Assembly (NCBI GenBank): GCA_032622095.1
Contig: CP136067.1
Coordinates: 40,715,549-40,779,548 of the forward strand
From: Siphonodentalium dalli
Taxonomy: Eukaryota > Mollusca > Scaphopoda > Gadilida > Siphonodentaliidae
Length of the DNA: 64,000 nt
Direction: 5' to 3'
Shown: one piece after another, positions 1 to 64,000 of the stretch
How the letters are laid out: the number at the start of each line of letters is the position of its first letter
How positions within the stretch are numbered: the stretch's first letter is position 1
Made by a program: the position numbers and the translations under genes
Notes under the pieces: model-generated
The model's input: the letters and a program-made list of their open reading frames with translations, nothing else
Databases searched by the model: none
What the model was told of the DNA's origin: nothing

Positions 1-1545
1 GTGACACTGTCGGGTCTGTTTGATATTTTGATGTGCACGTTCTCGCGACTGGTTGCATGTAGGGACGCGATGGGATTGGCGTGTACGCACTTATATTACA
101 TGGGACCATGTCTGTTCGAACATTTCATGTGCATGTTTTCACATGTCACTATATGTCCCATGTAGAGACGTGGCGGCATGGAGTTAGGGTGTGCGTACTT
201 AGGGTGCATGGGACACTGTCTGGTCTATTTGATTATTTCGTGTGTATGTCATCAAGGCTGATCACATCGTCACATAGGGGTGACACAGGGGGCTGGTGTG
301 TGCGTATACTTATATTGCATGCAACACTGTCCCGTCGGTTTGAACATTTCATGTGTATCTTCTCATGGCTGGTCACAGCGGCGTGGTACAAGGGGTTGGG
401 TATACATACTTTTATTGCATTTTATTATATAGGCAATATCTTGTATTATATGTGCATGTTTTCACGTCTGGTCATCACATGTAGGGACGCGGCGACGGGT
501 GGTTGGGTGCATTATGTTCTTTTTTTCTAATATTGATTGTGACACTGCCGGGTATTTTTGCCAATTCATGTGCATGTCCTCACGACTGGTTAGATGTAGG
601 GACGCGGCGACATGGGATTGACGTGTACGCACTTATATTGCATGGAACCATGTCTGTTTGAACATTTCATGTGAATGTATTCACACGTCACAATATGTCA
701 CGTGTAGAGACGTGGCGACATGGGGTTAGGGTGTGCTTACTTATATTACATGGGACATTATCTGGTCTAGTTGATTATTTCATAAGTATATTGTCATAAA
801 ATGCTGATCACATCGTCACAGAGAAGTGGCACAGGGGGTGGGTGTACGTATATCAATGCAACACTGTCCGGTCGGTTTGAACAGTTCATGTGTATGCTCT
901 CATGGCTGGCCACAGAGACGTGGTATAAGGGGTTGGGTATACATACTTTTGTTGCATTTGATTATATAGGCAATATCTTTTATTCATGTGCATGTTTTCC
1001 CGTCTGGTCATCACCTGTATGGATGCGGCGACAGGTGGTTGGGTGCAGTATGTACTGTTTTCTAATATTGATTGTGACATGCACTGTCGGGTCTGTTTGG
1101 CATTTTCATGTGCACGTTCTCACGACTGGTTACGTGTAGGGAGTCAGGGACGCGGCGACATGGGATTGGCGTGTGCGCACTTATATTGTATGGGACCATG
1201 TCTGCTTGAACATTTCATGTGCATGTTTGTACATGACACAATATTTCGCATGTATAGAGACGTGGCGACATGTGGTTAGGGTGTCGGTACTTATATTGCA
1301 TGGAACACTGTCTGGTATATTTTATTATTTCGTGTGTATGTCATCAGGGCTGACCACATCGCACTGATGGGTGGCACAGGGGGATTGGGGTGGTGTACGT
1401 ATACGTATAATGCATGCAACACTGTCCGGTCGGTTTGAACATTTCATGTGTATGTTCTCATGGCTGGTCACAGCGGCGTGGCACGAGGGGTTGGGTATAC
1501 ATACTGTTATTGCATTCGATTATATAGGCAGCATCTTCTATCTGA
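1..1545. repeat. Higher-order satellite: ~537-bp unit of five ~107-bp monomers
   Basis: The block starting with GTGACACTGTCGGGTCTG at 1 recurs at about 538 and 1074, so nearly three units of ~537 bp are present and the array probably continues to the left of the window. Inside each unit, five related monomers of ~105-110 bp can be aligned (starts near 4, 108, 215, 323 and 433). They share ACTGTC..GGTC, CATTTCATGTGCATG, GTAGGGACGCGGCGACA and ACTTATATTGCATG. Monomers at the same position in successive units resemble each other more than neighbours do, which is the mark of a higher-order repeat. Open frames of up to 149 codons here are repeat by-products. Confidence 0.85.
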
Positions 1546-2270
1546 TATATCCCAAATTGCATATGTATATAGGGATTTTACACTTTGCGTCATTGAAGTC
1601 TCTGAATACGTTACAGCCCGAAACTGTCCGTCTGCTTATTGAATGTCACGATTTGAATCTATCGGCAAACCATATAGCGCACATTTATGAGCATGTAATT
1701 ATAAAATGGTACATGCACGATCAAGCTTCGTATCTGGGGGTAATTTGGCATGTGAGCATCGTGTGCTTGGTCGTGAGTACACCAGATATCTCGCTCTGAT
1801 AGATACGTATATTTGAATTTCTAGTATTAAGTTTATAACATTTCCCCAATGTATGTGACTATTTTTTTGGAAAATAATTCATGGGCGTTCTGATGCATAC
1901 ATCTTCTTTTCTTGTTAGATATGTCAAACAGACACTAATGACGAAAACATACAGCCACGGGCCTCTATTACCTGACCACAACAAAATGATGCACATTATA
2001 CGTCGAGACTCGAAGTAGTCTCTCCTAATTTTTTCAACCTGCATATTTCCACAGTAATAACAGGCAATATATATATATATACTGCTCTGTTGGTTTGTTA
2101 TATACTGCCCTTAAAGTTCTTGACTCCTGAACCGTCGTTATGGGTGGGTATGAAAATAGGGGGGGGTGGTAAATATGAAGTTATACATGTATATAGGGGT
2201 ATATATCCTATACATAGCTTTTTGCAAATTTGTGTTGACTTCAGATAACGGGAAATATGACTGCCCGTAA
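1546..2270. other. Unassigned AT-rich sequence
   Basis: No convincing exon, RNA or repeat was recognised. Short TA microsatellite near 2070-2081 and a G run near 2160. Confidence 0.5.
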
Positions 2271-2274
2271 CCAT

Positions 2275-2740
2275 GTTTATATATTAATACACATGATGTG
2301 TCCCTTTACTAAAGTATACTAGAGCCCCGGAAGACAGACACCAATTATTGGGTCATCGATGCTGATATGGAAATATTATTTGTCTTCAATTATCGAGTCT
2401 ATTTAGGCTCCAAATATGAGGTAAGCCAGCCCCACAGTAACCCCTAATGCATGCTCATGACCATAGCAATGGCATAAATCTGTGCAAGAGGTATCCCTTT
2501 GCTCAAATATACCACAGCACCGGGGGGGGGGCAGACAACAGTTTTCGTGAAAGGGGTGATGATGGTATGAAAATAGGGGTTTTGTCTCAATTTCAAAATA
2601 TTAAGTACACCATATGAGGGAAGCAAGCCCCTGGTGACCACAAAATTCGCTTTTTATTGCCATGCATATGGGAACAAATCTGCCAAAGAGATGCCACTTT
2701 AATAAAACAAACTACTAGAGCTCCGAGAAGGAGATACCAA
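2275..2740. repeat. Degenerate ~195-bp tandem repeat, about 2.5 copies
   Basis: A block reading roughly TCCCTTTACTAAAGTATACT followed by AGAGCCCCGGAAG at 2299 returns in diverged form at about 2491 and 2692. Each is preceded by a CATG-containing, CAATGGCATAAATCTG-like segment. Spacing is about 192-200 bp. Confidence 0.55.
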
Positions 2741-2744
2741 ATAA

Positions 2745-3700
2745 CAAACAAGGATAAGTGCAGTTCAAAGATTTATTGGTTTAACATTTTAATTCTTCAT
2801 TAATATAACGATGTTATTGTTTTTCAATAATAAGTTAATCAAACGTCCACTTGTAAATGGTAAAGATACACAATACGATTTAACGCCCCAAAATTAATAT
2901 TTCTGCGTCTTCGGTGTAAACAATATTATATTTTAGTCGAGGAACTCACACATCAAAGCACACAATTATCATATTTCGACATTTGAAATCTGTTATTTTT
3001 CCCAAACTCGAATATTTGGCGGCCTGGCAAATATTCGACGAATGCCGACCGACATACATGCTCTGGATACCAAATTGCGTTGAACAACATGTTGATATAT
3101 AACAGTATTTGGGCAATTTTGTACTACATTGTATAGTGGACAGTGGTTAGTATTATTTGTTGGCAATTAATAGATTATGATAACTGAAGCGGAATTTCAA
3201 GAGATGTTGTTGTTGGAATCTGATGATATGGGGACCATCGAATCGAATTGTGTAGCTTTAATAAACAAACAGTGATAACCGCTCCAATAGCATGAAACAC
3301 CCTTTGAATTGTTAGCCTAACGATAACGCCAGTCGATGTTATCACGGTATTCGCACGCAATAACCTATATGTTACCGGATGTTTACATCACATTAATGAG
3401 AGAAGCGAGCTCTGCTCCGGCATGCAGACTTCCCTCTATCACAATTTCCATCGCGCAGGCCCTCCGTATCTTTAACACAGAACGGCTCCACCGTTATATT
3501 GAAACAGCACAAGGCACTTCCTGTCTGCCTTCATGTATCTGCATTTGGTCATACAATTACCGGTACTAATGTACGGGCATATATCAGAGTTATGAAGGCA
3601 CGGAGATTAGTGTGTCATTGCTTCAATGTGGTTCCACACGATGGCATGAACATATTCTGTTATTAAAATGGTCATGCATCGATCGGAATGGCACATTGAG
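2745..3700. other. Unassigned; contains a dispersed-repeat segment
   Basis: The segment 2885-2945 (CCAAAATTAATATTTCTGCG, then a TTCGG..TAAACAATATT block and AGTCGAGGAA) resembles 21395-21455, and the TGTTGTTG..ATATGGGGACC block near 3205-3235 resembles 21470-21497. A dispersed repeat is therefore present. No gene was recognised. Confidence 0.4.
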
Positions 3701-3734
3701 ATGTCGTTCAACTCATATCAAGCTTGGAGATCGG

Positions 3735-3835
3735 TTACGATTTTCGACAATTTTGGGGATTGAACCCGCGCCAACCTCGTCTATAGCGGAGACTGCGAAT
3801 GGGTGGTGTCCACGATATCGGCTACGGGGACATTC
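3735..3835 (-). mobile_element. tRNA-derived SINE-like fragment (pol III A/B-box pattern)
   Basis: On the minus strand 3766-3756 reads GGTTCAATCCC, a good match to the pol III B box. About 45-55 nt upstream, 3824-3810 reads TAGCCGATATCGTGG, an A-box-like stretch with an extra few bases. Between them is CATTCGCAGTCTCCGC..GACGAGGTTGGCGCGG, which resembles SINE heads rather than a functional tRNA. I could not fold a full cloverleaf with a sound anticodon arm, so a live tRNA gene is unlikely. Confidence 0.4.
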
Positions 3836-3839
3836 GTTA

Positions 3840-4990
3840 TAAAGGAAGCCCTTTCACCAACTTTTGAATTGTTGAAAGATATTTTCTGACCAACAATATA
3901 TTGACTGTTTTTGAGATGATAAATCGAGTTGCTTGTTTCTTGTTAAATATATTCTCTCGTAGGTAGCATGTTAATTGTTTTGTGGTACTACTATAAGAAA
4001 TAAAAATTGATTTTCTATACATGGGATATCATTTCTGAACAATAGTTCGAAGGTTGACACAGTACGATCTGCCATTATCTTGAATGCTTTATTCCCTGAT
4101 CAAAATAACAATGATATCGAGAAATGGAAAGTATGTACACAGATGATGGAGAGAAGGAATATCATGCATTATGTACATAATATACAATGATCTCCCGGTT
4201 TCCATGGCGCATGTTCATCATCGTTTTTATCATCACCATTGTGATCAATATAATTTTGACATGAGAGTCATCTTCATAATCATAATAATCATCATCATCT
4301 TCGTCGTCATAATCTTTATATCTAACAGCAACACAATCTTAATACAAGACTAAGACCTGAAACTGTCAATCAGATGCATGACTTTTACGAAAATATTTCT
4401 GTCAGTTTTGAATTCGCGGGGATAGGAGCGCGAATTTAAAGTGCGAGGGGATAATTAAAGATTATGAACATGATCCTCCGTGTTGCCTTAGTATGGATAA
4501 GTACCATGTGGCATGTGATAGAGTGAACATGCTTGTAATTTATAATTAATTTAATGATGAACTTATAAATATTTATAATTTATGCCTCTTTCCGTCAGTC
4601 AATAACACATCATCTAGTTATTTTATCCAGGATTTTCGCACAAGTATAGTTCAATTCCTTCATTATTTTGAGCACATCCTTTCATTCTGCATCTCATTAT
4701 GTCTCATCTGGATTAATTTGCGGCTCATGCATTTTGCACACATAACTTTCTGACTCACCAATATCATGAAGATGTTGCCGTTGGCATATCTATCCACTTC
4801 CTGAAATGATACCGAATTCAAAGTATTTAATTTTAATATCTAAATAATTTACAGGTTACTTGAATGAAATATTTTATATTGGGATATTTCCCTTGCGGTA
4901 TAACACCATTCACCAATACCTACATTTGCAAACCATGTAATATTCAGTTGTTCATACCTCTATATAATAACAGTGTAAATTATTATACAA
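3840..4990. other. Unassigned AT-rich sequence with ATC-rich simple repeat
   Basis: 4255-4320 is rich in ATC/ATA triplets. Elsewhere no gene or element was recognised. Confidence 0.4.
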
Positions 4991-5072
4991 AACTAATAAC
5001 TATGGATAGCATGATCAATACAATTTTATTCTAGGTGCGATCGTACCAAATTTAATACTGGACCAGGTGTAC

Positions 5073-5446
5073 TACCCTGTGCCAATGCATTCTCTTATAT
5101 ATGCGAGTCGACCATATGTCGCCTCGCATATATAAGAGAATACATTGGCCTAACAATTTTTTACAATTTTAATAATTTTTTCTTGTATTCTTTAACAATT
5201 TTATAATTTCACCCATACAGAGCCCCAGACAAACATGAGCAGACGACACTCTTCTATATGTTTCTATATATGTGTGGGGCTCCCTGCAGGGTAATCGATG
5301 TTTTTTTAATTTTATGTCCTAAAAATTGTTAGAAACATTTATTTAAAAAAAATGATAAAAAAATGTTAGGCCAATGTATTCTCTTATATATGCGAGGCGA
5401 CCTATGGTCGACTCGCATATATAAGAGAATGCATTGGCACAGGGTA
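5073..5446. mobile_element. Foldback MITE copy 1 with self-palindromic ends
   Basis: The element starts TACCCTGTGCCAATGCATT and ends with the complement, AATGCATTGGCACAGGGTA. The terminal inverted repeats are ~85 bp, and each is itself a palindrome: arms like CCAATGCATTCTCTTATATA around a GCGAGTCGACC centre. A third hairpin in the middle pairs AGAGCCCCA near 5219 with TGGGGCTCC near 5274. The most likely target duplication is TA. There is no coding capacity, so it is a non-autonomous element that depends on an unknown transposase. Confidence 0.75.
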
Positions 5447-5552
5447 AAAAAATATATTACACATTATTCAACCAATAACTATGAATAGCATGATCAATAC
5501 AATTTTATTCTAGGTGCGATCGTACCAAAATTTAATACTGGACCAGGTGTAC

Positions 5553-5923
5553 TACCCTGTGCCAATGCATTCTCTTATATATGCGAGTCGACCATAGGTC
5601 GCCTCGCATATATAAAAGAATGCATTGGCCTAACAATGTTTTACAATTTTAATAATTTGTTCTTGTATTCTTTAACAATTTTATAATTTCACCCATACAG
5701 AGCCCCAGACAAACATGAGCAGACGACACTCTTCTATATGCTTCTATGTATGTGTGGGGCTCCCTGCAGGGTAATGGATGTTTTTTATTTTATGTCCTAA
5801 AAATTGTAACAAACATTTATTTAAAAAAATTATAAAAAATTGTTAGGCCAATGTATTCTCTTATATATGCGAGGCGACCTATGGTCGACTCGCATATATA
5901 AGAGAATGCATTGGCACAGGGTA
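5553..5923. mobile_element. Foldback MITE copy 2
   Basis: Same structure and nearly the same sequence as the copy 479 bp upstream, differing by a few substitutions and small indels (for example in the T-run after the central hairpin). Because the flanks are repeated too, the second copy arose by tandem duplication of the whole 478-bp unit rather than by a second insertion. Confidence 0.75.
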
Positions 5924-6519
5924 AACAAATATATTACACAATATTCAACCAATAACTATGAATAGCATGATCAATACAATTTTATTCTAGGTGCGATCGT
6001 ACCAAAATTTAATACTGGACCAGGTGTACTAGAATTATTGACGACGCATCATGATGGTCATACTAAAGTCGAACCTTTCCCACTCAATGCACACTTGAAC
6101 ATATTGTGCAGTACGTAAACAGTTTGTTTTGCTCTTCAAATGTCGATTGTGCTCAGAATTTATTTAAATTAAGGATATGGTTGTTATGAGCCAGTATCGC
6201 GATTTATCAGTCGTGCATTTCAGAACGAAGAATCTTGATCTGGACTCGGACAGGTGAGTTATATTAGACACGAGATTGCTTCTCCCACATAATTCAGAGG
6301 TTCGAGAGGTACTGGTGGCCAATCCTTGAAATGGTGTGTGTGTTTCGTATGCAGCGGGCTAGCATCACTAATTCCTCCTCTGGTGACATCATTCGGCTTA
6401 GATCTCATATTTTGGGAAGTACATATAGCCTCAAATTAAATTGTTTTCAGTTACTGTTTACTATCTAAGTCGCATTTGAAGTATCACCGGATACGACCAT
6501 CTAGTACATTATCAGCCAC

Positions 6520-6840
6520 ATGTTAACCCTTTATGGAGCCCCATACAGAGTGAATAAAGCATTGACGACTGTCGTCTGCCTGGTTCGTGTGGGGCTCCAC
6601 ACGGTTGTGTTATATAACACTTTATGGAGCCCCATGCAAACCGAGTGAATAAAGCACTGACGACTGTCGTCTGCATTGATCCATGCGATGATCCATACGG
6701 GATTATTATGTAATTAACCTTTTCATAACTGGTCGGCATTGACGGTATCTGCGCTGGTGCAGCATTAACGATTGTGTGCCAGTGCATTATCTTGTATATG
6801 CGAGCCTCGTATATGTAAGATAATGCACTGGCGTACATTG
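6520..6840. repeat. Diverged hairpins related to the foldback MITE
   Basis: TATGGAGCCCCATACAGAG at 6532 pairs with GTGTGGGGCTCCA ending at 6599. A second TATGGAGCCCCATGC copy starts near 6623. GCCAGTGCATTATCTTG at 6777 pairs with AAGATAATGCACTGGC ending at 6833 with about three mismatches. These are diverged counterparts of the central and terminal hairpins of the MITEs at 5073-5923. Confidence 0.65.
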
Positions 6841-7103
6841 TCAAGGTATATATCGTCGGGCCAATTGCTGTGGTCTCCCACAAGAATATTTCCACATGAT
6901 GTATCATTCATTGAACTAATCGATAGGCATCTTCAGACCGATATGTTATCAGATATTGTATAGGTCAACACCCTGCACATGTTAATTTATACTGATATTC
7001 TTTCAAATTTGGGTGTTTTGGAAACGGCTAAATGCATTCTGCGAATTTGTATTTTGTTTTGTCGAAAATCGTCTGGCGATGTTGCCACCGCAAATACTGA
7101 TAT

Positions 7104-7541
7104 GTGTTGTCATGGAATATTGCGGATGAAGAATGTGTCATTTATGTCACACAGATGCATTTAAAATCTCCAATATCCGTTGATTTTGGATTTAACAAAC
7201 GTAATTGTGTTGTACATGTATACACAGTGACGCGTTCCGTCTCTGTTCCCAACTGTTGTTCGACGAACATAGAATGGCACAAACACAATCATGCTATCGC
7301 AGACATTTCCATGAATACCGTGATGGGCGGAGTAAGATTAGACACACTTAGTGCCACTCACGATTCATATATGGTAGGTAGTTCTAATGCCACCAAAATT
7401 GCTCAAGTTGATTTAAACATTCTTAAACCAAAATGTGGTAAATTCGAATCTATATCAAAGAGGGATAACTCTATCGGTCACAAACATCTCAATTCTGCAT
7501 ATGGAGCTACCTGTTACCTTTGCTTAAAATGTATATACTAA
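7104..7541 (+). other. Unrecognised 145-codon open frame
   Basis: A 145-residue frame of ordinary composition, including a stretch with SATHDSYMVGSSNATKIAQV and ending CLKCIY, with no repeat basis. A possible splice acceptor (ATGTCACACAG) lies at 7142-7152 just before an in-frame ATG, and a weak donor-like GGTAGGT is near 7373. I recognise no domain. It lies directly upstream of LINE endonuclease remains and could be an unrelated exon, LINE ORF1-like decay, or chance. Confidence 0.15.
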
Positions 7542-7677
7542 ATTGAAGTTTGTGGTCTGTCATGAAGAGCGGGTGGAGGCCATTCAAATGGCGCCCACAT
7601 GCCGGACTATTTGTAATGTTATATCATGTGTACATAGATATGTTATTACCTAACCTCTTCCCAGAGTGTATCTGCTG

Positions 7678-8097
7678 AAACTGGGATTCAGAAGGGAACT
7701 ACATTATATTAGATATATCGATCGAAATAATTAGATTCAGTCTCGTGACAATATATGGCCCGAATGACGATAATCCAACATTTTATACAAAATATTAACA
7801 AACTGCTTTTAGACATCGGTAATACTCAAATAATTATCTGTGGCGACTGGAACACCACGCATGATCAAGAACTTGTTGCCTTCAATTACAACCACATCTT
7901 CCATATTTGATATAAACATATATTATGTCCTTGTCACCTTAGATGATGACACCATGTGCGAATGAGGAGTGTGATACTGTACGCTTGTGATTGTGAGATA
8001 GTTTTCCCCTCCCGCCCTTGAAATATCTTATGCTAATGTATGTGTGTGATATTCCATGTATGTTTTGCTATTCAATAAACAAAATTATTTTAAAAAA
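7678..8097 (+). pseudogene. LINE endonuclease fragment joined to LINE-type 3' end
   Basis: In one frame 7678-7810 reads SEGNYIILDI followed by FSLVTIYGPNDDNPTFY, typical of the apurinic endonuclease of L1/Tx1-type non-LTR retrotransposons. After a frameshift, 7829-7900 reads QIIICGDWN..ELVAFNYN, the GDxN metal-site motif region. The rest of the endonuclease and all of the reverse transcriptase are missing. About 100 bp later comes a 3'-UTR-like stretch ending ATTCAATAAACAAAATT and an A-rich tail at 8097. This looks like an internally deleted, dead element on the plus strand. Confidence 0.65.
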
Positions 8098-8104
8098 TGA
8101 TTAC

Positions 8105-9415
8105 GCATGATTATGCAGTTGTACATTGGTCAAAAAGAGGATACATCACAAAAGCTCACTAAAAATATGACAATTATTCAGGTTGGCAATTCTAGGTATT
8201 AGATCATTGCTGATTGCTGCTCGATTCATCATCTCTTCAAATAATCACATATATGCTATTAGTCTTATTCAAACATGCAGTAAAGCCAATCAGCCATTTG
8301 ACATATCGGTATGTAACAGTATACAGTAGGCATACACTGTATGATGCTGAATGATGGGGAACACAAAATAGCAGAGTAAAATCATATGTTATTTTGATGA
8401 TCAATTGACCACAGACCTACAAACTGCATATCTGATCTGAATACAATTATTTCAAGTGAGTTTTCCAATTACGAGTAATGCCAATTTCGACCAATCTAAA
8501 TCACACGAATCTGGCCTTTCGCTTTCAGACACAAAGGAACAAAGCTATCACTTACATTTATGTAAAAGTAAACTACTTGAATTGATCAGGAATGGCTTCA
8601 TGATTGTACCACAGAATGGCACATTACTCAACAAATCATCAAGCGCAACCTGTATTAGCCCTGCATTGTTGCCAAACTGTTCGTTCAAAAAATGCTAATT
8701 AACGATTAATATGAATCCATCTACATGTAATAATTTGATAAATTTTCAGATGTTCTTCGTCTACAAGACTTTGGTCATTAGTTGATGGCAAACATTCCGA
8801 TGTTCTACGACTATGCTAAAATTGACCAGAACTGTTGAGAACAGTTGTTAACTTGTTTCAATTGAAGAAATTTATGTTATTGAAATGTGTTTTCATTCAG
8901 TTATTTGCCCTAAGTCACAGTAAGTGGAACCACCCAAGTCTGATTGTCAACAAAAATGTTTTTAAAAAATGAGGTGCTAGGCTTGTAATAAGTTTCAGAT
9001 ATATAAAATTACACGTTCAGTTTTTCAAATTTCATTCACCGAAAGATTTTCACTCCAAAATGAGAAATGTAGAATCGTTTGAAGCTATTTTATGTTGATC
9101 AAACTTACTAGAGAAAAAAACGCCATATATCCACAATGTGTTTCCGTTCCATCTTATAAAGTATATTCAAAGAATATGATGTCAAGTTGTTTATTATCTT
9201 CTCAAATGCGAATTATGCAAGTGTTAGTTTGTTTGAAACGAATCGAAGCACAACAATTGTACTAAGTGCGCTCCCCTGTGAAAAATAGTTGGATGGAAAA
9301 TTGGGCGGGTTTAGTACCTCGCTGGGCCGTTGGCGTTTCTGCTGCTAATTGATTTCACCACTTTACATGAAGAAAATACAATAAATAACCCATTAAATCA
9401 CCATTTGAGTGTAAA
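8105..9415. other. Unassigned AT-rich sequence
   Basis: Nothing supportable was seen beyond short unrelated open frames. Confidence 0.4.
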
Positions 9416-9417
9416 TA

Positions 9418-9559
9418 TAAGAAATGGATGTTGATTTTGTTGCGTTCCATGGAGTATGGATGCAAGTTGGTCCGACATTTTCATGTGTGGAACGCGAAAT
9501 GTCGGACCAACTTGCATCCATACTCCATGGAACGCAACAAAATCAACAACCATTTCTTA
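9418..9559. repeat. Near-perfect 63-bp inverted repeat with 16-nt loop
   Basis: Arm 9418-9480 (core GTTCCATGGAGTATGGATGC) is the reverse complement of 9497-9559, with a single mismatch. The 16-nt loop is TCATGTGTGGAACGCG. A transcript of either strand would fold into a perfect 60-bp stem. This could be a small foldback element, a recent inverted duplication, or a small-RNA precursor. The stem is longer and more perfect than usual animal pre-miRNAs. Confidence 0.9.
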
Positions 9560-9661
9560 AATTATAACTGCTATATATTCGATAAATGGAAGTATACAGG
9601 TCAGAGATGAAGTATTTATTATCGTTCGTGTGATAACCTAGTCATTCTTACTAGGCTGAAT

Positions 9662-9755
9662 GTGACTAAGATTTGATCTTAGTCAAACCAATATGTCTTA
9701 GTCAATATGACTAAGATTCCACATGACTAAGGGAAAGTTGGTCAAAACGACTAAG
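9662..9755. repeat. Cluster of TGACTAAG / CTTAGTCA motifs
   Basis: GTGACTAAG, ATCTTAGTCAA, GTCTTAGTCAATATGACTAAG, ACATGACTAAGG and AACGACTAAG occur within 95 bp in both orientations, forming short palindromes. The same motif clusters at 22385-22685. Confidence 0.7.
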
Positions 9756-10109
9756 TAGTTCTGTCAGTGAGAGTGTTTGGTTGTTATTTCACATCTCTAT
9801 TATTGATGTTATAAAATATAATATGGGGCCAATGAATTCTGACCTGTGTCATACCATAGTAATATCAAGTTTGGCAATAATGTAAGAGAACATTACACAT
9901 TTAATTCAGAATATAATTCTATCACCGTGTAACTCTACGTGAAAGCATAGTCGAGTTCGACCAACAAAAGGTTCCATATTCAACAAACAGGGGGATTTTC
10001 TTTGCTAAATTTCGCAGCATCAGAAAGTTATATCTCCATTGTGACAATAACAAAATAATATCATGCATACGAGTCAATAATAAAACGATATACGTTGATA
10101 AACTGCATC

Positions 10110-10465
10110 ATTCTCGCCGTGACCATCATTACCACCATCATTGTCGCCGTGACCATCGATTACTCCATCATTGTCGCCGTGACCATCATTGTCACCATAA
10201 TTGTCGTCATGATAATTATTATCACTATCGTTGTCGCCGTGACCATTATCACCACCATTATTGTCGCCGTGACCATCATTATCACCATCATCGTTGCCGT
10301 GACCATTATCACCACCATCATTGTCGCCGTGACCATCATTGTCACCATCATCGCCGTGACCATCATTACCATCATCATTGTCGCCGTGACCATCATTGTC
10401 ACCATCATTGTCGCCGTCACCATCATTACCATAACCATTGTCGCCGTCACCATCATGACCACTAA
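10110..10465. repeat. ~30-bp minisatellite, about 12 copies
   Basis: The unit is GCCGTGACCATCATT followed by a CACCATCATTGTC-type half, with 27-, 30- and 33-bp variants, all multiples of three. As a result both strands stay open: the minus strand reads as Asp/Gly/Asn/His-rich DGHGDNDG repeats (159 codons, 10074-10553) and the plus strand as Thr/Ile/Val repeats. Repeat periodicity explains the openness, so coding is not supported. Confidence 0.85.
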
Positions 10466-10859
10466 CAAAACATGGGATTTTTAAACAATGTATTCGCAAG
10501 AGGACTCGTGTCCGTGGTAACATAACCGCCAATAATGACCGACCTCTCAGCATCCCTTATATATCATATATTCACAAATAATCGTCGTAACGAACACTGC
10601 TCTGTTATAATTACATGTGGTATTTCTCACGGACTCCGGCCGTCATAACTGGTTAAAAAAAACCCAGGCACACCCCCAGGCAAAACGTTTCCCCAACAAG
10701 TGTTAATAGATTCAACGATACTCTAAAATCGAATAATTTCCATTTGGTTTGTAAATGTAATAATGCAGACCAAACATGCGAGATCTTTTTGCATATCTAT
10801 TTGACTACACACAACGTAGCTTTTCCGTCCATAACCACACAATACCCAAACACATCACC

Positions 10860-11785
10860 AAACGGGAAGCATGGATGACAACCGGATTAATAAGACCTCC
10901 CTTAAGAAACAAGAACTATATACCCATAAATTAAGCTCACCCTCCTCCATCCATACGAATTCCTTCCTCAAGTATCGACAACTATATAACAAACTTATCC
11001 GAAAAAGTAAAAGCATGTATTACTGTGAGATATTAGAAAAGAATAAGTATAGTTTAAAGGAAACATGGAAGATCCTCAAAGGTGCAATACAATGAGACTA
11101 AAATACGGGTGGCTACCCAAATGTTCTACACGATAACAACTTACAGTTTACAAATCCTGACACTGTTCTCTAAAATAGGTCACAAGACCACAGAACTTAT
11201 TGAAAATAACACACTTCCTCGATTATTGAACTTGCTAATCAATGAATGGGAACACTAGCAGTGACTCCAATGGAATATATATAAACACTGAAGGAAACCA
11301 TATTTTATGTAGCATCAGCATCAAAGCATATACTCAACTTGTCATTTATTTCGAACAAGGTCATGTTCCAACAATATGAGAATAACTATAGTTATACCGA
11401 AACATAATTACAAGGGGTATGTTAATAGTTATCGTCCAATAAGCATTCGTCCCCATGTATTAAACCACTCGGAAAACAAATGCAAAAAACGTTTATTTGA
11501 TTTTCTTTATGAATCGGTCATCTTATCAATACGGATTTCGCCCTGACCATTAACTTTTATCCCATTATTCATATATTGGAACATGTTGTGGACAATTACG
11601 ACAAGCCCACGAAAGATTCCACCTTAGCCCCATTTATTGATCTGTCCATAGCTTTTGACACAATAAACCACAACATCGTACTTTAAAAATGGAACAGTAT
11701 GGTATTAGAGGCAATGCAAACAAATGGTATCGAAGCTATCTTAATGAGTGACGACAATACGTAGAATTCAATGGAAGAAGTCAAA
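10860..11785 (+). pseudogene. Decayed non-LTR retrotransposon (endonuclease end to reverse transcriptase)
   Basis: Several frames give LINE protein in the right order. 10866-10930 reads EAWMTTGLIR, like the end of the endonuclease region. 10871-11095 has FLKYRQLYNKLIRKSKSMYY and TWKILKG, the linker before the polymerase. 11415-11445 reads SYRPISI, 11524-11550 YQYGFRPDH, 11628-11672 FIDLSIAFDTINHN, and 11702-11780 GIRGNANKWYRSYLNE then RQYVEFNGRSQIS. These match the fingers and the first catalytic motif of Jockey/CR1-like LINE reverse transcriptases. Frameshifts and stops break the frame many times, and the catalytic YADD segment is absent because the element ends at a Helitron-like sequence. 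It is non-functional. Confidence 0.8.
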
Positions 11786-12009
11786 TATCCTTACGCGCAT
11801 GCTCAGACCAGATCTCGGAAACGGGTTGAGCTATAGACTTGAAATTTGCTATGTGAATGTATCTTGCCCCGTATACGAATTTTATCGGGTCGCCGATCCG
11901 TGCGACACCAGCTTCGCGCATGCGCAGACCAGATCTCGGAAACGGGTGGAGATATCGACTTGAAATTTGGTTTTTGAATAGCCCGGACAACGTCGGGCTC
12001 ATCGGCTAG
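11786..12009 (+). mobile_element. Helitron-like 3' terminal fragment
   Basis: The sequence ends with a GC hairpin (AGCCCG..CGGGCT, 11980-11999), six bases, then CTAG at 12006-12009 followed by T. This is the known Helitron 3' layout: hairpin, short spacer, CTRR, insertion before T. The body carries two copies of GCGCATGCTCAGACCAGATC / GCGCATGCGCAGACCAGATC about 135 bp apart. Related sequence on the opposite strand occurs at 32871-33000 and 33310-33640. Its left edge abuts the LINE, so it is either 5'-truncated or inserted into it. Confidence 0.55.
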
Positions 12010-12320
12010 TCAGATATAAGAATAAAACATATAATTTTGTATTATTTATCATTATTACTTCTTATTGGATGGTAATGGGCCAGTATTATAAATTGCAAAA
12101 CAGAGTGGACATTACCTTTAAAACCATGTTGTCACATGTACTAGTTCACGGCATGTAACAGAGCTAAAATGGTTTTAAACAGTAATAAGTAATAACATTG
12201 GATTAACAAATTCAATCTGTAAACTGTGAATTCCAGGAATAGGACTCGTAGAATGGGAATTCCCAAATGTCTTAAGTGCAACTATGGGAGAAATATTCAC
12301 CAATCTGCAGCAATCTGCAG
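12010..12320. other. Unassigned
   Basis: Only a short direct repeat (CAATCTGCAG twice, 12301-12320) was noticed. Confidence 0.4.
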
Positions 12321-12327
12321 ATTTATT

Positions 12328-12356
12328 GTCCCCCGAAAAATATATTTTCGGGGGAC
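12328..12356. repeat. Perfect hairpin GTCCCCCGAAAA / TTTTCGGGGGAC
   Basis: Twelve-base arms enclose ATATA and are followed by CTATGGAAACGGGCTCCG and a CGTCCGTCCG run. The combination looks like the end of a repeat family, with 12357-13560 as its degenerate body. Confidence 0.7.
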
Positions 12357-12841
12357 TATGGAAACGGGCTCCGTTCGTCCGTCCGCTCTGAAAATTGACA
12401 TTTATGGGCTTAAATATTGGTATGTCTATGCATATGGGCTTATAATTATTGACAGGTTAAGCCCATAAGAGGTTAGGAAGTATGCCAAAAAATGATCTAT
12501 GTGGGCTTATCTTCTAAAACAAACTCACAAAAAAAATCATAATATACGGATATCCAGAAGGTCCTTCGCTATGGACACACAAGTTGCTAACATTTAGGGT
12601 TTATGAGCTCAACAAGTCCAGACACTTGAGAGGTTAGTCTAAAAATAGAAACGTCCATCAATTGTGGGGTATCAACTTGTCCATGAGTTTAATGAGGTTC
12701 CATAGGGTAGTGAATATCTCTAGAGTATTACAAGGTTACAATAGTTCTAGAGATTTGTATTCAACACTATCTTCCCGTGGTTTACATGTTAATTGGAAGC
12801 TAGAAATAGTTTATGCAATTTCTTACACATTAGCTCTTGTT

Positions 12842-13275
12842 CGACTTAGAATTTGACCGTCTGTTAACATTTTTGGTTTCCGACCGATAACTCCAGTTTG
12901 GATTATTTGATCTGAACCAAAGTTGGTATGTGTCTTTCACCCAGCAAAACACAGGTCAAGTTCGAATTCGGGTTCCGCCCGCCAATTTCCACCACAGTTA
13001 TGTCCCTTTTTTACTTAGAATTTTTGCCAATTTGAGGTTTCCGGATGATAACTTTAGTCCGACTTAGAATTTGACCGTCTGTTAACATTTTTGGTTTCCG
13101 ACCGATAACTCCAGTTTGGATAATTTGATCTGAACCAAAGTTGGTATGTGTCTTTCTCTCAGCAAAACACAGGTCAAGTTCGAATTCGGGTTCCGCCCGC
13201 CAATTTTCACCAGAGTTATGTCCCTTTTTGACTTAGAATTATTTCCAATTTGAGGTTTCCGGATGATAACTTTAG
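12842..13275. repeat. 218-bp tandem duplication, two copies
   Basis: CGACTTAGAATTTGACCGTC at 12842 recurs at 13060 (218 bp), and the copies are almost identical through GATAACTTTAGT. Within the unit the phrases GGTTTCCGACCGATAACT and GGTTTCCGGATGATAACTTT are themselves related, suggesting an older ~110-160-bp repeat. Degenerate relatives continue to about 13560. Confidence 0.85.
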
Positions 13276-13559
13276 TAAATGTGTACTGAATGAAATTAAA
13301 TTTGGAATGTAGGTTTACTAGCACTAAAGACAGGTTTTTATGCGCAAACAACGGTCGTATCAAGCCGACACTTAGAGGCGGACATGAGGTCTACCGACCT
13401 TTTATTCAACATAGAATCGTACATCATGGGACGCATCTTTTGTCCGAGCTTGTATTCCATCATTTTCCAGTTAATTTGGCAGAGTTATTGCCATTTTCGA
13501 CATAGAAATGTTTCATGTTTTTTATTTTAGAGTTATTGACCCTTTCTCGACTCATTCAA

Positions 13560-14324
13560 GATGTGCAAATATTTTGTGAATATGCACTTTGTATCATATT
13601 GGTGTAATCAATTCCTCCTGCAGTTCGTAGTATTGGGATATGAAACCCATTAATCTTTCGTGCTTTTTTGACCATCTGCGTAGAAAGCTCAGCGATGGTT
13701 GTCGGAATAATCTATGATGAACTGATATAGGGAAACCCATTTTGTGTGAATAATACATCAACTATTTTCAGTACACGCTTTAACTTATCCCAAATTCACC
13801 CAATGTGTTGTTACGTTTCGGACATTTATTCACCGTATTAGCCACCACAGACTGTTTTAAATATAATTGAGTGAACATAATTACCAATGTTTACAGTACA
13901 ACACATTAAAAAACTGCATTTGAACATTCATTCACTGTTTACAATCAGAACCTCATTGGAATGGCAGGGTTATTTGCCGATGCCAATTATAAACAGATAA
14001 CACAAATATCTACACATTCCGATTGCCGTTCCAGTTTATCTGTTCATCACTAGAATAAACAGACCATTTTAACTTTCAAAATTCATAATTCGGTTATACT
14101 GGTTGTAGTATAAATAAAGATAAGAAAAGTCTTCATAGAATGTTATCACCTCCTTTGTCCATTTCTCAATGACATGTTGATCCAACATACAAGTGTACGT
14201 GGGAAATAAGTAGAAATTTTAGAATATTCTGAGCCTTGCTTTAATCTCGAGTTGTTTGTGTTTAATGTTGGAAAATACTTATTTGCTAGTAGTTTGATGT
14301 ATTAACATCAGCTTTACTATGACA
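13560..14324. other. Unassigned AT-rich sequence
   Basis: No exon, RNA gene or clear repeat was recognised. Confidence 0.4.
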
Positions 14325-16530
14325 TTGGTAGTCTGGTCGATAAAATGTTTGACCTAGAATAAATTTGGACTAAGTTGGTTTTTATTCCATTTTGAAGAGG
14401 AATATATCCTCTACAACATATCCAAAATCCGCTAAAATCCGCTTTGAGCAAACGTTTTCACAGAGATTTTTAAAAATGCTCATGTTCGACCTTGTGAAGT
14501 ACGTTTTTCTACAATACCCCACCAGAACGCATTAATCCTCCATCCGATAAATACCAGTTTGTGTGAAATTAGAGTATAGGGGCGAATAGAGTGACAAGGA
14601 CAGAAAATAATGAGATCGCGGCGATGAAATGGCTGTCAAAATGGCCGCAACTCCAATCCATGCTACGACGAAAGTAACATATTGGATAACCACCTATAAG
14701 CGAAAATACACATTGGTAATTTACAAGTATGCTGTTATATATCTTTATTAAAAGGTACACATATAATTAAAACAGATCTATCTGAATGATTTATCGATCA
14801 CTGCAATGCACGTTAACCCAATAATTTAGTTTCGGATTTTCTGCTTAGAATGCATCCAACATTCGGGCCAAAAACAGTTATTTCGGGCGTGCAACACGAA
14901 GTAATATTTCGTCACACAGTGAGTGGTAGTTTCATTTGGATGATGATTAATTATTGAATGTAACGCAGAAACTGAAGTGCACACCCTTGCTGTGTAAATA
15001 CTAGTTATATTTTCCTGAATTTTCAACACTCTCCGTGATAATAAACCATGCACGTATGTCGTAATGCTGATTTTACTGCAAAGAAACACTCATCTCTTCA
15101 AAAGAATAGTACGCTATCTCACTAGATCGAAGAGACTGTGCATCGTACATTTTATTTAATACTAATTTTCATGCTGCTTCCAAACCGGTTTCTTAGTAGA
15201 CAATTTTGTTCAAATTACTTCAATGGGCACTTTACAACGGGAATATGTACCACGCAATGCACACTATTAGTTTTCAGCATCTTGTTGTTTGAAGTTATAT
15301 TACCATTGCCACCCACATACTTGCGCTTAATATCAGGTCATCAGCGTTGAAAGTTATTAGTTCTGCGTTTACCATACACTCAATGTTGCCCTTTATGGTT
15401 TTGTATGCAGCAGATATGTGTAACATTAGGGATAATGGGTAAACGCGGCGTTACAGTTGCAGAAAAGGTAGTACGTTTCGTGTATATGTGACATTAGTGC
15501 ATTTAAGCACATGTAATTTCCAGGTATAAAGACAGTTTCTGCCACAAAGTATGTAAGCAAATTTGGTTATGTTGAGAATTTATTGAAGATAGTCTATTGT
15601 ACTCCTTTGTATTTTGATAAATTGCGTTCATGGTATACCACCATGTATTTGTGTAATAAAAGCAAAATATTCGTGTTTAATCACTTGACTGGAGGCAACT
15701 ATGACTATTATTTTAAGACACAGACAATAGGATCTACACGTTTTACCTCGTACCATATAAATAGCTTTCATACTGTTCTATAGTAGTGAATTTTGACAGA
15801 TTTGGTGTTGTAGATTTAAAAATAAATTATTATCGATCACATTCGTGAGACTGTTTTTATTACATACATGTCTGCTTCTAGAAAAGGACACATAATCAAT
15901 ACATCCCTTTTAAATCACATTTAACTGTTTAATTACACATGTATTACACGATTAAAGATAAGCAGTACAGATAAAACTGCGTTATTCTTCGGTTTATTGG
16001 TACCCAAAAAGTCCATATTTAATCGTTGTATGAGACCTGGCTTTCGTTTGCTCTCTCGCGAGATACATTAGAGAGAATTCTTACATCTATTATTAAAAGC
16101 TCCGCTTATACTCTGAAATCATTCTTCCTCATATAATTCGAGGGCTTGTTCGTTCTTGTATGACTAGCTATCCAATTTCCACAAATTGTAAATTTTATTC
16201 GATTTTGTCCATTTTGGCGGCCATTTTGGGACAGACAATCTACCGATATGGTTCACGACTAAGTATTGTTTGTGTGTATTTTATTTTATTACTAATTTGG
16301 TATTAGTTTGCGCACCTACCACCGAAATTCAGAATTGTTCGATACCAAATGCCATCATGGACGCCATCTTGGATTACAGAAAATGCTCAAAGCGGATTTT
16401 AGCAGATTTTGGATATGTTATAGAGGATAAATTCCTCTTAAAAATGGAATAGAAACGAACTTAGTCCAAATTTATTCTAGGTTGACCCTAAAATTTTAGT
16501 TTATCGACCAGACTATGGTAACTCTAACAC
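14325..16530. repeat. Inverted repeat pair (~130-bp arms, ~1.9-kb interior)
   Basis: 14325-14452 (GGTCGATAAAATGTTTGACC..ATATCCAAAATCCGC..GCTTTGAGCA) is the reverse complement, at roughly 80-85%, of 16380-16530 (TGCTCAAAGCGGATTTTAGC..TATTCTAGG..TTTATCGACC). The interior holds only short open frames and no transposase. This may be an old non-autonomous element with inverted ends, or two copies of a dispersed repeat in opposite orientation. Confidence 0.6.
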
Positions 16531-16662
16531 ACCAGTGTTTTCTCTAGCCTTCAGAAATGAAAGTCCTTACTTTTAACACTTTGTCGATTTTGAATGAAGA
16601 ATATTGTTCTCTGTGCTGTTTATGAAGTTCTCTTAATAACTCTTAATCATTCTATATTGCAG

Positions 16663-16803
16663 CGGACCAGAACCGGCGTTGGTACCAGCATAGCTGATAT
16701 TACAGATAAAGAGAAAAAAGAACAGTTGTCAAGCAAAGCTCATGAGAAAGGATGGCTATTGCTTATTTGCATGATAATTTCTACACATCGAATCAATCAT
16801 TAA
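16663..16803 (+). other. Candidate terminal exon, unrecognised
   Basis: A pyrimidine-rich tract and TATATTGCAG end at 16662, a plausible acceptor. The following frame reads RTRTGVGTSIADITDKEKKE and continues to a TAA at 16801-16803. The charged, non-repetitive start looks exon-like, but the end is hydrophobic and no partner exon was identified. AATAAA-like signals follow near 16970-16985. Confidence 0.18.
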
Positions 16804-17567
16804 TCTTTCAGAACCAAAAAAATTGTAATTGTATGCGTGCATTTGGGAAAAATCTTATGAGAAAACAAATGACAATTTTCCTTGAAGTTCGTATGCACCC
16901 CTGTTAACTTGTTTGGGCAATAGAGGCCCATTAGGCAATAGAAGCGCTCAGAGTCCGAATAACAAACAAAAAAATAAAACAATAAAAGTAAGGCCAAAAA
17001 AAAGAAGGTTTTGGTTCTCAGGCCCCGCCACATTGAATAAAAAGGGCCGCATTAGGCCTTTTTATTGCAATGCCTGATGTTATGACAAAAAAACTTACGA
17101 ACAAAAAAATAAAAACAAAAATTATTTTATCAACGTGTCCATCGTAGATATGTGTTGAATATTAGTGCGCATTGAGCTCTAACATGTAATGTGTTATAAA
17201 GTGACTTGCATGCTTACACCATGAAGTAGAAGACTACAATTAAGAAAATGATTAGCTGATCCTCATGCTCTTCTTGCAATTAGTCATTGTGAACAACTTA
17301 CACTAATCATAACTGTATACAATTGAAAGGCACAGGACTAAATTCAGGATCACATATTAGAATGGGGAGGTATCAGTTTTTAGACAACAATAACAGTAGT
17401 TAATGTCAGGGGCATTATATAATGTTAGGTAATCCCAGTCATACACTGGTAGTACAATGAAATTTGTATATAAGACTAAATGAGTTTATATGCATAACAG
17501 TTCCCTCTACATTTCTGGTTATTACTAGACAGAGGAAGGTATCTTTGTCCATGCTTACTATGCGCAG

Positions 17568-17600
<33 letters not shown>

Positions 17601-17653
17601 CCTCCCCCCTCATTGATTTGAAAAAAAGAGGCATATATATATCTTTAATTTAA
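16804..17653. other. Unassigned; includes A31 run and small hairpins
   Basis: AAAAAGGGCC..GGCCTTTTTA near 17039-17066 can form a hairpin. A 31-base A run (17568-17598) followed by CCCCTCCCCCC may be a retroposon tail. No gene was recognised. Confidence 0.4.
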
Positions 17654-19305
17654 AGATATGGGCGGCGTTGGTGGTGGGTATGCTGTTAAAATATTCACCT
17701 CTGTCAAAAACCCCCATAAACAGAAATAATAGTAAAATATAGACATACCTTGTTCTTATATCAATCATAAATATGGCATAAACAGTATGTTATTGTCAAA
17801 TGTTTGTTATGTAAACAAAAGCAAAAAACATTACGGAATCTGGCTTTTGTTTAGATCCGGATATGGTAAACATAAAGAGCGTTATTTTTTCATTTTTTCC
17901 TGATATGGAAATAATACAGAGCGTTTATATCATTTGTGTGTGATTAACCAATAGAATTGTGCTCTGTTATGTAAACAGAAGCAAAACTTCTGTAACACGA
18001 GCAGGCTCTTGTTTACGTACACCATCGTACGTCTTGATGACAATATACTATTTACGCGCTAATTATGTTTGGCATATGAACAAAATAATACATATTTTAG
18101 TATTCCTTCTGTTGGTGGCGATTTGAACAAATATGAATATTTCTGCAACGAATGCCGCCCGTGCCTTTAAACATATTGTATTGCAAACAATGTTTACATA
18201 CAATTGACAAAGAGTGCCCCAAATTTAGAATTAATTTCTCTTCCCTAAATCTTGATAAAACAAAATGTGGTAAAAATGGCCGAACTTGTCGCAACATAAT
18301 GACCTTTACCCTCTATGGAGTGAAACAAGATTTAACAACAAATATTTGTCACAATATTTTTTATATTTTCTTGATCGACCTATATAAATTTCAGCTTAAC
18401 ATTTGATAAAAGCTCAAAGATGGCGACTTAAAGACGCCTAAATCTTAGTTTTGACCAAATTCCCAAATTAACCTCAGTATATGGAATATGGATTTATTAT
18501 CATAAATACCTACTCAATAACTAATTCTTCATTCCAAAATAAATAGAGCTAATAAATCTGAACCTTGAGGTGAGAGAACCTGAGTGAGGTACCGAATGTT
18601 ACATTAGGTGGCACTCAACAGTTTTTAAAGGGATGAGTGCAGAAATAATTCATCGAAAATTGTAATACGACCCTGCCTAAAGATGCATAAAAGCCTTGTC
18701 CTGATTGGTCAGTACCTCAAGTTACCATGGATATCTCGATACAGTTTTGTGGTGCAATTCTGCTTTATCAGATTGTATTGAGATTGCCGCACACGACTTT
18801 TCCCATACTTTTTTCTAACTTTGCGCACACGATGCACCAATGGAGTACACCGGTAACCAATTTTCTAGTGATTCATCATTTGAATGAAGCTATGAATGCA
18901 AATGTATATGGTCCAGATGATGTTATGCATGGTATTTTGTTATATGCTACGACCAAAGGAAGTTACTTAATAAGGCCATATAAAATTAATAGGTCATTTC
19001 TCATGAAATTTTTTATTCAAAGTGACGAGGGAGGCAGCTATTTGTATATACATGTATTATTTATTTGAAAATTATTTTGGGAGGAGGCAGATATTTATAT
19101 ATGAAATATTTATTCAAGTCTTGTATATGTGCAATTCCTAGTATCTGGTTCTATTACCCATCTGGTACCCTGATTAATCAAGGTTTTAGTCCTCAGTTCA
19201 GGTTTAGAAACCTCTGTTCTTGTTTTCCCTGCCCTACCTGTACTATACACAGTATTTAACTTTAAAGGAGGGTGTCAAGTGAATATTGAATGTGGGTTTT
19301 CATGC

Positions 19306-20267
19306 TAGTGCTGGGCGGTATACCGATTGTAATCGGTATGATTTTCAATACCGTTACCGTAATTTTTGTCCATAATCGGTAAACCTTGGAAGACGGTATT
19401 ATCGTGGTTACAGGTCATACCAGCCTGTTACCGGGTACATTGTGGTTTACCCTTATTGGAATACAAAGAAACTACTTGGTTCTCTTCACCATAGTTATCT
19501 TTCAGTTGAAAGAAACTGTTCATTCTTCACTTATGTCACTTCTTTCTTGATGCAATTTTCCAAAAAATGCATTCCATTGCTACCGGGGACAAAATCCAGC
19601 CCAATATTATATTACAAGTTATTATTGCATCATTCTGAGCTATTTTTCAACCACTGAATGCGTGGGACAGCTAATTATTTCCCTGGGTGTTATCGAGTGG
19701 GAATGATTGATCATGTTCATTTAAAACGTGGATTGTATGTATCATTTATAATAATTCAACCGGAAGTGAATAACAGTCTACAAGTTAAATACCTTGAAAG
19801 TAATAAACCTTATTTCTCGGCATTTAATCAAAACAATTATACATATTCACACCCGGCAGAACATTCCAATATCAACTTAACAGCACATGCTCTGTGCGAG
19901 TCAGCCGGCATTATTTCAAAGCTCTTGGAGGTATCCACTGAATGATGCTTCCATAACTCACAATTATTACCTGTATTTGAGATCAGCATACCTTGTCATG
20001 AATCCATGCATGATGCATGCAAACAAATGATACATTGCCACTGTTCGTTAATCCATATTTTTTTTAAACGGAGATTTGGATGTGTGTGTTTCCTCATTTA
20101 TTGTAAGCTATTCGATTTCCTCCAAAAAACAATTGACTTGTGTGCCAAACGATCGCTACTCAGCGGGGGTTTTAAGAGATTAGTTGAAATAATCGGTAAT
20201 ATCGTATACCACGGTATGGTTTTAAGATTACCGCGGTATTTTTATGCTTAAAAACCGCCCAGCACTA
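19306..20267. mobile_element. 962-bp hAT-like non-autonomous DNA transposon
   Basis: The left end TAGTGCTGGGCGGTATACC and right end ACCGCCCAGCACTA form short inverted repeats of the type seen in hAT elements. Subterminal TACCGTTACCG / ATACCACGGTAT and AATCGGTA motifs recur near both ends. The flanks TTTCATGC (19298-19305) and TTCCATGC (20268-20275) are an 8-bp target duplication with one mismatch, as expected for hAT. Two open frames (19442-19657 and 19658-19945) lie inside but show no transposase or BED-finger motifs. The element is nested within the 17654-22085 element and is therefore younger. Confidence 0.75.
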
Positions 20268-20275
20268 TTCCATGC

Positions 20276-21595
20276 ATATCAACAAAGTTAAATTGGCAAG
20301 TACCAGTGGTTATGGGTGTCACTGATATAATATTGAAAACAATCAATAGTGTACTATTTAATACATATGTGATGCTTTGTTGGCATATGTTTGTAGATTT
20401 ACCTATTTGTTGGGATTTTTCAGAAGTAGATAAATTGTTTTAACTCCAGAGAACAATTCTAAAAAACAAATTTATAGCAAGATTTAATAATTGACCTGAA
20501 CAAACCAACAGTCAAGTTCATGACTTACAATGATGTACCGATACCTACCTTAGCTGCCTCATTTGATCAGGATATTTGCAGGGAAATCCCCATTCAAAAT
20601 TGGTCACTTGACGGTGACTTCTCATAGATAGAATTTACATGGATTAGTATAAATAAAAAACAATCATTTGTCAAATTATGATTTATTTTCATACAAATAG
20701 GACATTGGTGTATCTCTTGGGCAGCAGTTGTAGTCCAAACACTTGCCACCGCGTTTGAAGATTTTCAAAACATGAGATAGAGAATGATTGAGTCCAGAGA
20801 ATTTGAAATCGCCCAGTTTTTTATGCTCTCAAGTTTTTAAGAATTTGGTTCCTCTGACATGAACTAATTTGCTATTTTGTTGGACTGTGTTATGGTCATC
20901 GACCGATATTGTGTTCATATCATAAAATATTTACATATCTCAACTAAAAAACACCCGCCATCGTGTCCCATGGCATCCATTTTGCGACAGAACGTTTGCC
21001 CAAATTATCTGCCTTCAGTCCCGCAAATACCAGAATGTATTGGCCGGTCTAACTGGATAGATTTGCACATTGTTTGTGAGAACTTTTTAGGTTCAGTCTT
21101 GCTTCCAATGAATCAGGGAATGGGTGGTATTTATATATTGATTAATTCATTTATAGAAGGTCATATATATGTTCGAGGCGAACAAAATTTGGTGAAGCGG
21201 CAATCCCTGAGAAACAAACTATTTTGTGTATTCAATAATAAAATAAATAAATAAAATAAAAAATAATAAAACTAAGTGTATTCAATAATAAAACAAATCT
21301 AATTGTCCACCCTCCGCATTTGTCTCAGTCGCCATTTTTCTTTGGTATTTCGGAATCAAATTAAAAACATTGAGATGATAATCCAAACTAACACTCCCAA
21401 ATTAATACTATTTCTTTGGCTTCGGGGGTAAAACAATATTTGATTCGAGTCGAGGAAGAAATATGGTTGTTGTTGGCACTTAATGAATATGGGGACCGTC
21501 TTATCAGATTGAGTACCTTTAAAGCCTGTGAGTTTATTCAGCTCCCAACCCAAGTGGGTGAATAAGATGAAAGTATAGTAACTATATCATATCAT
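20276..21595. other. Interior of TTAA element, unassigned
   Basis: A 125-codon frame (20877-21254) matches no family known to me. AATAA-rich simple sequence at 21233-21270 follows ATTCAATAATAAAATAAATA and could be a retroposon tail. 21395-21497 resembles segments near 2885 and 3205. Confidence 0.4.
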
Positions 21596-22384
21596 GTTTG
21601 TTCAAATCGCAATCAACAGAAGTAATATTACAATATATATAATTTTTTTCATATGCCAAACATAATCAGCGAGTAAATAGTATATTGTCGTCAAGACGAA
21701 CGGTGGTGTAGGTAAACAAAAGCTTGCTCATGTTATGGAAGTTGTGCTTCTGTTTACATAACACAGCGCAATTAAATTGGTTAATCACACACAAATGATA
21801 TAAACGCTCTTTATTATTTCCATATCAGAAAAACAGTAGCAAATGTTTACCACATCTTTATGTTTACCATATCCGAATCTAAACAAAAGCCAGGTAACAT
21901 AATTTGTTTTGCTTTTGTTTACATAACAAAGGGACAAAATTGACAATAGTATACTGTTTATGCCATATTTCTGATTGGTATAAGAACAAAATCTGTCTAT
22001 ATTTTACTACTCTTTCTGCTTATGGCGCCTTTTGACGGAGGTGAGTATATCAACAGCATACCCACCGCCAACACCTACCATATCTTTAAGTCATTCTCGG
22101 AATTTCGCTAAACATCCAATAAATGGAACATTCCATCTAGTATTAATCCTGGCGTCACAGCTGCGTCATAGCTAAGGGTGTGACATTTGGAACCTGATGT
22201 ATGATACTACCAAACCAATTGCAACATGAAAGACACGGCTTACCCGCCCGTACGGAGTTGATTGACAGTTTTAAGGAAGTTAATTTGAGACAGTCATGTC
22301 AAAGCTTTATCTGGAAAAAATTGTCTTACCGCCATCACTTAAAAACAACATATCGACGTTTAATTTAAATACACTCACTGAGAA

Positions 22385-22685
22385 TAAAAGGTTGGTCAAT
22401 ATGACCAACTTAGGGTAGTCAACAGCTTGTCCTGGAGATGACTACCTTTTGTTAGTCAAAATGACTACCTGGAAAAGTTAGTCATCATGACTAGGTTAGT
22501 AGTAGTCAACATGACCAGCATATGCTTAGTCAACATGACTAATATTGATTCATATTGACTAATATTTCATTAGTCACAATGGCTACTATGATTTGAGTCA
22601 AAATGACCAGGATCGGGTCATAATGACTGATTATATTTGAGTCAAAATGACTAAAGTAATTCTAGTCAGCATGACTAGAACTGAG
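22385..22685. repeat. Array of TAGTCA-NN-ATGACTA short palindromes
   Basis: About 20 half-sites (TAGTCA or TGACTA/TGACCA) occur in 300 bp. Many are paired as GGTCAATATGACC, TAGTCAAAATGACTA, TAGTCATCATGACTA, TAGTCAACATGACTAA and TAGTCAGCATGACTAG, with two to four bases between halves. The spacing is irregular, so this is a cluster of a palindromic word rather than a simple tandem repeat. Confidence 0.8.
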
Positions 22686-22829
22686 ACAGGATATCCCCGG
22701 AATGTTCTCTGCACGTGGAGTAAAATGTATCTGAATGTCTAAAATAATGGGCCGTAATTCTTTGTGTGTACTAATATTAAAAAAACTAATTTGAGATAAA
22801 TTGCAAACTTCTATACAATAAATATATGC

Positions 22830-24010
22830 GATTTAGCGCAGAGGTTTTCGATTTATAACAAATGTTTGCAATTAATCAAATCAATTTGCAATTAAGACAG
22901 GGCTTTAACCGTATAAACATAAATCAGACATCTTCAACAGGTCTGGGTGAACTCCAATCGCTCTATAATAGCACCGTCAGGCTAAAATAGACCGATCGGT
23001 CATTGACAGCCAGAATGCATGTGTGATGAGCGGAGCAAATCTTTGCGATAAATCACAAAACGACTTTGTGAAAAATCACAAACACCTTTACGACAACTCC
23101 CAAACCTTTGTAATAAATTTCAAACATCTTTACGGTAACTCTCAATTAACTACTTGGTGATTATACTTTACAATTTATCGAAAACATGTTTGAGATTTAT
23201 CACAAAGGTTTGTAATTTATTGCAGATATATTGTGGCGTATTGGCACTAATGGGCTTGAGCCGAATAAGCAAAATAAATCAGACATCTTAAATAGGTCTG
23301 GATGAACCACCAATCAATCTATAATAGCACGGTCGGGCTAAAATAGACTGATCGGTTTTTCACAGCCAACATGCAAGGGGAGCAAACCAATACTTTAAAA
23401 AAAATTTAATTCTGATCTCCTTTGGAGATTATTTACTGAGAATATTTAAAATTAAAACAACTTTGTGATAAATCACAAAACAACTTTGCGAAAAATCACA
23501 AACACCTTTACGACAACTCCCAAACCTTTGTAATAAATTTCAAACATCTTTACGGTAACTCTCAATTAACTACTTGGTGATTATACTTTTCGATTTATCA
23601 CAAAGATGTTTGAGATTTATCACAATAGTCCGATCAGGTTAAAATAGACCAATCGTTCTTTCACAGCCAGCATGTATCTGGGATAAGGGGAGTCACTCTA
23701 AATGGTTATGTTATTATCGACCAACCAGTACTTTCATAGTTAAAACAACTTTGCGACAAATCAAAAACATATTTATGATAAATCGCCAACTACCGTACTT
23801 GGCGATTTATCACAAAAGTTTGCGATTAATCGTAATAATTGAATTATATTGTTATATGTGGGCACTAATGGGATTGAACCGTATAACCATTATCAATCAG
23901 ATATCTTAAACAGGTCTGGGTGAACCACTTACCGATTTATACTAGACTAAAATAAACCGATCGGTCTTTCACAGCCAGCATGCAAATGGGATAATGGGAG
24001 TCACTCTAAA
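22830..24010. repeat. ~440-bp tandem repeat, about 2.7 copies
   Basis: The block TCAGACATCTTCAACAGGTC..CTATAATAGCAC..AGACCGATCGGTC..CACAGCCAGCATGCA recurs near 22923, 23279 and 23913. The block CGACAACTCCCAAACCTTTG..TTACTTGGTGATTATACTTT occurs at about 23090 and 23510 (420 bp apart, nearly identical). Within it, TTTGTGATAAATCACAAA-like words recur every 20-30 bp in both orientations. Confidence 0.75.
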
Positions 24011-24589
24011 CTGTTTTATTGTTATCTCGATCTCAACCAGTACGTAAACAAAATTAATTCTGATTTCTTTTTGCAAGACACCAAATAATTATTTACTGAG
24101 AATATTCAAAATATACATACATGTATACAGATATTCAAACAAACAGATTCAAATTGTCAAGAAATTTAGACTTCCTACGATTACAACAGTGATCACTGTG
24201 CCATGAAGATCGATCAGTCTATTATAGCCCGATCAGGCTATTATAGTCCCAGAATTGGATCCGTATCTCCGAGATTATCCGTCATTCCATAATTATATCA
24301 CAACAATATCACAGCGTCATCCGGCGTTTCGATCAAGAATAGCAGACTCCGTAACTGGGCGATATGTCATGGAGACATGGTTCTCAAATCACGTTTCGAT
24401 GAAAATTGAAGAATACATGTATGATCCATCGTCCTTTGTATAGGTACTTGTACGTTGTAGCCAACAACTTGCGAGTGACTCATGAGTCATGGCTGATCTA
24501 TAACGTCATAATTCTGACTAATTGTATGTCTCGTAATACTAGTCACCAGTGGTTGTGGTGTGAAACTTACGTATCTCTCTTTTGAAATT
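24011..24589. other. Unassigned
   Basis: A tail of the preceding repeat (CTATTATAGCCCGATCAGGC near 24219) is visible. No gene was recognised. Confidence 0.4.
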
Positions 24590-25275
24590 CATAACAATGT
24601 CGTGCACGTCAAGTGTAATATCCCACTGCAATTAGTTATGTCAAAAGTCGCGCCGTTCGCGTCAGGGATGCCCAGAATGGGAAAGGGGTACCAAAATTGT
24701 TTTAAAATAATTTTAGCGCCGAATTCCACCAAATTGATGAACATTCTTTTGAGATCTTCTGCACGATACAATGGATCGTATTGTGTGATTTAAAGACGCC
24801 AAATTGGTATCGTTGCTATGAAAGATTTGGGGTGGGCGCGGTGGGTGGGTACTAAGTCTGACAAGAATTGATTTAGTCGCTGATTGCCAAGAAACGGATA
24901 CAAATTCATCCCCATGGTATGAGGTGTCTAATGTCGTGGCTAAAAGTTGTCAAATGTGGTGTCATTGGAGTCAGGGTGCACTGAAAGGGAGAGGGGGCAC
25001 CAACATTGATACACAATATTTTTAGCGCCAATTTCCACCAAATTGAAACATATTCTTATCCATGATATGAGGAATCTAATCGCGTGATTTTAAAGACGTC
25101 ATATAGGTGCTGCTTTGGTGAGAGATGGGGTGGGGTGGGGTGGTCATTAAATTTGATAAAAAAAAATTTAGTCGCGGATTAGCACCAAACTTACAAACAA
25201 TAATCTCCATGATACCAGGAGTCTAATTGTGTGGTTTGAAGATGTCAAACGTGTAACACTTTGAGAGCAAGGGTA
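24590..25275. repeat. ~148-bp degenerate satellite, about 4.5 copies
   Basis: A recurring phrase of the type GTGTGATTTAAAGACGCCAA appears near 24783, 24931, 25083 and 25228, with a trace near 24635. It is followed each time by a G-rich stretch, then TTTAGTCGCTGATTGCCA or TTTAGCGCCAATTTCCACCA, and CCATGATATGAGG..CTAAT. Spacing is 145-152 bp. Confidence 0.7.
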
Positions 25276-25319
25276 TTCTCTATTCCCACCAAATATCCAC
25301 AGAGGGTTTCACATCACTT

Positions 25320-25350
25320 TAACCTGGGCAACGCCGGATAACCCTGCTAG
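25320..25350 (+). mobile_element. Helitron-like 3' end after the 148-bp satellite
   Basis: ACCTGGGCAACGCCGG can fold through GGC/GCC and is followed by ATAACCCTG and CTAG (25347-25350), then T. This matches the Helitron hairpin-spacer-CTRR-T end. The satellite at 24590-25275 lies immediately inside the element, a layout reported for Helitron-like elements in molluscs and other invertebrates. The 5' end was not located. Confidence 0.5.
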
Positions 25351-25744
25351 TATCTTATATAACTTGTTATCTAAATAGTATATGTATACATAACTGTGAA
25401 ATACCATAATAATCTCACGAGTGAGATATCCCTTCGTGACGCCCATCAGCGATCCCACGGGTGTGATGTATGTAACATTTGGTATATCCAAACAAAAATG
25501 CATAATTTGTTTTCTAAAATAGTCTACAGTATGTGTTATACCTTCAACATTCGATAAACGATGTAGTATATTTATATATAACTATACATCGTTAGCATCA
25601 GACAATATTATCGTCGCATGTCTATATTTACACATTTCATGTGCGTTCGATCTTTCAATGTATGTCCAATGTATTTGTAAATATCCATGAACATCAAAAG
25701 TCTCTCATCAAATGGAGGCAATAAAGAATATATGTTTTGTGTTC
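25351..25744. other. Downstream region of the CIVM gene; no clear poly(A) signal
   Basis: This interval follows the stop codon of the minus-strand gene at 25745-26467. I found no canonical AATAAA on the minus strand within it, and no other gene. Confidence 0.4.
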
Positions 25745-26467
25745 TTACATAACGATACAAGGTGTGGTGACGGGACCAGCATCCATTTCAGGTACTCCGT
25801 TTCTGATACCGACTCCAAACTTAGCACCAGCACGTATAGCGAATGGTCCAGCTCTCGCTTCAGCGGCGTGAACACCGATACATGCTCCGGTATAGCCCCA
25901 CGAAACGCCAGTTTCGGCGTTAGCACCCGGCCCCTCGGCGTGGACTTTCAACGGTGTGTGCGTGATTCCAGCTTCAACTCTGCAAAGTGTTGTTTTAGCG
26001 ATCGCGTGTGCTCCAAGCTGAGCCATTCCGACACCTGCTGTCGCCACGGCCTCGCCTGCTACGACTCTGGTGCTCGCCTCTAAAACATCTTCCAATATCA
26101 TTACCTTGGCCCCTGCTTGGGCGCCGCATGCCACTGCGGTTGCTGACGCCCCGATTGGTGTAACGCTGGTTCCAGCACTGGCTTCTCCAGCGATGGCTCC
26201 CGCGTTTGCAGCTGCTACTTTCAGACCCATTAGTTCATTGGCATGAACTTCGCCACCAGCACCCACTGCACGTACACCAACAAGATTCTCTTTCACAAGG
26301 TCGGGGCGATTTCGTTTTATAAGAGTATCACCTACACGCAAAACTCCGACGTATCCTTTCACACCTACTACTATTTTGGGAGGCTTGGCTTTACACATGA
26401 CTTCGAATACCTCTGAAATGGAGATGGATGTGTTGTTTAATCTAACATGGCTCATTCGATTTTCCAT
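25745..26467 (-). CDS. Ala/Gly-rich 240-residue protein with C-terminal CaaX-like motif
   Basis: This is an uninterrupted single-exon frame of 240 codons with no repeat basis, and the strongest complete gene candidate here. Residues 1-65 are mixed, with PPKIVVGVKGYVGVLRVGDT and KRNRPDLVKENL. From about 66 to 225 the chain is built of loosely repeated Ala/Gly/Val stretches (AAANAGAIAGEAS, VAGEAVATAGVGMA, AAEARAGPFAIRAGAKFGVG). The end is GVPEMDAGPVTTPCIVM, and Cys237-Ile-Val-Met fits a CaaX box, which would predict farnesylation and membrane attachment. There is no signal peptide and no long transmembrane helix. Met1 and Met5 are both possible starts; Met1 is used as the longest. I do not recognise the family and assign no function. 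A shadow frame of 123 codons lies on the other strand. Confidence 0.7.
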   Translation of the reverse strand: MENRMSHVRLNNTSISISEVFEVMCKAKPPKIVVGVKGYVGVLRVGDTLIKRNRPDLVKENLVGVRAVGAGGEVHANELMGLKVAAANAGAIAGEASAGTSVTPIGASATAVACGAQAGAKVMILEDVLEASTRVVAGEAVATAGVGMAQLGAHAIAKTTLCRVEAGITHTPLKVHAEGPGANAETGVSWGYTGACIGVHAAEARAGPFAIRAGAKFGVGIRNGVPEMDAGPVTTPCIVM

Positions 26468-26479
26468 TTTGTAATGTGG

Positions 26480-26914
26480 ATGGATGTATAAGATGTTTTT
26501 TTTTACAAATACAGGAAATAATGTTATGCCGGCTTCATATGCTCTGACAAATACTTGTCATGGTCACAGCGACTTTCCAGATATTTTTCAATTTGTCTCA
26601 AATAAGTGAAACAAACGCTCTTTATTTCTACAATATCAGGAATAAACTTAATTAACACCGAACGCTCTGTTCTGTTCTATGCCTTGCAAATGGCTGCTTT
26701 TTGTTTGTGAACCACACACCGTGTTCACGGTTGTATTTTGATGACTTTAGTGCGTATTTCTGTGATATATAATGCTCGTAGAAGGCTAGTTCAATTACTT
26801 ATCGACCGATTTCGATACTGAGAACAAAATCAAACCGAATATTATTAGGTGTATTTTGGAGAGCAAATCGCCATATGGCTTTAAAGATGCACTTAGTTTA
26901 TACCAGAACACATT
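26480..26914. other. Region between CIVM gene and minisatellite; shared block flank
   Basis: 26740-26914 (ATGCTCGTAGAAGGCTAGTTC, ATTATTAGGTGTATTTTG, CGCCATATGGCTTTAAA) recurs before each of the following minisatellite blocks, at about 27247-27387 and 28035-28210. 26612-26640 carries AACGCTCTTTAT. Confidence 0.6.
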
Positions 26915-27235
26915 TATAACGGGTCCATTAATAGGCTGTTTGATAGCGAGTCCATTAATAGACTGTTTGATAGCGGGTCCATTGGTAGGCTGTTTTATAA
27001 CGGCCCCATTAATAGTCTGTTTTATAACGGGCACATACAGAGGTTGTTTTATAACGGGTCCATTAATAGGCTGTTTGATAGCGGGTCCATTAAAATGCTG
27101 TTTAATAGCGGGTCCATTAGTAGGCTGTTTTATAACGGGCCCATTAATAGGCTGTTTTATAACGGGCACATAAAGAGGTTGTTTTATAACGGGCCCATTA
27201 ATAGGCTCTTTGATAGCGGGTCCACTAATAAGCTG
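26915..27235. repeat. 27-bp minisatellite, block A (~12 copies)
   Basis: The unit is GGTCCATTAATAGGCTGTTT plus GATAGCG, with a common TATAACG variant. On the minus strand it reads as a nine-residue repeat, INGPAIKQP. Because 27 is a multiple of three, several frames on both strands are open. Confidence 0.9.
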
Positions 27236-27387
27236 ATTTGATTACTTTAATGCGTATTCATGTGATATATAATGATCGTAGAAGGGTAGTTCAATTATTT
27301 ATTGACCGATTATTATTAGGTGTATTTTGAAGAGCAAATCGCCATATGGCTTTAAATATGCACTTGGTTTATACCAGGACACATTTA

Positions 27388-28034
27388 TAACGGGTCCATT
27401 AATAGCCTGTTTGATAGCGGGTCCATTAATAGGTTGTTTGATGGTGGGTCCATTAATATGCTGTTTGATAACGGGTCCATTAACAAGCTGTTTTATAACG
27501 GGTCCATTAATATGCTGTTTGATAGCGGATCCATTAAAATGCTGTTTGATAGCGGGTCCATTAATAGGTTGTTTGGTAGCGAGTCCATTAATAAGCTGTT
27601 TGATAGTGGGTCCATTAATATGCTGTTTTATAACTGGTCCATTAATATGGTGTTTGGTAGCGAGTCCAATACTAAGCTGTTTGATAGTGGGTCCATTAAT
27701 ATGCTGTTTTATAACTGGTCCATTAATATGGTGTTTGGTAGCGGGTCCATAAATATGCTGTTTGATAGCGGACCCATTAATAAGCTGTCTGATAGCGGAC
27801 CCATCAATAAGCTGTTTGAAAGCGGGTCCATTGATATGCTGTTTTATAACGGGTCCATTAATAAATTGCTTTATAACGAATCCATTAATATGCTGTTTAA
27901 TAGCGGGTCCATTAGTAGGATATTTTATAACGGGCCCATTAATAGGCTGTTTTATAACGGGCACATAAAGAGGTTGTTTTATAACGGGCACATTAATAGG
28001 CTCTTTGATAGCGGGTCCACTAATAAGCTGATTT
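27388..28034. repeat. 27-bp minisatellite, block B (~24 copies)
   Basis: Same unit as block A with the same conserved left flank. The right end (GGGCACATAAAGAGGTTG..CTCTTTGATAGCGGGTCCACTA) is nearly identical to the end of block A, so the blocks are units of a higher-order duplication with different copy numbers. Confidence 0.9.
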
Positions 28035-28085
28035 GATTACTTTAATGCGTATGTATGTGATATATAATGCTCGTAGAAGGATAGT

Positions 28086-29273
28086 TCAATTATTTATCGA
28101 CCGATTTCGATACCGATAAAAAATAAAACCGATTATTATTAGGTGTATTTTGAAGCGCAAATCGCCATATGGCTTTAAAGATGCACTTAGTTTATACCAG
28201 AACACATTTATAACGGGTCCATTAATAGGCTGTTTGATAGCAGGTCCATTAATAGGTTGTTTGATGGCGGGTACATTAATAAGCTGTTTGGTAGCGAGTC
28301 CTTTAATAAGCTGTTTGATAGCGGGTCCATTTATAGGCTGTTTGGTAGCGAGTCCATTAATAAGCTGTTTGATAGCGGGTCCATTAATATGCTGTTTGGT
28401 AGCGGATCCATTAAAAGGCTGTTTGATAGCGGGTACAGTAATAAGCTGTTTGGTAGCGAGTCCATTAATAAGCTGTTTGATAGCGGGTCCATTTATAGGC
28501 TGTTTGGTAGCGAGTCCATTAATAAGCTGTTTGATAGCGGGTCCATTAATAAGCTGTTTTATAACTGGTCCATTAATATGTTGTTTGGTAGCGGGTCCAT
28601 AAATATGCTGTTTGATAGCGGACCCATTAATAAGCCGTCTGATAGCGGGTCCATTATTATGCTGTTTTATAACTGGTCCATTAATAAGTTGTTTTATAAC
28701 GAGTCCATTAATAGGTTGTTTGATAGCGTGTCTATTAATATGCTGTTTGGTAGCATGTCCATTAATAAGCTGTTTTACAACGGGTCCATTAATAGGATGT
28801 TTGATAGGGGGTCCATTAATAAGCTGTTTTATAAAGGGCCCATTGATATGCTGTTTGACAGCGGGTTCATTAATAGGCTGTTTGATATCGGGTCCATTAA
28901 TAAGCTGTTTTATAACCGGTCCATTAATAGGCTGTTTGGTTGCGGGTCCATCAATATGATGTTTGATAGCGGGCCCATTAATAAGCTGTTTGATAGCGGG
29001 TCCATTAATAGGCTGTTTTATAACGGGTCCATTAATAAGTTGTTTTATAACGAATCCATTAATAGGCTGTTTGATAGCGGGTCGATTAATAAGCTGTTTT
29101 TGTAGCATGTCCATTAATAAGCTGTTTATAACGGGTCCATTAATAGGCTGTTTGATAGGGGTTCCATTAATAAGATGTTTTATAAAGGGTCCATTAATAG
29201 GCTGTTCGACAGCGGGTCCATTCATAGGCTGTTTAATATTAGTTGACATAGCCTCAGTGCGACAAGACGACAT
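28086..29273 (-). other. 395-codon nonapeptide-repeat open frame of uncertain coding status
   Basis: The frame begins in unique sequence (MSSCRTEAMSTN) and runs through about 38 copies of a nonapeptide like NGPAIKQPI. It leaves the repeat into a unique tail (VFWYKLSASLKPYGDL, IHLIIIGFIFYRYRNRSINN) before the stop. The same tail follows the other two blocks. There is no signal peptide. In favour: start and tail in unique DNA with the repeat frame kept across all copies. Against: a 27-bp period keeps other frames open too, and plus-strand frames of 282 and 200 codons exist over the same repeats. Confidence 0.25.
28211..29246. repeat. 27-bp minisatellite, block C (~38 copies)
   Basis: This is the longest block. 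Variants alternate between GATAGCG, GGTAGCG, TATAACG and rarer forms, in a mosaic that suggests local unequal exchange. It ends at 29246 in unique sequence. Confidence 0.9.
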
Positions 29274-29274
29274 T

Positions 29275-29946
29275 TTAACGAAAGATTGTCTGACCAGTTT
29301 GGCGTTGTCTGCGACACGAATTATGTTGATTACAAGTACTGTTCAGATTTGTTTTTCTTCATAAGCTGAACATTGGGTTAGGAAATTTTGTCGAATATAG
29401 TGTCAAATCGGACAGGGCGTCTTTAATCTAACCCCACTTACATCGAATCCAATCAGAGAATGTATAGTTGATCTAATTCTCACAAATCATATTTTGTTTT
29501 TCATTCAGCAACCAGCGAACTCAACTCATTTTGAACCGGAAGTTCATCTTGTTTTATATTTAAAAATTATTTATCCATTTATTAAAATTGACCACCACCA
29601 GCTGATTTCACTACCAACACGTTGTTATTCATTAATGGATTACTAGCATGAGTTTCTGATGTCCTGTTTAATTAAAAGTTACCAATAATTTGTTATATGT
29701 TAATATACCAATAATCTTATTTTGGAGGGCGTTATGGTTTATTTAAGGCCCTCCAGGATGTGACCGCTAATATGTCATAAGGCTGTAAATCATTCCAGGA
29801 TGGCCGTTAATACGCAATGAGGCCCGACAAGACCATGTATATGTATATATGGTCATGTTATCGGAGAGGATTTATCTTGCCACCCGTATTGATTCTACAA
29901 GTTTCAAACGTCTAACCTTTATGTCCCATGTGTCAGTTTATATATA
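29275..29946. other. Unassigned
   Basis: Two short related phrases about 60 bp apart (CTCCAGGATGTGACCGCTAA.., 29750, and TTCCAGGATGGCCGTTAA.., 29796) suggest a small degenerate repeat. No gene was recognised. Confidence 0.4.
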
Positions 29947-30376
29947 CTAGCAGGTTAGTCCGCCACTGGCGGAAATCGTCAGAAACATGACAATTGAAAC
30001 ATGACAATTTTTAATTGTTTTAATTAATTATTTTAATTAATTTTTTTAATTAATTTTTTAATTTAATTTTTTAATTTAATTTTTTGTTTTTCAATAAGTT
30101 AATTGTGCCTTTTTAATTTACTGGCAATATGACCCGATTTGACCTTGAATTGATCATTTAAATTTTTTTAATTTACTGCTTTAATTTTTTGTTTTTCAAT
30201 GAGTTAATTGTGCTTTTTTTATTTGGTAATTTAATTTTTGTTTTTCAATTTGACCCGATTTGACCTTGAATATATATTTTTCAAGGTCGAGGTCAGGTCG
30301 AGGTCACAATTTAACCCGTCCATGACACTTCCCGTGGGTAGCAAGTTTGAGCTCAATCGGTTCGAGTCTATAAAGG

Positions 30377-30422
<46 letters not shown>

Positions 30423-31026
30423 TTGGTGGGTACCCGTTTCAAGGTGAAGATCACATCGGGCGGAAAAACTGACCAGATGAAAATGTCCCCCGTTCCTAGG
30501 AAGCCCTAAGTACCTTAATAATAACACAGAATCGAGTTCCATTTCGAGCGATATATAACGTAAACAAAAGCCGTCCCCCGTTCCTAGGAAGCCCGAATTA
30601 CGTAAAAATCACCGTATGCGAAAGCCAAAGAATCACACAGAAGCGAGTTCCATTTCAAGCGATAGATATCGTAAACAAAAGTCATCCCCCATTCCTAGGA
30701 TGCCCTAAGTACGTAAGAATCACCGTATGCGAAAGCCGAAGGGAATAAAGAGCGTTAACCGGTTAACGAACCCAAATATGGAAGATATAAGCAAAGACAC
30801 TGCGTATACGAACACTCTTTAACTATCAACGCGATTAACCCCGAAGTGCCGTTTTTGTGACTGAGAGTGGAGAACGGGTGATCTGAACTTCTCCAAAATG
30901 CCGCGACGACCATTCCCGTGGGTTTTTACCCTTAGATGGGAAGTTTGGTCTCGATCGGTGTAGCCGTTTTTGATTCTATAAAGGACAAACACATATATTT
31001 ACGGAAGTCTCAAAATATATAATAGA
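29947..31026 (-). mobile_element. Helitron-like element 1 of a head-to-tail series
   Basis: On the minus strand the element starts TCTATTATATATTTTGAG (from 31026) and ends with the perfect hairpin CCGCCAGTGGCGG (29972-29960), nine bases, CTAG (29950-29947), then T. A 5' TC start, a 3' hairpin plus CTRR and a flanking T are the Helitron hallmarks. It carries no RepHel coding sequence. Inside are an ATAT run (about 30384-30420) next to CGATTCTATAAAGGACACAC-like sequence and three ~90-bp copies of a CCCCCGTTCCTAGGAAGCCC block (30487-30730). Confidence 0.6.
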
Positions 31027-33233
31027 CTAGCAGATTAGCCCGCCACTGGCGTGGTTGGTCAGAAACATGACATTTTTAAAATTATTTTGTTTTTATTTAT
31101 TTTGTTTTTGGAATTTTTTAATATTAATTTAATGTTTTTTAAAATGAATTTTTTTGTTTCTGGCGGAAAAATTGACCCGATGAAATCCCCCCTTCCTATG
31201 AACGACAGACAACGCATTGTTTGTTTTTCAATGAGATAATTCATGGTACCCGTCCTAAACATCTATAGTAGATTGGCAGATTCCAGTAGCTTTATAACGG
31301 TATATCTGGGGAGAAATCTGATGCTATATTCGTGATTGTCTGGGATGATTTCGGTATATACCGAATGTATGTTCTGTAAAAACAAAGCGCGCCATCCGTA
31401 CTCGCAGGGTTGGTCAGAAACATGACAATTTTTAAATTATTTATTTTTTTACGGGCTCGCCAATACGACAACGGCGACCACCTGGTCAAACTACACTCAC
31501 GTACCAAGTTTCGTCCCGATCATTCGAGGTGTTGGTATCTGATGCAAAAGACGAAATTGTGAGATTTGGTTTGTAACCGGGATTTCTGAGAAGCATTATG
31601 CATATATCCACACTAACTACCCCCCCCCCCCCTAAGCCCTGACCTAAGTGTCATACATACGATAACAATGATGTTGTAAGAGTACTATGGCAGCCAATAA
31701 ATCTCCCCGCATAGGAAACCACTCAATGTTCCCGTATATCTCTCTGCAGATACTAATAACGTTGAATGGTAAACAGACGCTCTTTATAGCGATGCGTCAA
31801 AAACAAACGCTCATTAAATAATCACTTGATTAACCACCGCAGTGCCGTTTTTTGTGACTGAGATGGAGAACGGGTGCTCTGAGCTTCTCCAAAACGCCGC
31901 GACGACGATTCCCGTGGGATTTTACCCTTAGATAGGAAGTTTGGTCCCGATCGGTCAACCCGTTTTCGATTCTATGAAGCACACATATATATACGGAAGT
32001 CTCAAAATATATAGTACAGATTGGCAGATTCCAGTAGCTTTAGAACGGTATATCTGGGTTGAAATCTGATGCTATATTCGTGATTATCTGGGATGTGACT
32101 GAGATTGGAGAACAGGTGCTCTGAGCTTCTCCAAAACACCGCGACGACGATTCCCGTGGGATTTTACCTTTAGATAGGAAGTTTGGTCCCGATCGGTCAA
32201 CCCGTTTTCGATTCTATGAAGTACACATATATATTGTTTCTGGCGGAAAAATTTACCCGATGAAATCCCCCCCCTTCCTAGGAACGACAGACAACGCATT
32301 CTTTATTTAACTTTTTTTTAACCTCCCCGTACCCATCCTAATGTCGTTAAATCTCTCTGCATAATATTTCGAGCGATAACATTGCATTGAATTGAAAACA
32401 AACACTTCCCGTCGTGAAATCTCTCTACGATAACATTGCATTGAATTGAAAACAAACGCTTCCCGTCGGGAAATCTCTCTGCACAATATTTCGAGTCTGC
32501 CGTACCCGTCCTAATGTCGTGAATCTCTCTGCATTGAATTGAAAACAAACGCTTCCCGTCGTGAAATCTCTCTGCATAATATTTCGAGCGACAGGCTACA
32601 GACTCCCGTCATACAGATAAGTAGATAGCGAAAACGACGCTCTTTATATAGACACTGCGGAAAACGAACGCTCTTTATATATCAACGCTATTAACCCCGA
32701 AGTGCCGATTGCGGTGATTTTGATGATTGGGAAGGGAGAAACGGTGCTCTGAGCTTCTCCAAAACGCGATCACGGCGGTGTCCGTGGGATTTTCCACTGG
32801 CGGCAATCGTCAGAAACATGACAATTTTTTTAATTAATTAATTTTTTTGTTTTTCAATGAGTTAATGATGAGCCCGACGTTGTCCGGGCTATTCAAAAAC
32901 CAAATTTCAAGTCGATAGCTCCACCCGTTTATAAGATCTGGTCTGCGCACGCGCGAAGCTGGCGTCGCACGAACTCGAACGCTCTTTATATCGATGCGTC
33001 AAAAACAAACGCTCATTAAATTATCACTTGATTAACCACCGCAGTGCCGTTTTTTGTGACTGAGATTGGAGAACGGGTGCCCTGAGCTTCTCCAAAACGC
33101 GATCACGGCGGTGTCGGTGGGATTTTACACTTACATACGAAATTTGAGCTCAATCTGTACACGCGTTTTCGATTCTATGAAGTACACACATATATACTCA
33201 CATATATACGGGAGTCTCAAAATATATAGTAGA
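31027..33233 (-). mobile_element. Helitron-like element 2 (2.2 kb, internally rearranged)
   Basis: The minus-strand start TCTACTATATATTTTGAG lies at 33233 and the end is CGCCAGTGGCG, spacer, CTAG at 31030-31027. The interior repeats the conserved 5' part (GTGACTGAGATTGGAGAACG, then CTGAGCTTCTCCAAAACG) near 31855, 32095 and 33055. It has decayed start-like sites near 31265 and 32015, a 32340-32600 mosaic of AAATCTCTCTGCATAATATT units, and opposite-strand sequence related to the 11786-12009 fragment. It probably contains several collapsed copies. Confidence 0.5.
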
Positions 33234-34267
33234 CTAGCAGGTTAGCCCGCCACTGGCGGCATTGGTCCCATGGCTTTGGTCGATCCATTAATTTTAGTTT
33301 TAGGTAACCCCGTACAGGACCGGGCTACTCAAAAACCAAATTTCAAGTTGATAGCTCCACCCGTTTCCGAGATCTGATCTGCGCATGCGCGAAGCTGGCG
33401 TCGCACGGGCTCGGCGACCCGATAAAATTCGTATCCGGGGCAAGATACATTCACATACCAAATTTCAAGTCGATAGCTCCACCCGTTTCCGATATCTCGT
33501 CTGCGCATGCGCTGCACTGGCGTCTCACGGGCTCGCCAATACGACAGCGACGACCACCTGGTCAAACTACACTCACGTACCAAATTTCGTCCCGATCGGT
33601 CGAGAAGATGGTATCTGATGCAAAAAACGAAATTGTGAGTGTTGGTCAATAGTCCCCGTCGTGAACCCCATCATCGCAAAGAGCGGACAGTCATTTAATC
33701 CCGTCGTGAACCTCCATCACCAACGCGACGTAAACATGTGTTGCGTTCTAAAAATAGGAAAGCACTTTCTCTCTGCATAATAAATTTCGATCGATAACGT
33801 TTGCGTAAATACGAAATTGTGAGTGTTGGTTTGTAACCGGGATTTCTGAGAAGCATTATGCCTATAACTACCCCCCCCTAAGCCCTGACCTAAGTGTCAT
33901 ACATACTATAACAATGATGTTGTAAGAGTACTATGGCATCCAATAAATCTCCCCGCATAGGAAAGCACTCAATGTTCCCGTATAACTCTGCAGATGCTAA
34001 TAACGTTGAATGGGAAACAGACGCTCTTTATAGCGATGCGTCAAAAACAAACGCTCATTAAATAACCACTTGATTAACCCACGCCGTGCTTTTGCGGTGA
34101 TTTGGGAGTGGATAAAGGGTGCGCAGAGCTTCTCCAAAACGCGACAACTACGGTGTTCGTGGGTTTTTACACTTATATACGTAATTTGAGCTCGATGGGT
34201 GCAGTCGTTTTCGATTCTATAAAGTACACGCACACATATACGGAAGTCTCAAAATATATAGTATAGA
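33234..34267 (-). mobile_element. Helitron-like element 3
   Basis: It starts TCTATACTATATATTTTGAG at 34267 on the minus strand and ends CCGCCAGTGGCGG (33259-33247), nine bases, CTAG (33237-33234), directly followed by the TC start of the next element. The length is 1034 bp, with no coding capacity. 33310-33640 carries GAGATCTGATCTGCGCATGC repeats also present in the fragment at 11786-12009. Confidence 0.6.
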
Positions 34268-35125
34268 CTAGCTGTGTACCCGTTCTGACGGGGAGAGTGG
34301 TTGTGTTGTTTTTTTTTACACCAACACCCCAAACATGGTGGAAATTGGCCCAGCGAATTCCGATATACAGGTTCAAGGTCATTTGAAAGGTCAATGTCAC
34401 GCCGCTACCCGTTGAAAATGTTTGGCTACCCGAACCATCCCTACCTACGACATTTCATCCCGATCGTCCCATCGGATCCTGAGATAGAGAGCCAAGGTCA
34501 CTCGAAGGTCAAGCCGCACGGGCATCCGGGTGTGAAGAAATTGCTCAGCGCCACACACTACCCGTTTCCACCAAATTCGGTGGAAATCGGCTCAGCGAAT
34601 ACCGAAATATGAGTTCAAGTCACTCGAAGGTCAAGGTCACGCCGCACGGACATAGGGACATACCCGTGTTACTCCTGAGGTCAACCTACACCAACACTCC
34701 AAAAATGGGGGAAATCGGCCCAGCGGATCCCGAGATACAGGTTCAAGGTCATTTAATAATTCAAGGTCATGCCGCAACCCGTTGAAAATGTTTGGCTACC
34801 CGAACTATCCCTCCCTATGAAATTTTCATCCTGATTGTCTCATCGGACCCTGAGATAGATATTCAAGGTCATTTGAAGGTCAAGGTCACGCTGCACGGGC
34901 ATCTCGGTGGGGCGAAATTCATTGGCATCCCCATTTATACCAACACCCCGAAAATTGTGGAAATCGGCCCAGAGGATATCGAGATACAGAATCAAGGTCA
35001 TTTGAAACGGCAAGGTCACACCACACGGGCATCCGGGGGCGCCTCAATATGCCCCCAAATACCAAAATTGGTCGAAATCGGCCCAGCAGGAGCCGAGATA
35101 GGGGTTGAAGGTAACTGGTCTTTAT
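34268..35125. repeat. Degenerate repeats rich in TCAAGGTCA, behind another Helitron-like 3' end
   Basis: CTAG at 34271-34268 (minus) is preceded by the hairpin CCCGTCAGAACGGG (34292-34279), marking a fourth element end abutting element 3. Its body is diverged repeats of GGAAATCGGCCCAGCG..GAGATACAGGTTCAAGGTCA and TTGAAGGTCAAGGTCACG, with about ten AAGGTCA words. The 5' end of this element was not found. Confidence 0.5.
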
Positions 35126-35640
35126 AAACGCTCTTTATTAGTTATTTAATAAATTATTTAACTCGCAGAAATGTTATATTAATTCCGTAAGTCTCAGAGT
35201 CTTGCATATTTTCAGTCCAAATTTCCGTATTTATAGAATCCGGGCATCGGTTTTTTTTATAAATCATATAAACAGTCATAGACAACGTTGTTGTTGTTGG
35301 CATTCAGTACACCGAAAATTCTCACATTGCCGTAAAGAGAAAATAGCATTGTGTGTATTTAGTAAAGTCTAATTTTATCTAATTATTTTATCGCCGTCAA
35401 AGTCCAACAATGTCGTTGTTGTCATTCACGGCTTGGTGCAACCGCCAGCCCTCCGACCAGACCAAAAGCGTAGCACCTTGTGGACAATGATGTTTAGAAG
35501 GTGATTCTTCCGTCGACCATTCTCCTCAAACCAACCTCGAAGTCCCCTGTGTTTTTTTTCTCACCCGGGGCTATTGCGGACCACACTTATCGGCTGGAGC
35601 ACCCCGAAAGAGGTGACCAACCCTTACGAGATGATCAAAT
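35126..35640. other. Unassigned
   Basis: It begins with AAACGCTCTTTATTAG (35107), a word recurring across several repeats in the window. No gene was recognised. Confidence 0.4.
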
Positions 35641-36399
35641 TGCCTGTCGGGGTCAGTTTAGTTTAGTTAACAATTGACTGAAAGTTGGTCAATATGTGGT
35701 TATCAATTGTTTAGTCGGGGGAGTTTTGACCCAACAGTTTAGTTAATAGTTGACTAACAACACTTTAGTCACAGTGTAGGGGCCAACATCGGAATCATAT
35801 AATGACTGTATCAACATTATCGAAATAACACTTTTGAATTGTCAAAACTATTTATATATCGAGCTATGCTTAGGGGCCCTATGATATTCCAATGTTAATA
35901 GATGCCTATAAGTGCCAAGGTGACGCTACTTGTACAAACTGAACACTATATGGCTTATAAATTCCAATAGTTTGATCATTTGTACTATTAAGTACATGTG
36001 TATATGCATGTGCTTCTTTGTCACACAACAGTATACTTGACAGTGTAAAGCAACACCAACAACCCTTAATTATGATTCAGACCGCCAAGGAATAGGTTAA
36101 CATCTGATGATCGTGATCGGCCTCTCGTTTATTTATTAAGTTGATTATGTGTATACGTTAAAGAAGTATTCCAAACACTGGGTCTAATATCAGTTTCACT
36201 TGACCATTATTACCCAATCAAATGTCCGCAAATGTTAATTGATTTCAACCAATAAAGTATCCTTGACATACTTTGTAATGACGCAATTCATCACGACGGT
36301 GGCATATTTAAATCAGAAATTTTAGTCCGGAAACGATCTTAGTTCGGAGCGATTGTACCGCAATTATTTCGTACTGTTTATAAAAGGTTCCATACACGG

Positions 36400-36854
36400 T
36401 GCAAAAACCGAAGATGCCCTGATTGCACAAACGATACATAATTTTCTGATAACAAAAAAAACAAAAAAACAAAAAAAACATTCCCAAAACCTCACTCACA
36501 TTATTCCTACTCGGTTCCACTCACACATGAATATTCATAGTATTCATTCAGTATATCGACCAAGTAGGTGCCCATACATATGAACCACTTTTTGTACCAT
36601 CGCCCTAACAACGCCTATATATACAAAAAAAACAGTCTGCACACGATAAACGTAACCTAAAAACAATCAAATTAATTCGGCCATCTTCATCATATAATCT
36701 GTCACCACGCCCAGGGGTGATAGGAAGACAGTCAGTCATGACTATATCACCCCTAGCAATATACATGTATAGTCTATCAATATTATATTTATTTGTAATT
36801 GTACTTTCCATGTGTGTATATTGTAAATAAAAATTATCCTATCCTATCCTATCC
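36400..36854 (+). mobile_element. Retroposon insertion with (TATCC)n tail in unit 1
   Basis: Compared with units 2 and 3, unit 1 is interrupted after CCATACACGG by about 455 bp that are absent from the others. The insert ends TTGTAAATAAAAATTATCC followed by TATCC repeats, a 3' end typical of non-LTR retrotransposons or SINEs. It contains a hairpin around AGGGGTGATAG / CTATATCACCCCT (about 36714-36756). It dates after the split of unit 1 from the other units. Confidence 0.65.
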
Positions 36855-36947
36855 GGGGTTTCGAACTATACGCACGGGAATGAGAAACGGGAAATTGACT
36901 TTGTGTGGCCCAGACGGAAAAGAGAAATACAAATTTCAAATATTAAC

Positions 36948-37214
36948 CTTTGACAGTAAGTGTGCCCATTGTAGACTTGTCCCCGATTATGCATTTGTAT
37001 TTAGCAGCGTCGTCCATAGCAACTGTTGGTATGGTGAGAGTATGAGTCAGGTCATCCGATGTCATTTGGAAGTGATCGTTTGGTTTAATCTCATTGGTTC
37101 CCTTGAACCATTTGGCCGTGACTTTTGGTTTTGAAACTTCTGCGGCCATTGTGACCTTCTCTTTCTCTGTGACGGTGATATCAGCCAGCTGTTTTGTGAT
37201 CTTAAGTGGTATTT
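36948..37214 (-). CDS. I-set Ig-domain exon, unit 1 (titin/twitchin/obscurin type)
   Basis: A 267-bp exon encoding 89 residues. On the minus strand it follows CTCATTGCAG and ends before GTTAAT. Split codons make both ends phase 1, so a neighbour's final G plus AA gives Glu. The protein reads EIPLKITKQLADITV (strand A), TAKWFKGTNEI (strand C Trp), LTHTLTIPTVAMDDAAKYKC (E-F region, the Asp-x-x-x-Tyr-x-Cys signature) and TMGTLTVKG (strand G). The strand-B cysteine is replaced by Ala. It differs from units 2/3 at about 15 of 89 residues. The donor GTTAAT is weaker than the GTGAGT of the other copies, so it may be skipped. In the family such domains act as elastic or scaffolding modules of giant sarcomere proteins. 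Confidence 0.8.
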
Positions 37215-39129
37215 CTGCAATGAGTGATCAATGTATTGTGTGACACAAATATCCATCATACATACAAGACAGTCAATGGCTGCTGAGACAATCAGCTGAC
37301 TAACGACTGAAAAGACAAACACCCAGAAGCATCCGGTTGTCAGTTCTTATCAAAGTCACTTAAAACAAGTAGTTCTAAACTGATATATAGCTAGAGCAAG
37401 GAGCTAAGTTAAATTTAAAAAAAAACAAATTCAAATATAAAAAAATATTTTTTATTTTGGTGTTAAATCAACATGGATAAATGTTCAAAATTCTAAGTCC
37501 TACATCTGACAATCAATTATCTTGATAAAGATACGTTTTACGAATTACTTTTGCAACAAAGAATTATGTCCCTGACTCTGTCCATATTTAACCCGGTGAT
37601 TTATTTTTTAATAAATGGAATCTGAGTCACACAAGGAAACTCCATACCATATAATAATCAAAATAGGCCTGATAAATGATCATACGTGACACGTAGAGGG
37701 GCAACCACACGCGATGCTTTGACGGATCCAGTTACTTTGTTTTGGAGGTGATTCATTCGCAACATTATCGATGCCCAATTAAGCATCATCCCAGTTAGAA
37801 CGGGCATGGTGCAAATTACTTGTATATGTGGAATATGGCAGGTCTCGGCGGCACTATGTACGTTATATAGTTCATTGGGTCGGGTCTGTGTGACACGGGA
37901 CAGAACACATTGTATTCAATATACAGCTCCTGTTAACATGCGCATCTCCACATCGCGATTTTTACCCACAATTTCACTCGTCTCCTATGTTCATCTCTAT
38001 GGAGGTCAGGGTCAAATTGATATCGTAGTGCCATGTGTCTGTTTGTCAGATACAAACTCAAGTATATAGGAGTTTCTTATCAAGGATAGCTATACGAGGC
38101 TTCTGGATATTGACACAAGCGCGTACATCGCAACACATATCTAGCGTAATAGCCCTTTCAGTGCGATGTCTTTTAACAATGGACAAGGTAATTTTAGGGT
38201 CAAGATCAAGGTGATATAAGCCCGCCACATCAACTTGACAACAAATTTGGTTGAGGTCCGATCTCGACTTCTCCCACCATGTCGACCCATTTTAATATGG
38301 ACATCGATTCGAACGTCATTGCTGACACCAACGCTGACAAAAGATTTCAAAAAAACCTTTTGCATGGCGATATTGATTGGAGTAGCCGGCAGGCGTCCAA
38401 TTCCTTTAGCGCGACGCAAACCGTGAAAGCTTCTCGCCGTGTTAGGCTAGATTGGTTCAATTATTTATCTCGAGACGGGAATTTATTGAAACTGTGTTCG
38501 CCTATTAGGGGCATATTCGTTAAGCGATTTGTCTGGAGGAAAAGTAAATGCGGCTAAGATTGCGGGCGCGTTATTACAAAACGCCATAACTAAGCACAGT
38601 CTTAACACACGAGGTAGTGCTATGCATCGCTGGAATGGGCACATCATTGGCTATTTCACCGTGCTGATTTGATTGTAAAGTAGGCACGTTTGCGTTGTTT
38701 TTTTTCGCATATATCTTGCGAAAACGGTTATCATTATATTTATATGTATGATAATTCGTAATGCCTACACACCATGCATCTACACGCTTTTGACTACTAA
38801 ACTAATTAAGAACGATTTCACCCAAGTGCAATTTCGCTGTGCTCAAGCGGAATTGCGCTGACATTAAGCGACATTGCGCTGTGCATAAGCGATCCAGCGA
38901 GTACACTTTAACCAACGAACGAGTACCAGCGTGGTTTCGGGGGCCAAATGCACACGCGCTGACTATTGCACTGAGCCGCACAATTGCAGTGTGGTCACGA
39001 TTGCACCGCATTGCACTAAATAGCAACGCATCCCAATTTCGCCGCGTTGTATCGAAATTTGCGCTACAATGACGCGTAATTACATAAAACTGCACCGACA
39101 TTGCACTGAAGCGCATTCGCACCGTATTG

Positions 39130-39480
39130 CAGCGACATTTCACTAGACTGAAGCGCAATTGCACTCCGCTGCGGTGGTATTGCGTTGCAATGAAGCGCAA
39201 TTGTACTGTGGTGCGGCGACATTGCGCTGCACTAAAGCGCAATTGCACTGCGGTGCGGCAACATGCGATGCACTGAAGCGCAATTGCACTGCTGGTGCGG
39301 GGACTTTGCGATGCACTGAAGCGCAATTGTATTGCTGGTGGGGCGAATTTGCGCTGCACCGAAGCGCAATTGCACTGCGGCGCGGCGACATTGCGCTAAA
39401 CTGAAGCGAAGTAGCACCGAGGCGCGGCGACATTGCACTGCACAGAAACGAAATTGCACAGTGGTGGAGCGACATTGCGC
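39130..39480. repeat. 42-bp minisatellite, unit 1
   Basis: The unit AAGCGCAATTGCACTGCGGT then GCGGCGACATTGCGCTGCACT recurs about every 40-44 bp for ~8 copies, with more degenerate copies from about 38830. Open frames on both strands (for example CRRTAVQLRFSAAQ) follow from the 42-bp period. Confidence 0.85.
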
Positions 39481-41571
39481 CGACCTGAAGTTGCCAATTT
39501 CAAAGCCGAGTACGCGCATTGGCAGTCTCCAGACAATAGCTAACCGGAAGTCACGTGTCATTTTTAAGAAAAAACGTACACGCCACCTGAATTTGGCTCA
39601 TCGCTATAGAAAATATAGAAACAATTATATGACGTCATCATTCACCTGCGCCCAAGGTATAAGCACCGATGGTTGCTATAAATGGATTATGTGTTACACA
39701 AGGAAACTCCATACAAAATAATAAACAAAATCGGCCTGATAAATCTTGCGTCAGTAATTTCAATGGCAGAACAGAGTTACGTCCGTGGCTCCGTCCATAC
39801 TCGACCAGCTAACCACATTTGAACAAAAAACCCTGTCAACTAATACTATCCGCACCACATTATTACCCAATCAAATCTCTGCAAGTGTTAATTAGTAGTC
39901 CACATAATTTATTTCACCCATTAAAGTAAAATTGCCACACTATATCATTACGACATTCATCAAGGCGTGGTGTATTTAATCGGAAACCAGTATAATGTGT
40001 ATTCCATTTATGATTACTAACACTAAACTATAAGGCATATCTCACCATAGTCCTTAGGTTTCGAATGGTAACACTAGCATTGGTATGCATTATCGATGGC
40101 ACGACATTGGTACACTATTTTTTAAGGTCATGTCTGGTGCCAAAACTATTTAGCCTACCGGATTACGCTACACTTCCTTTTTCAAGTCCTCGGTGATCGT
40201 TCATGTTCCGAGCTTGCGGGGTGGGGTGTTATTTAACTTTAGCTGTTTTGTTTTTCATACTTTTGTATATGTTAAGAAAGCCTATGGTCACACAATATTT
40301 AGTCACCTCTGATCCAATATTTAGTTACTTTTGACCCAATATTCAGTCACATTTGACACCATTTATACAGTCAAACATATCTCAATTTAATTAAAGGATA
40401 CTAAATATTTAGCTCATTTTATAACGCAATTACATTGGGTTACTTTATGTAATGCTTGGTTACCTATTGTGTTAAAATTTGACAAGATGTTTGGTTAAAA
40501 GTTAAATAACTAATTTTGACGCAATTGATTGGGATAAGATTAACAAAAATTCAGTTGGAGGAAAACGCGGTAACCCCATTTAGTTAGTAGACAGTTTGTC
40601 TCCTAATGTTTAGTCAGAAAGTTTTGACCCAACAGTTTGGTTAACAATTGACTGAAAGTTAGTTAGTCAATATTTAGTTTCCAATTGTTTAGTCCGAGGA
40701 GTTTGAACTAAAGGTTTTATTAAAAGTTGACTAACATTTAGTCACGCATAACTAAACTTTAATTACAGTGTTCGGGCCAACATCCTAATCATATTATGAC
40801 TGCATCGATAGTAACAATAACACTTTTGTATTTTCCAAGCTATGTTTCTGGCGAGCTATCCTGACAACCAGGGTATGATATATGATAATTTATCTCAGGT
40901 TATGGTTACTATGGTATCCCAGTGTTATTATACGACTACCAATGTCAAAGTGATGCTACTAATACAAAAGTGTGCACAATAGAGCACATAAATACCAACA
41001 ATTTGATCAATTGTGTTATTATGTACATTTTGGTACATTTGTTTATGCATGTGCTTCTTTAGTACATAACAGTATATATAACAGTATAATTCAAGACCAA
41101 CAACTGCAAATTATGATTCAAATCTCAGGGAATAGGTTAAACATTTGATGATCGTCTTCTGCCTCTCGTTAATTTATTTTGTTAATTCTGGGGGGGGGGG
41201 GTACGTCAAACAAGCGTTCCAACACCGGGTTTGATATCAGTTTCCCGTGAACAGTATTGCGCAATAAAATGTCCTCATATGTTAATTGATGGTCTCCGTA
41301 CGATTTATTTCACCCAATAAAGTATCATTGACATACTTTATAATGACCACTTCATCACGACGCTTGTGTATTTATTCACAAATGTGAATCCGGAAACGAT
41401 CTTAGTACGGAGCTGTTTGTATAATCGTAACGCAATTATTTCGTACTGTTTATAAAAGGTTGCATTCACGGCGTTTCGGACTATGCGCAAGGGACTAGGA
41501 AACATGGAATTGACTTTGTGTGGCCTAGACGGGAAAGAGAAATAAAAATAATTCAATTATCAAATACTCAC

Positions 41572-41838
41572 CTTTGACAGTAAGTGTGCCCATTGTAGAA
41601 TTGTCCCCGATTATGCATTTGTATTTAGCAGCGTCGTCCATAGCAACAATTGGTATGGTGAGAGTATGAGTAAGCTCCTCCGATGTCATCTGGAAGTGAT
41701 CGTCTGGTTTAATCTCATTGGTTCCCTTGAACCATTTGGCCGTGGCCTTTTGCTTTGAAACCTGTACGGCCATTGTGACCTTCGTTTTCTCTTTGACGGT
41801 GATATCACCCAACTGTTTTGTGAACATCACTGGTATTT
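41572..41838 (-). CDS. I-set Ig-domain exon, unit 2
   Basis: A 267-bp phase-1/phase-1 exon between acceptor CACTCACTGCAG and donor GTGAGT, 89 residues. It begins EIPVMFTKQLGDITV and has TAKWFKGTNEIKPDDHFQM, LTIPIVAMDDAAKYKC and TMGTLTVKG. The strand-C Trp and strand-F Cys are present; the strand-B Cys position is Val. Because both ends are phase 1, splicing it to any other copy keeps the frame, so copy number can vary freely. The gene runs on the minus strand, so the transcript order is unit 4, 3, 2, 1. Neighbouring exons outside the array are not in the window. Domain-family recognition is sure; the exact gene (titin, twitchin, obscurin or a kettin-like relative) is not. Confidence 0.88.
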
Positions 41839-43269
41839 CTGCAGTGAGTGAATAATTTATTATAGTGACATAAATATCCATCATGCATACACCAAGAGAG
41901 TCAATGGCTGTTGAGATGCTCCAAACTGTAACGACTGAAACGACTAGGACCTCCGAAGTATATAGTAGTCCGTACTCGTCGAAATCACATAAAACAAGTA
42001 GTTCTAAACCGGCACGTAGCTAGAGCAATGAGTTATGTTAAATTAACAAAAACAATTCAAATAAAAAAAACAAAAATGTATGTAACACAAATTATATATA
42101 TATTTTTTTTATTTTGTGTTTTGAATAAAAATGGCTAAATGTTCGACATTCTAATTACCACATCTGACAACCCATGGTCTTGAGAAAGAGACATTTTAAT
42201 AACTAATATCGGAGTTAAGAGTTATATCACTGGCTCGCTTCTTTATTACGTATCAGTTTACATAGCAGTACAATTTAACATCAACTCCAAATTATGATTC
42301 AAATCACCACGGAATAGGCTAAACATTTTAGAGTCAAGATCAAGGTGATATAAGCCCGCCACATCAACTTGACAACAAATTTGGTTGAGGGCCGATCTCG
42401 ACTGCTCCCACCATGTCGACCCATGTTAATATGGACATCGATTCGAACGTCATCGCTGACACCAACGCTGACAAAAGATTTCAAAAAAACCTTTGCATGG
42501 CGATATTGATTGGAGTAGCCGGCAGGCGTCCAATTCCTTTCGCGCGACGCAAACCGTGAAAGCTTCTCGCCGTGTTAGGCTAGATTGGTTCAATTATTTA
42601 TATCGAGCGAAATGATATGCCGCTGAAATGTTTGTGCCGCCAATTCTTTGCGAGACGGGAATTTATTGAAACTGTGTTCGCCTATTAGGGGCATATTCGT
42701 TAAGCGATTTGTCTGGAGGAAAATTAAATGCGGCTAAGATTGCGGGCGCGTTATTACAAAACGCCATAACTAAGCACAGTCTTAACACACGAGGTAGTGC
42801 TATGCATCGCTGGAATGGGCACAGCATTGGCTATTTCACCGTGCTGATTTGATTGTAAAGTAGGCACGTTTGCGTTGTGTTTTTACGTATATATCTTGCG
42901 AAAACGGTTATCATTATATTTATATGTATGATAATTCGTAATGCCTACACACCATGCATGTACACGCATTTGACTACTAAACTAATTAAGAACGATTTCA
43001 CCCAAGTGCAATTTTGCTGTGCTCAAGCGGAATTGCGCTGAGATTAAGCGACATTGCGCTGTGCATAAGCGATCCAGCAAGTACACTTTAACCAACGAAC
43101 GAGTACCAGCGTGGTTTCGGCGGCCAAATGCACACGCTCTGACTATTGCACTGAGCCGCACAATTGCAGTGTGGTCACGATTGCACTAAATAGCAAAGCA
43201 TCCCAATATCGCAGCGTTGTATCGAAATTTGCGCTACAATGACGCGTAATTACATAAAACTGCACCGAC

Positions 43270-43640
43270 ATTGCACTGAAGCGCATTCGCACCATATTGC
43301 AGCGACATTGCACTAGACTGGAGCGCAATTGCACTCCGGTGCGGTGGTATTGCGTTGCAATGAAGCGCAATTGCACTGTGGCGCGGAGACATTGCGCTGC
43401 ACTAAAGCGCAATTGCACTGCGGTGCGGCGACATTGCGATGCACTGAAGCGCAATTACACTGCTAGTGCGGTGACTTTGCGATGCACTGAAGCGCAATTG
43501 TAGTGCTGGTGGGGCGACTTTGCGCTGCACTGAAGCGCAATCGCACTGCGGTACGGCGACATTACGCTAAACTGAAGCGAAGTAGCACCGAGGCGCGGCG
43601 ACATTGCACTGCACAGAAACGAAATTGCACTGTGGTGGAG
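43270..43640. repeat. 42-bp minisatellite, unit 2
   Basis: Same minisatellite as at 39130-39480, in the intron between Ig exons 2 and 3, with a few substitutions and the same number of copies within error. Confidence 0.85.
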
Positions 43641-45751
43641 CGACATTGCGCCGACCTGAAGTTGCCAATTTCAAAGCCAAGTACGCGCATTGGCAGTCTT
43701 CAGACAGTAGATAACCGGAAGTCACGTGTCATTTTTAAGAAAAAACGTACACGCCACCTGAATTTGGCTCATCGCTATAGAAAATATAGAAACAATTATA
43801 TGACGTCATCATTCACCTGCGCCCAAGGTATAAGCACCGATGGTTGCTATAAATGGATTATGTGTCACACAAGGAAACTCCATACAAAATAATAAACAAA
43901 ATCGGCCTGATAAATCTTGCGTCAGTAATTTCAATGGCAGAACAGAGTTACGTCCGTGGCTCCGTCCATACTCGACCAACTAACCACATTTGAACAAAAA
44001 ACCCTGTCAACTAATACTATCCGCACCAACCATGACCACATTATTACCCAATCAAATCTCTGCAAGTGTTAATTAGTAGTCCACATAATTTATTTCACCC
44101 ATTAAAGTAAAATTGCCACACTATATCATTACGACATTCATCAAGGCGTGGTGTATTTAATCGGAAACCAGTATAATGTGTATTCCATTTATGATTACTA
44201 ACACTAAACTATAAGGCATATCTCACCATAGTCCTTAGGTTTCGAATGGTAACACTAGCATTGGTATGCATTATCGATGGCACGACATTGGTACACTATT
44301 TTTTAAGGTCATGTCTGGTGCCAAAACTATTTAGCCTACCGGATTACGCTACACTTCCTTTTTCAAGTCCTCGTTGATCGCTCATGGTCCGAGCTTGCGG
44401 GCAGGGGTGTTATTTAACTTTAGCTGTTTTGTTTTTCATACTTTTGTATGTGTTAAGAAAGCCTATGGTCACACAATATTTAGTCACCTTTGATCCAATA
44501 TTTAGTTACTTTTGACCCAATATTCAGTCACATTTGACACCATTTATACAGTCAAACATATCTCAATTTAATTAAAGGATACTAAATATTTAGCTCATTT
44601 TATAACGCAATTACATTGGGTTACTTTATGTAATGCTTGGTTACCTATTGTGTTAAAATTTGACAAGATGTTTGGTTAAAAGTTAAATAACTAATTTTGA
44701 CGCAATTGATTGGGATAAGATTAACAAAAATTCAGTTGGAGGAAAACGCGGTAACCCCATTTAGTTAGTAGACAGTTTGTCTCCTAATGTTTAGTCAGAA
44801 AGTTTTGACCCAACAGTTTGGTTAACAATTGACTGAAAGTTAGTTAGTCAATATTTAGTTTCCAATTGTTTAGTCCGAGGAGTTTGAACTAAAGGTTTTA
44901 TTAAAAGTTGACTAACATTTAGTCACGCATAACTAAACTTTAATTACAGTGTTCGGGCCAACATCCTAATAATATTATGACTGCATCGATAGTAACAATA
45001 ACACTTTTGTATTTTCCAAGCTATGTTTCTGGCGAGCTATCCTGACAACCAGGGTATGATATATGATAATTTATCTCAGGTTATGGTTACTATGGTATCC
45101 CAGTGTTATTATACGACTACCAATGTCAAAGTGATGCTACTAATACAAAAGTGTGCACAATAGAGCACATAAATACCAACAATTTGATCAATTGTGTTAT
45201 TATGTACATTTTGGTACATTTGTTTATGCATGTGCTTCTTTAGTACATAACAGTATATATAACAGTATAATTCAAGACCAACAACTGCAAATTATGATTC
45301 AAATCTCAGGGAATAGGTTAAACATTTGATGATCGTCTTCTGCCTCTCGTTAATTTATTTTGTTAATTCTGGGGGGGGGGGTACGTCAAACAAGCGTTCC
45401 AACACCGGGTTTGATATCAGTTTCCCGTGAACAGTATTGCGCAATAAAATGTCCTCATATGTTAATTGATGGTCTCCGTACGATTTATTTCACCCAATAA
45501 AGTATCATTGACATACTTTATAATGACCACTTCATCACGACGCTTGTGTATTTATTCACAAATGTGAATCCGGAAACGATCTTAGTACGGAGCTGTTTGT
45601 ATAATCGTAACGCAATTATTTCGTACTGTTTATAAAAGGTTGCATTCACGGCGTTTCGGACTATGCGCAAGGGACTAGGAAACATGGAATTGACTTTGTG
45701 TGGCCTAGACGGGAAAGAGAAATAAAAATAATTCAATTATCAAATACTCAC

Positions 45752-46018
45752 CTTTGACAGTAAGTGTGCCCATTGTAGAATTGTCCCCGATTATGCATTT
45801 GTATTTAGCAGCGTCGTCCATAGCAACAATTGGTATGGTGAGAGTATGAGTAAGCTCCTCCGATGTCATCTGGAAGTGATCGTCTGGTTTAATCTCATTG
45901 GTTCCCTTGAACCATTTGGCCGTGGCCTTTTGCTTTGAAACCTGTACGGCCATTGTGACCTTCGTTTTCTCTTTGACGGTGATATCACCCAACTGTTTTG
46001 TGAACATCACTGGTATTT
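45752..46018 (-). CDS. I-set Ig-domain exon, unit 3
   Basis: Located exactly 4180 bp from the unit 2 exon, with the same bases, splice sites (TGCAG / GTGAGT) and 89-residue product. Identity continues far into the introns on both sides, so this is either a very recent duplication or one unit counted twice by the assembly. If real, it adds one more 89-residue Ig module to the giant muscle-type protein. Confidence 0.85.
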
Positions 46019-47449
46019 CTGCAGTGAGTGAATAATTTATTATAGTGACATAAATATCCATCATGCATACACCAAGAGAGTCAATGGCTGTTGAGATGCT
46101 CCAAACTGTAACGACTGAAACGACTAGGACCTCCGAAGTATATAGTAGTCCGTACTCGTCGAAATCACATAAAACAAGTAGTTCTAAACCGGCACGTAGC
46201 TAGAGCAATGAGTTATGTTAAATTAACAAAAACAATTCAAATAAAAAAAACAAAAATGTATGTAACACAAATTATATATATATTTTTTTTATTTTGTGTT
46301 TTGAATAAAAATGGCTAAATGTTCGACATTCTAATTACCACATCTGACAACCCATGGTCTTGAGAAAGAGACATTTTAATAACTAATATCGGAGTTAAGA
46401 GTTATATCACTGGCTCGCTTCTTTATTACGTATCAGTTTACATAGCAGTACAATTTAACATCAACTCCAAATTATGATTCAAATCACCACGGAATAGGCT
46501 AAACATTTTAGAGTCAAGATCAAGGTGATATAAGCCCGCCACATCAACTTGACAACAAATTTGGTTGAGGGCCGATCTCGACTGCTCCCACCATGTCGAC
46601 CCATGTTAATATGGACATCGATTCGAACGTCATCGCTGACACCAACGCTGACAAAAGATTTCAAAAAAACCTTTGCATGGCGATATTGATTGGAGTAGCC
46701 GGCAGGCGTCCAATTCCTTTCGCGCGACGCAAACCGTGAAAGCTTCTCGCCGTGTTAGGCTAGATTGGTTCAATTATTTATATCGAGCGAAATGATATGC
46801 CGCTGAAATGTTTGTGCCGCCAATTCTTTGCGAGACGGGAATTTATTGAAACTGTGTTCGCCTATTAGGGGCATATTCGTTAAGCGATTTGTCTGGAGGA
46901 AAATTAAATGCGGCTAAGATTGCGGGCGCGTTATTACAAAACGCCATAACTAAGCACAGTCTTAACACACGAGGTAGTGCTATGCATCGCTGGAATGGGC
47001 ACAGCATTGGCTATTTCACCGTGCTGATTTGATTGTAAAGTAGGCACGTTTGCGTTGTGTTTTTACGTATATATCTTGCGAAAACGGTTATCATTATATT
47101 TATATGTATGATAATTCGTAATGCCTACACACCATGCATGTACACGCATTTGACTACTAAACTAATTAAGAACGATTTCACCCAAGTGCAATTTTGCTGT
47201 GCTCAAGCGGAATTGCGCTGAGATTAAGCGACATTGCGCTGTGCATAAGCGATCCAGCAAGTACACTTTAACCAACGAACGAGTACCAGCGTGGTTTCGG
47301 CGGCCAAATGCACACGCTCTGACTATTGCACTGAGCCGCACAATTGCAGTGTGGTCACGATTGCACTAAATAGCAAAGCATCCCAATATCGCAGCGTTGT
47401 ATCGAAATTTGCGCTACAATGACGCGTAATTACATAAAACTGCACCGAC

Positions 47450-47820
47450 ATTGCACTGAAGCGCATTCGCACCATATTGCAGCGACATTGCACTAGACTG
47501 GAGCGCAATTGCACTCCGGTGCGGTGGTATTGCGTTGCAATGAAGCGCAATTGCACTGTGGCGCGGAGACATTGCGCTGCACTAAAGCGCAATTGCACTG
47601 CGGTGCGGCGACATTGCGATGCACTGAAGCGCAATTACACTGCTAGTGCGGTGACTTTGCGATGCACTGAAGCGCAATTGTAGTGCTGGTGGGGCGACTT
47701 TGCGCTGCACTGAAGCGCAATCGCACTGCGGTACGGCGACATTACGCTAAACTGAAGCGAAGTAGCACCGAGGCGCGGCGACATTGCACTGCACAGAAAC
47801 GAAATTGCACTGTGGTGGAG
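47450..47820. repeat. 42-bp minisatellite, unit 3
   Basis: Identical in the lines compared to the copy at 43270-43640, 4180 bp upstream. Confidence 0.85.
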
Positions 47821-49797
47821 CGACATTGCGCCGACCTGAAGTTGCCAATTTCAAAGCCAAGTACGCGCATTGGCAGTCTTCAGACAGTAGATAACCGGAA
47901 GTCACGTGTCATTTTTAAGAAAAAACGTACACGCCACCTGAATTTGGCTCATCGCTATAGAAAATATAGAAACAATTATATGACGTCATCATTCACCTGC
48001 GCCCAAGGTATAAGCACCGATGGTTGCTATAAATGGATTATGTGTCACACAAGGAAACTCCATACAAAATAATAAACAAAATCGGCCTGATAAATCTTGC
48101 GTCAGTAATTTCAATGGCAGAACAGAGTTACGTCCGTGGCTCCGTCCATACTCGACCAACTAACCACATTTGAACAAAAAACCCTGTCAACTAATACTAT
48201 CCGCACCAACCATGACCACATTATTACCCAATCAAATCTCTGCAAGTGTTAATTAGTAGTCCACATAATTTATTTCACCCATTAAAGTAAAATTGCCACA
48301 CTATATCATTACGACATTCATCAAGGCGTGGTGTATTTAATCGGAAACCAGTATAATGTGTATTCCATTTATGATTACTAACACTAAACTATAAGGCATA
48401 TCTCACCATAGTCCTTAGGTTTCGAATGGTAACACTAGCATTGGTATGCATTATCGATGGCACGACATTGGTACACTATTTTTTAAGGTCATGTCTGGTG
48501 CCAAAACTATTTAGCCTACCGGATTACGCTACACTTCCTTTTTCAAGTCCTCGTTGATCGCTCATGGTCCGAGCTTGCGGGCAGGGGTGTTATTTAACTT
48601 TAGCTGTTTTGTTTTTCATACTTTTGTATGTGTTAAGAAAGCCTATGGTCACACAATATTTAGTCACCTTTGATCCAATATTTAGTTACTTTTGACCCAA
48701 TATTCAGTCACATTTGACACCATTTATACAGTCAAACATATCTCAATTTAATTAAAGGATACTGAATATTTAGCTCATTGTATAACGCAATTACATTGGG
48801 TTACTTTATGTAATGCTTGGTTACCTATTGTGTTAAAATTTGACAAGATGTTTGGTTAAAAGTTAAATAACTAATTTTGACGCAATTGATTGGGATAAGA
48901 TTAACAAAAATTCAGTTGGAGGAAAACGCGGTAACCCCATTTAGTTAGTAGACAGTTTGTCTCCTAATGTTTAGTCAGAAAGTTTTGACCCAACAGTTTG
49001 GTTAACAATTGACTGAAAGTTAGTTAGTCAATATTTAGTTTCCAATTGTTTAGTCCGAGGAGTTTGAACCAAAAGTTTTATTAAAAGTTGACTAACATTT
49101 AGTCACGCATAACTAAACTTTAATTACAGTGTTCGGGCCAACATCCTAATCATATTATGACTGCATCGATAGTAACAATAACACTTTTGTATTGTCCAAG
49201 CTATGTTTCTGGCGAGCTATCCTGACAACCAGGGTATGATATATGATAATTTACCTCATGTTAGGGTTACTATGGTATCCCAGTGTTATTAAACGACTAC
49301 CAATGTCAAATTGATGCTACTAATACAAAAGTGTGCACAATAGAGCACATAAATACCAACAATTTGATCAATTGTGTTATTATGTACATTTTGGTACATT
49401 TGTTTATGCATGTGCTTCTTTAGTACATAACAGTATATATAACAGTATAATTCAAGACCAACAACTGCAAATTATGATTCAAATCTCAGGGAATAGGTTA
49501 AACATTTGATGATCGTCTTCTGTCTCTCGTTAATTTATTTTGTTAATTCTGGGGGGGGGGGGGGGTACGTCAAACAAGCGTTCCAACACCGGGTTTGATA
49601 TCAGTTTCCCGTGAACAGTATTGCGCAATAAAATGTCCTCATATGTTAATTGATGGCTTCGTACGATTTATTTCACCCAATAAAGTATCATTGACATACT
49701 TTATAATGACCACTTCATCACGACGGAATATGGAATTGACTTTGTGTGGCCTAGACGGGAAAGAGAAATAAAAAGAATTCAATTATCAAATACTCAC

Positions 49798-50064
49798 CTT
49801 TGACAGTAAGTGTGCCCATTGTAGAATTGTCCCCGATTATGCATTTGTATTTAGCAGCGTCGTCCATAGCAACAATTGGTATGGTGAGAGTATGAGTAAG
49901 CTCCTCCGATGTCATCTGGAAGTGATCGTCTGGTTCAATCTCATTGGTTCCCTTGAACCATTTGGCCGTGGCCTTTTGCTTTGAAACCTGTACGGCCATT
50001 GTGACCTTCGTTTTCTCTTTGACGGTGATATCACCCAACTGTTTTGTGAACATCACTGGTATTT
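49798..50064 (-). CDS. I-set Ig-domain exon, unit 4
   Basis: The first of the four Ig exons in transcript order. 267 bp, phase 1 at both ends, acceptor CACTCACTGCAG and donor GTGAGT intact. The product matches units 2/3 except for one clear change, Lys to Glu in NEIEPDDHF (between strands C and D). The strand-B Cys is again absent, and the strand-F YKC is present. About 130 bp of the intron beyond the donor is deleted relative to units 2/3. The exon is open and appears functional. Confidence 0.87.
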
Positions 50065-51409
50065 CTGCAGTGAGTGAATAATTTATTATAGTGACATAAA
50101 TATACATCATGCATACACCAAGAGAGTCAATGGCTGTTGACATGCTCCAAACTGTAACGACTGAAACGACTAGGACCCCCGAAGTATATAGTAGTCAGTA
50201 CTCGTCGAAATCACATAAAACAAGTAGTTCTAAACTGGCACGTAGCTAGAGCAATGAGTTATGTTAAATTTAAAACAATTCAAATAAAAAATAAAAAAAT
50301 GTATGTAACACAAATTATATATATATTTTTTTTATTTTGTGTTTTGAATAAAAATGGCTAAATGTTCGACATTCTAATACCACGTCGGACAACCCATGGT
50401 CTTGAGAAAGAGACATTTTAATAACTAATATCGGAGTTAAGCGTTATATCACTGGCTCGCTTCTTTATTACGTATCAGTTTACATAGCAGTACAATTTAA
50501 CATCAAATCCAAATTATGATTCAAATCACCACGGAATAGGCTAAACATTTGTTGAACATGATCGGTCTCTCGTTAATGTATTTAGTTAATTATGTTTGTA
50601 CATCAAAGAAGCATTCCAACGCTGGCTATACTCGGTATATCAGTTTTCCAATCTAATGTCCGCAAACTGACGATTGATTTTATGTAACCCAATGCTTGGT
50701 TATATATTGTGTTCAAATTTGACTGGATATTGAGTTAAAATTTAACTAATTAATTTTTGACCAGTTGATTGGGTTACAACTAGCTAAATTGTGTAGGAGG
50801 TAACCCAGATTAGTTAGTAGATATTTAGTCACCCAATGTTTAGTCAGAAATGTTTGACCCAATAGTTTAGTTAACAATTGACTGAAAGTTGGTCAATATG
50901 TGGTTATCAATTGTTTAGTCTGTGGAGTTTTGACCCAATAGTTTAGTTAATAGTTGACTAACAACACTTTAGTCACAGTGTAGGGGCCAACATCCGAATC
51001 ATATTATGACTGTATCAACATTATCGAAATAACACTTTTGAATTGTCAAAACTATTTATATATCGAGCTATGCTGACGACCAGGGTATGATCTATGAATA
51101 CTCTTTCAGCTTAGGGGCCCTATGATATTCCAATGTTATTAGATGCCTACAAGTGCCAAGGTGACGCTACTTGTACAAACTTAACACTATATGGCTTCTA
51201 CATTCCAATAGTTTGATCATTTGTACTATTATGTACATGTGTATATGCATGTGGTTCTTTGTCACACAACAGTATACTTGAGAACGTTTCAGGTACCGGT
51301 GCTATGAACATTCTGCATTCAGGTACGTAATGCGGTGATACGGGTATCCCGTATCGTAAGGTACAAACAAATGTGTCAGCATTTGAGACTAAAGATATAT
51401 GTCAAATTG

Positions 51410-51835
51410 ACATCTGTGTTAGTGATGACGATGACGACAACGATAATGACGATGGCGGTGGTTGTTATGGTGACCAAACCGACGACGACTACGTTGATGA
51501 CAATGATGATAATAATAAAGACGACGACGATATTGTTATTGTTGACGACAATACTGATGATGATTTCGATGACAAGGATGGTGATGATGAGGTGGATGGT
51601 GACGATGGTGATTATGACAGCGATGATGATAACGACGATGATGGCGAGGAAAACGATGGAGGTGATGATGATTGTGATGATGATGATGATGATGACGAGG
51701 CTGATGATGTTGACGACGATGATGTTGAAGATGGCGATTGTGAAGACGACGATGTTGGTGATGATGACGATGATGTTGATGATGATGATGGTGAAGACGA
51801 CAATGATGGTGAGGGTAATACGAGTGAAGGTGTTG
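51410..51835. repeat. GAY-type acidic microsatellite
   Basis: Imperfect GATGATGAC/GACGAC repeats. On the plus strand they read as poly-Asp with Glu and Gly, in frame with the LINE endonuclease that follows (the frame spans 51373-52242). Other frames give Met/Thr-rich, Ser-rich and His-rich products of the same repeat. Confidence 0.85.
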
Positions 51836-53187
51836 GTAAGGTAAAAGTATTAGCACTCAATGTTGGTAGCTTACGTAAGCGACTACATTATCCAGAATTC
51901 ATTTCATTACTGAACAAATTTGACATAATCTGTCTGTCAGAAACAAAGCTATTCGCGGGTGAATCGATTGATATACCTAACTTTGACGTTGTGTCACAGA
52001 GGGGAAGGCCAACATCAGGCAACAGTCGTGCAGGTGGATTACTTGTTGCCACTAATCGGTTAACAGGTATAAAAGTGAAAAGCATCGATTGTGCTTTGGA
52101 GAACATGTTATGGGTTAAACTTTCAACCCATGATAACGTTACCTCACGATGCCTTCTTATTGGTGTTGTTTATATTCCCCCAGAGAATACAAAATATGTT
52201 AATAATAACTGGAATGCAGAATTAGAAGGGGAGCTTCTTTAATGCCCGCACAGCGCGCTTAGATGATCGTATTGAGTTAACAACCGACTCACACCCTGAG
52301 ATCACAAACCCTCACTTGTGCGAGTATATGTTCGATTGTGATAATATGGCCACTTTTGATATTCCGGAAAGATGTACCGATGACACTGGTAAACCTAACT
52401 CATGTGGCTATAAACTAATTCACACCTGTCAATTTGGGAACATATATATACTGAATGGTCGCGTTGGAAAAGACAAGGGGATTGGCAAACGAACATGCCG
52501 CAATGCAAGTTTGGTTGATTATGCCATTGGATCGAGGACTGTTTTTGCTTATGTTACTGATTTTGAAATATTAGATTTCTGTTATCTTTTTTCTGACGTC
52601 CATTGTGGACTTAGTGTCCAACTAGACTTACGACATTTGAGTACTGCGCGTACAGTCGATGTGGCGAATGACAAGGTAAGTTTTGCGTTGGGACTGAGGA
52701 TAAAACCATGGGATAACATCAAGTCTGAAGAATATACGAAACACGTCAGCGAACGTCTTGATGCATTACGTAACATGATGAACTGTGTGGAAATGAATCC
52801 CGCAAGACATGGTATAAAAAATCGTGTTTTATCGGAATCGGCAGTTGATACATTTGGGACTTACCGTGAACGCAACAAGCGTACATAACAAACATGCAAA
52901 CCAGATCAGAGGTGGTTTGATTATGAATGTCGTAGTTACCGAAAGAAATTCAATTCTGCGCGGAAACGATATAACAGAAATAAGTCAAAAGCCACCAAAT
53001 CTGATCTAAGACAGGTTAGTACAGGGTATAAGAAAATTATGGACAGAATACGGTCGGAAATGCTCACAAAATGTAATAAGGAATTGAGGGAAATTCCCAA
53101 CAAGTCTACAAATACATTTTGGTGTACGTTCAAAAGATTCTCAAAGTGTAAAGTTCAGCAAATGGATAACCCGATTAGTTTAAATTA
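51836..53187 (+). pseudogene. Non-LTR retrotransposon fragment: endonuclease and linker, no RT
   Basis: 51841-52230 reads VKVLALNVGSLRKRL, then DIICLSETKLF (metal-binding Glu), GGLLVATNRL and LLIGVVYIPPENT, the first two thirds of a LINE apurinic endonuclease. A small deletion near 52240 destroys the usual GDFN motif; reading resumes in another frame as FNARTARLDDRI. 52316-52888 gives ILNGRVG, GIGKRTCRNASLVDYAIGS and DFCYLFSDVHCGLSV, the Ser-Asp-x-His end of the nuclease. After a further frame change 52905-53150 reads WFDYECRSYRKKFNSARKRY and NTFWCTFKRF, the linker before the polymerase. The reverse transcriptase is absent. It lies upstream of, and opposite to, the Ig gene. Confidence 0.85.
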
Positions 53188-54800
53188 GTCCAGGAGATCG
53201 GGAGGTAGTGTTGCTCATATTGACGGACAAGCTGTGACCATGTTATTTTTAATGTTTTAGGTATGGTAATGAAGAAAAATCATGATAGCAAGAACAAATT
53301 TGTAGCCTTCTTTGTTTTTTTTCAATGTGTAAAGATTTCATTTTAGTATGATTTTGGTGATTAAGTTGAATAGTAATTGTGTTAATAATGTTAAATAACT
53401 AATTGTGCTAAAAAAAATGAAGAATTTCAATGTTTCTTTTCTCAATTTTTTACCATTTTGTTTTACTTTTTTACGCAAAATCGTCCAAATTGCAACCATT
53501 TCATCTTAGTATGATTTTAAGGTTAAATTCACCATAATTATTTTAATATTGTTAAATAATTTACAACTTGGCTTCTACAATGTTTTTAAATGGATTTAAG
53601 AAGGTTTCTACTTGTTTTCTAAGTTGAGGGGTGGTCTAATTCAAATCCAATTAAACATTGTACTGTTCAAAATTAGATACATTCCTTAAGGCGTATGGTA
53701 GATATACGTAACTAGTTTTCAAAACGTATACATATGCCTTTCTATCCTGTGCGTTATGCACGCGAGTCGGATTTTACAAATTAAATTATGATGAAAAACC
53801 CAGAATTTTGGGTGTGGTCACAGTTGTGGTCATAATATTCCGATTAGAGAGTGGATGGACATGGGGCATGCGACACTGTGCAGTATAATGTATATAACAA
53901 GCATGACATGATACATTAGTATCTTTCTACTAAACTGTGCTTCCAGAGTTATCAGGAATCGAGTATCAGTGTTATTTCTTACCCCCAAAAAATGGTCAAT
54001 TTTAAAATGGGGTATGTGTGTCAAAGGACCACTGGGAGATAATAGGATGTCCAATGACTCCTATATTTTTATCGTATCACAGTAAAGCTTTTTTTGTAAA
54101 ATTGGCGCGGTTTACACGATCATAGTTCGATTTTCTTTACAATTATATGTTACAAGCAACTAATTATATAGAGTTACGCTTCTTGAACTCGAGTCAGCAT
54201 AACACAAACATCTGGCTGCTGATTGGTTGATTATCATTGAGGGAAATATCCCTAATCGGGAACAGAAAATCATAGCCTACGTAAATATGGCGATCGTGTA
54301 TGTTTAGATGTCCAGGAAGAGTCTGGTGGTGTCCAGAAGTTACGGAAGGGGTCTGGATATGTTTATGCTGCTGATTTTTGTGCAGTAAATGGGGTAGTTG
54401 TGGAAATGCAAGATTATCGTTTAAAAAAAATACCGAAAAGGGCACGTTTGTTGTAACACACTTGTGCAGCGGATGACGTTCTAAGGGAAAATTGACCACT
54501 TGAAGTTCAAATAGGCTTAACCCATAGCCGGCGGGACTTTTAGTTAACACTGTCGCCTATGGAAAATAATTAAGTGTTTGTAACCTATAGATACGAAGCT
54601 TCGGTACATTAATTATTATTCATATATTACTATATTTAAATCATATTTATACATACAGTCGGCGTCGAAACAAAAACATGAATGTACCGATTATTCGTGA
54701 CATTCAAGTTAAATGTTCAATAATAGAAAATTATACTGTGACCGGTTCATTCAACATGAAGTTAATCAAGGTGCATCTTTATTAATAACAGTATACAGTA
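53188..54800. other. Unassigned AT-rich sequence
   Basis: Contains T-rich and TTAAAT-rich stretches, with ATTTCATTTTAGTATGATTTT at 53336 and a related TTTCATCTTAGTATGATTTT at 53499 (degenerate ~163-bp repeat). No exon was recognised. Confidence 0.4.
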
Positions 54801-54809
54801 CTATCAGAA

Positions 54810-55860
54810 TAAACATGTGGCCCTGGGTACTTATCTCCCAGCGCTGTGGCAAAAAAAAAAAATTGACAATGCATTCTTAAACCCAAACATGTGGCGGATT
54901 TTCATCCAATGCACCGAAGCTTCGTGCCATGTACCAAAGCTTCGTGACGTGTCAGAACTCCAGGAATATACCACCATAGGACATCATATGGTACCTGTAA
55001 CAAACGTTGAATGGTCACCAGAAACCCGGATATTAATACTTTCAGATCATAATTAGCATCGCATTATATATTAACCCATCGAGGAATATGTCATAATGAC
55101 ACACTATATTACACCTACTATATAACTGCTCCCTCCCTGACACAGGGCTACATATAAGCAGTTTATCGATGTCTACTTAATGAGAGTATACAGTTCCGTC
55201 AGAATCTGACCTCGCATCGTTAACCCCAAATCTGTGGCAATTTTTCATCCAATTTACCGAAGCTTCGTGACACATACCGTCAAATGGCATCAAACGTTGA
55301 ATGGTCACCATAAACTTCGATATCAGTCATTTCAGATCGTAACTATCATGGAATTATATATTAACCCGTGGTGTAATTATGTCAAAATGACACACTATAT
55401 TACATCCACCCTATATAACTGCTTCCTCCCTGACACAGTGCTACATACAAGAAGTTTATCCATGTCTACTTAATGAGAGCATATAGTTCTGTCGAAATCT
55501 GGCGCAAAATGTGACCTTGCATCATTAACCCCAAATCTGTGGCGGTTTTTCATCCTATGTACCGAAGCTTCGTGACATGTACCGAAGCTTGGTGACGTGT
55601 CAGAACTTCTAAAATATACCCCATCGGGACATCAAATGGTATCAAACGTTGAATGGTCACCAGAAATCTCGATATTAGTCATTTCAGACCATAATTAGCA
55701 TAGCATTATATATTAACCCATCGAGAATTATGTCAAAATGACACACTATATTACACCCACCCCTATATAACTGCGTCCTCCCTGACACAGGCTGCATATA
55801 AAAAGTTTATCCATGTCTACTTAATGAGAGTATACAGTTCTGTGAAAATCGGGCGAACAA
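54810..55860. repeat. ~320-bp tandem repeat, three copies
   Basis: AACCCCAAATCTGTGGCGGT and the following TTTTCATCC..ACCGAAGCTTCGTGACAT recur from about 54880, 55214 and 55530. They share AACGTTGAATGGTCACCAGA, TTATATATTAACCC, CAAAATGACACACTATATTA and TCCATGTCTACTTAATGAGA. The CGAAGCTTCG palindrome is repeated two or more times per unit. Confidence 0.8.
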
Positions 55861-56480
55861 TTTGGTCTATAAATCCCGTAGTGTGACACATTTAATATAG
55901 ACCAAAACAATAAACACCTTTCAACCCAAAGATAATTACATTTTAATTGAAAAAATGGTCCAAACATGAAAAGTTAATTTTTGCCGATATTTAAGTCAAG
56001 TTTTTGAGAGAAAAGTCCAATATTTTTGGTGATGTCAGTGGTGACAATAGTAACAATTAACCATGGTACATGTTAGTATTCAATGTATAGAAGGCAGAAT
56101 GGCCAATTTTGTACATCGTCCACAACTTGTAATCGATTGCAGGACACGCTGGGGCAATATTTACCATTTTCCATATTTTGGCAGCCATTTTGAGCCAAAG
56201 TAAGAATTTTGGTTCCAGTGAGTTGGAATATTCATAGGTATAATCATATGCATCAATTACATTACAAAGTTCTGTTCATTTCTTGTTAAAATATGACTAT
56301 AATCCCAATTGTGATTTGTTTGCGAAATTTTATACCGCGTTCTGTAAATTCAAATTTTGAGGGAAACGGAAGGGGCTAGGACCCCAAAAAGTGCATATTT
56401 AATTGCCCCTATGATCAGTTAATATACAAAATACAAAATAAAGTCGCATTACACAACCAGTTCCAAACAGCATGAATCGA
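55861..56480. other. Unassigned
   Basis: No exon, RNA or repeat was recognised; an interspersed GGCAGCCATTTTGAGCC phrase occurs near 56180. Confidence 0.4.
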
Positions 56481-56484
56481 TCTA

Positions 56485-56575
56485 GTAGTAGTAGTAGTAG
56501 TAGTAGTGTAGTAGTAGTACCAGTATATACATATATGTGCTGCTGCTGCTATGCACATGGATATATATACTGGTA
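56485..56575. repeat. (TAG)n followed by a hairpin with CTG loop
   Basis: About ten TAG triplets (56485-56518) run into ACCAGTATATACATATATGT, which pairs with ACATGGATATATATACTGGT across a loop containing four GCT/CTG triplets. Confidence 0.7.
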
Positions 56576-59500
56576 ACTGTTTGCGATAGTATCAAATATT
56601 TAAAAAGTTTTTTGCTTCCAATGAATTTTCAAAATAAAATCTACGTTGTTTATCCCATTGTGATACGACTGTGGGCCAAACAGTGATGAGTACTTTCAAT
56701 TGCATCACGAAAGGGCAATTTAACGAGATACATTGTTTCTGACAGACCGGATTGCAACGTCAATGGAAGTTTTTCAGGGTGCTGGAATGTTAGACGTCTT
56801 CCGAAAGCTAGAAAGATGTTTCCTTAGATCCTTATCTAACCTAAAAATATCACACATGCAGCGTTCATTTACTACGGGGAGCTGGTAATCAGACCAATTT
56901 CGTTGACAATAAAAATAAATTTACCAATATTTTGTAACGCAATAATCACGACGGAAAGCACCCGCTCTCCTTTTGTGCTCTACATTATCATGATGAATTG
57001 TGTACGCACGCTATAAACTGTGTCTGTGTCAACACTGCAATTATAATCCCCTTTAGATGTTTGCAAAGATCATAAAATTATAATATTCCCGAGGCTATCC
57101 ATACATGAGGAAGTTGTGTGTATCTGAGTGCTGCTCGAACACTGTCATATGTACACGGACAGTCTTGTACAAGAAAACCATAATCCGAAATGGTAACGCC
57201 CTCAAGATCATATTATTAGCCATAAATATATATTATAATATAAAATATATTGGTTACATAAATTCACCGCCTCAGAATTCCGTTAACACAACTAATCCTT
57301 CGAATTATTACAAACAACTACGGCTTATTACTGCAGGTTTCTCATTCACCACACTAGAAAGCTTCTAAATGGGATAAAAAATCGGAGGTATTGTGTTCCC
57401 GCCAAGAGTGCATGGTCCCGCCATTGTTCATACCTAAACATCGAAAGCAATAAACGATGTGATAATTGTTACATACTGCAACTATAAGACGTCGAACGGA
57501 TACACACCCCACGAATGTGTTGTCCTGCGAGAAATCCCATCGCTATAGCTCAATTTGACATGGCCAGATTAGACTTCCTACAATATCCATAAACAAGATC
57601 ATATATTATATACCCATGATTTTAATTATAAAATATAAAATATATTGGTTTCGCGAATGACCAACTCAGATTTCCGTTAAAATAACAATAACAACCAGCA
57701 CCTAATTAACGAACCGGCGGCCGACTCGGCCGTCTCCGACCACAACCATCAGTGGGCTGCAAAACGAAAAATATCTATATAAGACTTACAAATTATCTTT
57801 TTAATTTATTTTATTGGTAATTGACATAGCTTGTCACAAACCAAAAATCAACATTATTGACATACTAATGTAAAGGACAATATACGAAAATCTCGAGTTC
57901 GACTTTTAAATAAATAAACCGGAAAAACCAATTTTCTATTTATAAAGGTCCCATCGGCGCATCGGCCCACATGTTTCTAATATTTTGCCACCAGTATACA
58001 CCCGATGGGCGTGAATAAATCTATGAACCTGCATATAACTAGTTGGTTATTGTTCGTGCTTGGGAGGGATAATCTGATATTTTGTTCTGAAACACATTTG
58101 GTCATTATTTTATTGTGCCTAAAAGTATGTCGCCATTCAATGTCATGGTCATTAACTTATCTACACGCGACAATTGCTTCAGCTAATGGGCGTATGCTCA
58201 GATCAGGTGTGTTTAAATTCAGCACTGTCTATATGATCAAAGAATACTGTAAACGGTCTAGTAAAGACATATTGTGGACCCATTTCATTTAATAAAACCA
58301 ATCATTAGCAATGGACAATTAATATTGTCGAAAAGTCCAAACCCATCGACTCTACCCGTTCAGAGAACACACAGGTTGAACTACGCACAAATGTAAATGT
58401 TTACTATGTGTTGGAACGCAATGGTGTGTATACACATTATGGCAATTAATTGGATATAAAATATATGAATATAACTTATTTTGGCATGATAATTTGCTAT
58501 ACCGTTTGGAACACCTCAGCGGAGTGTTTCAGATCACGTAAGACTTCATTTGAAATATACATCGTGATATTATATGCATATACCGTGCTTGGATACTAGG
58601 CTATCAGTGGTTTACCTAATTATCCGATAATGTCCAATAATTATTGACCTGTGCGTGTAGGGCTTGCCAGCGACTGTTTGTCTTCACACTATACAATAAT
58701 TTCACCGAGGCGTGTTGCCGTTTGCTTCTGGCCACAATTACCTGCTCAACCGTATACGTGTATGTTATGTAGGATCATTGGTCTACCTGTATGGGCAAAT
58801 ACAAGAGTGATACCGCATTTTATTTGCGTAAATGGCTATTAAATTATTTACCACCGACGCATGAACTGTTTCAGAAAATTTGGTATATATAGCAGCAATG
58901 CCTGTTGGTTGTGCTTGTTTGCTCATTTTGGTGTGTTATTGCAAATATAGACTTTCATGATATGAGCACTTTGTACCGTGGGGTTTAACGATGCACTCAG
59001 TGTTCCGGGAACACTTTTACTAAAACTATTTTGCTTGCGTTTAAGGTTCAAGTGTATAAAATGACACGTTTCAAACAAGATATGCTACAAGCAAGACCAT
59101 AGTTTGTTTGATATTGAATTGTCCTCGCATCTATTTAATATAGTTTTCCGGCATTTGTTTCTGTGTAAAACATAATCTATTATCTTAATGTTTTAATAAC
59201 AACGTGATATTCTGTGTTATTTATAACCATAGGTTACGTGTTTTCAACATTTTCTCAACAATGTCCATGTGATATATTAGTTTCTTAAAAGCACCGACTC
59301 ACATATTATCCTATTCAAGAAAGCTTTAGTTATTATTTATATCTAATTTAGGAGACTTTTTATCGGATTTTCACTTTTAGTTCAGGAAGTTTAAAAAATT
59401 GTAAATATTATATCTGACAAAGAGCGTCAGTTGTTTCATTGCATATACGAGGATAATAATACAGAGCGTTTCATATGTAATTATTCTTACTCTTGGTGTG

Positions 59501-60072
59501 GTTTTTTTATGCGGGCGGCGCTATATGTGTTACGAATAATATCGATTGTAAATAGTGTTTTATTGTTATCCCGCAGGGTGAATGGGATAGGCTTAAGCTT
59601 GGTTGAATTGGTGGCAAATCGGTTGGGTATATTCAAGTTGTACACATGATATACGCAGTTGATGATGTTGAACCAAATCATGGCACAGCCTATGTGGCGT
59701 GTCAGCTTTCGGCTGAATAAGCTATATGATTTACTGTTTTGAGTTAGTCATTTGTGTCATGCCACTTCAATAAATGGTTAAAGTTTATCACGTTTGTGTC
59801 GCAGAATGAAACGAACATTCACTAATAATGGTACCAGCATTTTGAATGCAAGGTATACATGTCTCAATATGGTCCATTAAGTGCGTCATATCGTACATGT
59901 ATATGGCACTACTATACGACTGAACGTCGGTTATGAGGGGGCATGACATTAAATTTAAACTAGAAGCAAGTTAGTGCGTGTTTGTGTATGTGCGTATTTA
60001 TTAGGTTGCTTATTAGGTTTTATGATACATATAGTTAATGAATTACAAAGTTGTACAGTATTTGCATTTCAG
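56576..60072. other. Unassigned AT-rich sequence
   Basis: A degenerate direct repeat pairs 57195-57270 with 57610-57680 (TATAAAATATATTGGTT, then ..CCGTTAA). Frames of 87 and 95 codons (57105, 58005) match no family I know. No convincing exon was found. Confidence 0.4.
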
Positions 60073-60234
60073 AAAAAAGAAGATTTGTGCATTTTATATG
60101 GAGATCGAGAAATGAAATCAAAATACCTAGTACCAAGGATATGGAGCAACGTTGTTTTTATTAATGCACCGTATCCCAGCTATATTAAGTCTGTCATGCA
60201 ATGCAACACTGACACTCATACAATGTCACAATTA
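60073..60234 (+). CDS. Candidate internal exon, unrecognised, phase 0/0
   Basis: TTTGCATTTCAG (60061-60072) is a good acceptor and GTAAGT (60235-60240) a perfect donor. They enclose exactly 162 bp, 54 codons with no stop, phase 0 at both ends. The peptide is non-repetitive: it begins KKEDLCILYGDREMKSKYLV, has WSNVVFINAPYPSYIKS in the middle and ends TDTHTMSQL. I recognise no domain, and no partner exons with matching phase were identified nearby. The same frame continues upstream to an ATG at 59974, so an alternative is a chance frame of 89 codons. Splice-site quality and length in codons make an exon credible but unproven. Confidence 0.3.
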
Positions 60235-60371
60235 GTAAGTTGAATTGCTTTATTTCACTCAATCATATTGTGTATGCAAAGCAGATAAGAGTGAAAAATG
60301 TATATACAGAGCTATGTACACAATGTTATTATGCATGGCCGTTGCGTTTGGCGGGCGTGGTCTGTAAGTGT

Positions 60372-60478
60372 CATCGTCGTCATCGCCATCATCATCACCA
60401 TTTTCATCGCCATCATCATCATCTTCGTCATCGTCGTCATCGCCATCGTCATCATCGTCATCGTCATCATCATGGTTT
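60372..60478. repeat. CATCGT/CATCAC microsatellite
   Basis: Imperfect trinucleotide-based repeat. His/Arg-rich and Ile/Val-rich open frames around it are repeat products. Confidence 0.85.
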
Positions 60479-60845
60479 GGGTAGTGTCAACTGTGGGATT
60501 TCAAAAGAGGTGGAATTATTTTTGCGTCTATGTACGTCGGCTTTACCTGGGCAGCAATGCAATTTGTGCAAGACGTATGTTAGCGGCCTTCATACAGTGT
60601 CTACTATGGACTTTCAAGGCATGTGGCAACGCGGTGTCTTGAAGAGAGCATGTCAACTACTTTAAGTTGCACAATCCAGAAAAAGGGTCAAACGTGTTAT
60701 ATATTTATCGAGAGTTTAGTGTATATAAATAATAAATTCACTTGTGATTAGTAGTTTATTACGGTTCGACTATTAGTTGACCATAATTACAATATGTTAT
60801 ATGCGATAAAGAGTGTTCATGATTTCCTTGTAGTATGCAATGCGA
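60479..60845. other. Unassigned
   Basis: An open frame reading CNLCKTYVSGLHTVS ends at 60665, with no clear splice sites. Confidence 0.35.
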
Positions 60846-61222
60846 AAACACAATTCTCGACCGATCAGAGGTTATTGTGTTTGGATTTCAGATGTATATA
60901 TCGGTATGCACGTGAAGTAATGAAATTTACACTAGGATCCAGTTTCTGAAAGGTGTGCCATCATGATTGAAACAATTAACCTACTACTTGTAAGTTTTCC
61001 ATAAACACAGATCGAACTTGTTCTTTTTGAGCTGTGTTTGTTTGATACATTTCAGTTTTCAGGGTTAGTAGGTATTGCTGGCACAAAAAGGTACAATAAC
61101 ACAATTAAAGCGTCTATGGTTTGTTGCTTTATTACTACATATATACCTGTATCCCATGTTGTGCAGCTTTATCTTGCTTGTTTATCAAAGTGGAATTTAT
61201 CTATATAATCACTAGACATTGC

Positions 61223-62460
61223 AGACTGAATAAGTGTAGCATCCAAAATAATACTATATAGTGTGTGTACGTCGTCAAGCATGTGTACTAATTATGTTTA
61301 AGCTAGATGTGAGCAAATGAATGGTGTGTTTACGCGGTGCATTAGTTTTACTTTTTGTGGCACGTATCTTTAATAAATTACGAACCAGGCAGTTTAACCA
61401 GTTTGAGCATAACGTGGGGATGTTTTTTTAGTCGTAATATAAATTACTAGTGGTGTAATATACATGGTTTCTTGAATGTTTCCTTGACAATAAAGTTCCA
61501 TTTGCACGGTGGTTATGGTGGGTGGTTATGATGTGATACTGATGAAATTGAAGCAAATCAATCCAGTTGTAGCATGTATATGGACAGACATGGTGGTAGT
61601 GTGATATGCAACGCACATCCCATTAGGGCTAAACTATGTATAGTTGCCTGCTGAACTGCAGATTTCCGTTGTTCCACTAAACTTGGCACTCATACCTGTA
61701 GGGGACAATCAGTTCATAGTTTTATGATTTAGATACCAATTGTACGGCCATGCTTCGAAATGAACGGTTAACAGAGAACAGAAACGTTTTAGTGAATTCA
61801 CATAGAATATAGTTTAGACTGTTACACAATTTCCTTAAAAGCGCGATATACCACGTGATAATGTGTTTTAGCTGTAGGTCAAAAATCCACAACCTATAAT
61901 TTCGAGTCATGGCCGTACAATTGGTATCTAAATAATTAAAATCTGAATTGCATATCCCCTACAAGTAAGAGTACCACGTTTAGCTGAATTAATAAAAGTG
62001 GAACAAAGCCAAACTATAGTTCATCAGGCAACTATACATAGAAGTTTAGCCCAAATGGTGTGTGCGTTGCAAATCACATTACCGCCATGTGTCTGTCCAT
62101 ATACAGGCTACAACTGGCTTAATTTGCTTCAATTTCATCAGTATCACATCATAACCACCCATCATAACCACGGTGCATATGGACCTAAATTATGTTAAGA
62201 AACCACGTATATTACCACTAGTAATTTATATTACGATCAATAGCACCTCCATTTTAAACTCAAATGGGTTAAACTTCCTGGTTCGTAACTTAAGAAAGAT
62301 ACGCGCAACAAAAAATAAAAGTATTTTACCACAAAACACACAATCCATTGGCTCGCATTTAACTAGTATGCCCGCCGACGTACACACACTAGATATAATA
62401 GTGTAATTTCAAGCAATACATTACACATACATTTGGGTGCATTATTTTGGATATATTCAG
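61223..62460. mobile_element. Palindromic foldback element (~1.2 kb)
   Basis: 61223-61790 is the reverse complement of about 61885-62460 with a ~95-bp centre. Landmarks are CTGAATA..ATCCAAAATAAT at both tips, TACGAACCAGG / CCTGGTTCGTA, ACTAGTGGTGTAATATAC / GTATATTACCACTAGT, GGTGGTTATGATGTGATACT / AGTATCACATCATAACCACC, and ATACCAATTGTACGGCCATG near the middle of both arms. It sits inside one arm of the larger inverted repeat and is absent from the other, which supports insertion as a unit. Coding capacity is nil. Target duplication was not resolved. Confidence 0.75.
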
Positions 62461-63871
62461 GGAGATGACAATCTGCTGGATGTGATGGAATATGGAATAG
62501 AATGACAATCTGCGGAACAGAATTTGAAATTGCGTGGAACGCCGATATCTCGAGGAATACAGCACGTAGAGGGCTCCTTTTGGCGTCTAACGGAAGGCCG
62601 ATATTCGCCCCAGCCACACATATTAACACCGCCACTGACGTCGACGACTGACCTGACATAAAATTGTTGAAATCAAGGCCGTGGAACAGCGTGTAACAGC
62701 TGTAGAAATGCATTTTTACAGCGATAACGCTATGCCCATATGGGGCGCAGGACGTTTCGTAAACAGGATTATACACAATATTTTATATTTTACTTCATTT
62801 TCTTCTGCCCTGGGGTGTTACTGGCTTTAAAGATTATCTCGCACGCAGGTGTGTTAATTTTCTATTGGGTGTGGTGTTCTTGTGCTTCTGTTTTTATCGG
62901 AGTCGATATATACTGAGTTTGCGTGTTCGCCGTGTTAAACAGCAACAGTGTAGCTAAAACGAACGCGCAGTGTTCCACTGCGTCATTTAAGACATAATAC
63001 TTGTTGTTTGCTAGCGTATTCATCGAGAAATCTAAATTCTAAACATTGATGTCGAACGCAGTTTTCCATGTTTCGTGACACCTTGGCATGGGTGGATTCA
63101 TTGGTCTTCATGTGTACATAAATCACCACTTCGCTCGAATTAATAGATTTATGATGTGCAATAGATGATAAACTTCATTTTAATACCAAGTTAGCGTGCC
63201 GGCATAGCGTTTTCGCTGTAAAAATACATTTCTACAGCTGTTCCACGGCCTTGATTCGACAATTGTATGTTAGGTCAGTCTTCGACCGAATAATTAAACT
63301 TCAGGTGTCTGGCCAGTGGTGAGGTTAATATGTTTGGCTGGGGCAAATATCGGCCATTCGTTAGACATCAAAAGGAACCATCTATGTGCTGTATTCCTCG
63401 AGATATCGGCCGTTCCACGAAATATCAAATTCTGTTCCGCAGATTGTCACTCTATTCCATATTCCATCCCAACCCGCAGATTGTCATACCCCTATATTCA
63501 GACAGTAATGTCTATTGATTATATAGAGATATTCCATTTTGATAAACACGCACGATAAAGCTATGCAATGTGGGATACAGGTAACTATGTAGCAGTGAAC
63601 TTTATTATCATACGGTACCTTTTAGAGCCAGCGGGACCCACTAACCCTCAAAACTGAAATGTTTCAAACTAACAAAGCTCCAAAAGAACAAGTTTGATAT
63701 CAGTTTGTGGTATAGAAAACTTACAAGTAGTGGTTTGTCTTGTGTCAATCGTGATGAAACACCATTCAGAAACCACACTACATATTTCATTTGACAGTCT
63801 ACACCTGGCACTCGCTTTTCAGGCCGCTAACTGGATCCGAGTGCAAATTTCATTACTTTTCGTGCATACCG

Positions 63872-63874
<3 letters not shown>

Positions 63875-63929
<55 letters not shown>
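63875..63929. repeat. (TA)27 microsatellite
   Basis: An uninterrupted TA run. The matching position in the left arm (near 60894) has only GTATATATCGG. Confidence 0.95.
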
Positions 63930-63931
<2 letters not shown>

Positions 63932-64000
63932 ATCTGAAATACAAACACGATAACCCCTGATCAGTCGTGAATTGTATTTTTAATTTTTTTGGATAACATA

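Follow-up and report, generated by a model that had tools for sequence, protein, structure and literature searches.

Intact off-gene copies of a symmetric titin-type immunoglobulin exon in the scaphopod Siphonodentalium dalli

Described exon families and the present array

Giant muscle genes of the titin/twitchin/projectin type, human TTN among them, encode each I-set immunoglobulin (Ig) domain in a single symmetric exon of phase 1-1. The same arrangement is present in an array of exons in the 64-kb window analysed here (the whole stretch of 64,000 nucleotides, on contig C7) and in a titin-type region on another contig, C4. Unlike such genes, however, the array lies off-gene, and no Fn3 or other Ig exons were found around it. 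Human TTN and NEB carry intragenic segmental duplications with copy-number variation, as described in PMC9142044, and the array is like them in its near-identical repeated exon blocks, derived from a giant muscle gene and varying in copy number; unless the assembly is faulty, both exon-bearing near-identical blocks and a recombinational copy-number difference were found here. The TTN repeats that PMC9142044 describes are, however, nine-exon blocks within an expressed gene, whereas the present units hold a single exon, lie outside the giant gene and occupy contigs other than that of the gene.

Duplicated single exons, with Ig-like domains among the commonest, are also the subject of the account of mammalian pseudogenic exons in PMC2718932. 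Those exons are broken by definition and were looked for in the neighbourhood of their parent, whereas the copies described here are intact, with a frameshift or premature stop in 0 of 21 off-gene copies, and far from their parent. Sea urchin Sp185/333 clusters, as presented in PMC5103432, are likewise repeat-rich and change-prone, but what is clustered there is an immune family of entire genes rather than single exons. A literature search by title and abstract start found no description of an off-gene titin exon array, and one may still exist in print. The Sp185/333 protein is not known to be related to that encoded by the array.

The reading towards which the sequence evidence leads us, with reservation, is that the array belongs to an off-gene, probably still translated family of one symmetric Ig exon whose parent lies in the C4 titin-type region. 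DNA copies of the exon together with non-coding flanks are present on contigs C6 and C7, tandem units have multiplied the exon copies, and recombination between repeats, if the assembly is right, has changed their number.

Exon copies and their genome-wide family

The array comprises four minus-strand exons of exactly 267 bp, phase 1 at both ends and without a stop, each directly preceded by AG and directly followed by GT (Table 1). The earlier note had located the same exons from the letters alone, and its coordinates, exon boundaries and phase were all confirmed, as was its spacing of 4.0-4.6 kb within duplicated units (measured distances of 4624, 4180 and 4046 bp). Positions 38471-45542 align to 42651-49725 at 98.8% identity over 7,087 aligned columns, indicating that two 4,180-bp units closely repeat one another, as does part of a third; as the repeats run over kilobases at 97-99% identity, a chance model was needless. 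Unit C lacks about 138 bp of unit A, at 49725/49727. Copy 4 departs from copies 2 and 3 by a single amino-acid change (K to E); copy 1, at 84% protein identity, is a related exon of older type. Pfam I-set matches were obtained in the ORFs of all three copies scanned (1, 2 and 4; E 1.8e-14 to 3.5e-13), which together with the phase 1-1 ends upheld the assignment of one symmetric exon per Ig domain. The nearest solved structures to the encoded domain are of titin, in keeping with the titin-like sequence that had been proposed. With phase 1-1 ends and the splice dinucleotides retained, in-frame splicing would be possible whatever the number of copies.

Table 1. Positions of exon copies, repeats and the recombination switch in the 64-kb window
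Feature	Position	Strand	Remarks
Ig exon copy 1	36948..37214	-	267 bp, phase 1-1, older type, donor GTTAAT; I-set E 1.8e-14
Ig exon copy 2	41572..41838	-	267 bp, phase 1-1, donor GTGAGT; I-set E 3.1e-13
Ig exon copy 3	45752..46018	-	same sequence as copy 2
Ig exon copy 4	49798..50064	-	one residue off copies 2 and 3; I-set E 3.5e-13
Tandem unit A	38471..42650		4,180 bp; carries copy 2
Tandem unit B	42651..46830		4,180 bp; carries copy 3; within the 98.8% match to unit A
Tandem unit C, partial	46831..50550		carries copy 4; pieces 97.1% and 97.7% to unit A
Dispersed repeat R1	41893..42210		begins 55 bp upstream of exon copy 2
Dispersed repeat R2	41227..41455		downstream of exon copy 2
Recombination switch interval	37756..37878		left-repeat type to 37775, right-repeat type from 37878
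Match to second locus C7:37.883-37.911 Mb	32571..53696	+	direct match

A DNA search of the genome with the exon alone (E up to 1) returned 22 candidates, all of which were scored and proved to be whole-exon copies, with no partial copies among them. One is the parent, within the titin-type region at C4:35.04-35.48 Mb, which holds I-set matches and 60 of the 121 Fn3 matches listed; the parent exon sits where the Ig-rich and Fn3-rich parts of that region meet. The other 21 are off-gene copies, each exon accompanied by non-coding flanks, at C7:3.1-4.7 Mb, C7:37.9 Mb, C7:40.75 Mb and C6:61.7 Mb. The two exons adjoining the parent have no close off-gene copies. In-frame stops were found in 0 of 22 copies, and the reading frame and AG/GT are kept in all 22, one of them having a 3-bp in-frame deletion with its GT shifted three bases; the donors vary among GTGAGT, GTTAGT, GTTAAT and GTTTGT. 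Exon shuffling has mostly been inferred afterwards from old genes. Here, one genome contains the parent alongside lone copies, arrays and a recent recombinant, and the exit of a domain exon, its multiplication and its retention or loss can thus be traced stepwise.

Coding use of the exons

Family-wide signals of selection favour coding use of the exons. In a neutral simulation with the 16 distinct off-gene copies as tips, run without gene conversion, through which copies may share history, 7.1-8.6 of the 16 tips were expected to carry a stop, against none observed (P 0.001-0.002). Gap patterns numbered one in the exon against 18 in the flanks (p 9e-5), and divergence was 0.116 in the exon against 0.166-0.190 in the flanks. 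Ig core residues varied less than in any of the 500 neutral runs made with either of two models, core nd/sd alone being only weakly low (P 0.06-0.10). Against coding use, the donors vary and amino-acid change overall was neutral-like: nd/sd was 2.85, where the simulations averaged 3.04, 2.98 and 2.79, and the median pairwise dN/dS was 0.75, from 132 of 136 pairs with those involving the parent counted in. Selection would, on this reading, preserve the reading frame and Ig core but leave surface residues free to drift. At least some copies are probably translated, or formerly were, presumably after in-frame splicing into some transcript other than that of the titin gene.

A single-exon mini-gene was rejected: several copies do have an ATG in frame some 13 codons upstream, but by eye this ATG is absent or out of frame in others and is therefore not a shared start. 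A very short intron (about 47 bp) beginning at the donor was also dropped, for although its GT...AG layout is common to the copies, a stop directly follows in the parent (also by eye). Of the blocks conserved across C6 and C7, one was checked for extra coding exons, and the five copies read had stops in all frames. No companion exon, promoter or start was recognised for the off-gene copies.

The lack of companion exons, together with the stops in the single non-exon block checked, would also fit an untranslated orphan array, in which segmental duplications within a repeat-rich zone carry the exons along as passengers, and youth and luck have kept them intact. Dispersed repeats close to the exon, the neutral-like nd/sd, and the similar C6-C7 conservation of non-exon (87-88%) and exon-bearing (85-88%) unit blocks point the same way. 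We nevertheless consider such a reading rather unlikely: stops and frameshifting indels are absent from the copies, the Ig core is conserved, the exon has diverged less than its flanks, and the genome search, a loose first look that very old copies could escape, gave no decayed copy. The earlier note had named missing flanking gene exons and an isolated pseudogene cluster as an outcome that would overturn it; the flanking gene exons are indeed missing as far as searched, but no copy was found broken.

Translation of the off-gene family would show that new proteins can be seeded by a single symmetric exon; if there is none, the family offers a clean measure of the time for which an exon that looks intact can persist without use. 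A bolder form of the first case is put forward tentatively, namely that the 21 intact copies on two contigs might be free-standing exon cassettes feeding one or more new Ig-only proteins, the length of which would be set by array copy number via unequal recombination. Exon shuffling and gene birth would then have been caught early.

Recombination, flanking repeats and the search for a host gene

A near-identical locus 2.86 Mb from the window array carries six exon copies against the window's four, and window probes 14001-18000 and 56001-60000 likewise match it. The window junction is a recombinant of the second locus's repeats (110 diagnostic sites), with a single right-type site at 37756 inside the left-type stretch. 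At the switch, about 6.6 kb with two exon copies, a size taken from exon positions and including one 1.03-kb repeat, is absent relative to C7:37.89 Mb. Given the recombinant junction and the six versus four copies, two copies were lost by unequal recombination, barring misassembly. If the assembly is right, repeat recombination altered the copy number, as had been expected of the array through unequal crossover.

It is improbable that misassembly, through misjoined repeats or haplotypes left uncollapsed, accounts in part for the copy number and the second locus. In its favour, just 5 of 15,813 sites and four gaps separate the two C7 loci to the right of the switch, and other Ig/Fn3 loci of the assembly likewise appear as near pairs. 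However, haplotype duplication at a constant offset was not seen at the one probe used (C7:39.3 Mb), which had no copy at the same offset among the matches listed and whose relatives nearby run in inverted orientation, with 85-99% identity depending on the piece. Furthermore, a single locus cannot account, as haplotypes, for the divergent copies on C6 and at C7:3-4.7 Mb.

Carriage of the exon around the genome as mobile-element cargo is given similarly little credence. R1-derived sequence lies upstream of the exon in nearly all aligned off-gene copies, and several share part of R2 downstream, but R2 was not found at 10 R1 loci nor R1 at 6 R2 loci (only about 2.2 kb read at each). Inverted pairs around exon copy 2 are all short, one 17-nt, 88% AT-rich pair bracketing the exon, and no element ends were recognised from R1/R2 pairing and inverted repeats. 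At the copy at C7:3.246, the upstream R1-derived sequence starts only at -35.

Beyond the array, no further Ig ORF lies in the 64-kb window; among the 122 minus-strand ORFs scanned (of 137 listed), Ig domains were the only ones found and none matched a kinase domain. The window also held no tRNAs and no RNA families at gathering score. Other Ig ORFs were likewise lacking in 28 kb at C7:37.9 Mb, 30 kb at C6 and 38 kb around the C7:3-4.7 Mb copies. Among the matches listed, none to Fn3 fell on C7:37-41 Mb (150 of 376 candidates scored), and one to I-set fell between the two C7 loci, at 39.74 Mb, about 1 Mb from the window array (150 of 805 candidates scored). The earlier note's placement of the array within a titin/twitchin-type gene, which here would be on C7 and for which its titin-like symmetry and sequence spoke, is thus very improbable, and the lengthening of a muscle-spring protein by the array is unsupported, since the titin-type region lies on C4 and not around the array. 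Multiple distinct Ig and Fn3 exons in one locus, which the array lacks, are found in that C4 region, where eight Ig ORFs lie within 10 kb.

Exon copies in the array and across the genome

The four symmetric 267-bp minus-strand exons claimed in the earlier note were present where they had been placed, with boundaries and phase 1-1 checked, and the exons, described as lying 4.0-4.6 kb apart in duplicated units, were spaced at 4624, 4180 and 4046 bp start-to-start. Identity between window positions 38471-45542 and 42651-49725 was 98.8% over 7,087 alignment columns; copies 2 and 3 are the same in sequence, copy 4 is one residue apart, and copy 1 is an older relative of these three. The assignment to titin-like I-set domains also held, since Pfam I-set was matched by all three ORFs scanned (copies 1, 2 and 4) and titin Ig domains were the top solved-structure relatives.

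The genome comprises 2.23 Gb in nine contigs, with the window at 40715549-40779548 of the contig here called C7. A search with the exon protein gave 37 matches (80 of 80 candidates scored), of which 15 were distant (28-42% identity), every one at C4:35.2-35.46 Mb, and 22 were close (65-100% identity). An exon-only DNA query, taken from the divergent copy C7:3.246 with a reporting limit of E = 1, recovered exactly these 22 places, each over the full exon (22 of 22 candidates scored). The exon was therefore counted once inside the gene (the parent) and 21 times outside it, a count that very old copies could escape.

Close copies of the Ig exon (C4, C6 and C7, contigs of GCA_032622095.1; copies 1-4 in window numbering)
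Feature	Location	Strand	Remarks
Ig exon copy 1	36948-37214	minus	267 bp, AG before, GT after, phase 1 both ends
Ig exon copy 2	41572-41838	minus	267 bp, AG before, GT after, phase 1 both ends
Ig exon copy 3	45752-46018	minus	267 bp, AG before, GT after, phase 1 both ends
Ig exon copy 4	49798-50064	minus	267 bp, AG before, GT after, phase 1 both ends
Close copies, n=4 (copies 1-4 above)	window		exon-protein search
Close copies, n=6	C7:37.89-37.91 Mb		exon-protein search
Close copies, n=6	C6:61.68-61.70 Mb		exon-protein search
Close copies, n=4	C7:3.08-3.25 Mb		exon-protein search
Close copy, n=1	C7:4.74 Mb		exon-protein search
Close copy, n=1 (parent)	C4:35,208,073		inside C4 Ig region; exon-protein search

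The C4 region holds many I-set matches (best 150 of 805 candidates scored) and, at C4:35.04-35.20 Mb, Fn3 matches (60 of 121 among the matches listed; best 150 of 376 candidates scored), all on the minus strand. An Ig-rich part is followed by an Fn3-rich part with some Ig matches too, a layout that marks the region as a titin-type gene, probably a single one. Same-score opposite-strand pairs of other Ig/Fn3 loci were seen at C6:48.7/49.1, C6:228.3/228.8 and C4:264.5/265.2 Mb, and could be genuine duplications in inverted orientation or products of the assembly.

Surroundings of the off-gene copies

In an iterated profile run that took in every six-frame ORF no shorter than 30 aa, a 10-kb piece of the C4 region contained 8 Ig ORFs (parent counted, one truncated by the piece end). 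Beyond the known copies, the same run found none in the 64 kb window, in 28 kb at C7:37.9, in 30 kb at C6 or in 38 kb surrounding the copies at C7:3-4.7 Mb. With no further Ig ORFs in 64 kb and the titin-type region on C4, the proposal that the array lies inside a titin/twitchin-type gene is not supported. Pfam matched only Ig families in the minus-strand window ORFs scanned, 122 out of 137 listed with a minimum length of 48 aa and positions >20 kb; short exons, or exons lacking a known domain, would escape this search. At C6, C7:4.74 and C7:3.08, 135 of 240 listed ORFs gave the Ig exons, two GIY-YIG matches, one of which fell slightly below the curated cut-off on re-examination, and one reverse transcriptase.

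Around the exon, most off-gene copies can be aligned among themselves over roughly -230 to +330 or beyond, the exceptions being C7:3.246, which joins only at -35, and C7:4.742, which stops near +350. The stretch common to the parent and the off-gene copies spans at most about -6 to +319, a limit that may reflect lost alignability at a synonymous divergence of 0.29-0.46 from the parent. Two families of dispersed repeats are represented by fragments close to the exon, R1 on its upstream and R2 on its downstream side. No element ends were recognised, and the single inverted pair bracketing copy 2 measures 17 nt at 88%; capture by a mobile element is a possible, less likely route of spread. Two exons neighbouring the parent had no close off-gene copies; outside C4, a search with a limit of E = 1e-6 matched them to the same array copies at 30-40% identity. 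Because of this, the escape looks specific to one exon, as judged from these two neighbours.

Coding signals

None of the 22 copies contains a stop, and frame, AG and GT are kept in all of them, a 3-bp in-frame deletion in one copy shifting its GT by three bases. In neutral forward simulations on a tree of 17 distinct sequences (three substitution models, 1,000 runs each), 7.1, 8.6 and 8.4 of 16 off-gene tips were expected to carry a stop, and the zero-stop outcome arose in fractions of 0.002, 0.001 and 0.001 of runs. With four near-identical copies set aside, an alignment of the other 17 off-gene copies showed one distinct gap pattern within the exon, whereas the flanks showed 18 (binomial p 9e-5, assuming one event per pattern), and mean divergence, for 16 of the 17, was 0.116 in the exon versus 0.166-0.190 in the flanks. 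At 18 Ig core positions picked in advance, extra residues per site numbered 0.44 versus 1.27 elsewhere (permutation p 0.0002), and a core variability this low was reached in 0 of 500 neutral runs for each of two models. These signals were counted for coding. Counted against it were an off-gene nd/sd of 2.85, within the neutral range (P 0.39-0.57; 200 runs per model), a median pairwise dN/dS of 0.75 (132 of 136 pairs, including parent pairs, which gave 0.15-0.50), and a core nd/sd that taken alone was weakly low (P 0.06-0.10); non-core nd/sd was neutral (P ~0.5). The pattern was read as suggesting that frame and fold are weakly constrained and the surface is free to change, short of proof of use.

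According to PMC9142044, human TTN and NEB contain duplicated exon blocks of variable copy number inside the gene, whereas the Siphonodentalium array is off-gene. Broken single exons are known too, and are defined in PMC2718932 by stops or frameshifts close to the parent gene, whereas the present copies are unbroken and off-gene. This off-gene and unbroken state sets the exon family apart from both known cases.

Twin locus and other features

Window positions 32571-53696 match C7:37.883-37.911 Mb, a twin locus also matched by window probes 14001-18000 and 56001-60000 at 99% and 100%. It carries two extra exon copies and, judged from exon places, has about 6.6 kb more sequence than the window separating the first common exon from the second. 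Its left and right 1.03-kb repeats (96.3% identity, 31 mismatches, 3 gaps) are distinguished by 110 sites, a few unclear at the alignment edge. The window repeat is of left type to 37775, except for one right-type site at 37756, and of right type from 37878. To the left of the switch, window and twin locus differ at 19 of 4,771 sites with 5 gaps; to the right, at 5 of 15,813 sites with 4 gaps. The left-to-right switch, with the loci near-identical on either side of it, indicates that, if the assembly is right, the six-copy state is older and the four-copy state derived by loss. Of the unequal crossover proposed earlier, the copy-number change was thus borne out (six versus four, with a recombinant repeat), in the direction of loss; the lengthening of a muscle-spring protein was not.

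The two loci are more likely a true duplication than a pair of haplotypes separated in the assembly. Among the matches listed, a C7:39.3 Mb probe had only inverted local relatives, in 85-99% pieces (best 40 of 7,198 candidates scored), and the zone is therefore considered duplication-rich. Inverted segmental duplicates (85-99% by piece) lie at C7:39.300, 38.11 and 41.71 Mb, between or beside the array loci. A further tandem duplication, at C7:3,204,411-3,218,000 (6.3 kb at 99.65%, 7.3 kb apart), carries one off-gene Ig exon in each duplicate.

Elsewhere in the window, a minisatellite (26737-29342) has minus-strand frames of up to 418 aa coding a repeating 'NGPxIKQxI'-like peptide, the 418-aa frame giving nothing above the Pfam cut-off. 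A 270-aa Ala/Gly-rich minus-strand open frame (25745-26557), with no Pfam match, ends in Cys-Ile-Val-Met, which we take to resemble a prenylation (CaaX) box. Plus-strand frames at 51331-53188, Pfam-negative for the two scanned and preceded by an Asp-rich stretch, presumably resemble a non-LTR retrotransposon endonuclease. A 2.19-kb dispersed element (14329-16516), its ends mutually inverted over about 120-130 bp, has at least 38 other copies at 88-92% identity (best 40 of 15,406 candidates, window and twin included) and looks like a terminal-inverted-repeat DNA transposon.
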